IMG/VR virus record: IMGVR_UViG_3300023440_000002
Location: 44,382-108,381 of that record
DNA from: a virus
DNA length: 64,000 bases
Reading direction: 5' to 3' (one strand)
Under the pieces are notes generated by a model that worked only from the letters and a program-made list of their open reading frames with translations, ran no database searches and was not told where the DNA came from. Below are positions 1 through 64,000 of the stretch, one piece after another (position 1 is the first letter of the stretch; every line of letters begins with the position of its first letter). A program made the position numbers and the translations under genes.

Positions 1-16
1 AAAGAGAGGTAACTGA

Positions 17-226
17 TTGATATGTTTGAACTGTAAATTAGGTTATATGACCAGGCATCATGAACAACCATTTGGTGTGAATGAGTGGGTTAAGTGTTCG
101 TTATGTTCATACTGTTGCAAAGGAAGTACGGATGATAGTTGTTATAAAAAAAAGCACCTTAGCCGAAATGAAGAAAAGAATCCAGAGATTAGAAACCCTC
201 CACTTGAAAGCAGTAGAAAGAGCTGA
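17..226 (+). CDS. small putative zinc-ribbon protein
   Basis: A 69-residue frame opens with TTG preceded at good distance by GAGAGG. It carries two Cys-x2-Cys pairs (CLNC near the start and CSLC about 25 residues later), a typical zinc-ribbon layout. The basic C-terminal third overlaps the next gene by 95 nt, which is unusual in this genome, so either this frame or the start chosen for the next gene may be wrong. Function unknown. Confidence 0.4.
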   Translation: MICLNCKLGYMTRHHEQPFGVNEWVKCSLCSYCCKGSTDDSCYKKKHLSRNEEKNPEIRNPPLESSRKS

Positions 227-368
227 AAAAGCAATTAAAGACCTCGAAAAAGCAACTAAAAAAAAGAAACCTGAGTGCTCACACACTTTTAACCCAAAAT
301 GGGAATCACACATTGGACCAGCCCCTTGCTTGAAGTGCGGCCATGTAGTGTACCAAACGGACATCTAA
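132..368 (+). CDS. small coiled-coil protein with Cys/His zinc site
   Basis: This 78-residue protein begins with a Lys/Glu-rich helical stretch (about residues 10-50) and ends with a cluster of Cys and His (CSH, then CLKCGH), suggesting a small zinc knuckle. The ATG at 132 follows AAAGGAAG at proper spacing; an in-frame upstream ATG at 81 lacks one. Its TAA overlaps the next ATG (TAATG), implying translational coupling. No family recognised. Confidence 0.55.
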   Translation: MIVVIKKSTLAEMKKRIQRLETLHLKAVERAEKAIKDLEKATKKKKPECSHTFNPKWESHIGPAPCLKCGHVVYQTDI

Positions 369-790
369 TGACTTTACTAGTAGACCTACAAAACTTAACG
401 ATTGGCACACAGACGAAGCAGATCGACGCTAATGATTCATACATGGAACATGCCGGACCGGTAGACTTCCGTTCGTTCATGGAATCAAAAGCAAGAAAAG
501 GCGAAACTTCCGCCATGTTCCACTTAGAAAAGGAAGGTAATGCCAGAATAAGAAAGGCAGGTTACCAGTCTCTCAGTGGTCAAATAGGCACCTTAAGACC
601 AGAACCTGGTCGAGGACTGATAAGTCGTAATGGGGTAGGGTGGCTTTATATGAACCTGTCCACTTTAAATGAAACACAATTCAAAGCAGAGGTGCAAGAT
701 TTTATAGATTATCTAGAATCAGAGGGTATCGTAATAACATCAGAGATAGTAGGTACTTCCATGGCGGACATTGGGGTTTCTTGGGCTTAG
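368..790 (+). CDS. conserved-looking phage protein, unknown function
   Basis: This is a soluble 140-residue protein with no transmembrane segment or signal peptide. The start is the ATG overlapping the preceding stop; the frame extends upstream but without a better start. A Gly/Arg-rich middle (PGRGLISRNGVGW) lies between two mixed helix/strand regions. It ends just before the array-1 promoter. I do not recognise a family. Confidence 0.55.
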   Translation: MTLLVDLQNLTIGTQTKQIDANDSYMEHAGPVDFRSFMESKARKGETSAMFHLEKEGNARIRKAGYQSLSGQIGTLRPEPGRGLISRNGVGWLYMNLSTLNETQFKAEVQDFIDYLESEGIVITSEIVGTSMADIGVSWA

Positions 791-805
791 CTCGCAAAAC
801 TTAAC

Positions 806-832
806 TAAAGTTTTTCAGCAAAGATCCGATAG
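806..832 (+). promoter_or_regulatory. sigma-28-like promoter upstream of array 1
   Basis: TAAAGTTT (806-813), 11 bp, then TCCGATAG (825-832). This matches the known FliA/sigma-28 consensus TAAAGTTT-N11-GCCGATAA at nearly all positions and lies about 45 bp before the first array-1 start codon. The same motif recurs upstream of several - strand operons. The sequence after it (GGGTGTATGTAAA) resembles the segment that follows the motif inside cassettes M27 and M29. Confidence 0.65.
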
Positions 833-835
833 GGT

Positions 836-889
836 GTATGTAAATGGCAAGTAGCTAACCCAATAAGGGAAAACCTAGATGGAAACTAA
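836..889 (+). pseudogene. headless cassette tail before P1
   Basis: In the frame ending at the TAA at 887-889 the sequence reads WQVANPIRENLDGN, the standard C-terminal end of an array cassette, but there is no start codon and a stop lies just upstream. The promoter motif occupies the place where the cassette head would be. What remains supplies the ribosome-binding site (AAGGGA) and overlap for P1. Confidence 0.5.
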
Positions 890-1040
890 ATCTATTGCAA
901 GTAAGGTTCACAGGAAGGTTCACGAGCAGATTCGCTGGCAGGTTTTCGGGCAGATTAACTGGGAGATTAGCAACCAGGTTGCCGATCAAATAATCAATCC
1001 AATAATCAATCCAATAAGGGATGATCTAAATGGAAACTAA
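879..1040 (+). CDS. array-1 cassette P1
   Basis: This 53-residue cassette has head METKSIASKV. Its tail contains a doubled IINPI element that recurs in P3, P7 and P11. Shine-Dalgarno AAGGGA precedes the start. The stop overlaps the P2 start by 11 nt. Confidence 0.65.
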   Translation: METKSIASKVHRKVHEQIRWQVFGQINWEISNQVADQIINPIINPIRDDLNGN

Positions 1041-1221
1041 AGATATTACAAAAGATGTTCGCCAGCAGGTTTACGAGCAGGTTCGCCAGGAGGTTTACGA
1101 GCAGGTTAACCGGCAGGTTCGCTGGAAGGTTGACGAGCAGATTCACTGGCAAATTCGAGATCAGGTTTACCGGCAGGTTCGCTGGCAGATTAACTGGCAG
1201 ATTAGCGATCAGGTTAACTGA
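1030..1221 (+). CDS. array-1 cassette P2 with premature UGA
   Basis: This 63-residue frame stops at TGA (1219-1221) exactly where the repeat pattern predicts Trp (TGG). Beyond it the same frame continues through a normal tail (QITEPIKDNLDES) to TAA at 1261-1263, which overlaps the P3 start by 11 nt. A single G-to-A change or programmed read-through would explain this. Confidence 0.6.
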   Translation: METKDITKDVRQQVYEQVRQEVYEQVNRQVRWKVDEQIHWQIRDQVYRQVRWQINWQISDQVN

Positions 1222-1252
1222 CAAATAACTGAACCAATAAAGGATAACCTAG

Positions 1253-1378
1253 ATGAAAGCTAAAGATATCACAAAAGAGGTTTACCGGCAGGTTCGCTGG
1301 CCGATTCTCGAGCAGGTTGCCGATCAAATAATCAATCCAATAATCAATCCAATAAGGGAAAACCTAAATGGAAGCTAA
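1253..1378 (+). CDS. array-1 cassette P3 (short)
   Basis: Only 41 residues, with head MKAKDITKEV and few repeat units. The tail includes the doubled IINPI element. It overlaps both neighbours by 11 nt. Length (126 nt) equals 6 modulo 12. Confidence 0.6.
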   Translation: MKAKDITKEVYRQVRWPILEQVADQIINPIINPIRENLNGS

Positions 1379-1538
1379 AGTTATTACAAATATAACCGAT
1401 AAGATTTACAGTCAGGTTCTCAACCAGGTTAGCGACCGGATTCACGAGCAGCTTTACTGGGAGATTTACGGGCAGGTCCACGACCAGGTTCTCGGGCAAA
1501 TATCTGACCCAATAGAGGAAAACCTAGATGGAAGCTAA
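1368..1538 (+). CDS. array-1 cassette P4, head contains promoter motif
   Basis: This 56-residue cassette (MEAKVITNITDKIYSQV...) has codons 4-12 reading as the sigma-28-like motif at 1376-1402. The body follows the Gln-Val/Ile-x-x pattern with one Gln-Leu unit; the tail is DPIEENLDGS. Confidence 0.65.
   Translation: MEAKVITNITDKIYSQVLNQVSDRIHEQLYWEIYGQVHDQVLGQISDPIEENLDGS
1376..1402 (+). promoter_or_regulatory. promoter-like motif inside the P4 coding head
   Basis: TAAAGTTA, 11 bp, ACCGATAA lie within codons 3-12 of P4. Spacing is identical to the free-standing copies. It would restart transcription inside the array, giving an RNA that covers P5 onward. Confidence 0.45.
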
Positions 1539-1713
1539 AGTTATTACTAATAATATTTACGACCAGGTTCGCCAGAAGATTAAACAGCAGATTTTCGAGC
1601 AAGTTTATTGGCAAGTTAGCTTGCAGGTTCGCTGGTATATTAGCGATCAGATTAACCAGCAGGTTCGCGAGCAAATAGCCACCCCAATAAGGGAAAATCT
1701 AAGTGGAAACTGA
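1528..1713 (+). CDS. array-1 cassette P5
   Basis: This 61-residue cassette has head MEAKVITNNIYDQV and a tail ending TPIRENLSGN. Its last codons carry AAGGGA for P6, whose start is GTG because the overlap reads AGTGGAAACTGA. Confidence 0.65.
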   Translation: MEAKVITNNIYDQVRQKIKQQIFEQVYWQVSLQVRWYISDQINQQVREQIATPIRENLSGN

Positions 1714-1816
1714 AGATATTACAAAAGAGGTTCGCCGGCATATTGTCAAGCAGATTAACTTGCAGGTTCGCGATCAAGTAACTAATCCAATATGGACTGA
1801 TCTAAATGGAAACTAA
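1703..1816 (+). CDS. array-1 cassette P6 (shortest complete, GTG start)
   Basis: A 37-residue cassette starting with GTG. It contains the block HIVKQINLQV also found in - strand cassettes M17, M28 and M35, so the two arrays share ancestry. The tail is NPIWTDLNGN, with Trp replacing Lys/Arg, which weakens the Shine-Dalgarno for P7. Confidence 0.6.
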   Translation: METEDITKEVRRHIVKQINLQVRDQVTNPIWTDLNGN

Positions 1817-2012
1817 AGACGTTACAAATACAGCCGATCAGTCCCGCCGGCAGGTTCGCTGGAAGGTTGCCGATCAGGTTTTCGACCAGGTTAATGATCA
1901 GGTTAATGATCAGGTTTACTGGCAGATTAACTGGGAGATTAGCAACCAGGTTGCCGATCAAATAATCAATCCAATAATCAATCCAATAAGGGATGATCTA
2001 AATGGAAACTAA
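1806..2012 (+). CDS. array-1 cassette P7
   Basis: This 68-residue cassette is nearly identical to P11 at head (NTADQSRRQVRWKVADQ) and tail (NWEISNQVADQIINPI). The two differ mainly by one shifted repeat unit in the middle, indicating recent duplication with exchange. The head has a degenerate promoter motif (GCCGATCA). Confidence 0.65.
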   Translation: METKDVTNTADQSRRQVRWKVADQVFDQVNDQVNDQVYWQINWEISNQVADQIINPIINPIRDDLNGN

Positions 2013-2187
2013 AGATATTACTAATGAGGTTCGCCAGCAGGTTTACTGGGAGATTCACAGTCAGGTTAACTGGCATGTTCGCAACCAGGTTCGCAACCAG
2101 GTTCGCCGGAAGGTTTTCTCGCAGATTTACGAGCAGGTTTTCGGGCAAATAACTAACCCAATAAAGGAAGATCTAGATGGAAACTGA
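2002..2187 (+). CDS. array-1 cassette P8
   Basis: This 61-residue cassette starts METKDITNEVRQQV, has regular repeat units and a tail NPIKEDLDGN. It ends in TGA within the 11-nt overlap with P9. Confidence 0.65.
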   Translation: METKDITNEVRQQVYWEIHSQVNWHVRNQVRNQVRRKVFSQIYEQVFGQITNPIKEDLDGN

Positions 2188-2347
2188 AGATGTTACAGAT
2201 AAGATTTACTATCGAATTACCGGACAGGTCCGCAATCAGGTTGAGTGGCAGGTTCGCAGGCAGGTTCGTGACCAGATTATTGACCAGATTTACGACCAGA
2301 TTGACGAACAAATAGTTATCCCAATAAAGGAAAATCTAAATGACTGA
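2177..2347 (+). CDS. array-1 cassette P9
   Basis: This 56-residue cassette (METEDVTDKIYYRI...) is Asp-rich in its second half (DQIIDQIYDQIDEQ). The tail ends NLND, and the overlap with P10 is 8 nt because P10 starts ATGACTGAAG. Confidence 0.6.
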   Translation: METEDVTDKIYYRITGQVRNQVEWQVRRQVRDQIIDQIYDQIDEQIVIPIKENLND

Positions 2348-2552
2348 AGCTAAAGTTATTAAAAATAAGATTTACCGGCAGATTCGCGGCCAGATTTGCC
2401 GGCAGATTAACCGGCAGATTCGCTGGCAGACTCGCAGTCAGATTTGCCGGCAGATTAACTGGGATATTCGCGATCAGGTTCGCATTCAGATTTACGATCA
2501 GGCTAATGATCAAATATTTAATCCAATAAGGGATGATCTAAATGGAAACTAA
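2340..2552 (+). CDS. array-1 cassette P10
   Basis: This 70-residue cassette starts MTEAKVIKNKIYRQ. The body is rich in Arg, Cys and Gln-Ile units. The tail is NPIRDDLNGN with an 11-nt overlap to P11. Confidence 0.65.
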   Translation: MTEAKVIKNKIYRQIRGQICRQINRQIRWQTRSQICRQINWDIRDQVRIQIYDQANDQIFNPIRDDLNGN

Positions 2553-2748
2553 AGATATTACAAATACAGCCGATCAGTCCCGCCGGCAGGTTCGCTGGAA
2601 GGTTGCCGATCAGATTTTCGACCAGGTTAATGATCAGGTTTACTGGCAGGTTTTCGGGCAGATTAACTGGGAGATTAGCAACCAGGTTGCCGATCAAATA
2701 ATCAATCCAATAATCAATCCAATAAGGGATGACCTAAATGGAAACTAA
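2542..2748 (+). CDS. array-1 cassette P11
   Basis: This 68-residue near-duplicate of P7 has an internal VFGQ unit that P7 lacks and P1 has. That makes it a mosaic of P7-like and P1-like segments. Confidence 0.65.
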   Translation: METKDITNTADQSRRQVRWKVADQIFDQVNDQVYWQVFGQINWEISNQVADQIINPIINPIRDDLNGN

Positions 2749-2911
2749 AGATATTGCAAAAGAGATTCACGAGCAGGTTTACGAGCAGGTTTGCGACCAG
2801 GTTAGCGAGCAGGTTCGCCGGCAGGTTCGCCGGCAGGTTTACTGTCAGATTGGCGACCAGACTTACTGGCAAGTAACTAACCCAATAAGGGATGACCTAA
2901 ATGGAAACTGA
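2738..2911 (+). CDS. array-1 cassette P12
   Basis: This 57-residue cassette starts METKDIAKEIHEQV and shares its head with P13. The body repeats EQV/RRQV units. The stop is TGA inside the 11-nt overlap. Confidence 0.65.
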   Translation: METKDIAKEIHEQVYEQVCDQVSEQVRRQVRRQVYCQIGDQTYWQVTNPIRDDLNGN

Positions 2912-3080
2912 AGATATTGCAAAAGAGATTCACGAGCAGGTTGGCGAGCAGATTCGCCGGCAACTTTACGAGCAGGTTAACCGGCAGGTTCGCTGGAAGG
3001 TTGACGAGCAGATTTACTGGAAGGTTCGCTGGCAGATTCTCAACCAGGTTTCCGAGCAAATTACCAATCAGATTATCTGA
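2901..3080 (+). CDS. array-1 cassette P13 (last) with premature UGA
   Basis: This 59-residue frame stops at TGA (3078-3080) where the repeat pattern predicts Trp. The frame continues QIQNPIRDNP to TAA at 3111-3113. This final tail no longer overlaps another cassette; the next gene has its own GAAAGGAAC ribosome-binding site. Confidence 0.6.
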   Translation: METEDIAKEIHEQVGEQIRRQLYEQVNRQVRWKVDEQIYWKVRWQILNQVSEQITNQII

Positions 3081-3135
3081 CAGATTCAAAACCCAATAAG
3101 GGATAACCCCTAAATAAACTAAGAAAGGAACTATT

Positions 3136-3357
3136 ATGGCAAAGCAAGAATCAACACCGTGGGATGACCTAGAAGGAAGATTGGTCAACTACAAAAAACT
3201 ACACCAGAAGAAAGCCACCGGACCACTCAAGGAAGAACTGGCTAAGGCAAAAACCCTAACTCAAGCTAGAAAGGTACTCTTCGGAGAAAAGAAGAAAAGA
3301 ATCAATTGCTCTAATTGCTCACACAAAGTTTGTGTTTGCGGGAAAACTTCCCGTTGA
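3136..3357 (+). CDS. small basic protein with C-terminal zinc site
   Basis: This 73-residue, Lys-rich, mainly helical protein ends with CSNCSHKVCVCG, which could bind zinc. GAAAGGAAC lies 6-7 nt before the ATG. It is the first normal gene after array 1 and probably cotranscribed with it. Function unknown. Confidence 0.6.
   Translation: MAKQESTPWDDLEGRLVNYKKLHQKKATGPLKEELAKAKTLTQARKVLFGEKKKRINCSNCSHKVCVCGKTSR
3321..3353 (+). terminator. two short hairpins at the end of the preceding gene
   Basis: ACACAAA-G-TTTGTGT (3321-3335) is followed by CGGGAA-AAC-TTCCCG (3339-3353) and then TTGATTTT. The second, GC-rich stem with a partly T-rich tail could terminate array-1 transcripts, but the first has an impossibly tight loop and the T-run is interrupted, so this is weak. 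Confidence 0.3.
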
Positions 3358-3365
3358 TTTTCGCA

Positions 3366-3539
3366 GTGAAGGTCAAAATAGAATCATTTGACTCGAGGTT
3401 TACTGAAATAACCCAAGACCTTTATTTCAGTAAACCTCCTAGTGAACAAGAAATAACCAAAGAGGCTTCTATTGACCCGCAAGTAAAGTGGTCATACATC
3501 GTAAAAAGAGTAATCATAATCAACAATGAAGGTATTTAA
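3366..3539 (+). CDS. doubtful small ORF containing a perfect hairpin
   Basis: An open frame of about 57 residues can start at GTG 3366 (or TTG further upstream) but shows no convincing ribosome-binding site. Its middle is occupied by a perfect 17-bp inverted repeat. It may not be translated. Confidence 0.3.
   Translation: MKVKIESFDSRFTEITQDLYFSKPPSEQEITKEASIDPQVKWSYIVKRVIIINNEGI
3395..3438. repeat. perfect 17-bp inverted repeat, 10-nt loop
   Basis: The left arm 3395-3411 (GAGGTTTACTGAAATAA) is exactly complementary to the right arm 3422-3438, around the loop CCCAAGACCT. No T-run follows, so it is not a classical terminator. It could be an RNA processing or stability element, or a DNA cruciform site. 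Confidence 0.8.
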
Positions 3540-3780
3540 CTTAATATTATGGCTTAAGGGATTGTTCTCTAAAAAGGGTATATCACACACTATTATGAAA
3601 CCCCAAGGATTTAACGCCCTTAAGCCTAGCACCCCATCTAATTGCATTTATTGCGAAAACCAATGGGAAGAATTCGACCAGCATTCTTATGAAAGATGCA
3701 GTAAATGCTTCGATCTAACCAACCTCCACCCAAGCAAAGTAACTTTAAAGAACAATAAAATCACCATTAACTTCGAGTAA
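3526..3780 (+). CDS. small putative zinc-ribbon protein
   Basis: An 84-residue protein with a hydrophobic/basic N-terminus followed by CIYC and CSKC pairs about 19 residues apart, consistent with a zinc ribbon. The ATG at 3526 overlaps the preceding doubtful frame; an internal ATG at 3595 is an alternative start. It ends five nt before the baseplate-like gene. Confidence 0.5.
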   Translation: MKVFNLILWLKGLFSKKGISHTIMKPQGFNALKPSTPSNCIYCENQWEEFDQHSYERCSKCFDLTNLHPSKVTLKNNKITINFE

Positions 3781-3784
3781 ACCC

Positions 3785-6010
3785 ATGACTAAATACGAAC
3801 AATTCAGACAATACATCGCCCAATTCCTCCAAGGCCCTAACGTAGAAGCGATACTTAATAGTTTAGCAGACGATTCAACTAAACTAGAAAACCTATCGAG
3901 ATCCGTAACAGACCAGCTAACCATATCGACAGCCTCAAGTGTTTACTTAGATAAAAGACTAGCTGACAAAGGAATAACTCGCCCACCAGAACTAGGCATG
4001 TCTGACATATCATTCCGTAAGATGGGAATACAAATAACTGCGGCTAAGCAACTAACTGGATTAATCCATACGATACTGGGCACTTTCTATGGTGAAGAAG
4101 CAGTAAGGGCTAACCTGAAGAATACTAAGACAGGACCTTACAACCTAGAAGAAGGAATGGAACTAGAGTTCGAACTAGAGGATGGTATTACTAGGGTGGT
4201 ATCATTCAAAAACACAGACTTCATAAACATCAACCAAGCTACGGCATCAGAGGTAGCATCAGTAATAACACGATTCATAAGAACACAGAACTTAGGAGCT
4301 TTTGCTAGTACAGTAAAGGACTTAAACACAGGCTTAGAGTTCATAAAGTTGTTCGGTGGAGCTGCGGGGCCATACTCAACAGTGACAGTCACAGGAGGCG
4401 AAGCTAATACAATCCTGCAATTTCCTAATATTAGAGGAACCGAGCTGTTAGTTAATGATACAGCATGGGAGATTACCCGTACCGTAGGCAGCACATTACG
4501 GTTCAGATGGGCAGGCAATTCCAAACCGGCATTAGACTTGATATTTCCAACCGACCGCGTAATGATTTACGGGCAAAGTTTTGAGTCTATTGGACTGGCC
4601 GGAACTTTTATTGTCTCAAACGTACGACCTCCACTGATCGGCCCAGACCTAGACGCAGGGTGGTTCGAGATAGAAGTCCCTGCTTTCAGTGGCTTACGTT
4701 CTACTCAGCCTGGCACAACACCCCCAACTAACGTACCACCCGACACTATCTATTCTTATACCATAGTTCAAGCCAACTGGGAAGAGCTAATGTTCATGAA
4801 GCCAGTCAAAGCTTTACCTAACCGCCAGGTGCGTTACGCCTTAGGTTGGGAGCCTAGAGGTGATTTGCTGCGAATTTATATGCCGGCAACAACTGGTATT
4901 GTCTCTAGGGGGATTGAAGGTGCAGCACACTTACATTCGCTTTACGAGGACGGTAATCTGGATGGGGCTTTCGGCTCTGTTACGGATCTTGACTCCGCAG
5001 TGGAAGTTATCTCAGATCGCATTATACGATACCGCCAACTAGGTTACGATAATCACGCTACGGGAGGAGTATTGTCTTGGGGTGGTAATGACTACGAAAT
5101 CGATTATGTCCGGCGTGAGCAATTCACCTCTACCGTATTTTTGAATGAGCCCCACGGATTGCCGGTAGTGCAAGATTCTTTCGGGCGCGACGTTTCTTTG
5201 GAAGTGGTATCTGTTGTGGTGGATATTATGCAGACAGACGATTTAGAATTCAAATCCCCCTATATGGTTGACCTAGGTAAGAACTACACCGTCAGGTCTG
5301 AGTTTGTTACTTCTCGCGCTAAGGTGTTTGCGGGTTCCACCCTGTCCACTTTGGATGTGGATGGTATTTTACCTAATGAGCCAGGGGTATTATTGTTCGA
5401 CTTAAACACCGACAAAGAAGAAGGCCCTATTCGTTATGTTGGGGTTCAGGCTCAAAACGCCCCTAACGTGGTGAATATAGTGACTATTTCCCAAAACGGG
5501 CTGAATGTTACCATTACCACAGATGCTCCTCACGGCGCTACTAGTGGCAGCAACATAGTAATATCAGGTACAACTTTCTTTGATGGGGTGTATCCCGTAG
5601 TGGGCGTACCTAACCCGACTACCATCCAAGCGATTTCCACTGTCGTCCAGGTGGAGAATGAGGTTGGGGTAGGTAGCTTGTCTGTTGTGGTGGATAATGT
5701 TCGGTCTACGTTGCTGCTCGACCCTAGCAATGAATTCAAGTTTGATCATGAAATAGGAGCTGACTTAACTTTGATGTCTTCTAGGAATGCCTACCAGCCT
5801 GCCTTAGATGGCTCAGATTACCCGTTCTACGTTACTGGGGTAGCTGAGGGTAGAGTTTTCGCTGCGGACGTCATAGAGGCTATTACGGCGTTAGGGATTA
5901 ATATCGAAATATTGATCGTCTACCCAAGCGATAAAGGCCTAGGCAACGAAGGAGGTTCAGATGGTAATGAAACCCCTGTGTCAGATAAAGTTACGGTTTG
6001 GGGTGTTTAA
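3785..6010 (+). CDS. baseplate/tail structural protein (baseplate-J-like N-terminus)
   Basis: A 741-residue virion-type protein. The segment around residues 50-85 (YLDKRLADKGITRP followed by FRKMG) resembles the N-terminal region of baseplate J proteins. Around residues 560-620 is a beta module with the pattern TTDAPHGATSGSNIVISG, of the type annotated as E1-FCCH-like in phage tail proteins and also present in the 1717-residue protein at 29.7 kb. Codon use becomes richer in G/C toward the 3' half. The end overlaps the last cassette of array 2 by 20 nt, tail to tail. It lies far from the main tail block, between two inverted arrays. The structural role is inferred. Confidence 0.5.
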   Translation: MTKYEQFRQYIAQFLQGPNVEAILNSLADDSTKLENLSRSVTDQLTISTASSVYLDKRLADKGITRPPELGMSDISFRKMGIQITAAKQLTGLIHTILGTFYGEEAVRANLKNTKTGPYNLEEGMELEFELEDGITRVVSFKNTDFININQATASEVASVITRFIRTQNLGAFASTVKDLNTGLEFIKLFGGAAGPYSTVTVTGGEANTILQFPNIRGTELLVNDTAWEITRTVGSTLRFRWAGNSKPALDLIFPTDRVMIYGQSFESIGLAGTFIVSNVRPPLIGPDLDAGWFEIEVPAFSGLRSTQPGTTPPTNVPPDTIYSYTIVQANWEELMFMKPVKALPNRQVRYALGWEPRGDLLRIYMPATTGIVSRGIEGAAHLHSLYEDGNLDGAFGSVTDLDSAVEVISDRIIRYRQLGYDNHATGGVLSWGGNDYEIDYVRREQFTSTVFLNEPHGLPVVQDSFGRDVSLEVVSVVVDIMQTDDLEFKSPYMVDLGKNYTVRSEFVTSRAKVFAGSTLSTLDVDGILPNEPGVLLFDLNTDKEEGPIRYVGVQAQNAPNVVNIVTISQNGLNVTITTDAPHGATSGSNIVISGTTFFDGVYPVVGVPNPTTIQAISTVVQVENEVGVGSLSVVVDNVRSTLLLDPSNEFKFDHEIGADLTLMSSRNAYQPALDGSDYPFYVTGVAEGRVFAADVIEAITALGINIEILIVYPSDKGLGNEGGSDGNETPVSDKVTVWGV

Positions 6011-6170
6011 GATCTCCCCTTATCAGGTTAGCTACTTGCCAGCTAACCTGCCAGTGAACCCGGTTGCTAGTCTGACGTTGAATATGCCAGTAAACCTGTC
6101 CGCTAACCTGCTCGTAAACCTGCCGGTAAATCTGCTCGCGAATCTTATTAGCAATATCATTAGTTTTCAT
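5991..6170 (-). CDS. array-2 cassette M42 (last)
   Basis: This 59-residue cassette starts MKTNDIANKIREQI; an in-frame ATG at 6179 is less likely. The tail is altered (ANLIRGDLKHPKP) because no further cassette follows. Its 3' end overlaps the convergent baseplate-like gene. Confidence 0.6.
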   Translation of the reverse strand: MKTNDIANKIREQIYRQVYEQVSGQVYWHIQRQTSNRVHWQVSWQVANLIRGDLKHPKP

Positions 6171-6357
6171 CGATATCATCCTTTATTTGGTTAGCTACTT
6201 GCCAGCTAATCTGCTCGAGAATCGGCCAGCGAACCTGCCTTCTAATCTTATTGCTAACCTGCCAGCGGACCTGCCAGTGAACCTGCCAGATAACCTGCCA
6301 GTAAATCTGCTCGCGAACCTGCTGGCGAATCTCTTTTGCAATATCATTAGTTTCCAC
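6160..6357 (-). CDS. array-2 cassette M41 (GTG start)
   Basis: This 65-residue cassette starts with GTG in the overlap AAGTGGAAACTAA. The head (ETNDIAKEIRQQV) is nearly the same as M39. Confidence 0.6.
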   Translation of the reverse strand: METNDIAKEIRQQVREQIYWQVIWQVHWQVRWQVSNKIRRQVRWPILEQISWQVANQIKDDIDEN

Positions 6358-6520
6358 TTAGGTCGCTCCATATTGGATCAGTTATTTGCAGGCGAACCTG
6401 CTCGCAAGCCTGCCGGTGAACCTGCCATCCAACCTGCCAGCTAACCTGCTCGATAACCTGCTCGAGAATCTGCTCGTAAATCTGCTCGCGAATCTTACTT
6501 GTAATATCATTAGTTTCCAT
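6347..6520 (-). CDS. array-2 cassette M40
   Basis: A 57-residue cassette, METNDITSKIREQI..., with EQIYEQILEQVIEQV units and tail DPIWSDLSGN. It overlaps both neighbours by 11 nt. Confidence 0.6.
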   Translation of the reverse strand: METNDITSKIREQIYEQILEQVIEQVSWQVGWQVHRQACEQVRLQITDPIWSDLSGN

Positions 6521-6707
6521 TCAGATTATCCCTTATTGGGTTGGCTATTTGCTGGCCAACTTGGTCGATAATCCGGTCGCTAACCTGCCGGTAAACCTGC
6601 TCGATAACCTTCCAGTAAACCTGGTCGTCAATCTGCTCGAGAATATGCCAGCAAACCTGATCGTAAACCTCCTGGCGAATCTCTTTTGCAATATCATTAG
6701 TTTCCAC
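6510..6707 (-). CDS. array-2 cassette M39 (GTG start)
   Basis: This 65-residue cassette has a GTG start within the 11-nt overlap. The body is rich in DQV/DQI units; the tail is NPIRDNLNGN. Confidence 0.6.
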   Translation of the reverse strand: METNDIAKEIRQEVYDQVCWHILEQIDDQVYWKVIEQVYRQVSDRIIDQVGQQIANPIRDNLNGN

Positions 6708-6891
6708 TTAGGTCGCTCCATATTGGGTTGGCTATTTGCTCTTGAACCTGCCAGTAAACCTGGTCGTTAACCTTCCAGTAAACCTGTCCGCTAACCTGCT
6801 CGTAAACCTGTCGGTAAATCTGCTCGCGAACCTGATCGATAACCTGCCCTCGAACCTGCTGGCGAATCTCTTTTGCAATATCTTCAGTCAT
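6697..6891 (-). CDS. array-2 cassette M38
   Basis: A 64-residue cassette, MTEDIAKEIRQQV.... An in-frame ATG at 6900 would add three residues. The tail is NPIWSDLSGN. Confidence 0.6.
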   Translation of the reverse strand: MTEDIAKEIRQQVRGQVIDQVREQIYRQVYEQVSGQVYWKVNDQVYWQVQEQIANPIWSDLSGN

Positions 6892-7018
6892 ATAGATCAT
6901 CCTTGATTGGATTAGCTACTTGCAGGCGAACCTGCTCGTAAACCCGCCAGTTAATCTGGTCGTCAATATGGCCGTAAATCTTCCAGCGAATTTCTTTTGT
7001 AATACCTTTAGCTTTCAT
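6884..7018 (-). CDS. array-2 cassette M37 (short)
   Basis: A 44-residue cassette, MKAKGITKEIRWKI..., with tail NPIKDDLYD. The overlap to M38 is 8 nt (ATGACTGA type). Confidence 0.55.
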   Translation of the reverse strand: MKAKGITKEIRWKIYGHIDDQINWRVYEQVRLQVANPIKDDLYD

Positions 7019-7193
7019 TAAGGTTATCCTTTATTGGGTTAGCTATTTGATCGAAAACCTGGTCGATAACCTGCCCGCTAACCTGGTCGTCAATCTGCTC
7101 GAGAATATGCCAATAAGCCTGGTCGTTAACCTGCCCCAGAACCTGCTGGCGAACCTGCCAACGAACCTCATTAGTAATAACTTTAGCTTTCAT
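7008..7193 (-). CDS. array-2 cassette M36
   Basis: A 61-residue cassette, MKAKVITNEVRWQV.... Its block YWHILEQIDDQV is shared with M39. Confidence 0.6.
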   Translation of the reverse strand: MKAKVITNEVRWQVRQQVLGQVNDQAYWHILEQIDDQVSGQVIDQVFDQIANPIKDNLNES

Positions 7194-7341
7194 CTAGGTC
7201 GCTCCATATTGGATCAGTTATTTGCAGGCGAACCTGGTCTCGAATCTCCCAGTGAACCTGCTCGATAACCTGCAAGTTAATTTGCTTGACAATATGCAGG
7301 TAAGCCTTCCAGCTAATCTCTTTTGCAATATCTTCAGTCAT
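7183..7341 (-). CDS. array-2 cassette M35
   Basis: A 52-residue cassette, MTEDIAKEISWKAY..., containing LHIVKQINLQV as in P6 and M17. Tail DPIWSDLDES. Confidence 0.6.
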   Translation of the reverse strand: MTEDIAKEISWKAYLHIVKQINLQVIEQVHWEIRDQVRLQITDPIWSDLDES

Positions 7342-7525
7342 TTAGGTTTTCCTTTATTGGGTTAGTTATTTGCCAGCTAACCTGCTCGAGAATCTGCCAA
7401 TTAACCTGCTCGATAACCTGCCAGTAAACCTGTTCGATAACCTGCCGGCGGATCTGGTTGCGAACCTGCCCGCTAACCTGGTCGTCAATCTGACAGTAAA
7501 CTTGCCAGCTAATATCTTCAGTCAT
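7334..7525 (-). CDS. array-2 cassette M34
   Basis: A 63-residue cassette starting MTEDISWQVYCQID, with IEQV-type units. The tail ends NLND with an 8-nt overlap to M35. Confidence 0.6.
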   Translation of the reverse strand: MTEDISWQVYCQIDDQVSGQVRNQIRRQVIEQVYWQVIEQVNWQILEQVSWQITNPIKENLND

Positions 7526-7700
7526 TTAGGTTATCCTTTATTGGGTCAGATATTTGATCATGAACCTGCCATCCAATCTGCCATCCAATCTGCCGGAAAA
7601 CCTGCCAGTAAACCTGTCGGCGAACCTTCCAGAGAGCTTGGTCGTTAACCTGATCATTAACCTGCCGGTGAACATCTTTTGCAATATCTTCAGTTTCCAT
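7518..7700 (-). CDS. array-2 cassette M33
   Basis: This 60-residue cassette shares the block GWQIGWQVHDQISDPIKDNL with its neighbour M32, evidence of local duplication. Confidence 0.6.
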   Translation of the reverse strand: METEDIAKDVHRQVNDQVNDQALWKVRRQVYWQVFRQIGWQIGWQVHDQISDPIKDNLND

Positions 7701-7851
7701 TTAGGTTATCCTTTATTGGGTCAGATATTTGATCATGAACCTGCCATCCAATCTGCCATCCAATCTGCCGGAGAGCCTGGTCGTTAATCTGCCAGTAAAT
7801 CTGTTGGTGAATCTGCTGGTGAATCTCATTAGTAATATCTTTAGCTTTCAT
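7690..7851 (-). CDS. array-2 cassette M32
   Basis: A 53-residue cassette, MKAKDITNEIHQQI..., with a repeated GWQI unit and the same tail as M33. Confidence 0.6.
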   Translation of the reverse strand: MKAKDITNEIHQQIHQQIYWQINDQALRQIGWQIGWQVHDQISDPIKDNLNGN

Positions 7852-8002
7852 CTAGGTCTTCCCATATTGGATTAGCTATTTGCTCGAAAACCTGCTCGTA
7901 AACCTGCCGGCGAACCTGGTCGTAAACCTGCCCGCGAATCTGCCAGTAAATCTCCCAGTAAACCTGCCAGTTAACCTCTTTTGTGATATCTTCAGATTCC
8001 AT
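7841..8002 (-). CDS. array-2 cassette M31
   Basis: This 53-residue cassette (MESEDITKEVNWQV...) shares YWEIYWQIRGQV with M5 and M30. Confidence 0.6.
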   Translation of the reverse strand: MESEDITKEVNWQVYWEIYWQIRGQVYDQVRRQVYEQVFEQIANPIWEDLDES

Positions 8003-8213
8003 TTAGATCTACCTTTATTGGGGTGGCTATTTGATTGCGAACCTGCTCGTAAACCTGCCGGCGAACCTGGTCGCAAACCTGCCCGCGAATCTGCCAGTAA
8101 ATCTCCCAGTAAACCTGATCATTAATCTGCCAGTGAAGCTTCCAGTGAACCTGGCCGTTAATCTGCTCTCGAACCTGCTGGCGAATCTCATTAGTAATAT
8201 CTTCAGCTTTCAT
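7992..8213 (-). CDS. array-2 cassette M30
   Basis: A 73-residue cassette, MKAEDITNEIRQQV..., with tail TPIKVDLNGI. It contains the YWEIYWQIRGQVCDQV block also in M5, about 5 kb away. Confidence 0.6.
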   Translation of the reverse strand: MKAEDITNEIRQQVREQINGQVHWKLHWQINDQVYWEIYWQIRGQVCDQVRRQVYEQVRNQIATPIKVDLNGI

Positions 8214-8325
8214 CTAGGTCATCCATTATTGGGGTGGCTATTTGATTGCGAACCTGGTCGCTAACCTGCCGACCTTACTTTACATAAACCTTATCGGTTA
8301 TGTCTGTAATAACTTTAGCTTTCAC
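8203..8325 (-). pseudogene. array-2 cassette M29: promoter-bearing head, stop, then tail
   Basis: The GTG start at 8325 gives 16 residues (...KVITDITDKVYVK) to TAA at 8275-8277. The same frame then continues GRQVSDQVRNQIATPIMDDLDES to a normal overlap with M30. M27 has the identical architecture and length (123 nt), so the stop is an inherited feature. The head carries the sigma-28-like motif. Confidence 0.55.
8291..8317 (-). promoter_or_regulatory. promoter-like motif in the M29 head
   Basis: On the - strand TAAAGTTA (8317-8310), 11 bp, then ACCGATAA (8298-8291). The following peptide terminates almost at once, which suits a promoter/leader unit for M30 onward. Confidence 0.5.
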
Positions 8326-8500
8326 TTAGGTCTCCACCTATTAGGTTACGAACCTGCCGGCGAACCTGCCAGTGAACCGGCAGGTTAATTTGCTCGACAA
8401 TATGCAAGTAAGTCTTCCAGCTAGTCTGCTGGTTAACCTGCTGATGGATCTTCCAGTGAATCTGCCGGCGAATCTCTTTTGTAGTATCTTTAGTTTCCAT
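8315..8500 (-). CDS. array-2 cassette M28
   Basis: A 61-residue cassette, METKDTTKEIRRQI..., containing LHIVEQINLPV, a variant of the P6/M17/M35 block. Tail NLIGGDLSES lacks the usual Pro. Confidence 0.55.
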   Translation of the reverse strand: METKDTTKEIRRQIHWKIHQQVNQQTSWKTYLHIVEQINLPVHWQVRRQVRNLIGGDLSES

Positions 8501-8612
8501 TGAGATTTTCCTTTATTGGGTCAGTTATTTGATTGCGAGCTTGATCGTCAATTTGCCGACCTTACTTTACATAAACCTTATCGGCTATATCTGTAATAAC
8601 TTTAGTTTCCAT
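8490..8612 (-). pseudogene. array-2 cassette M27: promoter-bearing head, stop, then tail
   Basis: ATG at 8612 encodes METKVITDIADKVYVK, then TAA (8562-8564); the frame resumes GRQIDDQARNQITDPIKENLNGN. It has the same length and stop position as M29. The head contains an almost exact sigma-28 consensus. Confidence 0.55.
8578..8604 (-). promoter_or_regulatory. promoter-like motif in the M27 head
   Basis: On the - strand TAAAGTTA (8604-8597), 11 bp, GCCGATAA (8585-8578). The -10 half is the exact FliA consensus octamer. Confidence 0.55.
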
Positions 8613-8787
8613 GCAGATCTTCCCTTATTGGTTCAGTTATTTGCCCATGAACCTGGTCGTGAACTTGCCAGTTAATTTGATCGAGAATCTGGCCGTGAAC
8701 CTGGTCGCCAATCTGCTGATAAACACCCCGGCTAATCTGATCATTAATCTGCTGGTGAATCTTACCTATAATATCTTCAGTTTTCAT
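8602..8787 (-). CDS. array-2 cassette M26
   Basis: A 61-residue cassette, MKTEDIIGKIHQQI..., with VHGQI/VHDQV units and tail EPIREDLHGN. Confidence 0.6.
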   Translation of the reverse strand: MKTEDIIGKIHQQINDQISRGVYQQIGDQVHGQILDQINWQVHDQVHGQITEPIREDLHGN

Positions 8788-8962
8788 TAAGATCTTCCCA
8801 TATTGGGTCAGTTATTTGCAGGCGAACCTCCCAGTAAGTCTGGTCGCCAATCTGCCAGTAAACCTGCCGGCGAACCTGCTCGAGAACATGGCCGCGAATC
8901 TGATGGTAAATCTCCCAATCAACCTGCCAGTGAATCTTACTTGTAATATCTTTAGTTTTCAT
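8777..8962 (-). CDS. array-2 cassette M25
   Basis: A 61-residue cassette, MKTKDITSKIHWQV..., with tail DPIWEDLNEN and 11-nt overlaps on both sides. Confidence 0.6.
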   Translation of the reverse strand: MKTKDITSKIHWQVDWEIYHQIRGHVLEQVRRQVYWQIGDQTYWEVRLQITDPIWEDLNEN

Positions 8963-9125
8963 TTAGGTCTACCTTTATTGGAGAGGTTGTTTGCCAGCGA
9001 ACCTGCATATCAACCTGATCTAGAATCTGCCGCTGAATCTGCCAGCGAACCTGATAGTGAACCTGATCTCGAATTTGCCAGTAAATCTGCCAGTTAACCT
9101 CTTTTGTAATATCTTTAGTTTTCAT
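8952..9125 (-). CDS. array-2 cassette M24
   Basis: A 57-residue cassette, MKTKDITKEVNWQI.... An in-frame ATG at 9134 is possible but does not match the array pattern. Confidence 0.6.
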   Translation of the reverse strand: MKTKDITKEVNWQIYWQIRDQVHYQVRWQIQRQILDQVDMQVRWQTTSPIKVDLNEN

Positions 9126-9408
9126 CGAGGTCATCCTTTATTGGGTCGGATATTTGATTGTAAACCTGATTGTGAACCTGATCTAGAATCTGCCAGTAAG
9201 CCTGCCAGTAAGTCTGCCCGCTAGCCTGGCCTTTAATACGCTCGAGAATCTGGCCGTGAACCTCCCAGTGAACCTGATCGTAAATATGCCCGCTAGCCTG
9301 CTGGCCAACCTGATTGGTAATTTGATCGTCAACCTGCTCGTCAACCTGCCAGTAAATCTGTTGACTAATCTGATTATGTACCTTGTCGGCTATATCTTTA
9401 GTTTTCAT
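9115..9408 (-). CDS. array-2 cassette M23 (longest)
   Basis: At 97 residues this has many extra 12-bp units relative to a 57-residue cassette, and it still obeys 6 modulo 12. Repeated ASGQTYWQAYWQ and ASGHIYDQV units suggest internal tandem expansion. Confidence 0.65.
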   Translation of the reverse strand: MKTKDIADKVHNQISQQIYWQVDEQVDDQITNQVGQQASGHIYDQVHWEVHGQILERIKGQASGQTYWQAYWQILDQVHNQVYNQISDPIKDDLDEN

Positions 9409-9607
9409 TTAGGTCATCCTTTATTGGGTTAGCTACTTGCTGGTGAACCTGCTCGTGAACCCGCCAGTAAACCTCCTCGTAAGTCTCCTCGTAAACCTCC
9501 CAATAAACACAATCGTAAAGATGCTTGCTAACCTTATCGAGAATCTGATTGCGAACCTGCCAGTGAATCTCATCGTGAATCTTACCTGTAATACCATCAG
9601 CTTCCAT
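9398..9607 (-). CDS. array-2 cassette M22
   Basis: This 69-residue cassette has unusually many Glu residues (EVYEETYEEVYWRV), breaking the Gln preference in the repeat. Confidence 0.6.
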   Translation of the reverse strand: MEADGITGKIHDEIHWQVRNQILDKVSKHLYDCVYWEVYEETYEEVYWRVHEQVHQQVANPIKDDLNEN

Positions 9608-9770
9608 CTAAGTCTTCCTTTATTGGGATGGTTATTTGCCAGCGAATCTGATCGCGAACATGCCAGTTAACCTTCCAGCGAACCTGCTCGAGAATCTCCC
9701 AGTCAACCTGCTCGCTAACCTTCCAGCGAATCTGACTGTAAATCTTACTTGCTATATCTTCAATTTTCAT
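9597..9770 (-). CDS. array-2 cassette M21
   Basis: A 57-residue cassette, MKIEDIASKIYSQI..., with tail IPIKEDLDGS and alternating RWKV and EQV units. Confidence 0.6.
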   Translation of the reverse strand: MKIEDIASKIYSQIRWKVSEQVDWEILEQVRWKVNWHVRDQIRWQITIPIKEDLDGS

Positions 9771-9981
9771 TTAGGTCATCCTTTATTGGGTCGGATATTT
9801 GATTGTAAGCCTGCTCGTGAACATGCTGGCGAACCTGCCGGTTAACCTGCTCGTAAACCTCCCAGCTAACCTGGTCGCAAATCTGCTCGAAAACCTGGTC
9901 GCGAATCTCCCAGTGAATACCCCAATGAACCTGGTCGTAAACCTGCGAGCGAACATCTTTTGTAATATCTTTAGTTTTCAT
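9760..9981 (-). CDS. array-2 cassette M20
   Basis: This 73-residue cassette (MKTKDITKDVRSQV...) contains YDQVHWGI, shared with M18. The upstream in-frame ATG at 9990 is not the array-type start. Confidence 0.6.
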   Translation of the reverse strand: MKTKDITKDVRSQVYDQVHWGIHWEIRDQVFEQICDQVSWEVYEQVNRQVRQHVHEQAYNQISDPIKDDLNEN

Positions 9982-10156
9982 CGAGGTCATCCTTTATTGG
10001 AGAGGTTGTTTGCCGGCGAACCTTACCGTGAATCAGCCAATTAACCTGTTCGCGAATCTGACTGTAAACCTGCCAGTGAACCTGCTCGTAAATCTGCCAG
10101 TGAGCGTGACTGACAATTCGATTGTGAATTTTGTCGGCTATATCTTTAGTTTTCAT
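9971..10156 (-). CDS. array-2 cassette M19
   Basis: This 61-residue cassette (MKTKDIADKIHNRI...) has a head similar to M23. The in-frame ATG at 10165 is the less likely start. Confidence 0.6.
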   Translation of the reverse strand: MKTKDIADKIHNRIVSHAHWQIYEQVHWQVYSQIREQVNWLIHGKVRRQTTSPIKDDLDEN

Positions 10157-10331
10157 CGAGGTCATCCTTTATTGGGTTAGCTACTTGCTCGTGAACCTGA
10201 TTGTGAACCTGATCTAGAATCTGCTCGCTAATCTGCTTGCGAACCTCCCAGTAAGCCTCCCAGCGAATACCCCAATGAACCTGGTCGTAAACCTGCTTAT
10301 AAACCTTATTTGCGGCAATTTTAGCTTCCAT
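10146..10331 (-). CDS. array-2 cassette M18
   Basis: This 61-residue cassette (MEAKIAANKVYKQV...) shares its head with M14 and the YDQVHWGIRWE block with M20. Confidence 0.6.
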   Translation of the reverse strand: MEAKIAANKVYKQVYDQVHWGIRWEAYWEVRKQISEQILDQVHNQVHEQVANPIKDDLDEN

Positions 10332-10494
10332 TTAGTTCATCCCTTATTGGGTTGGCTATTTGATTTCGAATTTGCCTATGAATCTGCTTGCGAACCTCCC
10401 AGTAAACCTCCCAGCGAACCTGCAAGTTAATCTGCTTGACAATATGCAGGTAAACCTCCCAGCTAATCTCTTTTGTAATATCATTAGTTTCCAT
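10321..10494 (-). CDS. array-2 cassette M17
   Basis: This 57-residue cassette (METNDITKEISWEV...) contains YLHIVKQINLQVRWE, the block found in P6, M28 and M35. Confidence 0.6.
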   Translation of the reverse strand: METNDITKEISWEVYLHIVKQINLQVRWEVYWEVRKQIHRQIRNQIANPIRDELNGS

Positions 10495-10657
10495 CTAGAT
10501 CTTCCTTTATTGGGTTAAGTATTTGATCACGAATCTGCCAGTTAACCCTCGAGTAAGCCCTCCAATAAACCAAATAATCAACCTGCTCGCGAACTTGCCA
10601 GTAAATCTTCCGGTAAACCTGCTGGCGAATCTCATTAGTAATATCTTCAATTTCCAT
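10484..10657 (-). CDS. array-2 cassette M16
   Basis: A 57-residue cassette, MEIEDITNEIRQQV..., with a diverged middle (DYLVYWRAYSRV). Tail NPIKEDLDGN. Confidence 0.6.
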   Translation of the reverse strand: MEIEDITNEIRQQVYRKIYWQVREQVDYLVYWRAYSRVNWQIRDQILNPIKEDLDGN

Positions 10658-10832
10658 TTAGGTCTTCCCATATTGGATCAACTCCTTGCTCACGAACTTG
10701 AGCGTAAATCTGCCAGTAAATCTGCCAGCGAACCTTCCGGTTAACTTTCTCGTGAATATGATTGATAGTCTGCCGGCGAATCTGCTGGCGAACCTGGTCG
10801 TGAATCTCTTTTGTAATATCTTCAGTTTCCAT
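10647..10832 (-). CDS. array-2 cassette M15
   Basis: A 61-residue cassette, METEDITKEIHDQV..., with tail DPIWEDLNGN. The usual 11-nt overlaps are present. Confidence 0.6.
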   Translation of the reverse strand: METEDITKEIHDQVRQQIRRQTINHIHEKVNRKVRWQIYWQIYAQVREQGVDPIWEDLNGN

Positions 10833-11007
10833 TTAGGTCATTCCTTATTGGGTCGATTATCTGTACGTGAACCTGCCAGCGAACATGCAAGCGAACATGC
10901 TCGAGAATCTTCCAGTAGGGGTTCCGGCCAACCTGATCAACGACCTGCTCTCGAACCTGGTCGTAAACCTGCTTATAAACCTTATTTGCGGCAACTTTAG
11001 CTTTCAT
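10822..11007 (-). CDS. array-2 cassette M14
   Basis: This 61-residue cassette (MKAKVAANKVYKQV...) shares its head with M18. The middle (GRNPYWKILEHVRLHV) departs from the strict repeat. Confidence 0.6.
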   Translation of the reverse strand: MKAKVAANKVYKQVYDQVREQVVDQVGRNPYWKILEHVRLHVRWQVHVQIIDPIRNDLNGN

Positions 11008-11179
11008 TTAGATCTTCCTTTATTGGGATAACTATTTGCCCGCGAATTTGATCGTTAATCTGCTCGTTAATCTGTTCGCGAACCTGCCCTCGAACCTGCC
11101 AATAAGTCTGCCAGTCAACCTTCCAACTAATCTCGCTACACACCTTATCGGTTATACCTGTAATAACTTTAGCTTTCAT
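10997..11179 (-). CDS. array-2 cassette M13, head contains promoter motif
   Basis: A 60-residue cassette, MKAKVITGITDKVC..., directly downstream of the inserted ClpP-fold gene. Codons 3-12 carry the sigma-28-like motif. Its ribosome-binding site AAAGGAAG directly follows the stop of the inserted gene. Confidence 0.65.
   Translation of the reverse strand: MKAKVITGITDKVCSEISWKVDWQTYWQVRGQVREQINEQINDQIRGQIVIPIKEDLNES
11145..11171 (-). promoter_or_regulatory. promoter-like motif in the M13 head
   Basis: On the - strand TAAAGTTA (11171-11164), 11 bp, ACCGATAA (11152-11145). It could drive the rest of array 2 independently of the inserted protease gene. Confidence 0.45.
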
Positions 11180-11191
11180 TTAGATCTTCCT

Positions 11192-11734
11192 TTATTCGCT
11201 CAAATACACAGCACCATCAACAAAACCCGGAGCTATCTTGTCCAGGTACTCTCTATTCATATAGGTTTGGTTCTTGATTAGTTCTTTATAATTCGGAGGG
11301 TTAAATATCTTATTGATCTCTTTATGAATAAAAACATTATCTTTAATTGTCTTTTTAGAATCTTCCATTGTTACAATACATCGAGACGGACAATAATAAT
11401 ACAAGTTATGCATCATCATTGTTGCTTTTGGCGTTAAGTGCCTGGTATCACACAAGGTTGAAATATAAAAGGCCATACTTAGGGCTTTCTTAATCAGGCA
11501 ATGAACTTTAAACCCTCTCTTTTTAATGTCCTGAATTGAAGCCCCTAGCTGAAAAAAAGGCGTAACCGGCCCTCCAGGACTGTCAATTGTTAAATAAACA
11601 TCCCGATGGGTCAACCTAATATAAACTGCCAACGCAGATGCCGACATAGAATCGGTAAGCTTTAGTTTAGATACTTCACTAGCTGAAACCTGACTAGGCA
11701 ACAGGATCATTAAAATTAAAAGTAAGTATTTCAT
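11192..11734 (-). CDS. exported ClpP-fold serine protease
   Basis: This 180-residue protein starts with a hydrophobic signal peptide (about residues 1-18, ending QVSA before SEVSK). The rest has the ClpP/SppA-like core: strand-turn LTIDSPGGPV (48-57), nucleophile region KALSMAFY with Ser86, and MMMHNL with His109. The presumed reaction is peptide-bond hydrolysis in the periplasm or at the membrane. It has its own AAAGGAAC ribosome-binding site and sits between the truncated cassette M12 and M13, so it looks inserted into array 2. A small single-domain exported ClpP homologue is unusual for a phage. The catalytic Asp was not identified. Confidence 0.7.
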   Translation of the reverse strand: MKYLLLILMILLPSQVSASEVSKLKLTDSMSASALAVYIRLTHRDVYLTIDSPGGPVTPFFQLGASIQDIKKRGFKVHCLIKKALSMAFYISTLCDTRHLTPKATMMMHNLYYYCPSRCIVTMEDSKKTIKDNVFIHKEINKIFNPPNYKELIKNQTYMNREYLDKIAPGFVDGAVYLSE

Positions 11735-11748
11735 ATTGTTCCTTTCTG

Positions 11749-11811
11749 TTAGGGTTTAATCTCTATTCCATTAACCTTATCGGCTATATCTGCAATATCT
11801 TTAGTTTCCAT
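11749..11811 (-). CDS. array-2 cassette M12, truncated head
   Basis: This 20-residue remnant begins METKDIADIADKV and then reads into unrelated sequence ending IEIKP and TAA, just before the ribosome-binding site of the ClpP-fold gene. The head carries the promoter motif, so it may now serve mainly as promoter and leader for the protease gene. Confidence 0.5.
   Translation of the reverse strand: METKDIADIADKVNGIEIKP
11777..11803 (-). promoter_or_regulatory. promoter-like motif upstream of the ClpP-fold gene
   Basis: On the - strand TAAAGATA (11803-11796), 11 bp, GCCGATAA (11784-11777), about 45 bp before the protease start. The -10 octamer is the exact FliA consensus; the -35 half has two mismatches. 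Confidence 0.45.
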
Positions 11812-11974
11812 TTAGATCTACCTTTATTGGTTCAGTTATTTGCTGGTCAACCTGGTCGCAAACCTGCCAGTGAATATGCCAGTCAACCTGCCAGCGAATC
11901 TCCCAGTGAGCCTGGTCATTAATCTGACGGTCAACCTCCTGACGAATCTTTTTTGTAATATCTTTAGTTTCCAT
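11801..11974 (-). CDS. array-2 cassette M11
   Basis: A 57-residue cassette, METKDITKKIRQEV..., with tail EPIKVDLNGN. Confidence 0.6.
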   Translation of the reverse strand: METKDITKKIRQEVDRQINDQAHWEIRWQVDWHIHWQVCDQVDQQITEPIKVDLNGN

Positions 11975-12161
11975 TTAGGTCTTCCTTTATTGGGAGGGTT
12001 ATTCGGTCGTCAATCTTTAAGTGGATCTCCCAGAGAACCTCCCGGCGAATCTTCCGACTAATCTGCTCATCAACCTGCTCATCAACCTGCTTATAAGTTT
12101 GGTTGTCAATCTGCAAGCGAACCTGCTCGATAACCTCATTAGTGATATCTTTAGTTTTCAT
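11964..12161 (-). CDS. array-2 cassette M10
   Basis: This 65-residue cassette (MKTKDITNEVIEQV...) shares RLQIDNQTYKQVDEQV and RKIRREVLWEIHLKID with M7. Confidence 0.6.
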   Translation of the reverse strand: MKTKDITNEVIEQVRLQIDNQTYKQVDEQVDEQISRKIRREVLWEIHLKIDDRITLPIKEDLNGN

Positions 12162-12324
12162 CTAGGTTTTCCTTTATTGGGTTAGCTACTTGCTCGTGAA
12201 CCTGCTCGTCAACATTCCAGTAAATCTCCCGGCTCACCCCCCTGTCAACCTGCCGGTTAATCTGCCAATAAACCTGATCGCTAATCTCCCGACGAATTTT
12301 ATTACCAGTATCTTCAGCTTTCAT
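12151..12324 (-). CDS. array-2 cassette M9
   Basis: A 57-residue cassette, MKAEDTGNKIRREI..., with tail NPIKENLDEN. One unit reads DRGVSREI, departing from Gln-Val. Confidence 0.6.
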   Translation of the reverse strand: MKAEDTGNKIRREISDQVYWQINRQVDRGVSREIYWNVDEQVHEQVANPIKENLDEN

Positions 12325-12487
12325 CTAGATCATCCTTTATTGGGTTAGCTACTTGCTCGTGAACCCGCCAGTAAACCTGCCTGTGAACCTTCCAGCGAAC
12401 CTGCCCTCTAGCCTGCCAATTAATCTGTTTGTGAACCTTCCAGCGAACCTGCTCGTCAAACTCTTTTGTAATATCTTTAGCTTCCAT
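12314..12487 (-). CDS. array-2 cassette M8
   Basis: A 57-residue cassette, MEAKDITKEFDEQV..., with RWKV units and tail NPIKDDLDES. It ends in TGA within the overlap. Confidence 0.6.
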   Translation of the reverse strand: MEAKDITKEFDEQVRWKVHKQINWQARGQVRWKVHRQVYWRVHEQVANPIKDDLDES

Positions 12488-12662
12488 CTAGGTCTTCCTT
12501 TATTGGGAGGGTTATTTGCTCGTCAATCTTTAAGTGGATCTCCCAGAGAACCTCCCGGCGAATCTTCCGACTAACCTGCCAACAAACCTGCTCATCAACC
12601 TGCTTATAAGTTTGGTTGTCAATCTGCAAGCGAACTTTATTACCAATATCTTTAGCTTCCAT
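12477..12662 (-). CDS. array-2 cassette M7
   Basis: A 61-residue cassette, MEAKDIGNKVRLQI..., a close relative of M10 two cassettes away. It differs in head and in one unit (CWQVS). Confidence 0.6.
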   Translation of the reverse strand: MEAKDIGNKVRLQIDNQTYKQVDEQVCWQVSRKIRREVLWEIHLKIDEQITLPIKEDLDGS

Positions 12663-12837
12663 CTAGGTCTTCCTTTATTGGGTCGAATACTTGATTGTAA
12701 ACCTGGTCGTGAACCTGTCGGCGAACCTGTCGGTGAACCTGCCATCCAACCTGCCGGAGAACCTGACAGTTAGCCTGCCAGCTAACCTGCCAGCTAACCT
12801 GCCAGCTAACCTTTTTTATAATACCTTTAGTTTCCAT
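12652..12837 (-). CDS. array-2 cassette M6
   Basis: This 61-residue cassette (METKGIIKKVSWQV...) has three identical SWQV units in a row. Its block SWQANCQVLRQVGWQV is shared with M3. Confidence 0.6.
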   Translation of the reverse strand: METKGIIKKVSWQVSWQVSWQANCQVLRQVGWQVHRQVRRQVHDQVYNQVFDPIKEDLDGS

Positions 12838-13024
12838 CTAGGTCTTCCTTTATTGGATTAGTTATTTGCTCGAAAACCTGGTCGCAAACCTGCCCGCGAA
12901 TCTGCCAGTAAATCTCCCAGTAAAACTGATCATCAATCTGCCAGTGAACCTGGCCGCGAATCTGCCAGTAAACCTGGTCGTCAACCTCCCGACGAATCTT
13001 TTTTATAATACCTTTAGTTTCCAT
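12827..13024 (-). CDS. array-2 cassette M5
   Basis: This 65-residue cassette has head METKGIIKKI as in M6 and body block YWEIYWQIRGQVCDQV as in M30. Head and body have different closest relatives, a clear mosaic. Confidence 0.65.
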   Translation of the reverse strand: METKGIIKKIRREVDDQVYWQIRGQVHWQIDDQFYWEIYWQIRGQVCDQVFEQITNPIKEDLDGN

Positions 13025-13187
13025 CTAGGTCTTCCCTTATTGGATTGGTTATTTGACCGAAAACCTGCAAGAGAGCATGCAAGCGAACATGCAAGCGAAC
13101 CTTCCAATAAATCTGCCAGTCATCCTGCCAGTTAACCTGCTCGAGAATCTGGTCGCGAATCTCTTTTATAGTATCACTAGCTTCCAT
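13014..13187 (-). CDS. array-2 cassette M4
   Basis: A 57-residue cassette, MEASDTIKEIRDQI..., with a His/Leu-rich section (RLHVRLHALLQV) and tail NPIREDLDGN. Confidence 0.6.
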   Translation of the reverse strand: MEASDTIKEIRDQILEQVNWQDDWQIYWKVRLHVRLHALLQVFGQITNPIREDLDGN

Positions 13188-13386
13188 CTAGGTTTTCCTT
13201 TATTGGGTCGGTTATTTGCTCGAAAACCTGGTCGTAAACCTGTCGGCGAATATGCCGGCGAACCTGCCATTCAATCTGCCCTCGAACCTGCCATCCAACC
13301 TGCCGGAGAACCTGACAGTTAGCCTGCCAGCTAACCTGCCCGCGAACCTGTTCGATAACCTCTTTTGCAATATCTTTAGCTTCCAT
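13177..13386 (-). CDS. array-2 cassette M3
   Basis: A 69-residue cassette, MEAKDIAKEVIEQV..., sharing SWQANCQVLRQVGWQV with M6. It is the first fully regular cassette of array 2. Confidence 0.6.
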   Translation of the reverse strand: MEAKDIAKEVIEQVRGQVSWQANCQVLRQVGWQVRGQIEWQVRRHIRRQVYDQVFEQITDPIKENLDGS

Positions 13387-13564
13387 TTAGGTCTACCATT
13401 ATTGGGTTAGTTATTTGTGTGCGGATTTTACTGTAAGTACTCCAGCTGACCTGCATGTTAACTTCTTTTCGAGCGTTCCAATCAAAAACACTGCAAGCGG
13501 GTAGATTAGACAGATTAGCAATCTCATCAGTAATACCCAACCGTAAATCAATTATGTCTGTCAT
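13376..13564 (-). CDS. array-2 cassette M2 (diverged)
   Basis: This 62-residue protein has an N-terminal two thirds that lacks the repeat (MTDIIDLRLGITDEI...ACSVFDWNARKEV). Only the end (QVSWSTYSKIRTQITNPIMVDLNGS) matches the family. It may represent the ancestral gene before repeat expansion, or a decayed copy. Confidence 0.55.
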   Translation of the reverse strand: MTDIIDLRLGITDEIANLSNLPACSVFDWNARKEVNMQVSWSTYSKIRTQITNPIMVDLNGS

Positions 13565-13739
13565 CGAGATCTCCCTTTATTGAAGCCATCACCTGCAAGC
13601 GGACCTCCAAGTGAATTGCAAAAGTGGTTTGTTGGTAAATGTAACTCCGAACATTAAACCTAAAGAGATCTGGGGAGTTACGTGTGCATTGACTTAGAAG
13701 GTCGATGGCTATCTTATGTTGAATATCAAGGACTTTCAT
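13548..13739 (-). CDS. array-2 cassette M1 (most diverged)
   Basis: This 63-residue protein has a non-repetitive Cys-containing N-terminus and a weak family-like C-terminus (HLEVRLQVMASIKGDL). It starts with an ATGA overlap to the preceding gene and overlaps M2 by 17 nt. Confidence 0.5.
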   Translation of the reverse strand: MKVLDIQHKIAIDLLSQCTRNSPDLFRFNVRSYIYQQTTFAIHLEVRLQVMASIKGDLDDRHN

Positions 13740-13948
13740 TTCATACCCTCTAGAAACTCAACTATATCTTCAATATCCAAGTATGAGTTGTAATGGTTAA
13801 GCACTTCCACGTCATTATGGTCCTTATCTATCAACATAAATTTCGTTGATAGGCCGTGAGTGTCGCCTTCCAAATTAACCCCTAAGTACATGTCATATTT
13901 AGCATATAATGCCCTTAGTTCTTCGCAAAACCCTTTAACCTTATTCAC
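13736..13948 (-). CDS. small acidic protein, unknown function
   Basis: A 70-residue soluble protein with GTG start overlapping the end of the previous gene, and a TGA overlapping the M1 start (ATGA). Asp/Glu-rich C-terminus (IEDIVEFLEGMK). Second gene of the array-2 operon; no family recognised. Confidence 0.55.
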   Translation of the reverse strand: MNKVKGFCEELRALYAKYDMYLGVNLEGDTHGLSTKFMLIDKDHNDVEVLNHYNSYLDIEDIVEFLEGMK

Positions 13949-14225
13949 TACTAGCTCCTTTAACCATCTCTATGATTAAATCATATATTCCTTTACTTTT
14001 AAAGTATTTAATTTCGAAAGACATTAACCCGCCAATAGACCGTATTTGATGCACAGCTTCCGACACCTCACAGCAATCCTCATAAAGGGTTGATTCATCT
14101 TCTTCGTACATCTGCCTCTGCAAGAATTCTTTCGTTATGCAGCTGCTGGTGGACATATCAACGTCCATATGGGCGTAAGACTGGATAATGATATCCTTTA
14201 TTAGTTCGTTTCGTTTTGCTGTCAA
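13941..14225 (-). CDS. first gene of the array-2 operon, unknown function
   Basis: A 94-residue, mostly helical, acidic protein. The TTG start follows AAGGAG by about seven nt. It lies directly downstream of the sigma-28-like promoter at 14277-14303, so it leads the operon that includes array 2. No domain recognised. Confidence 0.6.
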   Translation of the reverse strand: MTAKRNELIKDIIIQSYAHMDVDMSTSSCITKEFLQRQMYEEDESTLYEDCCEVSEAVHQIRSIGGLMSFEIKYFKSKGIYDLIIEMVKGASSE

Positions 14226-14276
14226 AACTGTGCTCCTTCATTGCGGGTGATTACGCGGGTTCGCCGCCTAAAGGGT

Positions 14277-14303
14277 TTATCGGTTGACTTGCGAAAAACT
14301 TTA
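14277..14303 (-). promoter_or_regulatory. sigma-28-like promoter for the array-2 operon
   Basis: On the - strand TAAAGTTT (14303-14296), 11 bp, ACCGATAA (14284-14277). It is identical to the FliA consensus except one base and lies about 50 bp before the first gene of the operon. Confidence 0.7.
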
Positions 14304-14359
14304 GCCTAATATTAACATAGAAGAAAGTGAGTTGTTTTGCTAATTTAAAGGCCATATAT

Positions 14360-14476
14360 ATGTGTAAAGACGAAGAGTTAGAAGAACTCAAAAAAGATAT
14401 AGCTGAAAACAGCCGCCAGTTAGACTCTGATGTCGAAAGAGTTATCTACGAAAACCTGTCAGAGGTTTTCGCCTAA
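14360..14476 (+). CDS. 38-residue acidic peptide
   Basis: ATG follows AAAGG at eight nt. The product (MCKDEELEELKKDI...) is strongly charged and helical. It precedes the ADP-ribosyltransferase gene and is probably cotranscribed with it. Confidence 0.45.
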   Translation: MCKDEELEELKKDIAENSRQLDSDVERVIYENLSEVFA

Positions 14477-14504
14477 TCGATTCCCGCCGTAAGAGAGGTT
14501 AAAG

Positions 14505-15965
14505 TTGAAGAAAATACTATCAAAATTGCAAATAAAACAAAAGCTTACCTCTTTAGCTGGCAAAGCCAAAGAAAAGATAGATCGCACCTCCCTCGGCAAC
14601 CCTAGTGATAACTTATACAGTGAAATCAAGAGCTTACGTAATATGCAAAGAAAAGGTGCCCGTATGGGTAAGTCGGAAGCCGCTAAGCTACTTAAAGGTT
14701 CTTTGCAGCGACGTAACCCTTTCAATCCCGAAAACGTAGACCCGGACGAAAGGTACGACGTTAAAAGTTGGACTGACAGTTACGGCGACAGAGCTGACAT
14801 TCCTCAAATGCAACCGGAAGCGAAACAGCGCGGCATGCATAAACTACACGGACTCACCCAGTCAAGGCAAAACGAATCAGGTGAAATGGAGTTCTTACTC
14901 CACAGGGGTATGAACCATGATGAGCACGAAGCTATACAAACTTACGGCACCGGGGATAGTACCAGCTCTTGGACTCCTCATGTCGGAATAGCCCAAGACT
15001 TCGCCTCGCATTATCAAGATCAATTCGACCCCCCATCTAAGGTTGTATCGGCCTGGATACCTGAATCTCAAATCCATCATATCCCAAACACCATCGGAGG
15101 AAAGAGGTACCCTGAAGGTAATATTTCTAACTCTAACCATAGCCACGAACAAGAAGTTATAGTTAAACCTCACAGATTCAATACGGTAGATTACCAGCAA
15201 CCCGACAGCGACGACACGATAAACTCAAGAATAAGTGCGAGAGGTAAAAATCTCACGAACTTTAGGTCTTACGCTAAACGCCGACTGGGAAAGAAGGAGG
15301 AACTAGAAAAGGGATCTTTGCAGCGCCGCAACCCTTTCAACCCAATAAAAGATGTTTCACCTAAAGACCGGCGAGACGTAGAAAAATGGCATAGAGGTGT
15401 AGGGGAGAGGTCGGACAGGGATTCTGCTCCAAGTAAAATTCCGGAAAACGCCACAAAGCGCGGCATGCATAAACTACATGGACTTACCCAGTCAAGGCAA
15501 AACGAATCGGGCGAACGAGAGTTCCTGCTCCATAGAGGTGCTGGCGCTCAAGAATCCGGATGGCTAAACAGCTCTAAGGTTCTTAGCGGACATTCGAGCT
15601 GGACTCCTAAGTATAAAGTGGCAGAACGATTTGCTAGTATGAACCCCCACGCAAAGGGCAATGTTTTTAGTGCGTGGATTCCTGAATCTCAAATAGCTGG
15701 AACACCTAATGCGATTGGGGAAGCTGGGTATTCTATAAAGCAAGATCACCACCTCCCCAAAGAAACCCCAGCCAAAATGATGAGGCCTGCATATTTTAGC
15801 AGCGAACAAGAAGTCATAGTTAAACCCCACAAGTTCAATATAGTAGACCATCAACACCCCGACGACCAAGAAACCTCCCTTAACTCCAGAGTAAACCTAA
15901 GAGGGTCAGGTTCGGACAGCTTCAAGGATTATGCCGAAAGGATCATCAGGAGGAGACAAAAATGA
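14505..15965 (+). CDS. tandem-domain R-S-E ADP-ribosyltransferase-like protein
   Basis: This 486-residue protein contains two copies of a roughly 190-residue unit. Each unit starts KGSLQRRNPFNP and contains KRGMHKLHGLTQSRQNESGE (first copy QRGM), then FLLHRG (Arg near 133 and 343), SSWTP (near 152 and 364), SAWIPESQI, and finally EQEVIVKPH (near 214 and 433). Arg, Ser-Ser-Trp-Thr and Glu-x-Glu in this order are the R-S-E signature of arginine-specific mono-ADP-ribosyltransferases, the family of T4 Alt and ModA, which modify host proteins using NAD+. TTG start after GAGAGG. The next gene overlaps by four nt. The target is unknown. Confidence 0.65.
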   Translation: MKKILSKLQIKQKLTSLAGKAKEKIDRTSLGNPSDNLYSEIKSLRNMQRKGARMGKSEAAKLLKGSLQRRNPFNPENVDPDERYDVKSWTDSYGDRADIPQMQPEAKQRGMHKLHGLTQSRQNESGEMEFLLHRGMNHDEHEAIQTYGTGDSTSSWTPHVGIAQDFASHYQDQFDPPSKVVSAWIPESQIHHIPNTIGGKRYPEGNISNSNHSHEQEVIVKPHRFNTVDYQQPDSDDTINSRISARGKNLTNFRSYAKRRLGKKEELEKGSLQRRNPFNPIKDVSPKDRRDVEKWHRGVGERSDRDSAPSKIPENATKRGMHKLHGLTQSRQNESGEREFLLHRGAGAQESGWLNSSKVLSGHSSWTPKYKVAERFASMNPHAKGNVFSAWIPESQIAGTPNAIGEAGYSIKQDHHLPKETPAKMMRPAYFSSEQEVIVKPHKFNIVDHQHPDDQETSLNSRVNLRGSGSDSFKDYAERIIRRRQK

Positions 15966-16228
15966 CAAACAAAGATTACTCCCTTTATGGGTTGCTAGAT
16001 AAGTACTATGAAGCTAAGCGCACTTATTACCGTACCGGCAAATGCAGCATAACCGACCAGGAATACGACGCGCTAGAGGCATCTATCAAAACAATCCACG
16101 GCGAAAACACAACTATAGAGTTCGGCACCGTCGGTTATGACTCAGAAAAACACGACAAGATAAAACAGCTATTCAAACAACAAAAAGAACTATTCCGTTC
16201 TACATTTAATGGTAACAATAATGATTAA
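15962..16228 (+). CDS. DNA-ligase domain-Ia-like small protein
   Basis: An 88-residue protein. The stretch LLDKYYEAKRTYYRTGKC followed by SITDQEYDALEASI resembles the N-terminal Ia domain of NAD+-dependent DNA ligases (Tyr-rich helix, then (I/V)SDxEYDxL), which in those ligases binds the NMN half of NAD+. No adenylation domain follows, so it is not a ligase. It overlaps the ADP-ribosyltransferase gene by four nt. A role in NAD+ handling is only a guess. Confidence 0.5.
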   Translation: MTNKDYSLYGLLDKYYEAKRTYYRTGKCSITDQEYDALEASIKTIHGENTTIEFGTVGYDSEKHDKIKQLFKQQKELFRSTFNGNNND

Positions 16229-16658
16229 GCAACCCTTAATGGTCCCTACAGGGGAAAGCGAATATACCTTAGTTGAAGACTATAGTTACACCTGGGTTGC
16301 CATGGGTAACGACGGGAAAATTAAAGAGCAGGTGATGGTAGTGCCAAAATACCACAAATCTGACGGTGCTAGTGTTCCTCGGTTTTTATGGTCTATTACT
16401 GGGATTCGACCTGATGGGCTAAACAGAGCTGCGGCGTTAATTCATGATTTCATTTATGAAAATAAAGGGGTTATGCCAAAACAATCCCATTTTGTGATAA
16501 AAAAAGATCGATGGGTTGAAGCTGACCACAAATGGACAAGAAAGGAAGCCGACAGGATCTTCTGTCGGCTCTTAAGGCAGGCCGGTGTCGGCAAGGTGAA
16601 AAGGCGCATGGCCTTTATAGCAGTGAGGGTTGGGGGGTATTTTTCATGGAAGGAATAA
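16221..16658 (+). CDS. DUF1353 family phage protein
   Basis: A 145-residue protein with the family's pattern: KSDGASVPRFLWSITG, then AAALIHDFIYE (conserved His-Asp and Tyr), and a C-terminal helix pair with RKEADRIFCRLLRQAG. The biochemical role of this family is not established. ATG 16221 overlaps the upstream stop; ATG 16209 is an alternative. The gene ends two nt from a convergent gene. Confidence 0.7.
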   Translation: MIKQPLMVPTGESEYTLVEDYSYTWVAMGNDGKIKEQVMVVPKYHKSDGASVPRFLWSITGIRPDGLNRAAALIHDFIYENKGVMPKQSHFVIKKDRWVEADHKWTRKEADRIFCRLLRQAGVGKVKRRMAFIAVRVGGYFSWKE

Positions 16659-16660
16659 CT

Positions 16661-16873
16661 TTATTTTGTCCAATTTTCATAGTGTCTTGTTGGGTTGTGG
16701 GGGATATCAGTTCTTCTGATTGAATCCATAGCGCGAACGATTTTGTTTGCCGGTTGAACACTGCGAATTACTCCCTCATATCTAACTGTGACTTCAGAGC
16801 CACCTTTAATGTCTTTTATTTTAATTATGTAGTTAATATTAATCCACACCCCTACTTTTATCTCTAGCATCAT
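16661..16873 (-). CDS. small protein, unknown function
   Basis: A 70-residue beta-rich protein with a basic C-terminus. It is the last gene of a - strand operon, and its start overlaps the preceding gene by four nt. No family recognised. Confidence 0.5.
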   Translation of the reverse strand: MMLEIKVGVWININYIIKIKDIKGGSEVTVRYEGVIRSVQPANKIVRAMDSIRRTDIPHNPTRHYENWTK

Positions 16874-17133
16874 AACTCTACCTCCTTAAACCCATTAAAG
16901 TTTTCGGCGTATTCATCTAAAGCTAGCTCAGCTTTGAGTTTGTCTTGCTTACTTAAACCTTCCGGAAGTCCAACTTCCAAAAAACTAAAACCCGACATAG
17001 GAAACCCTCTATTGCCGTCTGCGTCAGCCCCATAGTTTGGGTCACTCCAGTATTCAATTATAGCAGACAGCTCGTGCTCTTCGCCTTTCTCGTCTGCCCA
17101 GTCAACATAAATAACTACCGTTTCGTTTTTCAT
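16870..17133 (-). CDS. small acidic protein, unknown function
   Basis: 87 residues, acidic (EYWSDPNYGADADG), with a helical C-terminal half. The ATG follows GGTGGAG at good spacing. No family recognised. Confidence 0.55.
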   Translation of the reverse strand: MKNETVVIYVDWADEKGEEHELSAIIEYWSDPNYGADADGNRGFPMSGFSFLEVGLPEGLSKQDKLKAELALDEYAENFNGFKEVEL

Positions 17134-17142
17134 TTCTCCACC

Positions 17143-17811
17143 TTAATGTAAAGTTTCTTTGTTTACCTTGAAGTTGACACTAATTGCCTTAGATCCCTCA
17201 TCAATCAGCCTCATCAGAGATTCAGGTGATGTTGAAATATTAATTACATTGGAATAAGCAGTAGTGTTCTTGTTCGCTAAACAAAGGTCGCAAAAATCCG
17301 TAAGTTTCGAGGTTTGGCTTTTGTTGAGTGCCCTTATTTTGTTTTGACCTATAATTGCGACATCTACGGTTGTCGCTTTTACGAAATTGTCGATATTTAT
17401 AGGTTCGTTAGATTCTAGTTTTGCTCGCTCTACGTCAGCCATCATAACGCAAGCCCCTTTTGGGTGAATAAGCCACTGAACTCTACCTTCAGTTTTTAGG
17501 GCTACCTCATCACTTAATTTCATTTCTTCTAGCATTAGGTTGGCTGCCAAATCTTCTGATGTAGCAGACTTATTAATCAAACTAGACCATAAACCCTTCT
17601 TTCCATACCTTTCGAAAAAATCAACCTGAAGGTTGGCTCTTTGTTTTTGTTCTAGGGTTAACCCCTTAATGATTTTGGTAGCTCTTTTCAGCACATCGTT
17701 TTTTTTGATCTCTTTAGATGCATTAAGGATATTTCTTTTTTGCTCTTCTGTGCATCCTTCAAGCACCTTATCTAATTCGTCTTTATTTAAAACTATCGTC
17801 TCATCTTTCAT
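17143..17811 (-). CDS. helical soluble protein, unknown function
   Basis: This 222-residue protein is mainly alpha-helical with many Lys and Glu. The ATG at 17811 follows GGGAAGGG; an upstream in-frame ATG at 17844 has no ribosome-binding site and would overlap the previous gene. No domain recognised. Confidence 0.6.
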   Translation of the reverse strand: MKDETIVLNKDELDKVLEGCTEEQKRNILNASKEIKKNDVLKRATKIIKGLTLEQKQRANLQVDFFERYGKKGLWSSLINKSATSEDLAANLMLEEMKLSDEVALKTEGRVQWLIHPKGACVMMADVERAKLESNEPINIDNFVKATTVDVAIIGQNKIRALNKSQTSKLTDFCDLCLANKNTTAYSNVINISTSPESLMRLIDEGSKAISVNFKVNKETLH

Positions 17812-17828
17812 GGTAAACCCTTCCCGGA

Positions 17829-18041
17829 TTATGATTTGCTGCAACAGTCGCCTGCTTGCTGGTATGTGTAGTATTTAAGTTCGCACTCTTTGCATTGATG
17901 GTTTTTTGGTTGAGCTTTTCCGTCCGAGATAGTGTATTTGTATGGCACATTGCTCATTTTAAGCATCTGCACCAGATCTTCTGCGTGCTCTCTTTCGTCG
18001 AATTGCTCGGTTCGACCTTGAAATATAACTAAATGAGGCAT
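17829..18041 (-). CDS. small Cys-containing protein
   Basis: A 70-residue protein with a C-terminal CKECELKYYTYQQAGDCC, possibly zinc-binding. AAGGAAT precedes the ATG. The motif resembling ACCGATAA at 18064-18071 lies just upstream. Confidence 0.55.
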   Translation of the reverse strand: MPHLVIFQGRTEQFDEREHAEDLVQMLKMSNVPYKYTISDGKAQPKNHQCKECELKYYTYQQAGDCCSKS

Positions 18042-18063
18042 CTTAATTCCTTCTTCAATTACC

Positions 18064-18091
18064 TTATCGGTTGTTTTTGGCTAAATCTTTA
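18064..18091 (-). promoter_or_regulatory. weak sigma-28-like promoter
   Basis: On the - strand TAAAGATT (18091-18084), 12 bp, ACCGATAA (18071-18064). The spacing is one base longer than in most copies and it overlaps the end of the upstream gene. It would drive genes from 18041 downward. Confidence 0.4.
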
Positions 18092-18540
18092 GCTTTAGTT
18101 GCGCTTTTCCAAAAAATTATAATAGCTTCTTTGTCTGCCAGTAAAAAAGAGGTGTAATGACTCCTATAAACCGACTCTAGATTCAACAGGGCTTTATCTG
18201 TTATGTTGACGTACTCCTCTTCTGGAATCGTATCAAGCATATAAGCCAACATACTTCCGGCTTTATATGTATCTATCGTCGCCCCGCTAGACCATTTGCC
18301 GGTTAAGGTAGCTCTTGAGTATAAAGCTATAAGCCGGCTAAATCTAGCCCCTTCGGTTTTTGCTTTTCTGGTTTTGTTTGTTTTAGTTTTAAGCTTATCG
18401 ACTAGTTCGTCGTAAGTGAAATTAAAGAAAATGTCCGTTACTTCACCTAATTCGGTGACCACTGGAGAATCCACAGGCGCTTCCAAGCTAAGAATATCCC
18501 CTTTTCTTAGTGTTACTTTTCTTCCTTCTGTTGCTTTCAT
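18064..18540 (-). CDS. unknown protein, 158 residues
   Basis: A mixed alpha/beta soluble protein with a basic stretch KTKTNKTRKAKTEG near residue 55. Its ribosome-binding site GGAGAT is formed by the last codons of the upstream gene's conserved C-terminal tag. No family recognised. Confidence 0.55.
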   Translation of the reverse strand: MKATEGRKVTLRKGDILSLEAPVDSPVVTELGEVTDIFFNFTYDELVDKLKTKTNKTRKAKTEGARFSRLIALYSRATLTGKWSSGATIDTYKAGSMLAYMLDTIPEEEYVNITDKALLNLESVYRSHYTSFLLADKEAIIIFWKSATKAKDLAKNNR

Positions 18541-18542
18541 GG

Positions 18543-18905
18543 CTAATCTCCGTAAACTGACGAACTACTGAAGAAAAAATCCCGCATCTTTTCTTTTTCG
18601 GTTGGTTCGTTTTCTGACTCTGTGAAGCCCTCTACGGCTTGGAACTGACTGGAATCAGCTCTTCTTATTAAGTCCATAAAGGTCGAATAAGTTACTTCTG
18701 GTTTGGGGCATGTCGAAAAATAATCATCGATGTTTCGACTTATTATGTCGAAACCTTCATCGGCCGCATTGACTTCTAGCCAAGCCCCCAAAGAAGGAGC
18801 TATCACTCTAACGTGATCTAAATCTTTCGTTAGTTCTTTAATTTGACCTATTCTTTCTGGCGCTGACAAAACAGACAGCCAAACCTTGCATTCTTTCATT
18901 TTCAT
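18543..18905 (-). CDS. unknown protein with shared C-terminal tag
   Basis: 120 residues. The last 19 (TEKEKMRDFFFSSSSVYGD) are identical to those of the otherwise unrelated gene at 19390-19773, and the 60-nt DNA underneath is also identical. The body is unrecognised. The tag's codons for YGD contain GGAGAT, which serves as the next gene's ribosome-binding site. Confidence 0.6.
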   Translation of the reverse strand: MKMKECKVWLSVLSAPERIGQIKELTKDLDHVRVIAPSLGAWLEVNAADEGFDIISRNIDDYFSTCPKPEVTYSTFMDLIRRADSSQFQAVEGFTESENEPTEKEKMRDFFFSSSSVYGD

Positions 18906-19099
18906 TGTCCGTTTACCATCCCAATCACAATCATAGCTAAAAGGTTCATCTCAATCAAAACAAAAACAATAATCAGAGTAGCTCCGATATCTTCCAGTAG
19001 CTTTACCATTTTAGGGTTATCTTCCTTTCGAGCTTTAACCCAAAGACGAGATAACATATAGAGACATATTACGATGATAATAAAAACTATAAACATCAC
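18902..19099 (-). CDS. two-helix membrane protein
   Basis: This 65-residue protein has hydrophobic segments at residues 2-19 and about 37-60 and a basic loop between (KARKEDNPK), consistent with a small inner-membrane hairpin. AAGGAG precedes the start. It lies directly downstream of a sigma-28-like promoter. Confidence 0.55.
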   Translation of the reverse strand: MMFIVFIIIVICLYMLSRLWVKARKEDNPKMVKLLEDIGATLIIVFVLIEMNLLAMIVIGMVNGQ

Positions 19100-19115
19100 T
19101 AACTCCTTATTGTTC

Positions 19116-19143
19116 TTATCGGGTGTTCGGTGAGAAAACTTTA
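19116..19143 (-). promoter_or_regulatory. sigma-28-like promoter
   Basis: On the - strand TAAAGTTT (19143-19136), 12 bp, CCCGATAA (19123-19116), followed within 20 bp by AAGGAG and the gene at 19099. The spacer is one base longer than usual. Confidence 0.55.
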
Positions 19144-19153
19144 GCTAAAAACT

Positions 19154-19387
19154 TCAAGATTGTTCTTTTATCCATTTAGCTAGGTTTTCATAGGCGAACT
19201 GTAACGCTTTTTTGTGTGATCTTGCCACGCCTTCAATATGATGAACCCTACCGAAAGGGGTTTCTACGCATGCTGTTACGTATCCTTTTTCTGGTACATC
19301 TTGAATAAACCAGGTGACGGTATCAAATGCGTCACCGTCTCGATCTTTAATTGATTCTAAATCTTCTGATAGTGTTGTTGTTCTCAT
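19154..19387 (-). CDS. small protein, unknown function
   Basis: 77 residues with a beta hairpin-like centre and a C-terminal helix SHKKALQFAYENLAKWI. Its ribosome-binding site GGAGATTA comes from the end of the upstream tagged gene. No family recognised. Confidence 0.55.
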   Translation of the reverse strand: MRTTTLSEDLESIKDRDGDAFDTVTWFIQDVPEKGYVTACVETPFGRVHHIEGVARSHKKALQFAYENLAKWIKEQS

Positions 19388-19389
19388 GG

Positions 19390-19773
19390 TTAATCTCCGT
19401 AAACTGACGAACTACTGAAGAAAAAATCCCGCATCTTTTCTTTTTCGGTTCGCTCTTCTTTTTTTGGCATTCTAGGCGTAATAGGCGTGGTGGGTTCATA
19501 TGTGACAGTTCTGGCTTCGGCAATCTCCTTCGTTAGCCCTCCCTTATCTACCACCATATAACCTGAAATGTCAATATTTGACGAATTAATAAACTCGGCA
19601 ACAATATGACCATTATCAGTGTTTTCAAAAATAATAGCATCATTTGGACTATCTGGGGTGTTTAGGTTTGTTTTAGTTGAAATGCCGAAATCCCGAGACA
19701 ACCATATAGATAAATGACGAGACACCCCACACCCTGAAATAAAATACATGATCAGGTTACTCTCCAGTCTCAT
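19390..19773 (-). CDS. unknown protein with shared C-terminal tag
   Basis: This 127-residue protein shares its last 19 residues with the protein at 18543-18905. The rest is unrelated. A Pro-rich linker (EPTTPITPRMP) separates body and tag. The ATG overlaps the previous gene by 17 nt. Confidence 0.6.
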   Translation of the reverse strand: MRLESNLIMYFISGCGVSRHLSIWLSRDFGISTKTNLNTPDSPNDAIIFENTDNGHIVAEFINSSNIDISGYMVVDKGGLTKEIAEARTVTYEPTTPITPRMPKKEERTEKEKMRDFFFSSSSVYGD

Positions 19774-19933
19774 CCGCCACCTCTTTATTTTTCATTTTTA
19801 AGGCCAGAGATTCTAAGGCGTACCTTATGGATGTGTTTTTATTTATTGAGATGCCTTCACCTTCTAGGTTTGTGAATTCCGGAAAAGATATGGTAGTCAA
19901 ATAGCATCCTCTTTTTTTATCCATCTTAATCAT
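19757..19933 (-). CDS. 58-residue protein, unknown function
   Basis: This frame (MIKMDKKRGCYLTT...) lies between the exonuclease and the tagged protein, overlapping both ends by 8-17 nt as expected for a coupled operon. A second ATG at its fourth codon follows AAGATGG. No family recognised. Confidence 0.5.
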   Translation of the reverse strand: MIKMDKKRGCYLTTISFPEFTNLEGEGISINKNTSIRYALESLALKMKNKEVADETGE

Positions 19934-20786
19934 AGCTTTTAATTCCTATTTCATTCCCGGATCTAAACTCTAGGGCTTTATATAGCTCCACAACTTCCGG
20001 GGTTTTTAAGCAAAGTTCGCTAACTTTAAGTTGATCAATACTCAACCCTAGGTTTATGTGGGTTTTAATATCAACCAAAGATTTAGATAAATACGCATTA
20101 TCTTTACCTTTAATTAGGTTCGCAGGTAACGCATTACCTTTAATGTTGGTGATGTTTTGGTAAACTCCATCCAATGTTCCGAACTCATTCAGCAAAGCAG
20201 AAGCTTTTTTTGCCCCCACTCCTTTCACTCCTGGCACATTATCGGCAGCATCACCCATTAAAGATAAATAATCGATCATTTGATTGGCTTCGATACCCAA
20301 CTTGAGATTAACCCCTTCAGCTCCAACGAAAGGCTTATCTGTCCACCCTAATGATACGTTAGGGTGGTCGAGGAGCTGCATGAAGTCCTTATCTGAGGAT
20401 AGAATACCAACCTCTGCGTCGTCTTGAAAGAACCTTACAGCCGACCCTATGACGTCATCAGCCTCAAACCCCTTGCATTCAATCAAATGAATACCCATAC
20501 GCTTGAACATATCGTAATAGTCTGGAATCTGCTCTAGGAATTCTGGATCTTTCGGCTTCCGTCCCGCCTTATATTCCGGATACATATCGTGTCTGAAGGT
20601 AGGGCCTGGGGCGTCGGTTACCGCCAAGAAATGGGTGGGTTTTATTAGCTGGAAAACATCCACCATGAAGTTTCTAGCTCCGAAAACCATACCGGTATGT
20701 CTACCTTTGGAGTTCATTAGTTCTTTATGAACCCAATAGCATTTATGTGCCAGGTTCATTACGTCCAATATTAACAACTTAGTCAT
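19926..20786 (-). CDS. 5'-3' exonuclease / flap endonuclease (PolA N-domain type)
   Basis: This 286-residue protein matches the stand-alone 5' nuclease of phages (T4 RNase H, T5 exonuclease family). Metal ligands appear as ILDVMNLAH (Asp8), GFEADDVIG, ILSSDKDFMQL and MGDAADNVPGVKGVGAKKA, which also contains the helix-hairpin-helix. It would remove RNA primers and flaps during phage DNA replication. It overlaps small genes on both sides. Confidence 0.85.
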   Translation of the reverse strand: MTKLLILDVMNLAHKCYWVHKELMNSKGRHTGMVFGARNFMVDVFQLIKPTHFLAVTDAPGPTFRHDMYPEYKAGRKPKDPEFLEQIPDYYDMFKRMGIHLIECKGFEADDVIGSAVRFFQDDAEVGILSSDKDFMQLLDHPNVSLGWTDKPFVGAEGVNLKLGIEANQMIDYLSLMGDAADNVPGVKGVGAKKASALLNEFGTLDGVYQNITNIKGNALPANLIKGKDNAYLSKSLVDIKTHINLGLSIDQLKVSELCLKTPEVVELYKALEFRSGNEIGIKSYD

Positions 20787-20859
20787 TAAAGTGAAACCCC
20801 AAAAAAAGAATTACAATTGAAATCACTATAACGGCAATCCCCAACTCTGAATAACTCAT
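20779..20859 (-). CDS. 26-residue single-helix membrane peptide
   Basis: MSYSELGIAVIVISIVILFL is followed by GFHFND and a stop. The start overlaps the previous stop (ATGA) and the end overlaps the exonuclease start, so it sits neatly in the operon. One hydrophobic helix spans most of the peptide. Confidence 0.5.
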   Translation of the reverse strand: MSYSELGIAVIVISIVILFLGFHFND

Positions 20860-21131
20860 GTTTCCATCCGGTACATATAGGATTGATTACTGAACCCGCC
20901 TTCGCGTTTACATATCACTGTATGTCCGCCATATTTTTCCTTACGTAAATCCCTAAGTCTGGCTGAAACCGAAGCATCTGAACCGCCGCAAGAGTTTTTA
21001 ATCTCCGACAGTTCATGCCACTCACCGTCACTCATAGCATCACGAACCCGATCTAGCAGTGTTCCTCCGACTTGAGCGATTACTGGACTTGGAACCCCGA
21101 GACCGAAAATACCTTTGATTGCATTAAACAT
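20856..21131 (-). CDS. winged-helix-like DNA-binding protein
   Basis: This 91-residue protein has a region from about 33 to 80 (DGEWHELSEIK, then GGSDASVSARLRDLRKEKYGGHTVICKR) that has the spacing of a winged helix with recognition helix and wing. The ATG at 21131 follows AAAGGGTTAG. Probably a transcription regulator. Confidence 0.55.
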   Translation of the reverse strand: MFNAIKGIFGLGVPSPVIAQVGGTLLDRVRDAMSDGEWHELSEIKNSCGGSDASVSARLRDLRKEKYGGHTVICKREGGFSNQSYMYRMET

Positions 21132-21141
21132 AACTAACCCT

Positions 21142-21498
21142 TTAATATGACTTGAAAACCGCATAACCCAATGAAACTAAAGCGTCATTGATATTGGTTT
21201 CGTTAATGAAAAGTTCGGCTATATACCTGCCGTACTTACCTTTTTTGATTTTAGTCGTCCGAATGGAAATGTCGGCAGCTGGATTAGAATAAACCTGAGA
21301 CTTAAGCCAAACTTTAGCTTCCAGCCCCTTAGCTTTCATCTTCGGAGTTGTCCCTCTACCTAAACGGGTTTCGTAGGCGTCAATTCTAGCTAGGCGGATA
21401 TCTAACCCCTTAAAGGTTATTCCGAACCCTAAATCGACATCCACAATAATACTGTCACCGTCTTTAACCCTTACGACTTTTACTTTATATTCAAACAC
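21142..21498 (-). CDS. staphylococcal-nuclease-like thermonuclease
   Basis: A 118-residue SNase-fold protein. VKDGDSIIVDVDLGFGI contains the catalytic Asp region, and IRLARIDAYETR the conserved Arg with downstream Glu, followed by GRYIAELFI and a C-terminal helix. GTG 21498 overlaps the previous TAA (TAATGTG). Likely a calcium-dependent nuclease acting on host or phage DNA/RNA. Confidence 0.75.
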   Translation of the reverse strand: MFEYKVKVVRVKDGDSIIVDVDLGFGITFKGLDIRLARIDAYETRLGRGTTPKMKAKGLEAKVWLKSQVYSNPAADISIRTTKIKKGKYGRYIAELFINETNINDALVSLGYAVFKSY

Positions 21499-21499
21499 A

Positions 21500-21889
21500 T
21501 TACACCTGCCACAAAGCAATATCTTCTGGTACGTTAGCTTCAACCCAGTCGATCATGATAGTTCGAGCTTCTTTAATACTTATGCTTCTGTTTTTAATGT
21601 CGATACTTTCCCACACATATGAGATGGCCGTAATCCAGTTTTCAGGTAGAGCTTCGTCCCATGCTGTAGGAGAAGGTTTACCTTTAATTTGGTGAATAAT
21701 ATCATCCTCGACTCGAAGTTTAGTTTTCGAAGAAAACGACCTGAATGTTGAACCGACAGCGCAAACTTTACATTTATATTCCGATATAGGTAACCGGCTA
21801 TCTTCATACATACTAACTTTAACCCAAGTCCCAAAACCTAAAGGTTCTGTTGCTAATGCTTCAACTAAGTCTTCTTTGTAAATGTTCAT
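21500..21889 (-). CDS. unknown protein, 129 residues
   Basis: Soluble, with a CKVC pair near residue 40 and an acidic C-terminal helix (IMIDWVEANVPEDIALW). Coupled to the thermonuclease gene. No family recognised. Confidence 0.55.
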   Translation of the reverse strand: MNIYKEDLVEALATEPLGFGTWVKVSMYEDSRLPISEYKCKVCAVGSTFRSFSSKTKLRVEDDIIHQIKGKPSPTAWDEALPENWITAISYVWESIDIKNRSISIKEARTIMIDWVEANVPEDIALWQV

Positions 21890-21894
21890 TTAAG

Positions 21895-22218
21895 TTACTC
21901 TCCAGTGGTGTAATATTTTCCATTTAACGTTTCTAAACTTTCTGCATTGCAAATATAAGATATTTCTTTTCGCCAACTTAAGGGTAGATTTGACAGGTCG
22001 CCGGACTCATCAAAAGACCAAGCTTTTTGACACTCACCCCTAAACCTAGCTAAGAATACCTCTTTTTCTTTGTAAGGTAAAGCTGTTTTTGTCGAAAAAG
22101 ATATACTTTTATGATGCAGCTTACTTTGCGACTCTATCAGGTAATTTAACGTTCCGTCATCTTCTTTACCTGCTATAGATATCGACACGTAAACCATAAA
22201 TACCATTTTAACCCACAT
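21895..22218 (-). CDS. unknown protein, 107 residues
   Basis: A beta-rich N-terminal half and a central YKEKEVFLARFRGECQKAW segment. GGGTTGTT precedes the start. No family recognised. Confidence 0.5.
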   Translation of the reverse strand: MWVKMVFMVYVSISIAGKEDDGTLNYLIESQSKLHHKSISFSTKTALPYKEKEVFLARFRGECQKAWSFDESGDLSNLPLSWRKEISYICNAESLETLNGKYYTTGE

Positions 22219-22226
22219 AACAACCC

Positions 22227-22415
22227 CTATTCTGGATCTCTAGGTATACCAACAGGGCGTTTAACGACCTTACTTCCTAGATATCTATCCCAATTTCTAT
22301 TTCTTTCTTCGTCGTAGCTTTTCCTTAGTTTGCGTAGCTCGTCGCTGAGATTATTAATCGCAGCAAAGATAAGAACTAAAGAAAAGAACACAAAACTTAA
22401 ACCAATACTAACCAT
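22227..22415 (-). CDS. one-helix membrane protein with basic coil
   Basis: This 62-residue protein has a transmembrane segment at residues 3-20 followed by a charged coiled-coil (SDELRKLRKSYDEERNR) and KRPVGIPRDPE. A paralogue with an in-frame TGA lies at 23421-23612. Confidence 0.55.
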   Translation of the reverse strand: MVSIGLSFVFFSLVLIFAAINNLSDELRKLRKSYDEERNRNWDRYLGSKVVKRPVGIPRDPE

Positions 22416-22417
22416 AT

Positions 22418-22750
22418 CTATTCCTTTATAAATGATATTACCGTAACCTTATCCGAATTCGATATTTCTTTTTTGTTGTAGTATAAACGAAGAAAAGCTC
22501 GCAATGCCTCCTTAGTTAACCCTTCGTTATCCAACACAAAATCCTCGGATAAGGAGCCAAAGCAAAGGTGCTGTATAGAGGTGACCCTCACTTTAATGTC
22601 TGGGGTTCCATCTACCAATGTAGATATTATTGTAGTCTCACCTAAGGTTACCTTCTTTAATCCTAAACGCACCGTCGATTTTTTCAACCCGCACTCAACT
22701 AAGGTCATCCAAACTTCGTCCAGCATTAAAACCTGTTTATTATCTTTCAC
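22418..22750 (-). CDS. ASCH-domain-like protein
   Basis: This 110-residue protein has a pattern (IKVRVTSIQHL, then FVLDNEGLTKEALRAFLRLYY, then VTVISF) that resembles the ASCH fold, a PUA-like RNA- or nucleotide-binding domain. GTG 22750 overlaps the upstream stop. The substrate is unknown. Confidence 0.5.
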   Translation of the reverse strand: MKDNKQVLMLDEVWMTLVECGLKKSTVRLGLKKVTLGETTIISTLVDGTPDIKVRVTSIQHLCFGSLSEDFVLDNEGLTKEALRAFLRLYYNKKEISNSDKVTVISFIKE

Positions 22751-22923
22751 AGTTCCGCCTCATCAGTAATAAGTAATAATACACCAATAGACGCGAAAGC
22801 ATAGAAAGGGTAAATAAACCGCAGAGCACCCTCATGCATATCAAAATACAAAAACATTAACACATCACCCAAAACTACACCAAAAAAAATAAGAACATTG
22901 ACAAAAAATGAGGTTTTTAGCAT
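22747..22923 (-). CDS. 58-residue membrane protein
   Basis: MLKTSFFVNVLIFFGVVLG begins a protein with two hydrophobic segments (5-26 and about 37-52). AAGGGAG precedes the ATG. It is the first gene after a sigma-28-like promoter. Confidence 0.5.
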   Translation of the reverse strand: MLKTSFFVNVLIFFGVVLGDVLMFLYFDMHEGALRFIYPFYAFASIGVLLLITDEAEL

Positions 22924-22954
22924 ATCAACTCCCTTAATGTTAAACCTGTTACTC

Positions 22955-22981
22955 TTATCGGTTGTTTAATATAAAACTTTA
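22955..22981 (-). promoter_or_regulatory. sigma-28-like promoter
   Basis: On the - strand TAAAGTTT (22981-22974), 11 bp, ACCGATAA (22962-22955), about 30 bp before the gene at 22923. Confidence 0.65.
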
Positions 22982-22983
22982 GG

Positions 22984-23346
22984 TTAAACTTCTAGTGCTG
23001 CTGGTGATGTCATCAGTTTGTTATTCTTATATTCAACCCACTTAGCAAATAACACAGGCTCTTTGGTGTCCATCCGGATGAATGAATCACCTTCGTAGGG
23101 GTTATATCTTATTTCAACCGTGGCGTCAGTAGCTGGATGTTTATCGTCTGTTGTGTACACCGCACAAGCTACGTAAGCGTGCACGTTTTTGCGTTTTTCT
23201 TTTAAAACTCTTTCCCTGCCCTTTTGAGACACCTTGAATTCTACCGAAAAAGCTATTAAAGAGTTTGGACGTTCAATAACTAAACCCTTAAACTTAACCG
23301 ACGCACATTTTTTATGTAGGTTTCTGTAGACGTAATATTTAGCCAT
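22984..23346 (-). CDS. unknown protein, 120 residues
   Basis: A basic protein with alternating beta segments and CAVYTTDD / VEIRYNPYEGD motifs. AGGGTAAAG precedes the ATG. No family recognised. Confidence 0.55.
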   Translation of the reverse strand: MAKYYVYRNLHKKCASVKFKGLVIERPNSLIAFSVEFKVSQKGRERVLKEKRKNVHAYVACAVYTTDDKHPATDATVEIRYNPYEGDSFIRMDTKEPVLFAKWVEYKNNKLMTSPAALEV

Positions 23347-23350
23347 AACT

Positions 23351-23419
23351 TTACCCTATGAAAACCAATATCATTAATAATACCCAAATTACGGCCATTG
23401 CTAAAACAGTATAATTCAC
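23351..23419 (-). CDS. 22-residue membrane peptide
   Basis: A GTG-started peptide, one hydrophobic helix (TVLAMAVIWVLLMILVFIG). GGAAGGAAAT from the preceding gene's last codons acts as its ribosome-binding site, and its end supplies AGGG for the next gene. Confidence 0.4.
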   Translation of the reverse strand: MNYTVLAMAVIWVLLMILVFIG

Positions 23420-23420
23420 T

Positions 23421-23612
23421 TTAATTTCCTTCCAGGTCTAAATCTTTAGGCGTACCAACAGGACGCTTAATAACCTTGCTTGCTAGATATTTATCTCAAT
23501 CTCTTTCTTCGTCGTAGCTTTTTCTAAGTTTTTTTAGTTCATTGAGTATATCCATCATAACCCAAATTGTCCAAGATGTAACTACTACAGCTAAAAATAT
23601 ATTCATTATCAT
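23421..23612 (-). pseudogene. paralogue of the 22227 membrane protein with in-frame UGA
   Basis: Starting at ATG 23612 (after AAAGGA), 38 residues read MIMNIFLAVVVTSWTIWVMM followed by a coil LRKSYDEERD, then TGA at 23496-23498. The same frame continues DKYLASKVIKRPVGTPKDL to TAA. In the paralogue the residue at the TGA is Trp. Either a point mutation broke it or UGA is read through. Confidence 0.55.
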
Positions 23613-23651
23613 CACACATCCTTTGGTTAAGTCTCATCAGTTACGTCATCA

Positions 23652-23675
23652 ACGTAAGACCACCCGAAGGTGGTT
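23652..23675 (-). terminator. hairpins downstream of the lipoprotein gene
   Basis: On the - strand ACCACC-TTCG-GGTGGT (UUCG tetraloop) lies about 10 nt after the lipoprotein stop. A second inverted repeat, TTACGT-TGATG-ACGTAA, follows immediately and extends to about 23643. No T-run follows, so it may be a stabilising 3' structure rather than an intrinsic terminator. Confidence 0.45.
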
Positions 23676-23684
23676 TCGACTTGG

Positions 23685-25679
23685 TTAATCGTCATCACTC
23701 GCAAGAGGTGATGGGCAGGTTACAGTTGGGATACTAAGAATTCTGGTTCGTGTAGACCAGTGATAGTGACCACCACCACCATGATAATATTTATATCGCT
23801 CTGATATAGCCACTGTGGATACAGTCACGCTACACACTAAGTCAGGGTTTGATTCTAGAGCCGCGATAGCATCCGAGTTAGCCTGAATCAATGCGGTTAG
23901 TGTTTCGATGCTACCACCAGCACCAGAGATACTCTCAATGTCCGCCTGAACTTGAGTGTCATCATAAACAGTATCTGAATCATTTGCATCGGCGTAATCG
24001 TTAGCTGCTTGTTCAGCGTCATCAATTGCTTGAAGTAATGATGTATTTTGAGCATCTAGATCAGTTTGCAAATCATCAATCCTATTTGATAATGCTAAGT
24101 CAGCTCCATCAATATAACCCTTAGCTAGCAACAACACTTGATAAGCTACGTCATTTTGATAAGAGTTCTCAGAGTCAATATACAACTCTAATGTGCTAAC
24201 CGCAGATGCTAATGCTTGATCTTGTCTTCCATTTTCAGAGTCAACATAAGATCTCAACAACTGATCAGCTAATTCGCTAGCTGCCTGATTAGTATCAACA
24301 TCTAATTGCAGTCTATCAATCATCGCTACCAAGCTTGACCTTAATGCGCCGTCTTGTCTGTCTGCATAAGCCTTAGCAGATTGTTCAGATCTAGAGATTC
24401 TGTGTTCTAAAGAGTGAACTGCCGAATTTAGCCGTCTAGACATTCTTGAATCTAATCGCCTGATCTTGTATCGCAATCTTCTCTTTACTCGTCGAATTTT
24501 AGATCGCAACTCACTTTCAAGGATGTCATCTTGATTGTCAGCGTACAATTTAGCAGCTTGTTCAGCTTGTCCAATTTCAACCCTCAGTTGAGCAAGTTCA
24601 GTTGCTAGTACTGTATCTTGATCTGTATTTGCTTGATTTAGGATACCTACAGCTTCCTGCAAAGCAGCTTCAGCGAGACTTACTGATTCAGCATCTCCTT
24701 CAGAAATTGCTGTGTTCAGGTTAGATATTGCAGTTGCTAGTACTGTATCTTGATCTGTATTTGCTTGATTTAGATCTTCGAGCATTGCAGCTATCGCGAC
24801 TTCAATTTCACCTTTGGCTGTATTTAGTGCGTCCATTAGCTCCATATCAGCCTCTTCCATGTCGGATCGTAAAGAGTCCATATCGCTATCGACATCCCGA
24901 AACTCACCATCCACCAATATAGCTCTTAATTCTGCTTCCAGTTCTAACTGGCTAATCAAAACAGTATGCGCTGATGATTGAGCCTCTTCAGCACTTAGAC
25001 GCGACTCACTATTAGCCATCCGCTCATCAGCAAGCTTCTCAGCTGCTAATCTATCCAAACGCTCTTGTTCGGCCTGATTTTGCAGTCGCTTAAGCTCCTC
25101 TCGCTCTTCTCGGTTAGGATCTCTCATTTGATCAAGTCGATCGGTGGTATAGCCTTTGGTTATCTCACCTTTGCGCCGAACCTTACCTTCGTAGTCATCG
25201 AATTGCTTGCTGAAAGCATCTCCGGTGATATTACGATCTCCAGTATAGCCGGCAGCTTTATTTTTGCTAGCTGAAACTTTGTCTTTGTTGTTCATATAAC
25301 CAGAGTCAACTTTATCCCGACTATTAACGTAACCTTTGTCGGTATCGCTAACTGTGTCGTTTTCAAAGTTTTGAAGGTCTTCGCCAGTCATATTCCGATC
25401 ATTCATATAACCAGAAGCTTTCTTATCTGTGGCAACAACCTTCTCTTTCTGGTCAACATAACCTTTGTCGGTGTCACTCGCCACCTTGTTTTGGAAGTTT
25501 TGAAGATCTTCACCGGTCATGTTGCGCTTAGTGAAGTAATCCTTAGCTCCTTCAGTACCAAACTCAAAAGTCGGAGCATTTAGTGAAACATCACTAACAC
25601 CATTCATGCCATCAAGCTTCATCTCTTGAGTACCACACCCAAGGAATAACAATGCTAGCGTTAACAATAAATACTTCAT
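23685..25679 (-). CDS. large coiled-coil lipoprotein
   Basis: This 664-residue protein begins MKYLLLTLALLFLGCGTQ: a signal peptide with lipobox FLGC, so it should be lipidated on Cys. Residues about 40-170 contain imperfect repeats (RNMTGEDLQNF...SDTDKGYV). Most of the rest is coiled coil, with two copies of LNQANTDQDTVLAT and Arg-rich helices (RRVKRRLRYKIRR). A His-rich turn (YYHGGGGHYHW) lies near the end. It is preceded by AGGAGAG. Phage lipoproteins often block superinfection at the host envelope; that role is only inferred here. Confidence 0.7.
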   Translation of the reverse strand: MKYLLLTLALLFLGCGTQEMKLDGMNGVSDVSLNAPTFEFGTEGAKDYFTKRNMTGEDLQNFQNKVASDTDKGYVDQKEKVVATDKKASGYMNDRNMTGEDLQNFENDTVSDTDKGYVNSRDKVDSGYMNNKDKVSASKNKAAGYTGDRNITGDAFSKQFDDYEGKVRRKGEITKGYTTDRLDQMRDPNREEREELKRLQNQAEQERLDRLAAEKLADERMANSESRLSAEEAQSSAHTVLISQLELEAELRAILVDGEFRDVDSDMDSLRSDMEEADMELMDALNTAKGEIEVAIAAMLEDLNQANTDQDTVLATAISNLNTAISEGDAESVSLAEAALQEAVGILNQANTDQDTVLATELAQLRVEIGQAEQAAKLYADNQDDILESELRSKIRRVKRRLRYKIRRLDSRMSRRLNSAVHSLEHRISRSEQSAKAYADRQDGALRSSLVAMIDRLQLDVDTNQAASELADQLLRSYVDSENGRQDQALASAVSTLELYIDSENSYQNDVAYQVLLLAKGYIDGADLALSNRIDDLQTDLDAQNTSLLQAIDDAEQAANDYADANDSDTVYDDTQVQADIESISGAGGSIETLTALIQANSDAIAALESNPDLVCSVTVSTVAISERYKYYHGGGGHYHWSTRTRILSIPTVTCPSPLASDDD

Positions 25680-25684
25680 TTTCT

Positions 25685-25783
25685 CTCCTAAAAAATTAAA
25701 AATAGGCGTGATTGCCAAGATTAGTACTATTATCGGTTTATTTTCAAATAACTTTAGCGGTTTCTTATTATTTCTTCTACACC
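25685..25783. repeat. direct duplication, copy 1 (promoter plus gene end)
   Basis: About 100 bp is essentially identical to 27125-27225. It spans the promoter motif and the last 12 codons of the gene at 25754 (SFEGVEEIIRNR). Confidence 0.8.
25730..25756 (-). promoter_or_regulatory. sigma-28-like promoter for the lipoprotein gene
   Basis: On the - strand TAAAGTTA (25756-25749), 11 bp, ACCGATAA (25737-25730), about 50 bp before the lipoprotein start. It overlaps the stop codon of the upstream gene. Confidence 0.6.
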
Positions 25784-26293
25784 CTCAAAAGATACGGAAC
25801 AGCAGTGAGATGTTTCGCACTTAGGGCATGCATTCTCAATAGATATGTATTCCCCACTTACTGAATCTTCTATTGTTCCGTCTATCAGTTCGGAATAGTC
25901 GAAAGTGGATTTACAATCAAAACACTTAACTTTTTTGGGTAGATATTCATACAGCCATTTCGGTTCCGGGGCCATAGACGTAAATACCTCATGAGGAGTA
26001 TTTACTTCATAATCCCGCAAATTATATGCTTCCAACCCCTTCAGTTCAGTTTCAGTTAGCGGCCTACTTAAAACAACAACACATGTTTTATTTTTTGACC
26101 AGGTTTTTTGATAATCCACTTTCCAGCACATTATGGCACCTATGGAGCCTAAACCTAAAGGTAAGGCCTCTTCAGGGTTACAGTCTAAAGTTAATGTTAC
26201 CGTAGTTCTACCGCTAGGAACCAAATATTGCGTTTCTCCTGCATCAGGATTCTTCTTTATGGAAGACTTCCTGATTTTTACTAAATACATCAT
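25754..26293 (-). CDS. unknown protein with C-terminal zinc ribbon
   Basis: This 179-residue protein has two Cys pairs (CFDC near 124 and CPKC near 157) that suggest a zinc ribbon. The N-terminal part is beta-rich. It starts within the end of the RNA ligase gene (ATGATG overlap). Its last codons are part of a duplicated segment. Confidence 0.55.
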   Translation of the reverse strand: MMYLVKIRKSSIKKNPDAGETQYLVPSGRTTVTLTLDCNPEEALPLGLGSIGAIMCWKVDYQKTWSKNKTCVVVLSRPLTETELKGLEAYNLRDYEVNTPHEVFTSMAPEPKWLYEYLPKKVKCFDCKSTFDYSELIDGTIEDSVSGEYISIENACPKCETSHCCSVSFEGVEEIIRNR

Positions 26294-27105
26294 TGATTCA
26301 TGACACTACGAACAAACTTAAAGATTTGCCCAGAAGCCCCTTTCGTAATTGCTTTGATTTCATCTTTGCTGCCTTTAATTTCGCCCTCATCGACAAGGTC
26401 TTTAGTGTATTGCTTAACAATTAAACCTAAAGATTTAGGGAAGTTGCGGGTAAGAGCTTCATCTTTCGAAACCACCTTTTCTAATCTGATCGGCTGGCAA
26501 AGGTGAGAGTAATCAACCACAACTCGAGATGTTTTAGTTTTTTTGTTTTTATCTCCACCAGTCCATTTGGTGCTTTCAGGTTCGAACACTTTTTTGTATC
26601 TTTGTCCGCCAATCATAACCACAACACCTTCGACCCGCATAAAACCTTCAGCTCCTTCAACTTTAGATCCGCTAGTTTTAAGGGTTTCAGCTACTGTATT
26701 AATCATTGAACTAGATATGTCGTTTCCGTCGTAAAGTACCGGCACTGTACCTATGCGTTCTGGTAAAGACCTTTCGTATCTCCACCAGTCAAACAACAAA
26801 AACCTTCTCTCTTTTAGACCTTCGCCAGAATTCACCCCTAAGCCACACCATTCACCGTCATGGCGACCTAAGCCTAACTTTTCGACAATCTCATCCTTGT
26901 TGCTGTAACAAAAAGAGGCGAACCCATAATTGTCGTTTTCTGGTGTTATGAATCTATTTCTAGAACCGCAAAGTAGGCCCTTAGATCCGTCTTCATTTTC
27001 GAATACTAGAATATGAGCATTAGTTCCATGGATCTTCTGAGTTATAGTCATCCGAAGATCTCTGAGTTGTTTTATTTTCTTGAAAGACTTGAATTCTAAA
27101 GACAT
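26290..27105 (-). CDS. RNA ligase (Rnl2-like)
   Basis: This 271-residue protein has nucleotidyltransferase motifs in order: TQKIHGTNAHI (motif I, Lys that takes AMP), LCGSRNRF (Ia), GEWCG (III), FLLFDWW (IIIa), VEGVVV (IV) and RYKKVF (V). It would seal RNA ends, for example host tRNA or mRNA cleaved during defence. ATG 27105 follows AAGGGGGT; GTG 27111 is an alternative. The C-terminal helical part is of the length seen in Rnl2-type enzymes. Confidence 0.8.
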   Translation of the reverse strand: MSLEFKSFKKIKQLRDLRMTITQKIHGTNAHILVFENEDGSKGLLCGSRNRFITPENDNYGFASFCYSNKDEIVEKLGLGRHDGEWCGLGVNSGEGLKERRFLLFDWWRYERSLPERIGTVPVLYDGNDISSSMINTVAETLKTSGSKVEGAEGFMRVEGVVVMIGGQRYKKVFEPESTKWTGGDKNKKTKTSRVVVDYSHLCQPIRLEKVVSKDEALTRNFPKSLGLIVKQYTKDLVDEGEIKGSKDEIKAITKGASGQIFKFVRSVMNQ

Positions 27106-27124
27106 AAACACCCCCTTAAGGACA

Positions 27125-27225
27125 ATAATTAAAAATAGGCGTGATTGCCAAGATTAGTACTATTATCGGTTTATTTTCAAATAACTTTAGCGGTTTCTTA
27201 TTATTTCTTCTACACCCTCAAAAGA
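27125..27225. repeat. direct duplication, copy 2 (promoter plus gene-end fragment)
   Basis: A second copy of the roughly 100-bp segment at 25685-25783. On the - strand it carries an orphan gene end (SFEGVEEIIRNR and stop) preceded by AAGGAGG, then the promoter motif, placed upstream of the RNA ligase gene. Confidence 0.8.
27163..27189 (-). promoter_or_regulatory. sigma-28-like promoter for the RNA ligase operon
   Basis: On the - strand TAAAGTTA (27189-27182), 11 bp, ACCGATAA (27170-27163). It is a duplicate of the lipoprotein promoter. Confidence 0.6.
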
Positions 27226-27238
27226 AATAAATACCTCC

Positions 27239-27370
27239 TTAAGGATAATAATTAAAAAAATCGAAAACCATGCCAGTTATGTCGAACTGAACATCTAAAG
27301 CGTGGAATAAAATACAACCGATAAAACAAACAGTCAAGTGAATAACCGCCCCTCCTATAAATTCAGCCAT
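27239..27370 (-). CDS. 43-residue membrane peptide
   Basis: MAEFIGGAVIHLTVCFIGCI starts a peptide with one hydrophobic helix. The ATG overlaps the previous stop (TGATG) and AAGG lies upstream. Confidence 0.45.
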   Translation of the reverse strand: MAEFIGGAVIHLTVCFIGCILFHALDVQFDITGMVFDFFNYYP

Positions 27371-27564
27371 CACGATACCTTCTTTCTTGTTAGGTGGTAA
27401 AGATTACAGTTAGGGCAAAGGTAAGGTTCTTGGTCGCTTTTATATAAATAAAAAGCCAAAACCGCTGCATCCTCTGCCTCTTCTTTTGTTGCTAGAGTTT
27501 TCTTGTTCCAGCACATTTTACTTCTTGCTTTGAACTTATTTGATTTCTTCCTAAAACCAGACAC
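27370..27564 (-). CDS. small zinc-binding phage protein
   Basis: 64 residues. It has a Lys/Arg-rich N-terminus and the pattern MCWNKKTLATKEEAEDAA, then YLCPNCNLYHLTRK. This Cys...Cys-x2-Cys...His layout with the HLT ending is common in small phage proteins of unknown role. AGGAGGT precedes the start. Confidence 0.6.
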   Translation of the reverse strand: MSGFRKKSNKFKARSKMCWNKKTLATKEEAEDAAVLAFYLYKSDQEPYLCPNCNLYHLTRKKVS

Positions 27565-27597
27565 TTTAACCTCCTAGCTGTCCTTATAATGTTAAGT

Positions 27598-28305
27598 TTA
27601 GTACACTGAGGGTGTTTTATTTATGTAGTTTACGCTAAAAATATCCATAGATGGCCATAAAATACCCGAAAGCTTCCTTCCATGGCTAGTATCTACACAA
27701 ACTGCAAACTTTTCTTTGTTTTTGGTGAAAAAACGCACGTTTTTCATTGCATTATGGCCATGAAATTGCATATTCACCCCCTTTATTGGAGTAGGTGCCC
27801 CTCTATTCCAACAAAGACTGTAATCCTCCATGGTGTTTACTTTTTTTAGTTTTTCAAATCCATAAACAGGATTGATAGGTGCATGGGTAATGATGATTTT
27901 ACCGAAATTGTCTTCATGTTCAATAAACAGCGGAAGCCGATTAAGGAACTTAATGTGTTTTTTTGGGATTAAATCTACCCCACCATAAGAGTCTACAGTG
28001 CTAAACCCCCCATTGCCTTTCCATACACCCCAGTTGTATTTTTCGTTGTATTTCGGTAAGAAGCCCTCATTATGACCATTAACGAAATCTCGCATTAAGT
28101 CTTCGTGGTTTCCTAAAATAGCTTTTGCGTCTTTTTCAGCAGAAAAGAATTCTAAAACCTTGTTAGATTCGCTACCCCTGTCAACCATATCCCCTACAGA
28201 TACGACAGTAAAATCCCCACAAGCTTTTCTTGCCATATCCATAAGCATCTCTAGTTCGGTAAACCGACCAGCAATATCACCTATTATTAGTATGTTATCT
28301 TTCAC
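27598..28305 (-). CDS. calcineurin-like protein/phospho-ester phosphatase
   Basis: This 235-residue protein has the metallophosphatase motifs IGDIAGR, VGDMVDRG, LGNHED, ITHAP and HGHN, in the layout of phage lambda-type serine/threonine phosphatases. It would need two metal ions. GTG 28305 follows AAGGAAGG and overlaps the preceding stop; the longer frame from 28338 lacks a site. Confidence 0.8.
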   Translation of the reverse strand: MKDNILIIGDIAGRFTELEMLMDMARKACGDFTVVSVGDMVDRGSESNKVLEFFSAEKDAKAILGNHEDLMRDFVNGHNEGFLPKYNEKYNWGVWKGNGGFSTVDSYGGVDLIPKKHIKFLNRLPLFIEHEDNFGKIIITHAPINPVYGFEKLKKVNTMEDYSLCWNRGAPTPIKGVNMQFHGHNAMKNVRFFTKNKEKFAVCVDTSHGRKLSGILWPSMDIFSVNYINKTPSVY

Positions 28306-28555
28306 TTTCACCTTCCTTGTAGATAGTCGCCGCGCCATCTATGGTTTCATGTGGCACAGTAGAACCTCTACTATACCTATCGGTTTTTTTGTTAGAAACT
28401 TTAATGTTATTTTCTTTTATTGCTGAATTGTACCCTGCATAAAAACCCTGAGTGTAAGCTGTTTCGATATCTTCAAAACCTACATTCGCGATAACTCGCT
28501 TCCAGGCATCACACGATTTGATCCATAACCACATCTTAAATTTATTTTTTGACAC
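28295..28555 (-). CDS. unknown protein, 86 residues
   Basis: Trp- and Tyr-rich N-terminal half, polar C-terminal half. It overlaps both neighbours. A sigma-28-like motif lies inside its 3' half. Confidence 0.5.
   Translation of the reverse strand: MSKNKFKMWLWIKSCDAWKRVIANVGFEDIETAYTQGFYAGYNSAIKENNIKVSNKKTDRYSRGSTVPHETIDGAATIYKEGESER
28377..28403 (-). promoter_or_regulatory. sigma-28-like promoter inside a gene
   Basis: On the - strand TAAAGTTT (28403-28396), 11 bp, ACCGATAG (28384-28377), about 70 bp before the phosphatase start. Confidence 0.6.
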
Positions 28556-28802
28556 CCTTTTCTCCTAACCTTTTATCTAGCTCTATAGCCAAATACGTAC
28601 CCACAAAAGCCCCGGCAATTGCCGCAGGTGCTTGTTCTGGATTACTAACAAAACCAGTAATAATAAAAACATTTGCCGCCATTATTAACATGGCATAGGC
28701 ACTAGAAGCGAAAGATTTACCTTCAGCTGCCGCCCTTGTATAAAAAGCAAAGAAAAAATCCAACAAAACTACCGCAAAAAAAGCAATTAAATGTTCCATC
28801 AT
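28542..28802 (-). CDS. small membrane protein, three helices
   Basis: 86 residues with hydrophobic segments near 4-20, 36-53 and 58-75 and a basic C-terminus (KRLGEKGVKK). A holin-like topology is possible but it is far from the lysis gene. Confidence 0.55.
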   Translation of the reverse strand: MMEHLIAFFAVVLLDFFFAFYTRAAAEGKSFASSAYAMLIMAANVFIITGFVSNPEQAPAAIAGAFVGTYLAIELDKRLGEKGVKK

Positions 28803-29020
28803 GCGGCAATATCCCCCTCGTCTTTATTTTTTATGGTTGAAGCAACCCACAACTTCCAAAAAAAGAAATAATAATATTTAAAGTAAACAGAGTCGATAAT
28901 CTCGACATAATTAGACATATCCAATATAACCCCATCACCAACCTTAGGCGAAGAACCCCAAATCGGTGTTTTTATGATAGAGATGCCGGGTATGGTAGCT
29001 TCTGCTTTCCAAATATTCAT
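28799..29020 (-). CDS. unknown protein with aromatic hydrophobic stretch
   Basis: 73 residues, with an aromatic run YFKYYYFFFWKLW near the C-terminus that may associate with membrane. AAAGG precedes the ATG. It is the first gene of the - strand block, back to back with the tail genes. Confidence 0.5.
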   Translation of the reverse strand: MNIWKAEATIPGISIIKTPIWGSSPKVGDGVILDMSNYVEIIDSVYFKYYYFFFWKLWVASTIKNKDEGDIAA

Positions 29021-29158
29021 AAATAATACCTTTACCAGTAAAAAGGTTCAACTTAATCGCAGAATAGCACTTTAAACCTAATATTGAAAGGGAAATAATC
29101 CTCAAAAGCCTTATTCTGGGTTTTATTATTATATATAACAATAACGGTAACTTATAAT

Positions 29159-29629
29159 ATGGCACAATCACAATTAAGAACAGCCCCAAATATGACGTTA
29201 AAGGTTTCTTATGGCAGATCAGAAGCTGCTGAAAAAACAATAGGTTACGCTCAAAACTTATCTTTTAGTCAAACCTTAGGTCAGAAATCTATCTACACTG
29301 TTGATTCTCCTTTTATTCAAGAGATAGCTCAAGGTGCTGCACCTAGCGCAATACGAGGCACCGTCACATTATTTATGCCTAAAGGGTCAGATCCGGTAAG
29401 GGCCGGACTGGTAACTCCAGCGACAAATATAGAAAAAAAAGACGGAGTTCCTTTGCAAGTAGCTAGCCAGTTTTTAAACTGGCGCTTTTATGATAGATTT
29501 ACTCAAGAATTAGCGTTTGCTCTTAATTTCGTAAAAGTTTCCAGCTGGTCCGTTTCAGTGTCAGCAAAAAGAACTGTTCAGGTATCTTTAAATTTCGAAG
29601 GTATTTTTTATGAACAAGGAACCCAATAA
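29159..29629 (+). CDS. putative tail tube-like structural protein
   Basis: A 156-residue beta-rich protein. Its position directly before the large tail genes, size and pattern (ISEAAEKTIGYAQ-like start, long beta segments) fit a tail tube or related virion protein, but no diagnostic motif is visible. No clear ribosome-binding site. It starts the + strand structural operon. Confidence 0.4.
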   Translation: MAQSQLRTAPNMTLKVSYGRSEAAEKTIGYAQNLSFSQTLGQKSIYTVDSPFIQEIAQGAAPSAIRGTVTLFMPKGSDPVRAGLVTPATNIEKKDGVPLQVASQFLNWRFYDRFTQELAFALNFVKVSSWSVSVSAKRTVQVSLNFEGIFYEQGTQ

Positions 29630-29692
29630 TCACACCAAAAAGTCAATTATTATCCTAATATTTACATTGACTAAACTGTAAGGTACAGATAA

Positions 29693-32600
29693 ATGAGTGT
29701 AAAAAGAAGACTAACAGGTTACAGCGGAATGAGAGTCGATTGGCCTCATATCCGATCTATTGAATCATCTATTTCGTTCGACTTTGATAGTGTTTTGCGT
29801 GGTATGGTTACCGGGCTGGATTCTCCTTATCTAGTTCGAGGGTTTGAGATTCAAATACCTGACGCCGCAGTCAACGCTAATAGCCTACAGATTGAAGTGG
29901 CTGATACGGCCGTCTTACATTCGACTGCCGGAGAATCAGGGACAATTTTTACTATCCCTAACGGAACCCCATCAGACGCACTAAACAACTCGAACAGTAG
30001 AGTTGTCGGATCTTTTCAAAGTGGAGTTCCAAATTATGTAAGTGTCGAGCTGGTTAGAGTTACAGATCCGGACTCAGCCGACCAAACAGCTGGATGGTCA
30101 GAAGCGCAAAAAACAGAATTTCAAAGAACTGTTCCTATTGGGACAATGCTCGACTATCGCTATATTATCACAACTAGCGGCTTTTCAACAAACCTCCCAC
30201 TTTACATTATCGGAGTTTCCTCTACAGGAGCCGTAGATTATATTCAAAACAGCCGGACCAATCTTTTTCGTTTAGGTAAAGGTGGCACAGTGCCGGACCC
30301 TTACTCTACTTTTGATTTTGGTGGGACCGGTAATGCACAATCACCCACTTCACCAAGAAGAGAGTGGATCAACCAAAACACAACAATAAACCCGAACCCT
30401 GTAGTTGTTACTCCTGGAGATGACATTGCGGCGTTTCGTTACGGTGATTTTTCCATCACATCCTTAAAAGAATGGATGGATGCAATAATGACCCGAATTA
30501 AAGAAATTACGGGTTCTAGTTATTGGTACACAGACAGCACCCTTTTAGGTGATTCGATTAATACGTTTGATTTGTGGTGGGACTCTGTAGGTTCGGTTAT
30601 GACCGGGGCGGGACAGATATCTTATAATTTAATCATGGAAATAACATCGCTTTCAAGTGGAGCGTTGCAAACATCCTTTACCGACTCTAACGTTCTCCCT
30701 GGCGACAGCTACATCGAAGGTGCTATATCTGGCAATAAAGCAACATTACAAGCTTTTAATAATAATCAGCTAGTAATAAACTCTCTAATTAGAGAAGAGT
30801 TTGTTTATGATGAAGAACTAAGAAACCGAAGAATATGGCGACCTAACGCTTCTATTTTTGAAATAGATGATGATTCTGATCCGAATGCAGGTGAAAGGTA
30901 CGGCGTAGTAAAAAGAGTTTCCACTGCTTCACTGTCTGGTCCCTTTTCTATTTCTTCCTGGGCATTTACTGGTAATATTATCACTATCAATACTGCGTCA
31001 TCTCACGGGTATGAAGTAGGTGATTACGCATTAATTGAGAATCTAGAGCATACGGCTATACCTGCCGAGCTTAACAAGTTATTACCAAACGGGGTTCATC
31101 TCGTTAAACAAATAACAAGCCCAACTCAATTTCAATTTACAGCCCAGTTTACCCCTTTAGGTACCCCATCAACCGGAGGTGCACCTAAAACAAGTAAAGA
31201 TAGCAGTGACTTCCACCCTTTTATGCCTAGATTTGCTGTAGAAAATTGGGATGTTGTGGGTTCCGAAGTGTTCTTTACTATTCCAGGGCATAGCTTTAAA
31301 GCTGGCGACGATATCGTCATTAGCGGGACAACCGCTGCGACTAACGCCCCAAATGGAAGATTCCTAGGCATAAGTGTAGAGCCTGATTTAAAAATAAAAG
31401 TGGACGTAACGGGGGTTGAACCTACTGTCCCTTCCATTACAGGTAACGAGATTTGCCGTGCCGACAAATACGAATTCCTACTTACTGTAGGTGGAACACA
31501 ACCGGACACTTACGAAGTTAATAATATAGTAGCTACAGCCTGGTCTGACGCTCAATTATCTTACCTTATTGGTCCAGACACTTTACCTTCACAACCCACA
31601 GCGTCTGGGGCTATAATTTTAGATGGAGTTGTTGCCTCTACAACAGTGGCCAATCCAGTAAAAGTACTTCGAGTTGATAATGATGGATCAGGTAATCTAT
31701 TAATATCCACAAGTGCAGCTCACGGACTATCAACAAATGCAGGACCTTTAACTTATACTATTTACGGCGACCAGTCTCTTTCCACCTACATCAGAACTTA
31801 TGAAAATATGGGAATCAACACTATCAATAAAAGTATTGTTGGTATTGTTAAGGGTGGATTAAAGGCTAAGTCAACACTATCAATAACAAACAATACTTTT
31901 GATGGTGGAGAAACAGTAGAAATTAATACTGTGGATTTCACTGAAACTACAAATTGGGCTGTCGGAGTGGACGCCGATGCAACGGCCGTCAATATAGCCG
32001 CAGCCATAAACGCAAGTGTCGATATTTCTATTGCCGGTATTGTAACCGCAACCCCAATAGGAAGCACTGTCGAAATCGAAGCAGATCTGGAGGGGGTTAG
32101 TGGTAACTCTATAATGTCGATTGTAACCAATGAAGGGGTTACAACTAACTTGCAATTCAGTTCGACTACACTAACGGGTGGGTACAGTTTCTTAGAAGTA
32201 ACAACAACAACACCTCACGGGTTTTTTGTTGGTAATGAGATAGAAGTAACCGGCAATGCGGAAGTTGCGTTTAATTCGACATTCACACTAGACTCTATTT
32301 TAAGTGCTACGTCTTTTAGGTTAAATTTTGGCGGAAACGGAACACAAACATCTCAATTAGGCGGGTCTGTCGAAAATAACAGTCAATTCCAGTTGGTACC
32401 TATAGCTCCAGACGGAACATTAATCACACCTCCTCCGTTTAGTTATGTTAACCCTGGGAATGAAGACACTTATGCTAGATTCCCTGATAATCCATACCCT
32501 GGTCCGATCCAATGGAATAAAGATATCTTTGTTAAAGGTATCGTTGGTGATAGGTATTTCAGAGTACCTCAAACAGCTTTAGCTACCGGCACAGCCCTAG

Positions 32601-34846
32601 CAAATAGATTTAACATTAATGGGCTAACCGGAACTGCATTCTTGCAAGATGGGGAGGTTGCATACATAAACCTTGAGAGAGGTGGATTAACAAGCAATGG
32701 CGACTCCTACGAAATGTCGGGAAGTTTCACTATTATCGGTGCTACCCCTCCTGTTGATGAAGCTGGATCACCTCTAGTTTCTGGAGATTTCGTAAGGTTT
32801 GAATCTGATTCTGAAGCTCGCTGGCTTAGAATTGCGGGCACTTATGGGGTTCCTGTACTAACCAACACCTTTATTTTAGAGTCCGACAACGGACAGCCAC
32901 CAACTCAAGATCAAAGACCCGCAGCTACCGGCAGGTTGATTTACGCTAAGACTACATATGACGAAGTTATTGTTAAACCTCACTGGGAAGTTACCCCTTC
33001 TCCAGATATTTACTGGTTAGCGGTAAGAAGAGATAATGGATCTGCTAAGTCTAAGATATACTTTAAAGGTTTGGAGTTGGAGCAAGGTGAAACTCGCGAA
33101 ATTAACGACAACGAATTGAGCAATCACTTAATCTATACTGGAGCTAAAACAGAAGCGGCAATTAACCCTAATTACACAGTAATCGACTCGACCGGTAACT
33201 ATGGACCTTCACAATCTCTAGTTGTAGGATCAAATATAGAAGATATTGATGTAAAAACAAAACAAATAACATTTAACGAAGGTCCAGAATTAGGTTTTGA
33301 AGCTGAAGATAAACTAACTTTCACTCATCCAGTTAGTTCACTTCCAATAACTTACATCATCAACTTTCTTATTAGTAGTAGAACTGTCGTAGTAAAAGAA
33401 GATATTTCTGATTTAACTTTAAGTCAAGATGTTCTTTTTATTAGAGATAATTATAAAATAGAAGATGCGGATAACCTAACTTTAGCTGTTAGAAAATCAG
33501 ATAGAGAATCCGCAAGAATCAACACGTCACTGGAAAGACCGGTTTATGATGAAAGTGTTTTTCCGGTACAAATAAACCTTTCCGGTGTAGGGGTTGTTAA
33601 ATCGGGTAGCTTTATTTATCAAGGACCTGAAGCTAACCCTACAGCGCTAGCTTGGGTTTTACACGGATCTGATGGAGTTACAGAAAAAATAGAATCATTC
33701 GACAAAAACATGCCGGGAGGTCACCCCTCTATAGGGTCAAATGCGATATTGGTTCATGTTTATTCAGGGCCATTCCTTGACACTACCTCGATATTCCAAA
33801 ATGGGAGCAACACTGGAAGATCGGTCGATAATGCCGGAAATCCAGACTTTGGCAGTCCTGAGTTGGCTGGAGGGAGCAATGGAATTGAATTGGTTTTACC
33901 TCCAAACAGAAGAACAAAAGTTGAAGGTACGGCTATAGTAACTTTCCCTTCTAATTCGATATATAAAGCTAGTGTTGAGGATGGGTTAGCTGGCGAAGAG
34001 TTGATGGTCATATCCAACGACTCAATACGAGAAGCTAACGTAGATTACGAAGAAACTTTCGGCGGACCTAAAGCTAAAATAAAAATATTAAGAACTATGC
34101 CCCCTAGCACTAAACTAAGGTTTAGAGTTATGGCTGCTTTCGGTAGCGCCCTAGCTAAACTTGCAGGAAACGTAACGCTCCAGTTAGCTTATGATGGCGG
34201 TAGGATTATTTCCACCATATCCGGAACTCCAGTTGATATTAGAGCGGGAGATGCAGTGACGGGAGGGTCAGCTCTTGTAACTAGAGGTTCTGTTGAAATC
34301 AACGGGCAAGGTTCCTCTTCGACAGATATAGTTGGTGGAATTTTCGGGCCAAGAACCCCAATCAATCAAGATCAAGCTTTTTTGATCGGAAGAGAGAATA
34401 ATAAACCAAAAGAATCATGGAAAGGAGAAGATTATGTTAAATCACATTCAGGTTACACTGGCTCAGCTTGGGTACGTAAAACTGGAGCAGGTACTTCTAC
34501 TGGCTCTAGTTCTTTCCCTTTGGTTAGTACCGGGTTAAGCACTGCCGTTAAAGTAGAGACAGGTAAATCAGCTAGAATAAAAATGAATGCTACAGCTAGA
34601 AGGACTGATGGAGACTTAGGAATAGCTTCTTTTGAGATAGAGGGGACATTCTATAATGACGGAACACTGAAAGCGGCCGGAAGCCCAACAACTACACATC
34701 TCGGAGGTGCAGGTGACGGAGACTTCTATGCTGTAAGTTTCGGGATTATAGGTGATGATGTTGTTTTAGTTGTTTTTGGAACTAACGGATCTACAATCCA
34801 GTGGGTTGTAGGTATGGATTATCAAATCCTGGAGGATAGCCTCTAA
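29693..34846 (+). CDS. giant tail/fibre structural protein, 1717 residues
   Basis: A very long beta-rich protein, typical of baseplate or fibre-anchoring proteins. It contains repeated modules of the form TINTASSHGYEVGDYALIEN (near 430), FTIPGHSFKAGDDIVISG (near 525) and TTTTPHGFFVGNEIEVTG (near 845), the E1-FCCH-like beta module also present in the protein at 3785. The stop overlaps the next ATG by one nt. It probably forms part of the distal tail. Assignment from size, composition and context. Confidence 0.6.
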   Translation: MSVKRRLTGYSGMRVDWPHIRSIESSISFDFDSVLRGMVTGLDSPYLVRGFEIQIPDAAVNANSLQIEVADTAVLHSTAGESGTIFTIPNGTPSDALNNSNSRVVGSFQSGVPNYVSVELVRVTDPDSADQTAGWSEAQKTEFQRTVPIGTMLDYRYIITTSGFSTNLPLYIIGVSSTGAVDYIQNSRTNLFRLGKGGTVPDPYSTFDFGGTGNAQSPTSPRREWINQNTTINPNPVVVTPGDDIAAFRYGDFSITSLKEWMDAIMTRIKEITGSSYWYTDSTLLGDSINTFDLWWDSVGSVMTGAGQISYNLIMEITSLSSGALQTSFTDSNVLPGDSYIEGAISGNKATLQAFNNNQLVINSLIREEFVYDEELRNRRIWRPNASIFEIDDDSDPNAGERYGVVKRVSTASLSGPFSISSWAFTGNIITINTASSHGYEVGDYALIENLEHTAIPAELNKLLPNGVHLVKQITSPTQFQFTAQFTPLGTPSTGGAPKTSKDSSDFHPFMPRFAVENWDVVGSEVFFTIPGHSFKAGDDIVISGTTAATNAPNGRFLGISVEPDLKIKVDVTGVEPTVPSITGNEICRADKYEFLLTVGGTQPDTYEVNNIVATAWSDAQLSYLIGPDTLPSQPTASGAIILDGVVASTTVANPVKVLRVDNDGSGNLLISTSAAHGLSTNAGPLTYTIYGDQSLSTYIRTYENMGINTINKSIVGIVKGGLKAKSTLSITNNTFDGGETVEINTVDFTETTNWAVGVDADATAVNIAAAINASVDISIAGIVTATPIGSTVEIEADLEGVSGNSIMSIVTNEGVTTNLQFSSTTLTGGYSFLEVTTTTPHGFFVGNEIEVTGNAEVAFNSTFTLDSILSATSFRLNFGGNGTQTSQLGGSVENNSQFQLVPIAPDGTLITPPPFSYVNPGNEDTYARFPDNPYPGPIQWNKDIFVKGIVGDRYFRVPQTALATGTALANRFNINGLTGTAFLQDGEVAYINLERGGLTSNGDSYEMSGSFTIIGATPPVDEAGSPLVSGDFVRFESDSEARWLRIAGTYGVPVLTNTFILESDNGQPPTQDQRPAATGRLIYAKTTYDEVIVKPHWEVTPSPDIYWLAVRRDNGSAKSKIYFKGLELEQGETREINDNELSNHLIYTGAKTEAAINPNYTVIDSTGNYGPSQSLVVGSNIEDIDVKTKQITFNEGPELGFEAEDKLTFTHPVSSLPITYIINFLISSRTVVVKEDISDLTLSQDVLFIRDNYKIEDADNLTLAVRKSDRESARINTSLERPVYDESVFPVQINLSGVGVVKSGSFIYQGPEANPTALAWVLHGSDGVTEKIESFDKNMPGGHPSIGSNAILVHVYSGPFLDTTSIFQNGSNTGRSVDNAGNPDFGSPELAGGSNGIELVLPPNRRTKVEGTAIVTFPSNSIYKASVEDGLAGEELMVISNDSIREANVDYEETFGGPKAKIKILRTMPPSTKLRFRVMAAFGSALAKLAGNVTLQLAYDGGRIISTISGTPVDIRAGDAVTGGSALVTRGSVEINGQGSSSTDIVGGIFGPRTPINQDQAFLIGRENNKPKESWKGEDYVKSHSGYTGSAWVRKTGAGTSTGSSSFPLVSTGLSTAVKVETGKSARIKMNATARRTDGDLGIASFEIEGTFYNDGTLKAAGSPTTTHLGGAGDGDFYAVSFGIIGDDVVLVVFGTNGSTIQWVVGMDYQILEDSL

Positions 34847-35532
34847 TGGCAATAGCTAAAGTATCTGGTTTAAAAATTGGACCAGATAACATTAACAGTA
34901 AAAATTTAGAATGCGAAGTGTTCTCTTTTGATCGGAAACCTAAAGATGGCACCCCGGCAACGTTAGAGTGGGCTTCTGGTACCACGTACAATACAGGTGA
35001 TGCGGTATTATTTGAAGAGATTAGTTACAATTCACTTACGAATTCAAATAACGGTAATCAACCTGACACTTCACCTTTAAATTGGGTTGTTGTTGACGGG
35101 AAGGATGGCGATTTATGGATTCAGGTTCCTGCCGGTGGATTTCCGGCTGGAGGTGGAGATACCGAAATTTACATCAAAAACTTCACTGTTTGGCGACCTT
35201 TAAGTGGATCTAACCCAAAAACTATAAGTTTGGTTGACGGACAAACCACCGAAGCTACAGCTTTTGAATTCCCTTCCGGTTTTTTACCGTATGCGACTAT
35301 AGAATACACTGTACGCAGGGGTAGTGGACACGGAAGAAAAAGAAAAGGTGTGTTTAATATTCTTAACGCAAACGCAGACCCTGAATTTACTCACGAACTA
35401 TTAGAAATAGGGTCTGATATTAACGTACCTTTTAGTGTTGACTATTCAGGTGGAAAAATAAGATTAAGGTATACTTCCGTACTTGAAAGTTCGGCAATAG
35501 AGTTAAGGTTCCTACTTAAAGGGTGGCAATAA
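34846..35532 (+). CDS. tail fibre/baseplate accessory protein
   Basis: A 228-residue beta-rich protein. The pattern WASGTTYNTGDAVLFEEISYNSL resembles carbohydrate-binding-like modules of fibre proteins. TAATG overlaps occur at both ends, linking it to neighbours. Confidence 0.5.
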   Translation: MAIAKVSGLKIGPDNINSKNLECEVFSFDRKPKDGTPATLEWASGTTYNTGDAVLFEEISYNSLTNSNNGNQPDTSPLNWVVVDGKDGDLWIQVPAGGFPAGGGDTEIYIKNFTVWRPLSGSNPKTISLVDGQTTEATAFEFPSGFLPYATIEYTVRRGSGHGRKRKGVFNILNANADPEFTHELLEIGSDINVPFSVDYSGGKIRLRYTSVLESSAIELRFLLKGWQ

Positions 35533-36770
35533 TGGCACATGACGACACAATAGAAAAAAAGCAAGGTGCTATCAAGGTCAGTGAAACCTACACTGACGAG
35601 CAACTAAAAATAATACAAAACGCCGTCGGCGAATCTGGTATAAAAACCTTAAGATTGATCATGAATCCGATCAGTGATGCTATTCGGATGAACAACTTTA
35701 TCCTACATAGTAGCGGGCAGATTAACTGGACTGGTACCGAAATACAATTCGACAGTGACAGTAAAGGTAATAATATTACACTTAGACTTTTAATGCTAGA
35801 TGATGAAGCTAACGCAAAAACTGTCGATCTGATACTGGAAGGCACTACAGGGGCAAACTCTGCACTTCTCTTTAATTCTATTTCGTTAAATAACCAAGAA
35901 TTGCTTTATATAGAACTTGATCGTCAAAAAATACTAGATGCCGTAAGTGTATCTCCTGGAACGGAACCAGCTAAGATTGTTATTGAAAATGGCGTAAGTG
36001 GAGGAGCTATCACCCCAGGTTCTATCCTGAAAAAGGTTAGTTTATCTGACACTTCCGGTATGCCTTCTATGTTAGCCACTGAAACCACATCCGAGACGGT
36101 AAATATACCACTAGTTTCCCGGTTTGATTGGAGTGATGGGATAACGCCAACAGATTTTCAGGATATTTGGTGGATACCTCACGGAATTAGATGGCCTACA
36201 GGAACAAGAAGTGTTCTGGGTGCCGTTGTAGTTAAGGGGCTAGAAACCTACCCTACAACGTTCGTTAGGAAGCAAGTCGAATTACAGAACGCACTTTTAG
36301 ATATTAATGTAGCTGCGGAGGGTGGTATTATATTAGTCAGCGAAAATATCGATATAGACTCAGTAATAACAATCCCTTCTGGCGTTACTTTGCTTTCTAG
36401 GGGTTCACCTCAAGACGGGACAGTTCCCGCAATTTCCAGTTTAAGGTTAGGTGTAGGGGGTAAGATAATCCTCGAAACAAGATCTAAGCTTTTCAATATT
36501 AATATTGAAGCTACATCCGTTTTCGGAGATGCATTAGAAGAAGATCTTGTTTTGGTTAGCGGCGATAACGTAGAAATAAGAGATTGCGCCTTCAAGTTGG
36601 ATGTTTCATCTGGAGCGACTAAGGCGAATTGCGTGAAAATAACAGGAAGCAATAATAGAATATGGAACTCTAAATTTAGAATTCAAAACATAGCCAACCA
36701 TGTAGGTATTAGTTATTTCGCAGGGGCAAATAACGTAGATACTGATTCAATTTTTGATTATACGGTGTAA
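35532..36770 (+). CDS. tail fibre protein with beta-helix region
   Basis: 412 residues. The C-terminal third (GGIILVSENIDIDSVITIPSG, then NVEIRDCAFKLDVSS, then NNRIWNSKFRI) has the spacing of a right-handed parallel beta-helix as in tailspikes. ATG 35532 follows AAAGGGTGG. Confidence 0.55.
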   Translation: MAHDDTIEKKQGAIKVSETYTDEQLKIIQNAVGESGIKTLRLIMNPISDAIRMNNFILHSSGQINWTGTEIQFDSDSKGNNITLRLLMLDDEANAKTVDLILEGTTGANSALLFNSISLNNQELLYIELDRQKILDAVSVSPGTEPAKIVIENGVSGGAITPGSILKKVSLSDTSGMPSMLATETTSETVNIPLVSRFDWSDGITPTDFQDIWWIPHGIRWPTGTRSVLGAVVVKGLETYPTTFVRKQVELQNALLDINVAAEGGIILVSENIDIDSVITIPSGVTLLSRGSPQDGTVPAISSLRLGVGGKIILETRSKLFNINIEATSVFGDALEEDLVLVSGDNVEIRDCAFKLDVSSGATKANCVKITGSNNRIWNSKFRIQNIANHVGISYFAGANNVDTDSIFDYTV

Positions 36771-36774
36771 TTAA

Positions 36775-37587
36775 ATGGTAGATATAGCACAAAACACAAC
36801 AGACCTTTTAACAGGTAGCGTAGCTCAAGAAAAGCTTGTGCCTTTAATGAATGGTGCCGGAATTATACCGGTAGGTGGTATAATTTCTATTATGCCGCAC
36901 TTAGCCGGCACATCTAATATCACAGCGACCACGATAGCTGGACTAGATGGATGGGTTAGATGTAACGGGCAGACCATATCTGACCCTCAAAGCCCAATGA
37001 ACGGAACAGTTGTCCCTAATATTAACAACAGCGTATTTTTGGAAGGACACACCACTTCCGGATCGACTGGCGGGTCTAATTCGAAAACTCTTGCTGTTTC
37101 TGAGATACCAACACATAAACACGGAATGCTACACAGTCACAATATCAACCATGGACACGGATTAACTATAACATCTAACGCCATCGATAGTTCGCACGCT
37201 CATGTCGTAAATTCACACTCACATGATAGCGGATCTTACGGCGCAAGGATAGGTCAGCACGTCAACTCTATTACCACCCAAATAGCTCTTCAACATAAAC
37301 CTATGCCTAATTGGACTTCAAACGTAATAGGTAACGTAATCCTTAATTACAGTTCGGCAGCAATCGCAACTCAATCTTGGGGTGTGGATGTTGCCGGGTT
37401 TTCCGGTACCAGCGCTCCTACTACTGGGTTCGCAGGTAACTCACCAGCAACAATAACAGGCTCCGTAACGGATATGTCGGGTTTATCAGGCAATTCCCCA
37501 TCAAACACATCAAACGAAGGTTCTTCAACTGCTTTTAATATGAGACCTAACTACATTACAACAGTTTACCTTATAAGGATTAAGTAA
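36775..37587 (+). CDS. tail collar/fibre tip protein with HxH motifs
   Basis: 270 residues. Residues about 50-80 (GWVRCNGQTISDP...VVPNINN) match the phage tail-collar fold. A long stretch (HKHGMLHSHNINHGHG, then SSHAHVVNSHSHDSG) contains repeated His-x-His pairs, which in fibre tips coordinate metal ions on the trimer axis. It ends with NMRPNYITTVYLIRIK, the usual C-terminus. Confidence 0.7.
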   Translation: MVDIAQNTTDLLTGSVAQEKLVPLMNGAGIIPVGGIISIMPHLAGTSNITATTIAGLDGWVRCNGQTISDPQSPMNGTVVPNINNSVFLEGHTTSGSTGGSNSKTLAVSEIPTHKHGMLHSHNINHGHGLTITSNAIDSSHAHVVNSHSHDSGSYGARIGQHVNSITTQIALQHKPMPNWTSNVIGNVILNYSSAAIATQSWGVDVAGFSGTSAPTTGFAGNSPATITGSVTDMSGLSGNSPSNTSNEGSSTAFNMRPNYITTVYLIRIK

Positions 37588-37823
37588 TGGAATATAAATT
37601 CAAATACAGAAGAAAGTGGTTTTGGAGGTCTATTAAGATTGCTGGTCACTCTTATCAAGAAAACCAAGACAAGATGGTTTTATACAAAAAAGACGGATCT
37701 ATAGAAGAGATTCACCACTGGAAAGATTGCAGCGCCAAGCTGGGCACCGACTGGGTTTTGTTTACTAAAACACAAATGGAAAAACAATCAGGTCAACAAA
37801 TAAATATAAACCAAGAAGGTTAA
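37587..37823 (+). CDS. small basic protein, paralogue of 45841-46059
   Basis: A 78-residue basic, aromatic protein (FKYRRKWFWRSIKIAGH). It is similar to the - strand gene at 45841-46059 (IKYKKVFFWKKSKITGH). TAATG overlap with the collar gene. Perhaps a fibre chaperone or regulator; unknown. Confidence 0.55.
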   Translation: MEYKFKYRRKWFWRSIKIAGHSYQENQDKMVLYKKDGSIEEIHHWKDCSAKLGTDWVLFTKTQMEKQSGQQININQEG

Positions 37824-37824
37824 A

Positions 37825-39960
37825 ATGAGTATTGGATTTAAACAATTTGAAGCTGGATTGCGAATAAAACCTCATTCGTCATTTACTAGTGATCCTATCA
37901 CCGGCAAAGTCGGGCAAATATACTGGAACGTAACTCGCAGTGTGCTCCGGATTTGTATTTCTGCGACACCGGAATGGCAAGATCTTTTTATTCATAACCA
38001 TACAATTGACGACGCAACCTTAAGGTGGGATTCGACAGCAGATAGATGGATTCAAAATGATGACCTGAGGATCAACTCAAGTTCAATCTACACCCCCGAC
38101 GGAACAACAGCGTTAGGATTAAACTTAACAACCGGAGACACATCAACAGTTTCAGTTGACGGAGCGGACATCACATTAACTCCAGGTTCAGGTGGAGCCG
38201 GAGCAAACCAAGGTCGATTAATATTAGACCTGGCTGAAATTACAGCACTACCTGTAGCTGGCGGTAAGGCGTTAAGCTTTTCGACTCCAGATAATACAAC
38301 CGCAGGTCAGTTTGGTAGCGACTTTACTTTTTCTACGGGATCTGGACCTCTAGGTCTTGGGTCATCCACCTGGAACGCAGAAAACGAAACCCATAATGTA
38401 ACCCAATCATTTAATTTATCATCAACATCTGCCTTTATAGAAGGCACAACCAGAATAAACCTTTCATCTCAGCGTATTGGAATTAAAGCTCAATCTTTAA
38501 CTGATCCATTAACTGCGGAAGAGGGCGATATTTATTACAATTTAGAATTCAAAAGATTAAAAAAATATATAGGGTCGAGGTGGGAGTTTTGGGATGTCAA
38601 CGACAAACACCAAAATATCAATCTTATCACCTACAAAGACGACATCTCTACCATTTACCCTGCAACAGACGCCACCTTAATTGAAGGTCAAACTATAGTT
38701 GACGGCGATTATGTTATTTTCACTAATTTAACTGTCGCTCCTAATAAAATGTACAAAGCTAACGTTGACGGATCAGGCAACATTATATGGACCGATCTTG
38801 TCTTTAGTACTGACGCTACAGGGAACCCAACAAAAGGTCAAGTAGCTTTTATTACGTCCGGAAATACCAACACTGACTATTTGTTTATATGGGATGGAAC
38901 CCAATGGTTAAATCATGGTTTATTTCGAGGCGAAACTGACGATATTCTTCGTTGGGGTGGCACTCAATGGGAACCTAACGAATTTATACACTCAGACGGA
39001 CAAAAATTCTACCTAAAAGATAATGCAATAGCTGATACAGTAAAAGCGGAAGACTTCACATTAAGAGCTAGCAATAAAACTGCCGGAACCGGAGATGGTG
39101 GAGATTTAATTGTTCGGCCAGGAACTTCTCTAGGTGGCATCCAAGGACGAACAATACTAGAAGGAGATAGGGTTAAGTTTGCGGCACAAAGCGCCGGAAA
39201 CCCTGCCGCAGAGGAAGAATCCGACGTTTATTACGACACCGTAGATAAAAACCTCAAGCTTAGAAATGATGGTGCATGGAACAGACTGGAAAGTTCTCGA
39301 GTTATCAACGAAAACCAAATAACTACTGTTACAGGTGGCGGGACTATCACATGGGACTCAACATCAAGTTCTTTAGCGTGGGCTAGCGAGATCTCAGTAA
39401 ATATCGCCGGAGTCGATATAACAAAAAACAAAATAGCTGCATCTAACTTACTATTAAGTAGCGATGGAGATGCCGCCTATGCAATAATAGATCGCACAGG
39501 GGCAACCACCATAATTACAGCTACAGTACAATCAATGTCAACAATCGCAACCCAAAATAACGTAAGTGAAAACAAGGTAATGTTAGCTTTCCGCGACAAA
39601 GGTGAAATCTATTGGGGTTCTGGAAATGACATTAAATCAACCGTAAATGGCGGAATATTTACAAAGAAAACAATCACTAATAATACCTCCGGAATTGTTT
39701 TTGCGGTAGATGCATCGGAAAATGACGCAATTATCGTTAAATATTCCATAAAAAGAGGTACAAATATCGAAGTTGGGCAGTTTTTTATCACAAATGACGG
39801 AACTAACGCCGGAATCAGTAATCAAAGTAACGCTTTGTCGCCTACAGGTATCGTTTTTGATGCAAATATTAACACAACGGACATAGAATTAACCTATATG
39901 GCCGATAATTCGGGATTAGGCGCAGAAATTAGGTATTCTTTGTCTAAATGGACAGCATAA
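37825..39960 (+). CDS. tail fibre protein
   Basis: A 711-residue beta-rich, Asn/Thr-rich protein with repeated N-terminal-type motifs (GKVGQIYWNVTRSVLRIC, AEEGDIYYNLEFKRLKKY, AEEESDVYYDTVDKNLKLR) and a C-terminal domain of about 200 residues homologous to the end of the next gene. Confidence 0.65.
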   Translation: MSIGFKQFEAGLRIKPHSSFTSDPITGKVGQIYWNVTRSVLRICISATPEWQDLFIHNHTIDDATLRWDSTADRWIQNDDLRINSSSIYTPDGTTALGLNLTTGDTSTVSVDGADITLTPGSGGAGANQGRLILDLAEITALPVAGGKALSFSTPDNTTAGQFGSDFTFSTGSGPLGLGSSTWNAENETHNVTQSFNLSSTSAFIEGTTRINLSSQRIGIKAQSLTDPLTAEEGDIYYNLEFKRLKKYIGSRWEFWDVNDKHQNINLITYKDDISTIYPATDATLIEGQTIVDGDYVIFTNLTVAPNKMYKANVDGSGNIIWTDLVFSTDATGNPTKGQVAFITSGNTNTDYLFIWDGTQWLNHGLFRGETDDILRWGGTQWEPNEFIHSDGQKFYLKDNAIADTVKAEDFTLRASNKTAGTGDGGDLIVRPGTSLGGIQGRTILEGDRVKFAAQSAGNPAAEEESDVYYDTVDKNLKLRNDGAWNRLESSRVINENQITTVTGGGTITWDSTSSSLAWASEISVNIAGVDITKNKIAASNLLLSSDGDAAYAIIDRTGATTIITATVQSMSTIATQNNVSENKVMLAFRDKGEIYWGSGNDIKSTVNGGIFTKKTITNNTSGIVFAVDASENDAIIVKYSIKRGTNIEVGQFFITNDGTNAGISNQSNALSPTGIVFDANINTTDIELTYMADNSGLGAEIRYSLSKWTA

Positions 39961-39991
39961 TTAACCTTAGTGGATCATGGGAAACTAGGAA

Positions 39992-40813
39992 ATGTCAAAA
40001 AAGTTTTTAACAATACGTAACGGGATTTTACTCACCCCGCAGTCGCCACCTCCAAGTGACCCATCGGAAGGGGATTTCTATTTTGATTCCTCTTTAGGTC
40101 TCCAGATATATCAAAATGGAGCATGGCAAACACCTTCAGGGGCAATAAGTAACAGCGACAGGAACAGTGCTCTGTTAGGCGGCGGAACAATCAAATGGAA
40201 GGAATCTACTACAACTTTAAGTTGGTCTAAAGATGCCTTTTTGCAAGTGCCGGGAACTGCCTCTGCTAGAAACAAAATAACTACAGGGTCTCTTTCCCTT
40301 CCGAATGATGGAGATGTGGCTTACGTTGACGTCAACAGGGAATCTGGAGCTGCCGCAACACTAACACCTGTCGTTATTAATATTTCAGCTTTAGGTATCG
40401 ACAACCCTACCAATGAAAGCCGTTTCGTTATTGCTAGAAATAGCGGCGGCGAAATATATTGGGGATTACAGGACGGACAAAGAATATCTACCGACGGTGG
40501 AGTTTTAATAGAAAAAACACTAACCGACAATACGACGGCCGGATTCGTCTTAGATGAAAACGCCGCAGACAATGACACATTAATTATCAAATACTCACTA
40601 AAAAGAGGTTCCGCTGTAGAGGTTGGACATCTTTACGTTACCAATAATGGAACCATTGCGGGATTAAGCGGATCTAGCAATGAATTGTCCACTGTGGGGG
40701 TTACATTTCAAGCTGTAATTAACGGAATTAACGTAGAATTACAGTACGATACAACAAATACAGGCACCGACGTAGAAATGCGATATATCGTAGAAAAGTG
40801 GGACGCTTCATAA
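39992..40813 (+). CDS. short tail fibre protein, paralogue of the preceding C-terminus
   Basis: 273 residues. The start (PSEGDFYFDSSLGLQIYQNG) has the fibre N-terminal motif. The rest parallels the end of the 711-residue protein (GGGTIKW, GEIYWG, IIKYSLKRG, VEMRYIVEKW). This suggests alternative receptor-binding domains. Confidence 0.6.
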   Translation: MSKKFLTIRNGILLTPQSPPPSDPSEGDFYFDSSLGLQIYQNGAWQTPSGAISNSDRNSALLGGGTIKWKESTTTLSWSKDAFLQVPGTASARNKITTGSLSLPNDGDVAYVDVNRESGAAATLTPVVINISALGIDNPTNESRFVIARNSGGEIYWGLQDGQRISTDGGVLIEKTLTDNTTAGFVLDENAADNDTLIIKYSLKRGSAVEVGHLYVTNNGTIAGLSGSSNELSTVGVTFQAVINGINVELQYDTTNTGTDVEMRYIVEKWDAS

Positions 40814-40857
40814 CCTAATATTATTACTAATAACCTTGATGGATTGGGAAATCAAGA

Positions 40858-42771
40858 ATGTCAAATCAGCATCTAAAAGTTCGAAAAGGTCTAAATCTAA
40901 CACCTCAAAGCGTGGAACCTACAAACCCTGTAGAAGGGGCTATGTATTTTGACGTCGTTGTTGGTTTACGATTAAGAAAAAATGGCGTATGGCAAACAGC
41001 CGGAGGTCAAGGTGAAGTAAAGGTCGCTTTAGTTGATAGGTCGGCAACATCACTCCCTTTGATTGCCGGGGGCATCATAGACGGCGAAGTTATCTTAGAT
41101 GGAGATAAAGTACTTTTCTCCAACTTAAGTATTGATAATAATAGAGTTTATAGAGCTTCTATTTCTGGCGGGGCAATATCATGGTCTGCTCAACCTGATT
41201 TTGCCGGCCAGTTCGACCCAGCTCAAGCTGATGTTGTTCGAGTTATCAAAGGTACGGTTTACTGTAAATCTCAGTTTATATTCCAAGGGTCAGTTTGGCT
41301 TTGGGGTATGATCAATATCGATCAGAAAGAGTTAGGATCTGCGGCTGAAAGTTGGTCATCTGCACATATCGACTCACTTATAGGTAAGACGGTAGCAATC
41401 ACCACCGACTCCACAAATGGCGATGCAGTTATTTCCGGAACAGAAAGTTTAATTATTAGTGCTTCCGGAGGTTTAAATGTAAACAGCGGAGTTACTCAAA
41501 CAAAATCTGTTTTTCAATTAACTCAAGTAACTGATATATCACAGCTGTTTTCTGACGCCAACTTAGGTGGAGATATAGGTCAATCTTTTACTCCTACCCA
41601 AAACGGCAAACTTAAAGAAGTCAAACTTGATTTAGGTATTTCCGGAACAGGCAGTGTTGTTGTTGATATTTACGCTGATGGTTCAGGGGTACCTACAGGT
41701 CCGATTTTACAGACTAGTGCACCAATAGCAGCACCCGTATCTCAAGGGTCATTAACTTCGTTTATTTTCGATGGAACCTTTGATTTAGTTGCAGCGACTA
41801 AATATCATTTTGTTATTAATTTGGTATCACTCTCAGGTAGCGTTTCCGTTAAAGGATCTTTAGGTGGAAACGTTTACACTGGGGGTACTTTCATATTCTC
41901 TACTGATGGAGGGGTGACGTGGAATAATAACGCATTCAGGGATTTACTTTTTGAAGTTGATCTACTTGCTAATTCATCAACCGCAAACCCTAACATTAAA
42001 CTAAATGCCGCAACTTCAGGTAGTGTTGGTTTAGGTACCCCTGCGACGGTTACTGATTATAATTTATTATTACCTGACGCTCAGGGAACCTTAGGGCAAT
42101 TCATGAGTAATGATGGCCTAGGAGGGTTGTCTTGGTCAGATCCAGTAATAGGGTTCAGTTCATGGACCGTGATCAACTCAAACATCACAGCTTCAGTGTT
42201 TAATGACCTAGGGGTAGAAACAAACCTTAATACTGTTGATATTACATTACCAGCAACGCCAATTAATGGAGCTAAAATAAGAGTTATAGATCGATTAGGA
42301 ACATTCTCTACCAACTCTTGCTTTATCAAAACAACCGACGGATCAACAATATCAAACCAAGCTCAACCTTTAGAGATTGATGTTTCGTATATTTGGGCTG
42401 AGTTTCTTTATGATTCGGCGGCCAACAACTGGGTTATTTATGGGCCTTTAGCGGATGACTCTCTCAGTCATTGGGGAACCAAAACCAAAACAAGCGCCAA
42501 TAATGGCGACGTAATATTAGAAAGAGATCAGGCTTTAATTGATTCAACTGGCGGAGTTTTCGGGTTAGTTCTACCACCTATAACTAAAGACGGCATGTCT
42601 GTAAGATTCTTAGATGCCGCGTCGAATAATGATATCAATAATGTAACCATCACACCAGACGGAGCAAATACAATAAATGGAGCAGCTACTTTAGTGCTGA
42701 ACATCAAAAATGGACACGTAGAGTTAGTGTCCTCTGGAACAAACTGGATTGTTCTTGGTTTATATTCATAG
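40858..42771 (+). CDS. tail fibre protein with lectin-like insert
   Basis: 637 residues. The N-terminal motif (PVEGAMYFDVVVGLRLRKNG) is shared with the two preceding fibres. Residues about 225-375 (IGQSFTPTQNGKLKEVKLDLG ... KYHFVINL) look like a jelly-roll carbohydrate-binding module. The C-terminal part has two similar beta domains. It probably recognises surface glycans. Confidence 0.6.
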   Translation: MSNQHLKVRKGLNLTPQSVEPTNPVEGAMYFDVVVGLRLRKNGVWQTAGGQGEVKVALVDRSATSLPLIAGGIIDGEVILDGDKVLFSNLSIDNNRVYRASISGGAISWSAQPDFAGQFDPAQADVVRVIKGTVYCKSQFIFQGSVWLWGMINIDQKELGSAAESWSSAHIDSLIGKTVAITTDSTNGDAVISGTESLIISASGGLNVNSGVTQTKSVFQLTQVTDISQLFSDANLGGDIGQSFTPTQNGKLKEVKLDLGISGTGSVVVDIYADGSGVPTGPILQTSAPIAAPVSQGSLTSFIFDGTFDLVAATKYHFVINLVSLSGSVSVKGSLGGNVYTGGTFIFSTDGGVTWNNNAFRDLLFEVDLLANSSTANPNIKLNAATSGSVGLGTPATVTDYNLLLPDAQGTLGQFMSNDGLGGLSWSDPVIGFSSWTVINSNITASVFNDLGVETNLNTVDITLPATPINGAKIRVIDRLGTFSTNSCFIKTTDGSTISNQAQPLEIDVSYIWAEFLYDSAANNWVIYGPLADDSLSHWGTKTKTSANNGDVILERDQALIDSTGGVFGLVLPPITKDGMSVRFLDAASNNDINNVTITPDGANTINGAATLVLNIKNGHVELVSSGTNWIVLGLYS

Positions 42772-42780
42772 TAGGAACTA

Positions 42781-43404
42781 ATGGCAAAATTAAGTGAAGT
42801 TTACAATTCGTTTTTACCTGTAGGCGCTGTACAGCACTCTATCCTTACGCTTGCTCAGTTTCAGGCAGTTATGGGAACTGATTGGGTGCTAATGAATGGT
42901 GCTAGCATTGTAGGATCTAAACTTGCCGGAATTACGGGGGATACAAATCTACCCGACGCAACAGGACGTTTCCTTAGGAATGCTGGAGGTTCTGCGGCAG
43001 CGCTTAAGGCGGCACAAGGACAAGGGACGGCTAAAAACGGTTTAAGTAATGCGGCATCCTCTGTTAGTGGATCAACCAGTATTAACCACAGCCATGGAAC
43101 AATTCCGTCGAACACTGTTTCTGCTAATCATACCCACTCAGGAGATCGTATTCCTTTTGGTCATACTTCCGTCCCATCCAACTCTAGACTCGGTAGCAGT
43201 ACGAACAACCAAGGTACTTTTGGCACAGGTCAATCAACTGGCACTATTTCAGCTAATCATACCCATACAGTTCCAATTCCACCATACAGTACAGGAAATA
43301 GAGCTTTAGTTTCAGGTAATGCCGCAGCACAAGCAATATCATCAACCGACGGCGAAACAAGACCGGTAAATATAACAATCAATATTTTTATAAAAATAAA
43401 TTAA
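42781..43404 (+). CDS. tail collar protein
   Basis: 207 residues with the collar signature VGAVQHSILTLAQFQAVMG, WVLMNGASI, LPDATGRFLRNAGG, His-x-His pairs (SHGTIPSN, NHTHSGD, NHTHTVP) and end ETRPVNITINIFIKIN. A paralogue at 43971 shares the whole plan. Confidence 0.75.
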   Translation: MAKLSEVYNSFLPVGAVQHSILTLAQFQAVMGTDWVLMNGASIVGSKLAGITGDTNLPDATGRFLRNAGGSAAALKAAQGQGTAKNGLSNAASSVSGSTSINHSHGTIPSNTVSANHTHSGDRIPFGHTSVPSNSRLGSSTNNQGTFGTGQSTGTISANHTHTVPIPPYSTGNRALVSGNAAAQAISSTDGETRPVNITINIFIKIN

Positions 43405-43416
43405 AAAGGAACAATC

Positions 43417-43959
43417 ATGGGTTTTGCTAATTTTTTAATAAATGGATCTTACACTAGCATCGAAAGGGTTGTGTATAGTAAAAATACAAAAAGTATATCT
43501 TTTAGTTTAGTTACGTACGCAGACAACACTAAAACAGCGCTAATTAAGGAAGATGCCTATACGTTTGAAAAAATGGAAGAATTTTTCTATGATGGGGAAG
43601 TTGTTAATGAAACTGACGTAGACATCCTACCTGACGGAGAATACCTATCTTTAACTGGAGGTGTTGGTTATTCTGGGTCTCCTCAAATATTTAAAAAAGG
43701 TGACCAGTTCCAACTTAAGCAGCAACCCTGCACTTACGGAACCGTTTATATTTCTAAGATAGATAATTCTAGAAAGATACTAGACGAAACAAACAAAATA
43801 TGGACGGAAGCGGACGAGAGAAATTCATTTTCACTTGGGGTTTTTAATAAATATTTTAGTTTATCAGATATGAACGGCCAAGGTCAAGATATTTACAGGC
43901 AAATATATTTATTTCTGAAAACACTGCCAGAGTTCGGCAATACGATCGACATATACTAA
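43417..43959 (+). CDS. collar-partner protein, copy 1
   Basis: 180 residues, starting FANFLINGSYTSIERVVYS. It is homologous to the genes at 44742 and 45303 (start ANYITTGTYSTVEFV / ADYIGTGTYSMVDHI, end QIYxxLKT). It always follows a collar gene, so it may be its chaperone or fibre partner. AAAAAGGAAC precedes the ATG. Confidence 0.6.
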   Translation: MGFANFLINGSYTSIERVVYSKNTKSISFSLVTYADNTKTALIKEDAYTFEKMEEFFYDGEVVNETDVDILPDGEYLSLTGGVGYSGSPQIFKKGDQFQLKQQPCTYGTVYISKIDNSRKILDETNKIWTEADERNSFSLGVFNKYFSLSDMNGQGQDIYRQIYLFLKTLPEFGNTIDIY

Positions 43960-43970
43960 CAGGTTTACTT

Positions 43971-44732
43971 ATGACTAAATGGAGCGACATATTTGTAAAG
44001 ACGGTACCTACAAGGGCCTATAACCCTCCAGTTGGTACTGTAGTGCAGTCCATACTGTCTCTAGCTCAATTCCAAGCTGAAATGGGAGACTTAAGCTGGG
44101 TATTGATGGATGGGTCTAATATCGCAGGATCTACATTATCTGGACTAACAGGAAATGTATTACTACCTGATGCTACAGGTAGATTCCTAAGAACAGCTGG
44201 GGGTGATGCTGCGGCCCTTGGTACAATTCAACCTCAAGCCACTGCGGTGAATGGACTAACTAACGAGCCCAGTGCTGTAACAGGAACAACTAGTATAAAT
44301 CACACCCATAGCCCTGTTACATCAGATCCAATCTCAGCTAACCACACCCACACAGCAACCCACAACCATCCAGCTCAAGGATCTACAGGGGTTTCAGCGA
44401 ATCACGTACACAATATTAGTGGTGGAAACTGGATGTTTCGCATTTCATTTACCACTTACGTCCAAACTGGAGGTACCGGATGGGATTTCAACACAGCAAC
44501 CCCAACAATGGGCGGTGTTACCTCTGATCACGGACACACAACTGACCTTCCTAATTTAGGAGTAACGACAGGTACAGTTTCATCTAATCATACACATCTC
44601 GTATCTATTCCGGCATTAAGTACGGCGGGAGTGGCTTTGTCTGGCGGATCAGCAGCCGCTCAAAACCAGACAGGTGACACAGAAACAAGACCAACAAACG
44701 TAACAGTTAATACGTTTATTAAAATTAATTAA
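43971..44732 (+). CDS. tail collar protein, second copy
   Basis: 253 residues, the same layout as the gene at 42781, with a longer His-x-His rich middle (NHTHSPVTS, NHTHTATHNHPAQ, ANHVHNISG). It ends ETRPTNVTVNTFIKIN. Confidence 0.75.
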   Translation: MTKWSDIFVKTVPTRAYNPPVGTVVQSILSLAQFQAEMGDLSWVLMDGSNIAGSTLSGLTGNVLLPDATGRFLRTAGGDAAALGTIQPQATAVNGLTNEPSAVTGTTSINHTHSPVTSDPISANHTHTATHNHPAQGSTGVSANHVHNISGGNWMFRISFTTYVQTGGTGWDFNTATPTMGGVTSDHGHTTDLPNLGVTTGTVSSNHTHLVSIPALSTAGVALSGGSAAAQNQTGDTETRPTNVTVNTFIKIN

Positions 44733-44741
44733 GAGGTTGAT

Positions 44742-45290
44742 ATGGCAATAGCTAACTACATAACAACAGGAACATACTCTACCGTAGAATTCGTTAATTT
44801 TTCGTCTGAATCTCAAACTTTGGCTTTTTTGTTAGTTGTTTACTCTGACAGCAGCAAAACAGACAAAATAGCCGAAAAAACTTTCGACTTTATGATGAAA
44901 GAAAAAAAAGAATCCCTGTTAGGAGTTGAGCAAACAACTCCACCGCAAAACCCTACCCCTGGAGATAAATATATCATAGCTTCAACAGGAGCTATTGGTG
45001 AGTGGGCCGATTACCCAAATAAAATAGCTACATGGAGGGAACACAGTGGAGGGTGTTGGACCTACGAACAACCTAGCGTCGGGACTATATATTACGACGA
45101 AATTACAACATCTTACGTAAAAATAACACAAAACGGATACATTACAAGGAATAACCTTCCAGACTCTAGGGTTTGGGAGTTGTTTTTTAATAAAAACGCA
45201 ATTTTTAACACCCCGGGGAATAATTTGCATACCCAAATCTACAAACTGTTAAAAACCCAAAAAGGGTTTGAACTTACAGTTGACACATAG
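44742..45290 (+). CDS. collar-partner protein, copy 2
   Basis: 182 residues. It contains the segment PTPGDKYIIASTGAIGEWAD, which is close to the next gene's NTGDRYIVASTGATGEWAD. AAGAGG precedes the ATG. Confidence 0.6.
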   Translation: MAIANYITTGTYSTVEFVNFSSESQTLAFLLVVYSDSSKTDKIAEKTFDFMMKEKKESLLGVEQTTPPQNPTPGDKYIIASTGAIGEWADYPNKIATWREHSGGCWTYEQPSVGTIYYDEITTSYVKITQNGYITRNNLPDSRVWELFFNKNAIFNTPGNNLHTQIYKLLKTQKGFELTVDT

Positions 45291-45302
45291 AGAGGAAGTA
45301 CG

Positions 45303-45860
45303 ATGGCATTGGCTGACTATATAGGAACAGGAACATATTCTATGGTGGATCACATAGGGTTTAATGAAAAAATCAAACACGTTAAATTTCAACTAAATGT
45401 CTTTGCGGATAACACCAAAGAGGATAAGATAGCCGAAAAGTTTTTTGATTTCGTTATGGATACACCAAAAGAATCTGTAATTAATATTGAACAAACCACC
45501 CCTCCGATAACGCCAAATACAGGAGATAGATATATCGTAGCTTCAACAGGAGCTACTGGTGAGTGGGCTGACTATCCAGGCCAGTTAATGACGTGGGATT
45601 TTGATGGTTCGGGTGAGTGGATGAGCATGAAATTGCAAAAAGACTTAGTTTTGTTTAACGAAACATCAAACTCCTACATAAAAGTGATAGATGATAGTGG
45701 TACTTACACACCTTACATAGAGAATGAATGCTCTAGAATCTGGGATTCTTATTTCACTAAAACATTAGTTTTTAACACTCCAGGTAATAACTTGCACACT
45801 CAAATCTACAAGCTACTAAAAACCCAAAAAGGGTTTGAATTTACATCTGATGTTTTTTGA
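45303..45860 (+). CDS. collar-partner protein, copy 3
   Basis: 185 residues, very similar to copy 2 at both ends (FNTPGNNLHTQIYKLLKTQK is identical). Last gene of the + strand tail block. AGAGAGGAAG precedes the ATG. Its 3' end overlaps a convergent gene by 20 nt. Confidence 0.6.
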   Translation: MALADYIGTGTYSMVDHIGFNEKIKHVKFQLNVFADNTKEDKIAEKFFDFVMDTPKESVINIEQTTPPITPNTGDRYIVASTGATGEWADYPGQLMTWDFDGSGEWMSMKLQKDLVLFNETSNSYIKVIDDSGTYTPYIENECSRIWDSYFTKTLVFNTPGNNLHTQIYKLLKTQKGFEFTSDVF

Positions 45861-46059
45861 TCGGTGTGTTTTTTGAGTTTATTTTATGAAACTCAGAATC
45901 TAATTTGAATGTGTACTTAGACCATTTAGGGATAGAAATCATTGATAGATCAACGAAAAACAAATCCATTCTATCTAGTTTTGGGTCTAATCTGTGACCT
46001 GTTATTTTACTTTTCTTCCAAAAAAACACTTTCTTGTATTTAATAGTGTACTCGTCCAT
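45841..46059 (-). CDS. small basic protein, paralogue of 37587-37823
   Basis: 72 residues, beginning MDEYTIKYKKVFFWKKSKIT. It matches the + strand gene at 37587 in its first half and in a central Met-Asp segment. A promoter-like TGCTATAAT box lies upstream on the - strand. Confidence 0.55.
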   Translation of the reverse strand: MDEYTIKYKKVFFWKKSKITGHRLDPKLDRMDLFFVDLSMISIPKWSKYTFKLDSEFHKINSKNTPIKKHQM

Positions 46060-46088
46060 AATTTACCCCCTAATAAGTCTACCTTACT

Positions 46089-46097
46089 ATTATAGCA
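46089..46097 (-). promoter_or_regulatory. extended -10 promoter
   Basis: On the - strand TGCTATAAT, an extended -10 of the host sigma-70 type, about 30 bp before the gene at 46059. The same nonamer recurs at 52441, 58615 and 62214. Confidence 0.55.
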
Positions 46098-46136
46098 CAA
46101 AAAACCTAATGTTTAACAACAAAAAGGGAACGAACT

Positions 46137-46901
46137 GTGAATATTTTTAAAATAATAATGAGCTTCTTCAAAAAGAAAAATAAACAAAAAACACTAGAAA
46201 GAAAAGTGCAGGAAAGGCGCATACTTGAACCACCAAAGCCGATTAATTCGGCACATCACGAACCAGAAATAAAAAACCAACCAAAAAGACAAGAAGATAT
46301 TTCTTGGGTTTACCCTAACAATCACAAGTACGTAGTTGACCCTGATGGTGGAAAGAAGTTACTTAAAACAAAAGGAAATAAGCCGATAGGTGTAGTTATT
46401 CATCACACAGCAACCTATAACTTAAAATCAACTGTTAACTACTTTAAAAGAAACGCCGTTGATGTTCAGTTTGTCTTAGGTCACGACGGAAAAATAGTGC
46501 AAATGGTGCAATGCAACAGAAATGCGGCACATGCCGGAAAATCAGAATGGAATGGAAAGAAATGGTTGAATAATTATTATGTAGGTATCGAAGTGATAAA
46601 TATCGGATGGCTAAACAAAAAAGGCGACAAATACATAGATGGGTACAAGAGGGAATGGAAAGGTGCTGTCAGGGAACGTAAAGCAGAAGGTTACAGGTAT
46701 TGGGAGCCATTCACAAAAAACCAAGAGAAGGCACTTAAAGAGCTTTGTGTGTGGTTAGTTAAGGAGTACGACATACCAATAGAAAACATAGCAGCTCACT
46801 ATGAAGTGTCGCCAGGTCGCAAAAACGACCCGGCCGGAGGATTATCTATATCGATGGATCAATTCCGAAGTCTGGTACAGAGGTCGGTATCTCAGAACTA
46901 A
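46137..46901 (+). CDS. N-acetylmuramoyl-L-alanine amidase (endolysin)
   Basis: 254 residues. The Amidase_2/AmpD-type zinc sites are visible: GVVIHHTAT (about residues 88-96), NAAHAG, YVGIEVIN, and HYEVSPGRKNDPAG (zinc His and catalytic Lys region). The N-terminal 60 residues are basic and Pro-rich with a hydrophobic start, perhaps membrane-tethering. It cleaves the peptidoglycan amide bond at lysis. GTG start after AAAAGGGAAC. Confidence 0.85.
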   Translation: MNIFKIIMSFFKKKNKQKTLERKVQERRILEPPKPINSAHHEPEIKNQPKRQEDISWVYPNNHKYVVDPDGGKKLLKTKGNKPIGVVIHHTATYNLKSTVNYFKRNAVDVQFVLGHDGKIVQMVQCNRNAAHAGKSEWNGKKWLNNYYVGIEVINIGWLNKKGDKYIDGYKREWKGAVRERKAEGYRYWEPFTKNQEKALKELCVWLVKEYDIPIENIAAHYEVSPGRKNDPAGGLSISMDQFRSLVQRSVSQN

Positions 46902-47100
46902 TTCTATCAACAGACCTGTCGAGATCTTGCATTGCGGCCTTCAGTTCCTTGAAACTAACCTTGACTTTCATGTAGTCCATCAAGGTTAATGTCGGATCTC
47001 TCTCGTTCAGGTTTTTATTTAAAACATAAAGTTCGGTGTTTAATCTAGATGTTATCTCAAACACCGAGCCGAACTCAGAAATAAGACTTAACATTGGCAT
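46846..47100 (-). CDS. small coiled-coil protein antisense to the endolysin end
   Basis: 84 residues, helical. Its start is coupled to the dNMP kinase stop (TAATG). Its last 56 nt overlap the endolysin gene on the other strand. No membrane segment, so probably not a holin. Confidence 0.45.
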   Translation of the reverse strand: MPMLSLISEFGSVFEITSRLNTELYVLNKNLNERDPTLTLMDYMKVKVSFKELKAAMQDLDRSVDRISSEIPTSVPDFGIDPSI

Positions 47101-47819
47101 TAAAGCCTACTCCTTTCCATAAGATAAACAAATTCTTCAACTTCATTATTAAAGGCTGACAATGTTCCTTTATTATCAACTTGGAAATCCATAGAATAGT
47201 CATCTAAATCTCTTTCTGATGGGTCAGAGCTTGGGGATTTTGAAAACCTGTTTATTCTACAAGTAACTAAGTTTTCGCCGAAAGCGTAACTTAATTGTCC
47301 AACCTCGCTTTGATATCGCATATCAGTTATTACAAATTTAGCTAAAGGGTCTTCTTTTGTTTTTTTATCTATCTGAGAAACAACCTGTTCCACCCAATAC
47401 TCCGAAGATACAGATCTTTTCACTGACCCTTCCAAGATACACAAAGCTCTAGGTGTCCAAAAAACTGGAGCATAACGAACAAACACCCCCTTATTGTCTA
47501 AAATTAACCCTCTTGTTCCGTCGTCAGTGTTTTCTATTTTGGTTGGAATCTCGCCCGAACTAGACCTAAACTCCTTAATCATAAAATTATGAAGCATTAA
47601 AGTGAAGTTGTCCTCACTCTCAACAGGGAACTGAAAAAGAGGGGCCTCTTTAGTTTCTGGTGTATGGCAAACACTAACTGGAATCCCGTACTGTTTCGCC
47701 ACCATCTCTTTTAGCACATCAGCAAAAGAAAATCTGATGTATTTATGGTCTTTGATGAGCGTTTCGGCTAAGGTGTCTTTTCCAGACCCTTTCCATCCAG
47801 ATAAAGCAAGAACTATCAT
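47100..47819 (-). CDS. deoxynucleoside monophosphate kinase
   Basis: 239 residues. P-loop GWKGSGKDTLAE at the start, then SFADVLKEM, TPRALCILEGS (substrate-binding region), ITDMRYQSEV and a lid segment SDPSERDLDD, in the order seen in T4 gp1-type dNMP kinases. It converts dNMPs to dNDPs for DNA synthesis. It overlaps the protease gene by four nt. Confidence 0.8.
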   Translation of the reverse strand: MIVLALSGWKGSGKDTLAETLIKDHKYIRFSFADVLKEMVAKQYGIPVSVCHTPETKEAPLFQFPVESEDNFTLMLHNFMIKEFRSSSGEIPTKIENTDDGTRGLILDNKGVFVRYAPVFWTPRALCILEGSVKRSVSSEYWVEQVVSQIDKKTKEDPLAKFVITDMRYQSEVGQLSYAFGENLVTCRINRFSKSPSSDPSERDLDDYSMDFQVDNKGTLSAFNNEVEEFVYLMERSRL

Positions 47820-48562
47820 TCAACATCTCCTTCAATAAAGTTTATTATGTCATTAGAGGTAACAGCTGTGCCCCAACCTCTTTTATCCATAGACTTAATT
47901 ACACCAACTACATCGCCCATAATATTAAAAACAGGACTTCCTGAGTTGCCTAGTCGTATATCTATGTCAGTTTTTATCGTGTCGTAAAAAAAACTGCACG
48001 AACCATCACTATAAACAGCCGACAATTTTTCTTTTTTGCATTCACCTGTAGATGTGTCGTAATGGGTTGTGCCCCATCCTCCATTCACACCTATAAGGTA
48101 CCCTTTACTTAACTTAAGTCCGTAACCTAATGGGTAACCTAAGACGTATAAAGGGGCCCTATAAAAGACTTCTACAGATCTAGATAAAGTAACCGGATTT
48201 GCACCTTCAACTGAACTAAGAAGGCATAAATCTCTTGTTTTATGCATTTTAATAATACGAATGTTCTGTTTTTTTATGTTAATTGTTAAGGCGGAAATAT
48301 CCTTATTTTTTGAGCAAAAGTGATAGTTAGTTAATATGAAGCTTTCACCTTTAGAGTTTTCAACAAAAAAACCTGTCGCATTACGTTCTGGCGAATCTAG
48401 GTATACCACCTTTTTTATATTATTGTTAATTAGCAATGACTCTTGTATAGGAGCAGATAGCAACCCAACAGAAACCAACAAGAAGAGAAGAACTAATACA
48501 TTCACAACACGAACAGTAAAAAGCATCAAATTGCGATATAAAAAATCTAAAAACTTAAACAT
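47816..48562 (-). CDS. membrane-anchored trypsin-like serine protease
   Basis: 248 residues. One hydrophobic helix at about 12-37 would place the rest in the periplasm. The chymotrypsin-fold triad is visible: His81 in LTNYHFC, Asp111 in TRDLCLL, Ser207 in GNSGSP, the last two with DegP-like surroundings. No PDZ domain. A phage protease outside the head-maturation type is uncommon. Possibly acts on host envelope proteins. Confidence 0.75.
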   Translation of the reverse strand: MFKFLDFLYRNLMLFTVRVVNVLVLLFLLVSVGLLSAPIQESLLINNNIKKVVYLDSPERNATGFFVENSKGESFILTNYHFCSKNKDISALTINIKKQNIRIIKMHKTRDLCLLSSVEGANPVTLSRSVEVFYRAPLYVLGYPLGYGLKLSKGYLIGVNGGWGTTHYDTSTGECKKEKLSAVYSDGSCSFFYDTIKTDIDIRLGNSGSPVFNIMGDVVGVIKSMDKRGWGTAVTSNDIINFIEGDVE

Positions 48563-48571
48563 AATTAACTC

Positions 48572-49135
48572 CTAAAAAGTAAAACCGACGCTAACTCCGA
48601 ATTCGCCGGAAGATATGCCATACCCTCCGACCGACACGGGCCCTAAAAATTGATAAGTTGCATGAACCCCATAGGTTAGCTGGTATTTGCCCGTAAAATC
48701 AAAAGGGTCTTTAGATTGAGTTAAAGCTGAGGTTCCGACCAACACAGAAACTTGCACTTTTTTCGTGTTGTATTTAGTTGTTTTTTCGACTTCCTTAATA
48801 GTGGTCTTTTCTTTTACATTAGATAGATCTGTAGCTTCTTTTTCTGTGGAGTCTGCAAAAGTAACATCCTCCTCTGACTCTATCTTCTCTTCCACTATAG
48901 TTCCGTCAGGTTTTGTTATTTTCTTGGTAATCACATGCTTCTTTTTTGCTGTTTTTTTGATTTCCTGTTTAATGAAAACCTTTTTCTCTACGGTAACTAT
49001 TCGTTCAACTTCGATGTTTTTGGTTTTAATTACCACCTTTTCTGGTGTGGCATACCTACCAAAACCTACACCTATAATTAAAGACAGAACAACCGCAATA
49101 ATCATAGATCGATTCTTTTTTAGTATTTCTTTCAT
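48572..49135 (-). CDS. membrane-anchored charged protein
   Basis: 187 residues. N-terminal transmembrane helix (about 10-27), then Lys/Glu-rich coiled coil (30-120), then a glycine- and aromatic-rich end (YQFLGPVSVGGYGISSG ... GVSVGFTF) like a beta hairpin. The layout recalls i-spanins, but that assignment is a guess. Confidence 0.55.
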   Translation of the reverse strand: MKEILKKNRSMIIAVVLSLIIGVGFGRYATPEKVVIKTKNIEVERIVTVEKKVFIKQEIKKTAKKKHVITKKITKPDGTIVEEKIESEEDVTFADSTEKEATDLSNVKEKTTIKEVEKTTKYNTKKVQVSVLVGTSALTQSKDPFDFTGKYQLTYGVHATYQFLGPVSVGGYGISSGEFGVSVGFTF

Positions 49136-49147
49136 AGTTAAACCTTT

Positions 49148-49753
49148 TTATTTAGTTGAGTACAATTCAAATAAGGACTTTGTAATTCTATCTTCAGGCT
49201 TAACACCTAAAGGCGATAATTTGCTTTCCCAGTAAACGATCTCATCAAAAGCTGCTTTTTCGTCAGTCCAAGGAAACTCTTCATTAGCTTCGATTTCTAT
49301 AAAAGTATCCAGCATTGCACCTTCTATGTCGAATGTTGTATATCTAGAAAAAACCACCCTATCTAACCAGTAAACTTGAACATCTTTTCTTATAGAAAAA
49401 TCATGCTCAAGTCCATGCATCAACGAAAAAGCCGAAGCTTTATCGAAACTCATATCTTTCGAAACTAAAGGGATGTTAATTTCTTCCCTTATGTTGTTGT
49501 CATGAGAATTGGTTTTGATTTTAGATGTCAACTCCCAAAGGTCGCCACTATTGTTATCTTGACCTTGCCTCCACCTCATAAACCTAGAGGTTTTTTTATC
49601 TGAGAAGTAATAATCTATCGGGGCTTGACCTTGACTTGGATATGCAGGTCTTTCAATACTTGAGTTAGGAAGGAACCCTTCGATTAGTTCACAAAAAGCA
49701 TTTTTAGATATTCTTAGTCCGTAATACTTAAACTCCACCTCTTTAAATTTCAT
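49148..49753 (-). CDS. CYTH-domain protein
   Basis: 201 residues. The start MKFKEVEFKY gives the ExExK motif of CYTH enzymes, followed by RFMRWRQG, ELTSKIKT, IREEINIPL, DRVVFSRY, and FIEIEANEE, with a terminal SLFELY. CYTH proteins hydrolyse triphosphates (tripolyphosphate, thiamine triphosphate) or act as class IV adenylate cyclases; which applies cannot be decided here. ATG 49753 follows AAAGGGTTG. Confidence 0.65.
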   Translation of the reverse strand: MKFKEVEFKYYGLRISKNAFCELIEGFLPNSSIERPAYPSQGQAPIDYYFSDKKTSRFMRWRQGQDNNSGDLWELTSKIKTNSHDNNIREEINIPLVSKDMSFDKASAFSLMHGLEHDFSIRKDVQVYWLDRVVFSRYTTFDIEGAMLDTFIEIEANEEFPWTDEKAAFDEIVYWESKLSPLGVKPEDRITKSLFELYSTK

Positions 49754-49792
49754 AACAACCCTTTCCAATTGAATGTGACTACCACAGACGAA

Positions 49793-49821
49793 AGATTAAG
49801 GCAGGAATACTCAAAAGTCAA
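49793..49821 (-). promoter_or_regulatory. sigma-70-type promoter
   Basis: On the - strand TTGACT (49821-49816), 17 bp, TAATCT (49798-49793), about 40 bp before the CYTH gene. It overlaps the end of the sigma-factor gene. Confidence 0.55.
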
Positions 49822-50825
49822 GTATTAATCTTACCATCTGATGGTACCTCAACCCCAAATTTCATTTTAATTAATTTCATCTCTATTATCGGTATATTAT
49901 TAATAGCGAAACCGACTTTAGAAAGCAACTCTTTGGATAAAAAACTGGATTCTGGGGATGGGGCGTCAGATTTAACGAAATCTTGAAGTGTGAGTTCGGT
50001 GTCGCCTGTTTTCTGATCTAAACTTGCAACTCCGGACGACGCAGACATAATACTTCTTAATCGATAAAGTGAGACGTTCTTGAACGACTCTCTAACATAA
50101 TTCAATATATCTTCAGGTTCGGTAAGCTTAGCTTTAATTCGTGCATTGTTAGCTCGATATAGGATTCTTTTTTCTACGGGTGACAGTTTCAGCATAGTAG
50201 AACTCGAGTCTGTTATCATATTTAGCGTCATTCGGCCTATAGCGGTAGACCTAAAAACCGCCTTATAGGGAGGTACGAATTTATCTATAGCTGTCATTAA
50301 TCCTTCATTTGCGTCTTGTATGAAGTCCATATAATCTAAACTGGAATTTGGAGACTTTGACCAAAAAATCTTAGCCCTGTTGATAGCTAAAGGGATATTA
50401 TTTTCACATAAAACTTTTCTTAGTTTAATGATATCATCAAAAATACTCAACAATTCTTCTTTGTTTTTTCCTTCATATTTCGAACAAACCCACTTAGCGA
50501 AACTGTAATTAATTGAAAATTTATATAGAACCCAATAATTATTGTTTTTAAAGCATTTAGATATCTTGCTAGAAAAAACAGCCTGCCTCTCTCTAAAGTA
50601 AACTCGAGCTGATAGGATATTGCCTTTTTCTTCCACAATAAAATTAACAAACTCTTTATATATTAATCTACCTTTAGGGGAAGAAATTAATAGATTTTTA
50701 AATTTATTCTCAAGGTCGAACAGGTCTTCTAATAGTTTTTGCTGACCTCTTCCATCTTCTTTGGAGTTGTCAGCTAGAACGCCGTTCATTGCGGAAATAA
50801 ATTCCTTAAAAACATCTTTATCCAT
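49818..50825 (-). CDS. phage sigma-70-family factor lacking region 4.2
   Basis: 335 residues. Region 2 is clear around residues 160-210 (DYMDFIQDANEGLMTAIDKF, then FRSTAIGRMTLNMI), the core-RNA-polymerase-binding and -10 melting part. Region 3 follows (LSPVEKRILYRANN ... LYRLRSIMS). Near the end LLSKVGFAINNIPIIEMKLIKMKFG resembles region 4.1, but the protein stops 11 residues later, before a 4.2 helix-turn-helix; no other frame continues it. Its likely job is to direct host RNA polymerase to phage promoters. Confidence 0.7.
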   Translation of the reverse strand: MDKDVFKEFISAMNGVLADNSKEDGRGQQKLLEDLFDLENKFKNLLISSPKGRLIYKEFVNFIVEEKGNILSARVYFRERQAVFSSKISKCFKNNNYWVLYKFSINYSFAKWVCSKYEGKNKEELLSIFDDIIKLRKVLCENNIPLAINRAKIFWSKSPNSSLDYMDFIQDANEGLMTAIDKFVPPYKAVFRSTAIGRMTLNMITDSSSTMLKLSPVEKRILYRANNARIKAKLTEPEDILNYVRESFKNVSLYRLRSIMSASSGVASLDQKTGDTELTLQDFVKSDAPSPESSFLSKELLSKVGFAINNIPIIEMKLIKMKFGVEVPSDGKINT

Positions 50826-50829
50826 AAAA

Positions 50830-52293
50830 TTAACCAATTATATCCACAGAATAGTCTGTTAATGTAGAGTAGATTCCAGCTCGGCTATCTGCATGGCGCT
50901 CTAAAATAGGAGATCCTTCTATTTTAAAATCACAAACCCACAAATCCTCATGAGCTACAGGTCTGGTACCTCTCCCGATCCCTTGTTTTACTTTTATTTC
51001 AGATAAACCACCTTGAAGATAAATCACACACCCGGTAGGTTTAATATCTACGCCGGTAGAAATAGCTGTGGTTCCGATAATACAAGGAAGATCCCCGCTA
51101 TTGAACTCATCGACAATATCAGCAATATCACACTTCCAGTACTCTTCAGGTAGCACTTTTTTTGTTTCTTTTGTGACAGTCCCATGGGCGAATTTATAGG
51201 CAATTTTCATATGATTCTTAAGTAGAACGAATTGACTATATTCTTCAATTAAAATAACAACTTGACGCCCAGACAACCTGTAAGCTTTCTCTGCCAGCAT
51301 AGCGGCAAGTCTGATTGCGTTCGGATTTTCGTATAAATTAACCCTGGTTTCTTTTTTTGGATCTTGATGTGATTTCCTCGAAGGGGCACATTTAAACACC
51401 CTGGCTTTTATTTTTTTTAGATATTTACTTTCAGCTAATTCTTTATATTCTTTTCTGTAAACCACCGGACCTGTAACGCCCTCTAACAGCAAAGCTGAGC
51501 CGTCCGTTCTAGTTTGGGTAGCCGAGACAAAGAATCTTAGCTGGGCGGCACTGGCGACCCCATTAAGGCATATCTTCTTGAATGATTCGGAAGGTACCAC
51601 GTGAGATTCGTCAAAAATTACCATTTCAACCTTAGATAGAATATCCCACTCTTTAGTTCCTGGTTTTATCTTCGTAGCTGACTGAGCATTAGCAACAGTA
51701 AACAACTTGTCGATCTTTTTTCTTCCGTCGCCTAGCTGACCCACACTAGCAACACCAAAAGCAGACTCCAGGTCGCAACGTAACTGTTTAGTTATATTAG
51801 TAAAAGGTGTAACTATTAATGTCTTGACTGGGTATTTTTTTAATAAATTAACAATAACTAAAGATTTTCCGGAACCTGTGGGTAATTCTATAGCTCCATG
51901 ACCAATACCAACCAAAGCATCGAAAGCTTCTTTCTGGTACGGTCTCATAGTAAAAGGTTTTTTCTTCCAGGGGATTAAATCATCGTAACAAGTTGAAGGT
52001 AGCTCTCTTTGTACTTTCCATCCAAATTTTTCGGTTATTCTTTTAGCTAAACCAGAATAAGTCCAAGGAACCCCGTCGTCGTCATGATTCAGTAAACATT
52101 TTTTCTGAAGAGCTTTGAGTTCATCAACCTTAGCAAGAAACGAAACGGGGTCGTTTCTTCGAAAATAGACATTCTGCTTTAGTCGAGCTAGTTGGAAACC
52201 GACAGCCTTATCTGTGTAAGTAAGGAAATCCGTTATCTCTTTCGAGTCGGTTGGTAAAATAAGTTTTGTTGTTGTTACGAGTCTCATCTTCAT
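50830..52293 (-). CDS. SF2 DNA helicase (UvsW-like)
   Basis: 487 residues. Motifs in order: RPYQKEAFDAL, IELPTGSGKSLV (Walker A), TLIVTPFTNI, VIFDESHVV (DEAH-type box as DESH), FVSATQTR, then GTTAISTGVDIKPTGCVIYLQGG and KQGIGRGTRP (motif VI). An N-terminal domain of about 120 residues precedes the core, as in UvsW. Likely roles are branch migration and recombination-dependent replication. The frame opens at 52356, but the upstream promoter would start transcription near 52293. Confidence 0.8.
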   Translation of the reverse strand: MKMRLVTTTKLILPTDSKEITDFLTYTDKAVGFQLARLKQNVYFRRNDPVSFLAKVDELKALQKKCLLNHDDDGVPWTYSGLAKRITEKFGWKVQRELPSTCYDDLIPWKKKPFTMRPYQKEAFDALVGIGHGAIELPTGSGKSLVIVNLLKKYPVKTLIVTPFTNITKQLRCDLESAFGVASVGQLGDGRKKIDKLFTVANAQSATKIKPGTKEWDILSKVEMVIFDESHVVPSESFKKICLNGVASAAQLRFFVSATQTRTDGSALLLEGVTGPVVYRKEYKELAESKYLKKIKARVFKCAPSRKSHQDPKKETRVNLYENPNAIRLAAMLAEKAYRLSGRQVVILIEEYSQFVLLKNHMKIAYKFAHGTVTKETKKVLPEEYWKCDIADIVDEFNSGDLPCIIGTTAISTGVDIKPTGCVIYLQGGLSEIKVKQGIGRGTRPVAHEDLWVCDFKIEGSPILERHADSRAGIYSTLTDYSVDIIG

Positions 52294-52297
52294 ATCT

Positions 52298-52348
52298 TTA
52301 TTGTAGCATAAAAGCACATAATTCTTGTTTTTTTCTGAGATGAGGCAT
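52298..52348 (-). CDS. 16-residue mirrored leader peptide (- strand)
   Basis: The frame MPHLRKKQELCAFMLQ matches a + strand frame at 52401-52448 (MPHFRKMKKKVLYML). It is part of an inverted duplication. No strong ribosome-binding site on this side, so translation is uncertain. Confidence 0.35.
   Translation of the reverse strand: MPHLRKKQELCAFMLQ
52300..52308 (-). promoter_or_regulatory. extended -10 promoter for the helicase/sigma operon
   Basis: On the - strand TGCTACAAT. The expected start of transcription falls at or next to the helicase ATG 52293, so the message may be leaderless or start from ATG 52287. Confidence 0.55.
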
Positions 52349-52419
52349 AAGAACAATTTAATACAATGAATATTATATAATATATACTAGGAGATTACTT
52401 ATGCCTCATTTCAGAAAAA
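52329..52419. repeat. inverted repeat between divergent operons
   Basis: The - strand arm ATGCCTCATCTCAGAAAAAA (52348-52329) matches the + strand arm ATGCCTCATTTCAGAAAAA (52401-52419). Similarity continues outward through the -10 boxes on both sides (to about 52287 and 52455). The AT-rich centre contains TATAAT at 52376-52381. Confidence 0.75.
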
Positions 52420-52448
52420 TGAAAAAAAAAGTGCTTTATATGCTATAA
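52401..52448 (+). CDS. 15-residue leader peptide (+ strand)
   Basis: MPHFRKMKKKVLYML, with AGGAGA six nt before the ATG and TATAAT about 20 bp upstream. Its stop codon lies inside the next -10 box. A regulatory leader peptide or a binding-site coincidence. Confidence 0.4.
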   Translation: MPHFRKMKKKVLYML

Positions 52449-52449
52449 T
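52441..52449 (+). promoter_or_regulatory. extended -10 promoter for the HTH/GroEL operon
   Basis: TGCTATAAT, about 55 bp before the gene at 52508. No clear -35, as expected for extended -10 promoters. Confidence 0.6.
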
Positions 52450-52507
52450 AAATATGAGAAATTAATTTAGTTTATTTTTATTGTAACTCCCTCAGAAAAG
52501 GAAAAAG

Positions 52508-53221
52508 ATGAGTATTTTTGAAGAGGTAAAAAAAACAGTCAGTGATATGGATATTATTCATACAGAAGCTTTCGCATTAAAGTTCCAAAAAGCTTTCATT
52601 AAATTTAACACAATACGAACTAAATTCCCTTCAACTACTGTTTTATCAGAAAAAGAAAGAGAGCTTCTTCATATTTTAGAAACAAGATCTGAAGGCAATA
52701 ACGGTGACACTAAAATTAGAGATTCCAACCTTCAAGAGTTGATTGGAAAAAGCCGCCAAACTATCAGTCGCTACCTGAGAAAACTTGAAGATCTTGGTTA
52801 TATTAACAGGTTAAGTATCCCCTTAAAGTTTAAGGGTGATCATCCGACGATGAAAGTGTGGAAAGATCGAACTATTCGATGTCTCCGAATACTTCTAAAG
52901 AATCGTTTTAAATGGGAAAGAGATCTTAAATGGAAAAGAGATTTTAGACCTGATTTTGATTTAGGTGCAGCTTTTGATATCTCTACTGGCCGGAAATTAA
53001 ACATAAAATGGATATTAGATGTTGGAACTGTAGTTACTTTGATGGGCGAAGAGATAAGGGCGGCATGGGATTGGATGCCAGGTTTATGTCAGATGGGATT
53101 GCTTGATCCAGAACAGCAAGCGATGTTTGAAGATTTAAGAGATAAAATAGAAGTTAATCATGAAGATCCAGAGGCGACGGCAGTCTTGGGAATGAAAGTT
53201 AAATATACGAGGGCATGGTAA
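52508..53221 (+). CDS. winged-helix regulator or replication protein
   Basis: 237 residues. A helix-turn-helix with wing is visible around residues 45-100 (LSEKERELLHIL, NLQELIGKSRQTISRYLRKL, GYINRLSIP). The C-terminal half is unrecognised. AAAAGGAAAAAG precedes the ATG. It is the first gene of the + strand early operon and faces the helicase operon, so autoregulation at the inverted repeat is plausible. Confidence 0.6.
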   Translation: MSIFEEVKKTVSDMDIIHTEAFALKFQKAFIKFNTIRTKFPSTTVLSEKERELLHILETRSEGNNGDTKIRDSNLQELIGKSRQTISRYLRKLEDLGYINRLSIPLKFKGDHPTMKVWKDRTIRCLRILLKNRFKWERDLKWKRDFRPDFDLGAAFDISTGRKLNIKWILDVGTVVTLMGEEIRAAWDWMPGLCQMGLLDPEQQAMFEDLRDKIEVNHEDPEATAVLGMKVKYTRAW

Positions 53222-54978
53222 TGGGTTTATTTCAATCAAGCAAGCCAAAATCGGCTGGTAAAATAATGGTTTCAGATAGTAAAGAATTAACATCTTTGGT
53301 TTCCGAAACCCTTAAACATATGGCTGAGATGGCTGGTAAAACTTTAGGTCCAGGAGGCCGTCAAGTTCTAATTGAAAGACCGGAAATGGGGATGAAACCT
53401 ATCATTACAAAAGATGGGGTTACCGTTATAAAGAATTTAGGTTACTCTGACTCCGTAAAGCAGTTAATTTTAGAATCAGCCAGAGATGCAGCTCTTCGAA
53501 CTGCGTCAGAGGCTGGCGACGGAACCACCACAGCAACGATCTTATCTTCAGCTATCTCCAAATACACAGAAGAGATTTCCAAAATACACCCTAAGATGAG
53601 CCCTCAACGAATTGTAAGGGAGCTTCAAGGTTTAATCCCAGAAATTAAAGAGTTTGTGAAATCTTTCAGTGTTGTTTCCTCTGCCGATAATTACGAAAAA
53701 ATCCTGCATAGCGTGGCGTCTCTTTCGGCTAATGGTGATTCCAGTTTAGCTGATTCTGTTTTAGAAGCTTTCGACACTGTAGGTGAAGAGGGCAATTTAA
53801 CCATCGTCGAAGCCACAGGTGCAAGCCGGTACGAAGTGGAAAGAATTTCTGGATATACCGTAGATCAGGGGTATGAGGAATCACTTAAGAGATTTTCTAA
53901 TGGTTTCATTAATGATCGCACTGGAACATTAGTTGGAATGGAAAAGCCGGTAGTTTTGCTGTATGATGGTGTTATTAATGATCTTTCACAGGTTTTCCCT
54001 GCACTTCAAAGCCTTAGTGAGTATTGGGATCAAACTAAGCATCAATTCAAGAATGTTGTTTTGGTCGCCCACGGTTTTTCTGATTTAGTTTTAGGTGATA
54101 TGCATCAAAACTGGGTTCACCCTTCAACCATTAATGTTTTGCCGTTAATTACTCCTCAAACAGCTATTAAGAATTGGCGAACTCAGTTTTTATATGATCT
54201 TCAGTCGTATACTGGATCTCCAGTTTTTAACCCTCTAGATAAGCCTATTTCTGACTTAAATCCGGAATCTATGACGAAAAACAACCTGGTCACTAATGTT
54301 GAATGCTCTAGATTTAGAACTTCGATTATATCTGAAGAGGATGAGATTTTAATTGAAGGTCGAGTTGGTGAGCTGAAAGAGCAACTTAAGAGCCCGGAAA
54401 GCCAATATGAAGAAAATGACCTTAATGTTAGAATCGGCAAGCTGACTAGTGGTATTGCAAGGCTTTATGTTTATGGTCCATCTCAAGGCGAAACGAGAGA
54501 AAAAAGGGACAGGGCAGAGGATGCATGGATGGCAATAAGAGGTGCTGTAAAATATGGAGCTGTTCCTGGTGGAGGGTATGTTCTGGTCAGGCTTGCAGCT
54601 AAAATGCTGGTTAGTGCTGTATCTGTCCCTCTGTCGCCTAAGCAGGTGGCAATGTCTATTTTATCTCAAGCTCTGCTTGAACCAATAGATTTCCTTTACG
54701 GCAATTACGGATACACAGAATCCGAAATAGAAGAGGTTCGAGAGAAACTTTTACTTGATGATAATCAAACATTTGATGTTATGAATCAAGAGTGGGTCGA
54801 TAAAAACTCATTACTAGACTCATTACCTGCGGTAACCGAAGCTATAGAAAACTCAATATCAATAGCTTCTTTGTTGGGAACTTTAGGTGGTATCGTATCT
54901 TTCGATAGGGATACGGAAGCTGATTCTAGGGAGCAAGTTTTAGAGAGAAATTACCAGAAAGCCGTTGGTGGTAACTGA
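53221..54978 (+). CDS. groEL: GroEL-type chaperonin
   Basis: 585 residues. Chaperonin-60 signatures: KTLGPGGRQVLI, PIITKDGVTVIKN, AGDGTTTATIL (ATP site, catalytic Asp) and RAEDAWMAIRGAVKYGAVPGGG (second ATP-site segment). The middle (apical) domain is diverged and the GGM-rich tail is missing. No GroES-like gene in the window. Phage GroELs are known in a few large phages. ATG 53221 follows GAGGG and overlaps the previous stop (TAATG). Confidence 0.9.
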   Translation: MGLFQSSKPKSAGKIMVSDSKELTSLVSETLKHMAEMAGKTLGPGGRQVLIERPEMGMKPIITKDGVTVIKNLGYSDSVKQLILESARDAALRTASEAGDGTTTATILSSAISKYTEEISKIHPKMSPQRIVRELQGLIPEIKEFVKSFSVVSSADNYEKILHSVASLSANGDSSLADSVLEAFDTVGEEGNLTIVEATGASRYEVERISGYTVDQGYEESLKRFSNGFINDRTGTLVGMEKPVVLLYDGVINDLSQVFPALQSLSEYWDQTKHQFKNVVLVAHGFSDLVLGDMHQNWVHPSTINVLPLITPQTAIKNWRTQFLYDLQSYTGSPVFNPLDKPISDLNPESMTKNNLVTNVECSRFRTSIISEEDEILIEGRVGELKEQLKSPESQYEENDLNVRIGKLTSGIARLYVYGPSQGETREKRDRAEDAWMAIRGAVKYGAVPGGGYVLVRLAAKMLVSAVSVPLSPKQVAMSILSQALLEPIDFLYGNYGYTESEIEEVREKLLLDDNQTFDVMNQEWVDKNSLLDSLPAVTEAIENSISIASLLGTLGGIVSFDRDTEADSREQVLERNYQKAVGGN

Positions 54979-55247
54979 TGGGCTGGTTCAGCTATAAGTG
55001 CAATACCTGTGAGAATACATTTCGAAAGTCACTTCCTTTGAGAAAAAAAACTCAAGAGTGTGTTATTTGCCACGAAGAGGCTGAAGTTATTTTGAAGGTA
55101 GGTTCAGTTCAGGTTGTTGAGCGTCTAGATAATGGAGCTATGGCTAGGGCGGTAGAGCGGCTTCATAATATTGAGGAGATTATGGATGAGCGTGATGCTA
55201 AAAGCACAAAAAGAAATATGGAAGGTTTAGAGGGTTTAGATGAATAA
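54978..55247 (+). CDS. small zinc-ribbon protein
   Basis: 89 residues. Two Cys-x2-Cys knuckles in YKCNTCENTF and ECVICHEEAE, like FmdB-type ribbons, then an acidic helical tail. TGATG overlap with the chaperonin gene. Confidence 0.6.
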   Translation: MGWFSYKCNTCENTFRKSLPLRKKTQECVICHEEAEVILKVGSVQVVERLDNGAMARAVERLHNIEEIMDERDAKSTKRNMEGLEGLDE

Positions 55248-55308
55248 ATAGGTTGCTGTGTTCCGTTTCTTTTGTTATGTTTTTTAGGTAATCACTAAGG
55301 GGGTATTT

Positions 55309-57018
55309 ATGAGTGGCAATTTAAGACCAGTTGAATTAAGTTTAGAAGGTTTTAGGTCTTTTGTTGACAAGACAACAATAAAATTCCCCGACATTAAACG
55401 GGGAGCTATCCTGATTAGTGGTTCGTATAAGGATGGGGAGACATCTTCAGGTTCCGGCAAGTCTACCATCTTGATGGCTATGGCTTTCGCTTTAGGTTTC
55501 TGTGACATACCTAACACTGAACTTAAAAGCTGGTACGGGAAAAACAAATTGAATGTCAAGCTTGTTTTGACTGATGACGACAATACCTATGAGATAATTA
55601 GAAATCCGAAACTTAAACTAGTTATCAATGGAGAGAAATTTGGAGGTACGTCTGCGGGAGCTAAAGAGAAATTAGAGGAAATCTTAAAGGCACCTTCAGA
55701 GTTAATTAAGGCGCTAACTTACAGACCTCAAAGAGAGAAAGGTACATTCCTAACAAACACTGACTCTAAAAATAAAGAGTTTTTAACGAAAATCCTATCT
55801 CTGAATTCGATAGAGTCGGCTAGTGATTCTTTTCTTCAAGAGTTAAACTCGATAAATTTCAAGAGATCTTCCCTAGAAAGCTCTATTTCTGTATTAAAAT
55901 CAACACTAAGTAATTCAAACGTTTCTGATGCTCAAATCACTGAAGCTCAAGCGACGGTAAATTCCCTTAAAACTAAACTTGAATCTATGGGATCGGTAGC
56001 TGAGGATGTTGCGGGATATCAAGAAAGTATCGATAGTATTAATGTTGAACTTTCACGTATAGCAAAAGCGAGTAATGAGGTTTTGGTAGCCAAAAACCAA
56101 AATCTGGCGATAAGGGTTAAGGTTGGAGAACTACAATCTGAAATATCAGAATTAAAAAAAGGTGTTTGTGTTACATGTAAGAGGGAGTGGGATCAGTTCC
56201 AATCTTTAGTGTCTATGAAGGCGGAAGATATCTCTAATCTTCTGGATTCCATGAAATCTAATATCGCTTTAATTAATTCGGCAGCTCAGCTAATCAACCC
56301 TCAACATAAAGCTCAAATGGAAGAATCTAGGCAGCTTTATCAGATAAAGATCGGTGAGGTGTCTGCGCCAGTCGGCAGTGCAACACAGTCTTATAACTTA
56401 GCTGTATCTAACCTTGATAATTTGAATAGAATGAAAAAAATGAACAGCTCTTATGTTGAGCAACTTTCATCTCAAGAGATAGAACTAAAAGGTTTGGATA
56501 TTGAAGTTCATTTGCTGGATCATTGTGTTAAAATAATAGGAAGGCAGGGGTTCTTAGGTGGTATTTTTGATGAGGTTTTATCTGAAATAAAAATGAGAAC
56601 TAATGACCTTATGGTTTATATGCCTAATATTAATACATTTTCTTTGGATGTTTCATCGACATCGGTTACTCAAACAGGGAAAGTAAATAAGAAAATAAAT
56701 ACTGTGATGTATAAGGATGGAATGCCAAAATCTTTAAAGTCTATGTCTGGAGGTCAACAAGTAGCCTCAGAGCTTTGCGCCGATCTGGCTGTGTCAGAGA
56801 CTATAAAGTCCAGGTCGGGCTCTAGATTGGGGTGGGTAGGGCTAGATGAGGCTATGGAAGGGTTGGATGTTGAAACTAAGATTGCAGCTCTTGATGCTAT
56901 AAAATCAAAAGTTGACGGATTGCTTATAATTGTAGATCATTCAACAGAAATTAAAGAGTCTTTTGATATGGTCATAGATGTCCAATTTGACGGAAAAAGG
57001 AGCTGGGTTGAACAGTAA
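55309..57018 (+). CDS. SbcC/Rad50-like (T4 gp46-like) ATPase
   Basis: 569 residues. N-terminal FRSFVDKTTI and Walker A GSGKST (near 48), two coiled-coil arms around a zinc-hook CVTCKRE (near 285-292), and a C-terminal ABC signature SMSGGQQVASE with Walker B LGWVGLDEAMEGLD. It would work with an Mre11-like nuclease (perhaps the phosphoesterase at 60052) in DNA-end processing and recombination. AAGGGGGT precedes the ATG. Confidence 0.85.
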   Translation: MSGNLRPVELSLEGFRSFVDKTTIKFPDIKRGAILISGSYKDGETSSGSGKSTILMAMAFALGFCDIPNTELKSWYGKNKLNVKLVLTDDDNTYEIIRNPKLKLVINGEKFGGTSAGAKEKLEEILKAPSELIKALTYRPQREKGTFLTNTDSKNKEFLTKILSLNSIESASDSFLQELNSINFKRSSLESSISVLKSTLSNSNVSDAQITEAQATVNSLKTKLESMGSVAEDVAGYQESIDSINVELSRIAKASNEVLVAKNQNLAIRVKVGELQSEISELKKGVCVTCKREWDQFQSLVSMKAEDISNLLDSMKSNIALINSAAQLINPQHKAQMEESRQLYQIKIGEVSAPVGSATQSYNLAVSNLDNLNRMKKMNSSYVEQLSSQEIELKGLDIEVHLLDHCVKIIGRQGFLGGIFDEVLSEIKMRTNDLMVYMPNINTFSLDVSSTSVTQTGKVNKKINTVMYKDGMPKSLKSMSGGQQVASELCADLAVSETIKSRSGSRLGWVGLDEAMEGLDVETKIAALDAIKSKVDGLLIIVDHSTEIKESFDMVIDVQFDGKRSWVEQ

Positions 57019-57451
57019 AAGTAGACTTTTAGATATGTCAAGACCCTTACCTTCAATGGTAATACCTGATAGGTATTATTTGTCATATTATGACGTTGTT
57101 AGTAATAGTGGGCCTTTATATGTTGTACTGTCGATAAATGAAGGGGAATCTTCTTTGTATTTTTCTAAAAACAAAGAAGGGGAGTTTGTGTCTTATGTTT
57201 TTTATCGGATATCTGACGCAAACAAATACCTTAAAACTGTTAGAACCTTTAAGGGGGAGGATGTGTCAGCTTTAGTGTTATGGGGAGGTACAGCGTCAAT
57301 ATTGGCAAACTCCTATAGCAAGGTACTAAAAAAAGAAAAAAGTGGTGTTAGAGGGCAAAGGAAACTTAAAGCGGTTTCTTCTGTGTTTATTAATGATCGG
57401 TTTGTCGATCTTGAACTTTTTTGGGTTGACGATAACCTAAAAATAAATTAG
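57008..57451 (+). CDS. unknown protein, 147 residues
   Basis: TTG 57008 follows AAAAAGGAG and gives an 11-nt overlap with the SbcC-like gene. The ATG at 56978 lacks a ribosome-binding site. The protein is alpha/beta with a basic segment KKEKSGVRGQRKLK. No family recognised. Confidence 0.55.
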   Translation: MNSKSRLLDMSRPLPSMVIPDRYYLSYYDVVSNSGPLYVVLSINEGESSLYFSKNKEGEFVSYVFYRISDANKYLKTVRTFKGEDVSALVLWGGTASILANSYSKVLKKEKSGVRGQRKLKAVSSVFINDRFVDLELFWVDDNLKIN

Positions 57452-57452
57452 A

Positions 57453-57728
57453 ATGGGTGATGATTTGGAAGATGTTATGAAAAAACAAAGGGAAGGTTAC
57501 GTAGCTCAACTAGAAGAGGCAGGGGGAGAAATCATTAAAATGAAAGAAACTCGAGAGAAAACTATAGCACAGATTGACAATCGAGTGTCTATTTTACAAT
57601 CCAGGTGTGATCAACTGAAAGGTGCAATATTTGCCCTTGACAGTCTGGTTCAAGCCGAAACAGAAACAGAAACAGAAACAGAAACAGAAACAGAAACAGA
57701 AAGTGAGGGAGATGATGCGAAAAAGTAG
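57453..57728 (+). CDS. coiled-coil protein with (Glu-Thr) repeat
   Basis: 91 residues. A helical coil (about 1-65) is followed by seven Glu-Thr pairs from a hexanucleotide repeat, then an acidic end. ATG 57477 with GGAAG upstream is an alternative start. Function unknown. Confidence 0.5.
   Translation: MGDDLEDVMKKQREGYVAQLEEAGGEIIKMKETREKTIAQIDNRVSILQSRCDQLKGAIFALDSLVQAETETETETETETETESEGDDAKK
57657..57698. repeat. hexanucleotide repeat (GAAACA)7
   Basis: Seven perfect copies of GAAACA. In-frame units change only the length of the acidic tail of the protein above and do not alter the frame. Confidence 0.85.
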
Positions 57729-58002
57729 ACAGCCTAAAACCTTAGAAGAAAAAGTGTTTTCTATTGACCCTGATTTTATTACAGAAATCAGGGGAGGGAC
57801 GCTAGATGAGGCAAAAAATAAGTTATTTCGCCTTGATAAGTACGAAACCGAACTTATGGATGCGAGAGATGATGATCAAGACCTTGCTTCGAAAAGAGAA
57901 GAGCTGAAGGTGGCAAATCAAACCTACTCAGAACCTCTAAAGGCTATTAAACTGAAAAGAGCTTTCGCTCTTAAGGTTTTAGCTGAAAAGGGTGACATTT
58001 GA
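57715..58002 (+). CDS. small charged helical protein
   Basis: 95 residues, Lys/Glu-rich. ATG 57715 follows GAGGGA and overlaps the previous gene by 14 nt. The upstream open frame across the GAAACA repeat would read Lys-Gln repeats and is probably not used. No family recognised. Confidence 0.55.
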   Translation: MRKSRQPKTLEEKVFSIDPDFITEIRGGTLDEAKNKLFRLDKYETELMDARDDDQDLASKREELKVANQTYSEPLKAIKLKRAFALKVLAEKGDI

Positions 58003-58602
58003 AGGTTGTGGGTTTGGATATGTCAACCAAAACAGGGTATGCCGTCATTAATGACGGCACCTTGTCCGATTATGGTATGATCCTTAGATCCCCAAGGTCA
58101 CTCGACGAAGAAACTCAGCTTAATGTTGAGGATTACGGATTCTTATCTGACGCAAAGGATATAGCTATAGGTGCTCTAGGTGTAGCTCAGAGAGAAAAAC
58201 CAGACTTTATTTATATAGAACAAACCAATAAAGGCAGGAATAGGGTGTCGCAAAAACAGCTAGAGTTTATCCACTGCATGGTACTTGATGGCTTGTTAGG
58301 TGGCGGAATGGCCGGTAAAGTTAGGTATGTCGATACTTCAGCTTGGAGACGTCACTTGTCTGTGAGATTATCAAAAGATGACTCTAAACATAACAAACTA
58401 GTAAAAAACAGGCTAGCTCGGGGTAAAATAACAACAAAACATTTAGCTGTAAGATGGGCTAACGACAAATTTAACCTGAATTTGATTTTAAAAGACAATG
58501 ACATAGCTGACGCAATAGCTGTCGCAACTTATGGTATTAATTACGAAACAAAAACTAAACCCAACATTACAGAAACTGATATAAATAATTTATTCAAATA
58601 AT
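57999..58602 (+). CDS. RuvC-like Holliday-junction resolvase
   Basis: 200 residues of RNase-H fold. Acidic residues are placed as in RuvC: VVGLDMSTKTGYAV (Asp7), FIYIEQTNKG (Glu near 69), and DNDIADAIAVATYG near the end. It would resolve branched DNA before packaging. TTG start after AAGGGTG, overlapping the previous TGA (TTGA). Confidence 0.7.
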
Positions 58603-58614
58603 CTTAATGTTTGT

Positions 58615-58623
58615 GCTATAATA
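58615..58623 (+). promoter_or_regulatory. extended -10 promoter
   Basis: TGCTATAAT directly before AAGAAGG and the ATG at 58635. The 5' leader would be only a few bases. Confidence 0.55.
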
Positions 58624-58634
58624 AGAAGGTAAGT

Positions 58635-59465
58635 ATGGATTTTGACTGGGATGAAGAATTGATCGAAACTCAACATAAAAAACCGGAAGAAGATCCTCCT
58701 GAAGAGGATGGTTGGGAATATGTTGATGAGTTAATTGATGATGAAACTGATGATTCAACCGTAACTCTTGCGATTAAAAGAATTGAACAAGCTAAACTTT
58801 ACGAGTCATTAATTACTCATGATTTTTTCGCTCCAGGTTCCGCTAGACCGGAAATCCAAAGTAAAGTAACAAAAGAGATTCGTGATTTTATATTAGATAG
58901 ACTTTCCGTTCTCGTCGGTCTAAAAGACGAACCAAGCACTGTTCAAGTTAAGGCGGAAATGCCGTGGAATGAAAGTCAAATCGAAGCGTTAACTTCTATA
59001 GCTAACAGGCTTGTAGATAAAAAAAGCACTACGGTGTTAAATAAACCTACAGTTCAGCAATTTTCAGCTGTAAGTAGCTCTGTACCTGTAGTTAATGTGG
59101 TTAATCAATCTCCAGTTCAGCCTAAACAAGCAGAGGTTGATTATCAACCTGTTCAGAAAAGAACAAAAAGAACAAAAAGAACTAGAAGGCGTAAAGCTGA
59201 AGCAAAAGTCAAACTACCTTCCGGTGTAAAGATCGACGATAACACTGGACGTCCAATGTCAGAAAACGGTATCGTCCTATATGGAGGGCAAGTTACAAAT
59301 AAATCTTCACCTCCAAAAAAAATGCCAACACAAGCTGAAATGAACATGATTAATAATAGGGCTGTTCAGAGAAATCAAGCCGGAACTGGAAGTATAGGTG
59401 ATAAACTTTTAGGTATGGCAATTAATCAAGCCCAGAGTTTAAATAGAAACATACTTGAGGAGTAA
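58635..59465 (+). CDS. acidic/basic linker-rich protein, unknown function
   Basis: 276 residues. Very acidic N-terminus, a helical middle, and a Lys/Arg-rich stretch (KRTKRTKRTRRRKAEAK) near 185. ATG 58635 follows AAGAAGG; the longer frame from 58611 has no site. Possibly nucleic-acid binding. Confidence 0.55.
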   Translation: MDFDWDEELIETQHKKPEEDPPEEDGWEYVDELIDDETDDSTVTLAIKRIEQAKLYESLITHDFFAPGSARPEIQSKVTKEIRDFILDRLSVLVGLKDEPSTVQVKAEMPWNESQIEALTSIANRLVDKKSTTVLNKPTVQQFSAVSSSVPVVNVVNQSPVQPKQAEVDYQPVQKRTKRTKRTRRRKAEAKVKLPSGVKIDDNTGRPMSENGIVLYGGQVTNKSSPPKKMPTQAEMNMINNRAVQRNQAGTGSIGDKLLGMAINQAQSLNRNILEE

Positions 59466-59469
59466 AAAT

Positions 59470-60048
59470 ATGAGTACTTTAGAGAGAATTCAAAAACTGG
59501 AAGAGTCTATGGGACAAGTCGTAGCTCGTGTTACTCAACCAGATCAAATGCTGCAAATGGCCATGAATAAAATTGTGGGTATTGAGCAATCTGTCGCTTC
59601 GTTAGGTAAAACATTAACGGCCGTTACTGAAGAGTTAGCGGAAACAGAAACCTTAAATAGTATGAACGTAATGATTAGACTTCGAAGATCTGAAGATGAG
59701 TCTTCAAGATCTAATGTTGAATCTCTATTAAGCCAAGACATAATAGAAGTTTCTGATGTTGTGTCTGATGACTCTTTAGTGGCTCTTGAGCAGAAGATCA
59801 TTAATATGGATTCGGGAGAATCGACTGTGTTAGCTGAATATAACCTAATTGGGATGGCGTCACCTGTAACTAGTGTTGTATGGAAGGACTCTCTGCTTGG
59901 TAAGTCGGTTGGGGACACAGTAAAAGGTACTAATGAGGGTGCCGAAGATGAACTTTTAACTGTTATTGCTATTTACTCAGTAAAAGAAAAAGAAGTGATA
60001 GGTGACAGTACGAAACAGGAAAATCAACAATCAGTATCGGAAGTTTAA
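59470..60048 (+). CDS. unknown protein with coiled-coil N-terminus
   Basis: 192 residues: coiled coil (about 1-60) then an acidic beta-rich domain (VLAEYNLIGMASPVTSVVW). GAGGAG lies eight nt before the ATG. No family recognised. Confidence 0.6.
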   Translation: MSTLERIQKLEESMGQVVARVTQPDQMLQMAMNKIVGIEQSVASLGKTLTAVTEELAETETLNSMNVMIRLRRSEDESSRSNVESLLSQDIIEVSDVVSDDSLVALEQKIINMDSGESTVLAEYNLIGMASPVTSVVWKDSLLGKSVGDTVKGTNEGAEDELLTVIAIYSVKEKEVIGDSTKQENQQSVSEV

Positions 60049-60051
60049 ACT

Positions 60052-61326
60052 ATGGCAAAGAAAAAAAACAAACTGGTGGACCAGATAGCTGCCGACATGA
60101 AAAGGGTTGCTAAAAAACTTGGGATTAATCCGGCACTTCTAACTAAAGCTAAGTATTTTAGTGGTGAGCCAAAAATAAGCGAATGGGATCTTCGTAAATC
60201 TGGTGGTTTTATTGGGATTCGGAATGCTTATTTTGAGTATGATGATGACAGTAGAGACGAGGCAGCATGGACAGAAAACGCTGATCTAAGAAAAGCGTTC
60301 AGGAAGCTTCGCCGTGATTCTGGTTCTATGGATCTTATGTTTAATAGGATCTCCGAAGCTATATCTAAAATACCAAAGATTAAGGTTAAACCATACAAAG
60401 CAACTAAAAGCAAAAAAAAGGTGAAAACTAAAGATCTTAGAACTTTAAATTTAGTATTATCTGATCTTCACTTTGGTTCCGACTTAACAGAAGATGAGCA
60501 TGGTCATGATTTTGGTAGGGTTGAGGAAGCTAGAGCTTTAGCTGTTGTTGTGAAGAATGTATGTAATTACAAACTAGAATACAGAGATCAAACGGAACTT
60601 GTTGTTAATATTTTAGGTGATGTTATAGAAAACGAACTTCACGGTTCCGGTTCGGCAGACTATCTTCACTTACAGTGTTGTAGAGCTATGTGGCTTTTAT
60701 CTCAAGCTTTAGCTAAGTTTTCTGAGAATTTCTACAAAGTTAGGGTTAATTTTGCTGTAGGAAATCACGGAAGAGACACCTCTATTCACCCTAAAAGAGC
60801 AACTGACGTTAAATTTAACGCCCTCGAAACAACTATTTATTACGGAGTTAAGTTGGCGTGCTCAGGTATGAGCAATATCGAGTTTAATCAACCTAAAACC
60901 CCATGGATAACATATAAAGCTCAAGGTCACAATATGTATGCTACTCATGGAGATACAAACTTAAATCCGGGCAATCCCGGAAATAAACTTGATGTTAGGG
61001 GGATGGAAGGGCAAATAAATAAAATAAATGCAGCTTTAGATGACAGTGAAGAGTATGAAGTGTTTATGGCAGGGCACGTCCATCACGCTATGGCTACACC
61101 CATGCCTAATGGTACATTTCTTATTACTAACGGGGCATTAGTTCCACCTAACAGTTTTGCACAAACCTTAAATATAATGGAATCACAACAAATACAGGTT
61201 TTATTTGAAACAACTAAAGAATTTGCTGTTGGTGATTTTAGATTTATCAATATAACATCATCGGACTATAGCAGTAACAAATCACTTGATTTAATCATCC
61301 AGCCATTTAAAAGTCTGGACATCTAA
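60052..61326 (+). CDS. calcineurin-like metallophosphoesterase (possible Mre11-type)
   Basis: 424 residues. Metallophosphoesterase motifs: LVLSDLHFGSD (near 135), ILGDVIEN, VGNHGRD, ATHGD and AGHVHHA. A basic N-terminal region of 130 residues precedes it. GNHGR and the final GHVHH are compatible with nucleases of the Mre11/SbcD group, and an SbcC-like partner lies 3 kb upstream, but the order is not the usual adjacent pair. Substrate unproven. Confidence 0.7.
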   Translation: MAKKKNKLVDQIAADMKRVAKKLGINPALLTKAKYFSGEPKISEWDLRKSGGFIGIRNAYFEYDDDSRDEAAWTENADLRKAFRKLRRDSGSMDLMFNRISEAISKIPKIKVKPYKATKSKKKVKTKDLRTLNLVLSDLHFGSDLTEDEHGHDFGRVEEARALAVVVKNVCNYKLEYRDQTELVVNILGDVIENELHGSGSADYLHLQCCRAMWLLSQALAKFSENFYKVRVNFAVGNHGRDTSIHPKRATDVKFNALETTIYYGVKLACSGMSNIEFNQPKTPWITYKAQGHNMYATHGDTNLNPGNPGNKLDVRGMEGQINKINAALDDSEEYEVFMAGHVHHAMATPMPNGTFLITNGALVPPNSFAQTLNIMESQQIQVLFETTKEFAVGDFRFINITSSDYSSNKSLDLIIQPFKSLDI

Positions 61327-61338
61327 TAAAGACCTCTT

Positions 61339-61689
61339 ATGATAAAAAAACCTAAAATTGTTCGTTCGGCAGCTGAAGAGAAAAAACACTATAAGGGAGT
61401 AATAAGAGATAAAAACAAAAGAATTAAAATATTAGAAAGAGAGGTTTCCAGGTTAAGTAAATACTTAGTCAGGGAGGGTTTTGAATATAAATGGGACGAA
61501 GAGGAGAATCAAGTTGCATCACCAAACCAAGGCCCTGACTGGGAATGCGTTAAGTGTGAGCATAATGAATGTTACGAGTTCGAACTACCTCAAGGCAGTT
61601 CAATTCGAAAATACTTCACTTGTAAGAATTGTGGTAACAGAACTAGGGCTGTGATTGATGGTAAAGTTATGGACCCCTCAGGGGAATAA
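61339..61689 (+). CDS. coiled-coil zinc-ribbon protein
   Basis: 116 residues. A coiled coil (about 20-50) is followed by CVKCEHNECYEF and CKNCGNR, a zinc ribbon. Resembles phage transcription-linked ribbons in layout only. Confidence 0.6.
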   Translation: MIKKPKIVRSAAEEKKHYKGVIRDKNKRIKILEREVSRLSKYLVREGFEYKWDEEENQVASPNQGPDWECVKCEHNECYEFELPQGSSIRKYFTCKNCGNRTRAVIDGKVMDPSGE

Positions 61690-62041
61690 AAAGCAAACAG
61701 AGATTGATATTAAGCTTACTAGTATAGTTAATTACACTAGTAAATTAAAAATAGATCTTACAGTTTTAAGGCGTCAACTTATAGGTATTGAGGAAGACAC
61801 ATACGAACTGGAATCTTGCTTAGATAAACTTAAAAATGAGGCCTTGGTGGTGTCGGCTAGTCAGTTTGGTTTAATTAGAGGTAAGTTAAACGAATCAATC
61901 AAACAAAGAGACAAAATACTACTTTTTATAAAAAATACTAAAGCTACGGTGGCTGATCTTTCTAGGCAATCTGAAGAGTTGATAAAGCTTCGAAGTTTAT
62001 CTGATACAAAAATTATTCATATTGATTTTGGAAAAAAATGA
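61658..62041 (+). CDS. coiled-coil protein, unknown function
   Basis: 127 residues, helical. ATG 61658 follows AGGG nine nt upstream and overlaps the previous gene by 32 nt. No family recognised. Confidence 0.5.
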   Translation: MVKLWTPQGNKKQTEIDIKLTSIVNYTSKLKIDLTVLRRQLIGIEEDTYELESCLDKLKNEALVVSASQFGLIRGKLNESIKQRDKILLFIKNTKATVADLSRQSEELIKLRSLSDTKIIHIDFGKK

Positions 62042-62247
62042 AAGAAAAAAAGAGAGACTTACGGCTAGAGACAGATAGGGATTTTATTGTATCCGAAAGG
62101 TATAATAATAATCTATCCGAACTGATATCTAACTACCCTGACGGAGTGCCTGATAAGGTAATTTGTCGAACCTTACAAATAACCCAAAAAGAGCTGGAAA
62201 CCTATTACGATTGTGCTATAATTAATTTGAAAAAAGTTATGGAGTAG
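62038..62247 (+). CDS. small HTH protein resembling sigma region 4
   Basis: 69 residues. The last 40 (VPDKVICRTLQITQKELE, then AIINLKKVM) have the spacing of the sigma-70 region 4.2 helix-turn-helix and its closing ALxKLRK helix. Since the phage sigma factor lacks this part, this could be the missing half, as T4 gp33 complements gp55. Untested. It starts inside the previous stop (ATGA). Confidence 0.5.
   Translation: MKEKKRDLRLETDRDFIVSERYNNNLSELISNYPDGVPDKVICRTLQITQKELETYYDCAIINLKKVME
62214..62222 (+). promoter_or_regulatory. extended -10 promoter for the polymerase gene
   Basis: TGCTATAAT within the end of the HTH gene, about 28 bp before the polymerase ATG. Confidence 0.5.
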
Positions 62248-62249
62248 TT

Positions 62250-64000
62250 ATGTCTAAGTTTAAACAACTCATAAATCCTCACTCTCACAGTGACGGATCG
62301 TTAGATGGTGCGGCCACCATAAAAGATATAGTAAAAAGAAATGTAGAATTAGGGGCATCTCACGTTACATGTACTGAGCATGGCAATATGAATACCGCTA
62401 TGGATTTATATTCAACGTGCCACAGTATGGGCGTTAAGCCTATTTTAGGTTGCGAACTGTACGTACAAACACCCTTTAAAGATGAACTGGAAAAACAACT
62501 AAGAGAAAAGTTTAAGGGTGATAAAGACATTGAAAAGAAAATCAATAAAAAACTAGAAGGGCATTACGTTCACCTTACTGTTCATTTTAAGGATGAGTGG
62601 GCTTGGAAGTATTTTTGTAATCTTAGCCCAATAATGGACGCAAGGGGTTTGGTTCGTTGGGGTGAGAAAAAATCACTATGCACTATAGAAGAACTAGCTG
62701 GAGCTTCAGGTCACATAACGATATGTTCCAGTTGTTTAGTTGGAGCTGTACAGAAATGGTTACTGCCTGACAGGGATACCGGACATGTAAGACCTGATCT
62801 GGCAGAAAAGTCATATCGAATGATTCGGGATATAGCTGGCGATGAAAATTTCTTCGTTGAGGTTTTCCCTCATGAGGTAACTCACAACTGGCAAGCGCCG
62901 AAAAGAGAAAAAGGTAAAAGGACGATAATATCACCAGGGTACTTTAAGGCTATCGAATGCACCCCTGACTTTCCGGATGGTGATTTGCAGAAAAAAGCCA
63001 ACCAGTTCGTTATGGATTTAGCAAAAAAATATAACGATCCTTTAATTATCTCTTTAGATTCTCATTTTGCTACACCGGAACAAAAAATAACTCAAGATGC
63101 AAAGCTAGGGAATGGAAGAGAAGCTTGGAAGTTTTATAATTCTTACCATATAGCTAGCACCGAAGAGGTAGCAAAAACACTGACTTCTACCTTAGGTTTA
63201 ACTGATCGAGAGATAGGTAAGATGGTTGATAATTCTTACTTGTTTGCGTCACGGTTTGATGGATTCAAACTAACAACATCTAATGATCGATGGGTAATGC
63301 AAGATCTCCCAGAAAATTGGAAGGTGATGCTTAAACAGAAAATAGATTCGTATGGAAGGATGGATTGGTCTGACAAAGCTATGTGTGACAGACTTAAGGA
63401 AGAAATTGGCGTTATAGCGTTCAACCCTAAGCTTAACTTTATTCCTTATTTGTTTACTGTTGAGGATGTAGCTAATTTTTGTAAAAAAGAAGGTATCCTT
63501 ATGACAGTAAGGGGTTCCGCCGGCGGGTGCTTATTGTTGTATTTGTTGGGAGTAAGTGCAGTAAACCCATTAAAGCACGACCTATTGTTTGGTAGGTTTT
63601 TAACCTTAGGTCGTATAGACTCTAATAATATTCCCGACGTCGATATGGATATTTCAGATAAAGATAAGGTTCTAGGTTATCTGGAAGAAACTTACGGTGA
63701 CGGTTTTTGCAAACTGTCTATAGATTCCATGCTTAAGTTGAAATCATCAATTAAGGACGCTGAAAGGTCAATGAAAGGTGAAGTTTCAAAAGAAACTGAA
63801 GCTATGTGTAAAAAACTGCCACAGTCCGGCCAAGGTGGAAACGAAAAGGATATTGTTTTTGGTTATGTAGATTCTGAAGGTCATCATGTGTCAGGTCTAG
63901 TTCAAACTAATCAATATTTAAGTAAGTGGGTTGCGAAAAATAAAGATATTTGGGATGCTGTATCTCAAATGCTGGGAGTGCAAAGGCAAAAGTCAGTGCA
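62250..64000 (+). CDS. dnaE: DNA polymerase III alpha subunit (DnaE type), 3' end outside the window
   Basis: The open frame runs 583 codons to the window end. The PHP domain is at the start (NPHSHSDGSLDG, TEHGNMNTA). The C-family polymerase core begins with VRGSAGGCLLLYLLG and RFLTLGRIDSNNIPDVDMDI, the last holding two catalytic Asp residues. It would be the replicative polymerase. Phages more often carry A- or B-family enzymes, so a DnaE is notable. ATG 62250 lies just after the previous stop. Confidence 0.85.
   Translation, partial: MSKFKQLINPHSHSDGSLDGAATIKDIVKRNVELGASHVTCTEHGNMNTAMDLYSTCHSMGVKPILGCELYVQTPFKDELEKQLREKFKGDKDIEKKINKKLEGHYVHLTVHFKDEWAWKYFCNLSPIMDARGLVRWGEKKSLCTIEELAGASGHITICSSCLVGAVQKWLLPDRDTGHVRPDLAEKSYRMIRDIAGDENFFVEVFPHEVTHNWQAPKREKGKRTIISPGYFKAIECTPDFPDGDLQKKANQFVMDLAKKYNDPLIISLDSHFATPEQKITQDAKLGNGREAWKFYNSYHIASTEEVAKTLTSTLGLTDREIGKMVDNSYLFASRFDGFKLTTSNDRWVMQDLPENWKVMLKQKIDSYGRMDWSDKAMCDRLKEEIGVIAFNPKLNFIPYLFTVEDVANFCKKEGILMTVRGSAGGCLLLYLLGVSAVNPLKHDLLFGRFLTLGRIDSNNIPDVDMDISDKDKVLGYLEETYGDGFCKLSIDSMLKLKSSIKDAERSMKGEVSKETEAMCKKLPQSGQGGNEKDIVFGYVDSEGHHVSGLVQTNQYLSKWVAKNKDIWDAVSQMLGVQRQKSV

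Follow-up and report, generated by a model that had tools for sequence, protein, structure and literature searches.

The question raised by this locus is whether a single sigma factor is encoded there in two pieces. The DNA analyzed (the window) is a 64,000-nucleotide stretch of a 108-kb IMG/VR record, the source of both an ORF for a 335-aa sigma protein and a small ORF for a 69-aa protein (the companion); the coordinates of these and other features are collected in Table 1. To our knowledge, few split sigma factors are known. An earlier note on this DNA had proposed that the two proteins form such a factor and that it accounts for a dedicated promoter class. On the sequences compared here the two-part reading is strongly supported, by the uniform truncation of the sigma protein and by the presence of a stand-alone gene of the sigma-4 type in all large genomes, while the link to a FliA-like promoter class was not supported by comparison with related phages.

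Table 1. Features of the window, numbered from its first nucleotide
Feature	Position	Strand	Description or basis
Sigma ORF	49818..50825	-	335 aa from ATG; regions 2 and 3 and first helix of region 4
Sigma region 2, approximate (residues 134-207)	50205..50426	-	Pfam Sigma70_r2 and alignments
Residual 4.1-type C-terminal helix (residues 298-328)	49842..49934	-	RpoD alignment; conservation in distant members
Stand-alone sigma-4-type HTH protein (companion), 69 aa	62038..62247	+	Aligned family, Pfam, AlphaFold, viral structure match
Companion recognition helix, first 11 residues (TQKELETYYDC)	62188..62220	+	Net acidic
Candidate late -10 box CCTAATATT	29077..29085	+	73 nt before gene at 29159
Candidate late -10 box CCTAATATT	29654..29662	+	30 nt before 1717-aa gene at 29693
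Candidate late -10 box CCTAATATT	40814..40822	+	35 nt before 637-aa tail-type gene at 40858
Rightward CCTAATATT box	14305..14313	+	Back to back with FliA-like site 14278-14303
FliA-like promoter ("14277" of the earlier note)	14278..14303	-	One of 12 strict sites; judged not to be a split-sigma target

Pfam matches of the window sigma protein were weak and under the curated cut-offs (Sigma70_r2, E = 3e-3; Sigma70_r3, E = 9e-4); PHROG 351, "RNA polymerase sigma factor", was matched at 4e-12, and RpoD/SigA chains were matched at up to 9e-8. An AlphaFold model of moderate quality (mean pLDDT 66.5, with the last 70 residues, at the C terminus, unreliable) recovered sigma-A structures with a probability of 1.00. 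By sequence and predicted model, the window protein is a true sigma-70 relative, in which regions 2 and 3 are recognizable. Its alignment to RpoD passes region 3 and reaches "..MKFGVEV" in the first helix of region 4, where the protein ends, and region 4.2 is absent from the alignment, which bears out the earlier description of a 335-aa sigma protein that has regions 2 and 3 and ends before 4.2. An alternative start codon, TTG at 50837, lies upstream and would lengthen the protein to 339 aa.

Relatives of the sigma protein were collected by a profile scan of viral contigs, which gave 98 sequences, and by a rescan with distant members, which gave 129; the two sets overlap, and 80 were kept from each. 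The sigma protein of Myxococcus phage Mx1 (OR576727.2; WNM70309.1) is 32% identical to that of the window and has the identical end point. A common stop just after "LxxLExKLLRLKGV" was found in 82/82 complete sequences from the first round and in 20/20 new ones from the second, these 102 translated relatives including a few identical copies. Because every complete relative and Mx1 end at one point, the truncation cannot be put down to chance. A chain containing region 4 as a whole (4.1 and 4.2) was found neither in the window nor among the 102 complete relatives, the Mx1 protein also has no region 4.2, and a fused ancestral form, with region 4.2 in frame, was not seen among about 105 relatives. 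In the last helix, L and K are invariant across 20 distant members, and this conservation suggests that the helix is probably still in use. The single-protein Pfam scores, lying under curated cut-offs, are what one would cite for a sequencing error or a pseudogene as the source of the truncation, but that explanation is already contradicted by a reading frame that is intact, with a single exception, in about 105 relatives and by the strictly conserved end point, and its chances are negligible. Read-through or frameshifting past the sigma stop into region 4.2 was also considered and was ruled out, since the companion profile, run against the whole record, gave a single match, at 62038.

A genuine gene, the 69-aa ORF belongs to a conserved family. 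It overlaps the preceding gene through ATGA and stops 2 nt short of the start of the polymerase gene. Searching Pfam with the window companion alone gave no match. The alignment of 31 members shares the pattern "D(F/Y)(I/V)...NSL...PDGV...IA..L..(T/S)E.EVE..Y..A..KLR", and its top Pfam family is Sigma70_r4, matched by 5/31 members with a best E of 3e-5; the curated cut-off is passed by one member (G031), and the others, including the window companion, fall under it. LuxR/NarL HTH domains also score against the companion, as is expected of a related fold, and judged by sequence alone it could be tied more closely to domains of that type. The AlphaFold model of the companion (pLDDT 90.7) predicts a helix-turn-helix fold of the sigma-4 type, and the viral structure closest to it is a phage "RNA polymerase sigma-70 region 4" protein (probability 1.00, TM 0.65, rmsd 1.6, E only 0.099); a Foldseek search of the PDB with the same model gave no informative match. 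Family, Pfam, and model together uphold the earlier observation that a separate 69-aa protein at 62038 resembles region 4.2, in the form of a sigma-4-type HTH.

The helix that would contact DNA sets the companions apart. In sigma-70, the equivalent helix carries the arginines that read the -35 element. Its first eleven residues are net acidic in 31/31 companions (mean charge -2.9), and a basic helix of the kind needed for -35 reading was found in 0/31. The acidic helix suggests that the companion has probably lost the ability to read a -35 element.

The companion is too short and too divergent for direct scans of viral contigs, and profiles were used in sigma-bearing records instead. A two-row profile detected it in the larger of these records and a six-row profile in 34/41 further ones; with the profile searches combined, 34/34 family genomes or contigs longer than 100 kb carry it. 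The remaining 7/41, mid-size records, also lack the neighboring polymerase gene and are for that reason taken to be fragments. Wherever found, the companion is a separate ORF, about 10-15 kb from the sigma gene in ten environmental contigs (in G014 this distance requires a circular contig). As both are core genes of this phage group, their co-occurrence is weak evidence of partnership. The DNA polymerase III alpha gene directly follows the companion in the window, in several relatives, and in Mx1, where the companion lies in the same setting at 157458-157688. This placement would suit a DNA-replication accessory protein tied to the polymerase gene; however, several kilobases separate the two genes in G021, G029, G036, and G044, and with a predicted fold of the sigma-4 type such a role is highly improbable.

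Promoter motifs were discovered by unsupervised search of upstream regions, using simple ORF calls rather than curated annotation. The search returned a genuine FliA-like class in this genome, TAAAGTTT-N11-RCCGATAA, with 11 core matches in the window versus 0.74 expected and 12 strict sites in 108 kb versus 0 expected. The presence of these sigma-28-type sequences is a likeness to FliA systems, and one reading has the split sigma recognize them, with the companion on the TAAAGTTT box; the excess of strict sites speaks for it, as do the companion's weak PDB matches, which include WhiG and FliA region 4. It is not supported by the related phages, in which such promoters do not track the split sigma: the class is absent from G008, G009, G011, G013, G021, and Mx1, all of which have both genes. 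Moreover, the sites precede small and nucleic-acid genes, not structural ones, the recognition helix of the companion is acidic, and the sequence matches the sigma-28 consensus exactly, so that a host factor would be enough to read it. Recognition by host sigma-28 is the simpler account of these sites. The FliA-like promoters were rejected as split-sigma targets on account of the six relatives, and the reading that assigns them to the pair retains a small probability. The earlier claim that a split sigma explains the promoter class of the 14277 site is not supported, given those relatives and the acidic helix.

A different, directional motif, AAnCCTAAT(C/A)TT without a -35 element, is common to the window and its nearer relatives. 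The box is CCTAATATT in the window genome, CCTAATCTT in G011 and G013, and CTTAATCTT in G009, and strand counts (plus/minus) of CCTAAT(A/C)TT or CTTAATCTT were 10/0, 0/11, 3/20, and 10/1. It usually lies 20-70 nt upstream of a start codon with a ribosome-binding site, and among the 9-mers of the G013 contig none is more strongly over-represented (23 versus 2.2 expected). When 44 sites from four related phages were pooled, no column upstream of -3 was significant, which argues that there is no -35 element. The genes behind the box are structural and orthologous between divergent phages. A baseplate-wedge gene follows it in G000, G011, and G013, a tail sheath gene in G009, G011, and G013, and a gene related to head maturation proteases in G009, G013, and G021; it also precedes one Mx1 gene and the G013 orthologue of that gene (36% identity). 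One CCTAATCTT-like box of Mx1 lies before position 74303 of OR576727.2. The G011 and G013 orthologues of the 1717-aa gene have CCTAATCTT at the place corresponding to the window box. The motif is clear only in the nearer relatives of the window; a clear excess was not found in G008 and most other members, where the stretches examined contain few copies or weak ones. The motif provides a candidate late-promoter consensus for a phage group whose genomes are mostly unannotated.

We assign this motif to the sigma protein because the two occur together and because a promoter with only a -10 box fits a pair that does not read -35; the acidic recognition helix in 31/31 companions fits such promoters as well. 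We infer that the sigma protein and the companion act jointly, that the companion binds the beta flap, that this sigma reads this motif, and that it does so late. The 335-aa protein would supply sigma-2 and sigma-3, read the -10 box AAnCCTAAT(C/A)TT, and open late promoters, while the 69-aa protein would be seated on the beta flap as a stand-alone sigma-4-type domain in place of sigma-4, perhaps packed against the 4.1 helix that remains at the sigma end. The companion would not read -35 but would play the part that gp33 has in T4, that of a coactivator or a subunit for assembly.

In T4 late transcription, gp55 acts at a simple -10 box with no -35, gp33 binds the beta flap without recognizing sequence, and together they have been described as "a split sigma" (PMC2988020). 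The present phages share with T4 a small or truncated sigma protein without a -35-reading domain, a separate sigma-4-like protein, and late promoters that have a -10 box but lack a -35, found here as candidate promoters in the sequences of four phages. They differ in that regions 2 and 3 are recognizable in the sigma protein, in that the companion is sigma-4-like and gp33 is not, and in the box itself, CCTAAT(A/C)TT rather than the TATA box of T4. Comparison by hhalign showed no homology between the sigma protein and gp55 (probability 0.6%) or between the companion and gp33 (probability 0.9%, with a gp33 sequence without its first residues). In a search for clamps of the DnaN type, one that would complete a T4-like scheme was found in none of 11 genomes. 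In Bacillus subtilis, SigO carries sigma-4 and RsoA carries sigma-2 (PMC8103513). One sigma function is spread over two proteins there too, but with sigma-4 in the larger of the two and sigma-2 in the smaller. In these phages the larger protein has regions 2-3, and the 4-type domain is the only part to stand alone; the Bacillus pair is moreover cellular rather than phage-encoded. Both systems had been offered as precedents; T4 proves the closer, and the Bacillus pair is divided differently (PMC8103513).

The gp55/gp33 comparison also bears on whether the sigma protein needs a companion, since T4 gp55 directs basal transcription even without gp33 (PMC2988020). The sigma protein could be a single-subunit factor for -10-only promoters, with the companion an unrelated small HTH regulator, a core gene that lies near the DNA polymerase gene by chance. 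The two genes are in different operons, and the LuxR-type HTH scores of the companion are close to its sigma-4 scores, which is consistent with this reading. Against it, the missing and the extra pieces are complementary in every genome examined, the acidic recognition helix is unlike that of an ordinary DNA-binding regulator, and the best curated match of the companion is Sigma70_r4; we consider it unlikely, though the strongest of the alternatives. A two-part late sigma that acts on the host RNA polymerase core, as a functional analogue of gp55/gp33, is the probable arrangement.

T4 gp33 has nothing sigma-like in its sequence, and hence its origin is unclear. In the phages studied here an intermediate state is visible, in which a stand-alone sigma-4-type domain, acidic at the DNA face of region 4.2, exists beside a sigma protein without exactly that part. 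This widespread lineage may have cut a conventional sigma after helix 4.1 and kept region 4 apart, which became a DNA-blind, core-binding coactivator as late promoters switched to a -10 box alone, so that a second, independently evolved T4-like system arose; we hold this history to be nearly as likely to be right as wrong. If true, it would show a route by which a gp33-like protein arises from a sigma factor. The group is a large one of uncultured phages together with the cultured Mx1, so that direct tests can be made of late transcription, of the promoter motif, and of whether the companion is needed.

A description of this gene pair was not found in the open-access literature searched, and the Mx1 genome paper makes no mention of a sigma factor or a split (PMC10720576). 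Mx1 is a direct relative with both genes, and its record has no separate gene annotation for the companion. The lone broken copy of the sigma gene comes from an Elusimicrobia MAG contig (L256).

The motif TAAAGTTT-N11-RCCGATAA marks a genuine FliA/sigma-28-like promoter class in the window's own phage record (108 kb), where 12 strict sites were found against 0 expected; among the genomes compared, the class was confined to this one. Downstream of the sites lie genes for an RNA ligase and a phosphatase, together with numerous small genes. These promoters are probably read by host sigma-28, and not by the split sigma factor to which the earlier note had tied them.

A short DNA repeat containing GCGAACCTG has 46 copies in the phage record, on both strands, against 0.7 expected; most of them sit in a stretch of small genes around window 0-12 kb. 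In that stretch, small ORFs behind FliA-like promoters contain repetitive 'QVxWQIxxQI' sequences. A third motif in the upstream regions of this genome, CCTTTATTGGG, is preceded at a fixed distance by TTCCA and reached an LLR of 84, compared with ≤62 in shuffles. On the contig of a relative with the same sigma and companion pair (G008, L142-L149), TAGTGGTAG-type repeats were hugely abundant (153 copies, both strands counted, against 1.6 expected).

Coordinates of promoter sites, two other window ORFs and the companion gene of the cultured Myxococcus phage Mx1
Feature	Position	Strand	Remark
FliA-like promoter sites	window 806-28403, also loci L124 and L125	minus (examples)	strict motif match
FliA-like site, example	window 8292-8317	minus	strict motif match
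FliA-like site, example	window 14278-14303	minus	strict motif match
FliA-like site, example	window 27164-27189	minus	strict motif match
Winged-HTH protein	window 52508-53221		weakly similar to helicase loaders (DnaD-like) and to replication initiation proteins
Putative phage-encoded GroEL-type chaperonin	window 53215-54978		ORF, read from its sequence
Mx1 companion gene	OR576727.2 157458-157688	minus	no gene annotation of its own in record

In an Elusimicrobia MAG, contig L256 (JAGWUP010000007.1) holds a broken relative of the sigma gene, and a companion match lies within the same MAG. The two together hint at host range, or at phage DNA binned with the MAG.
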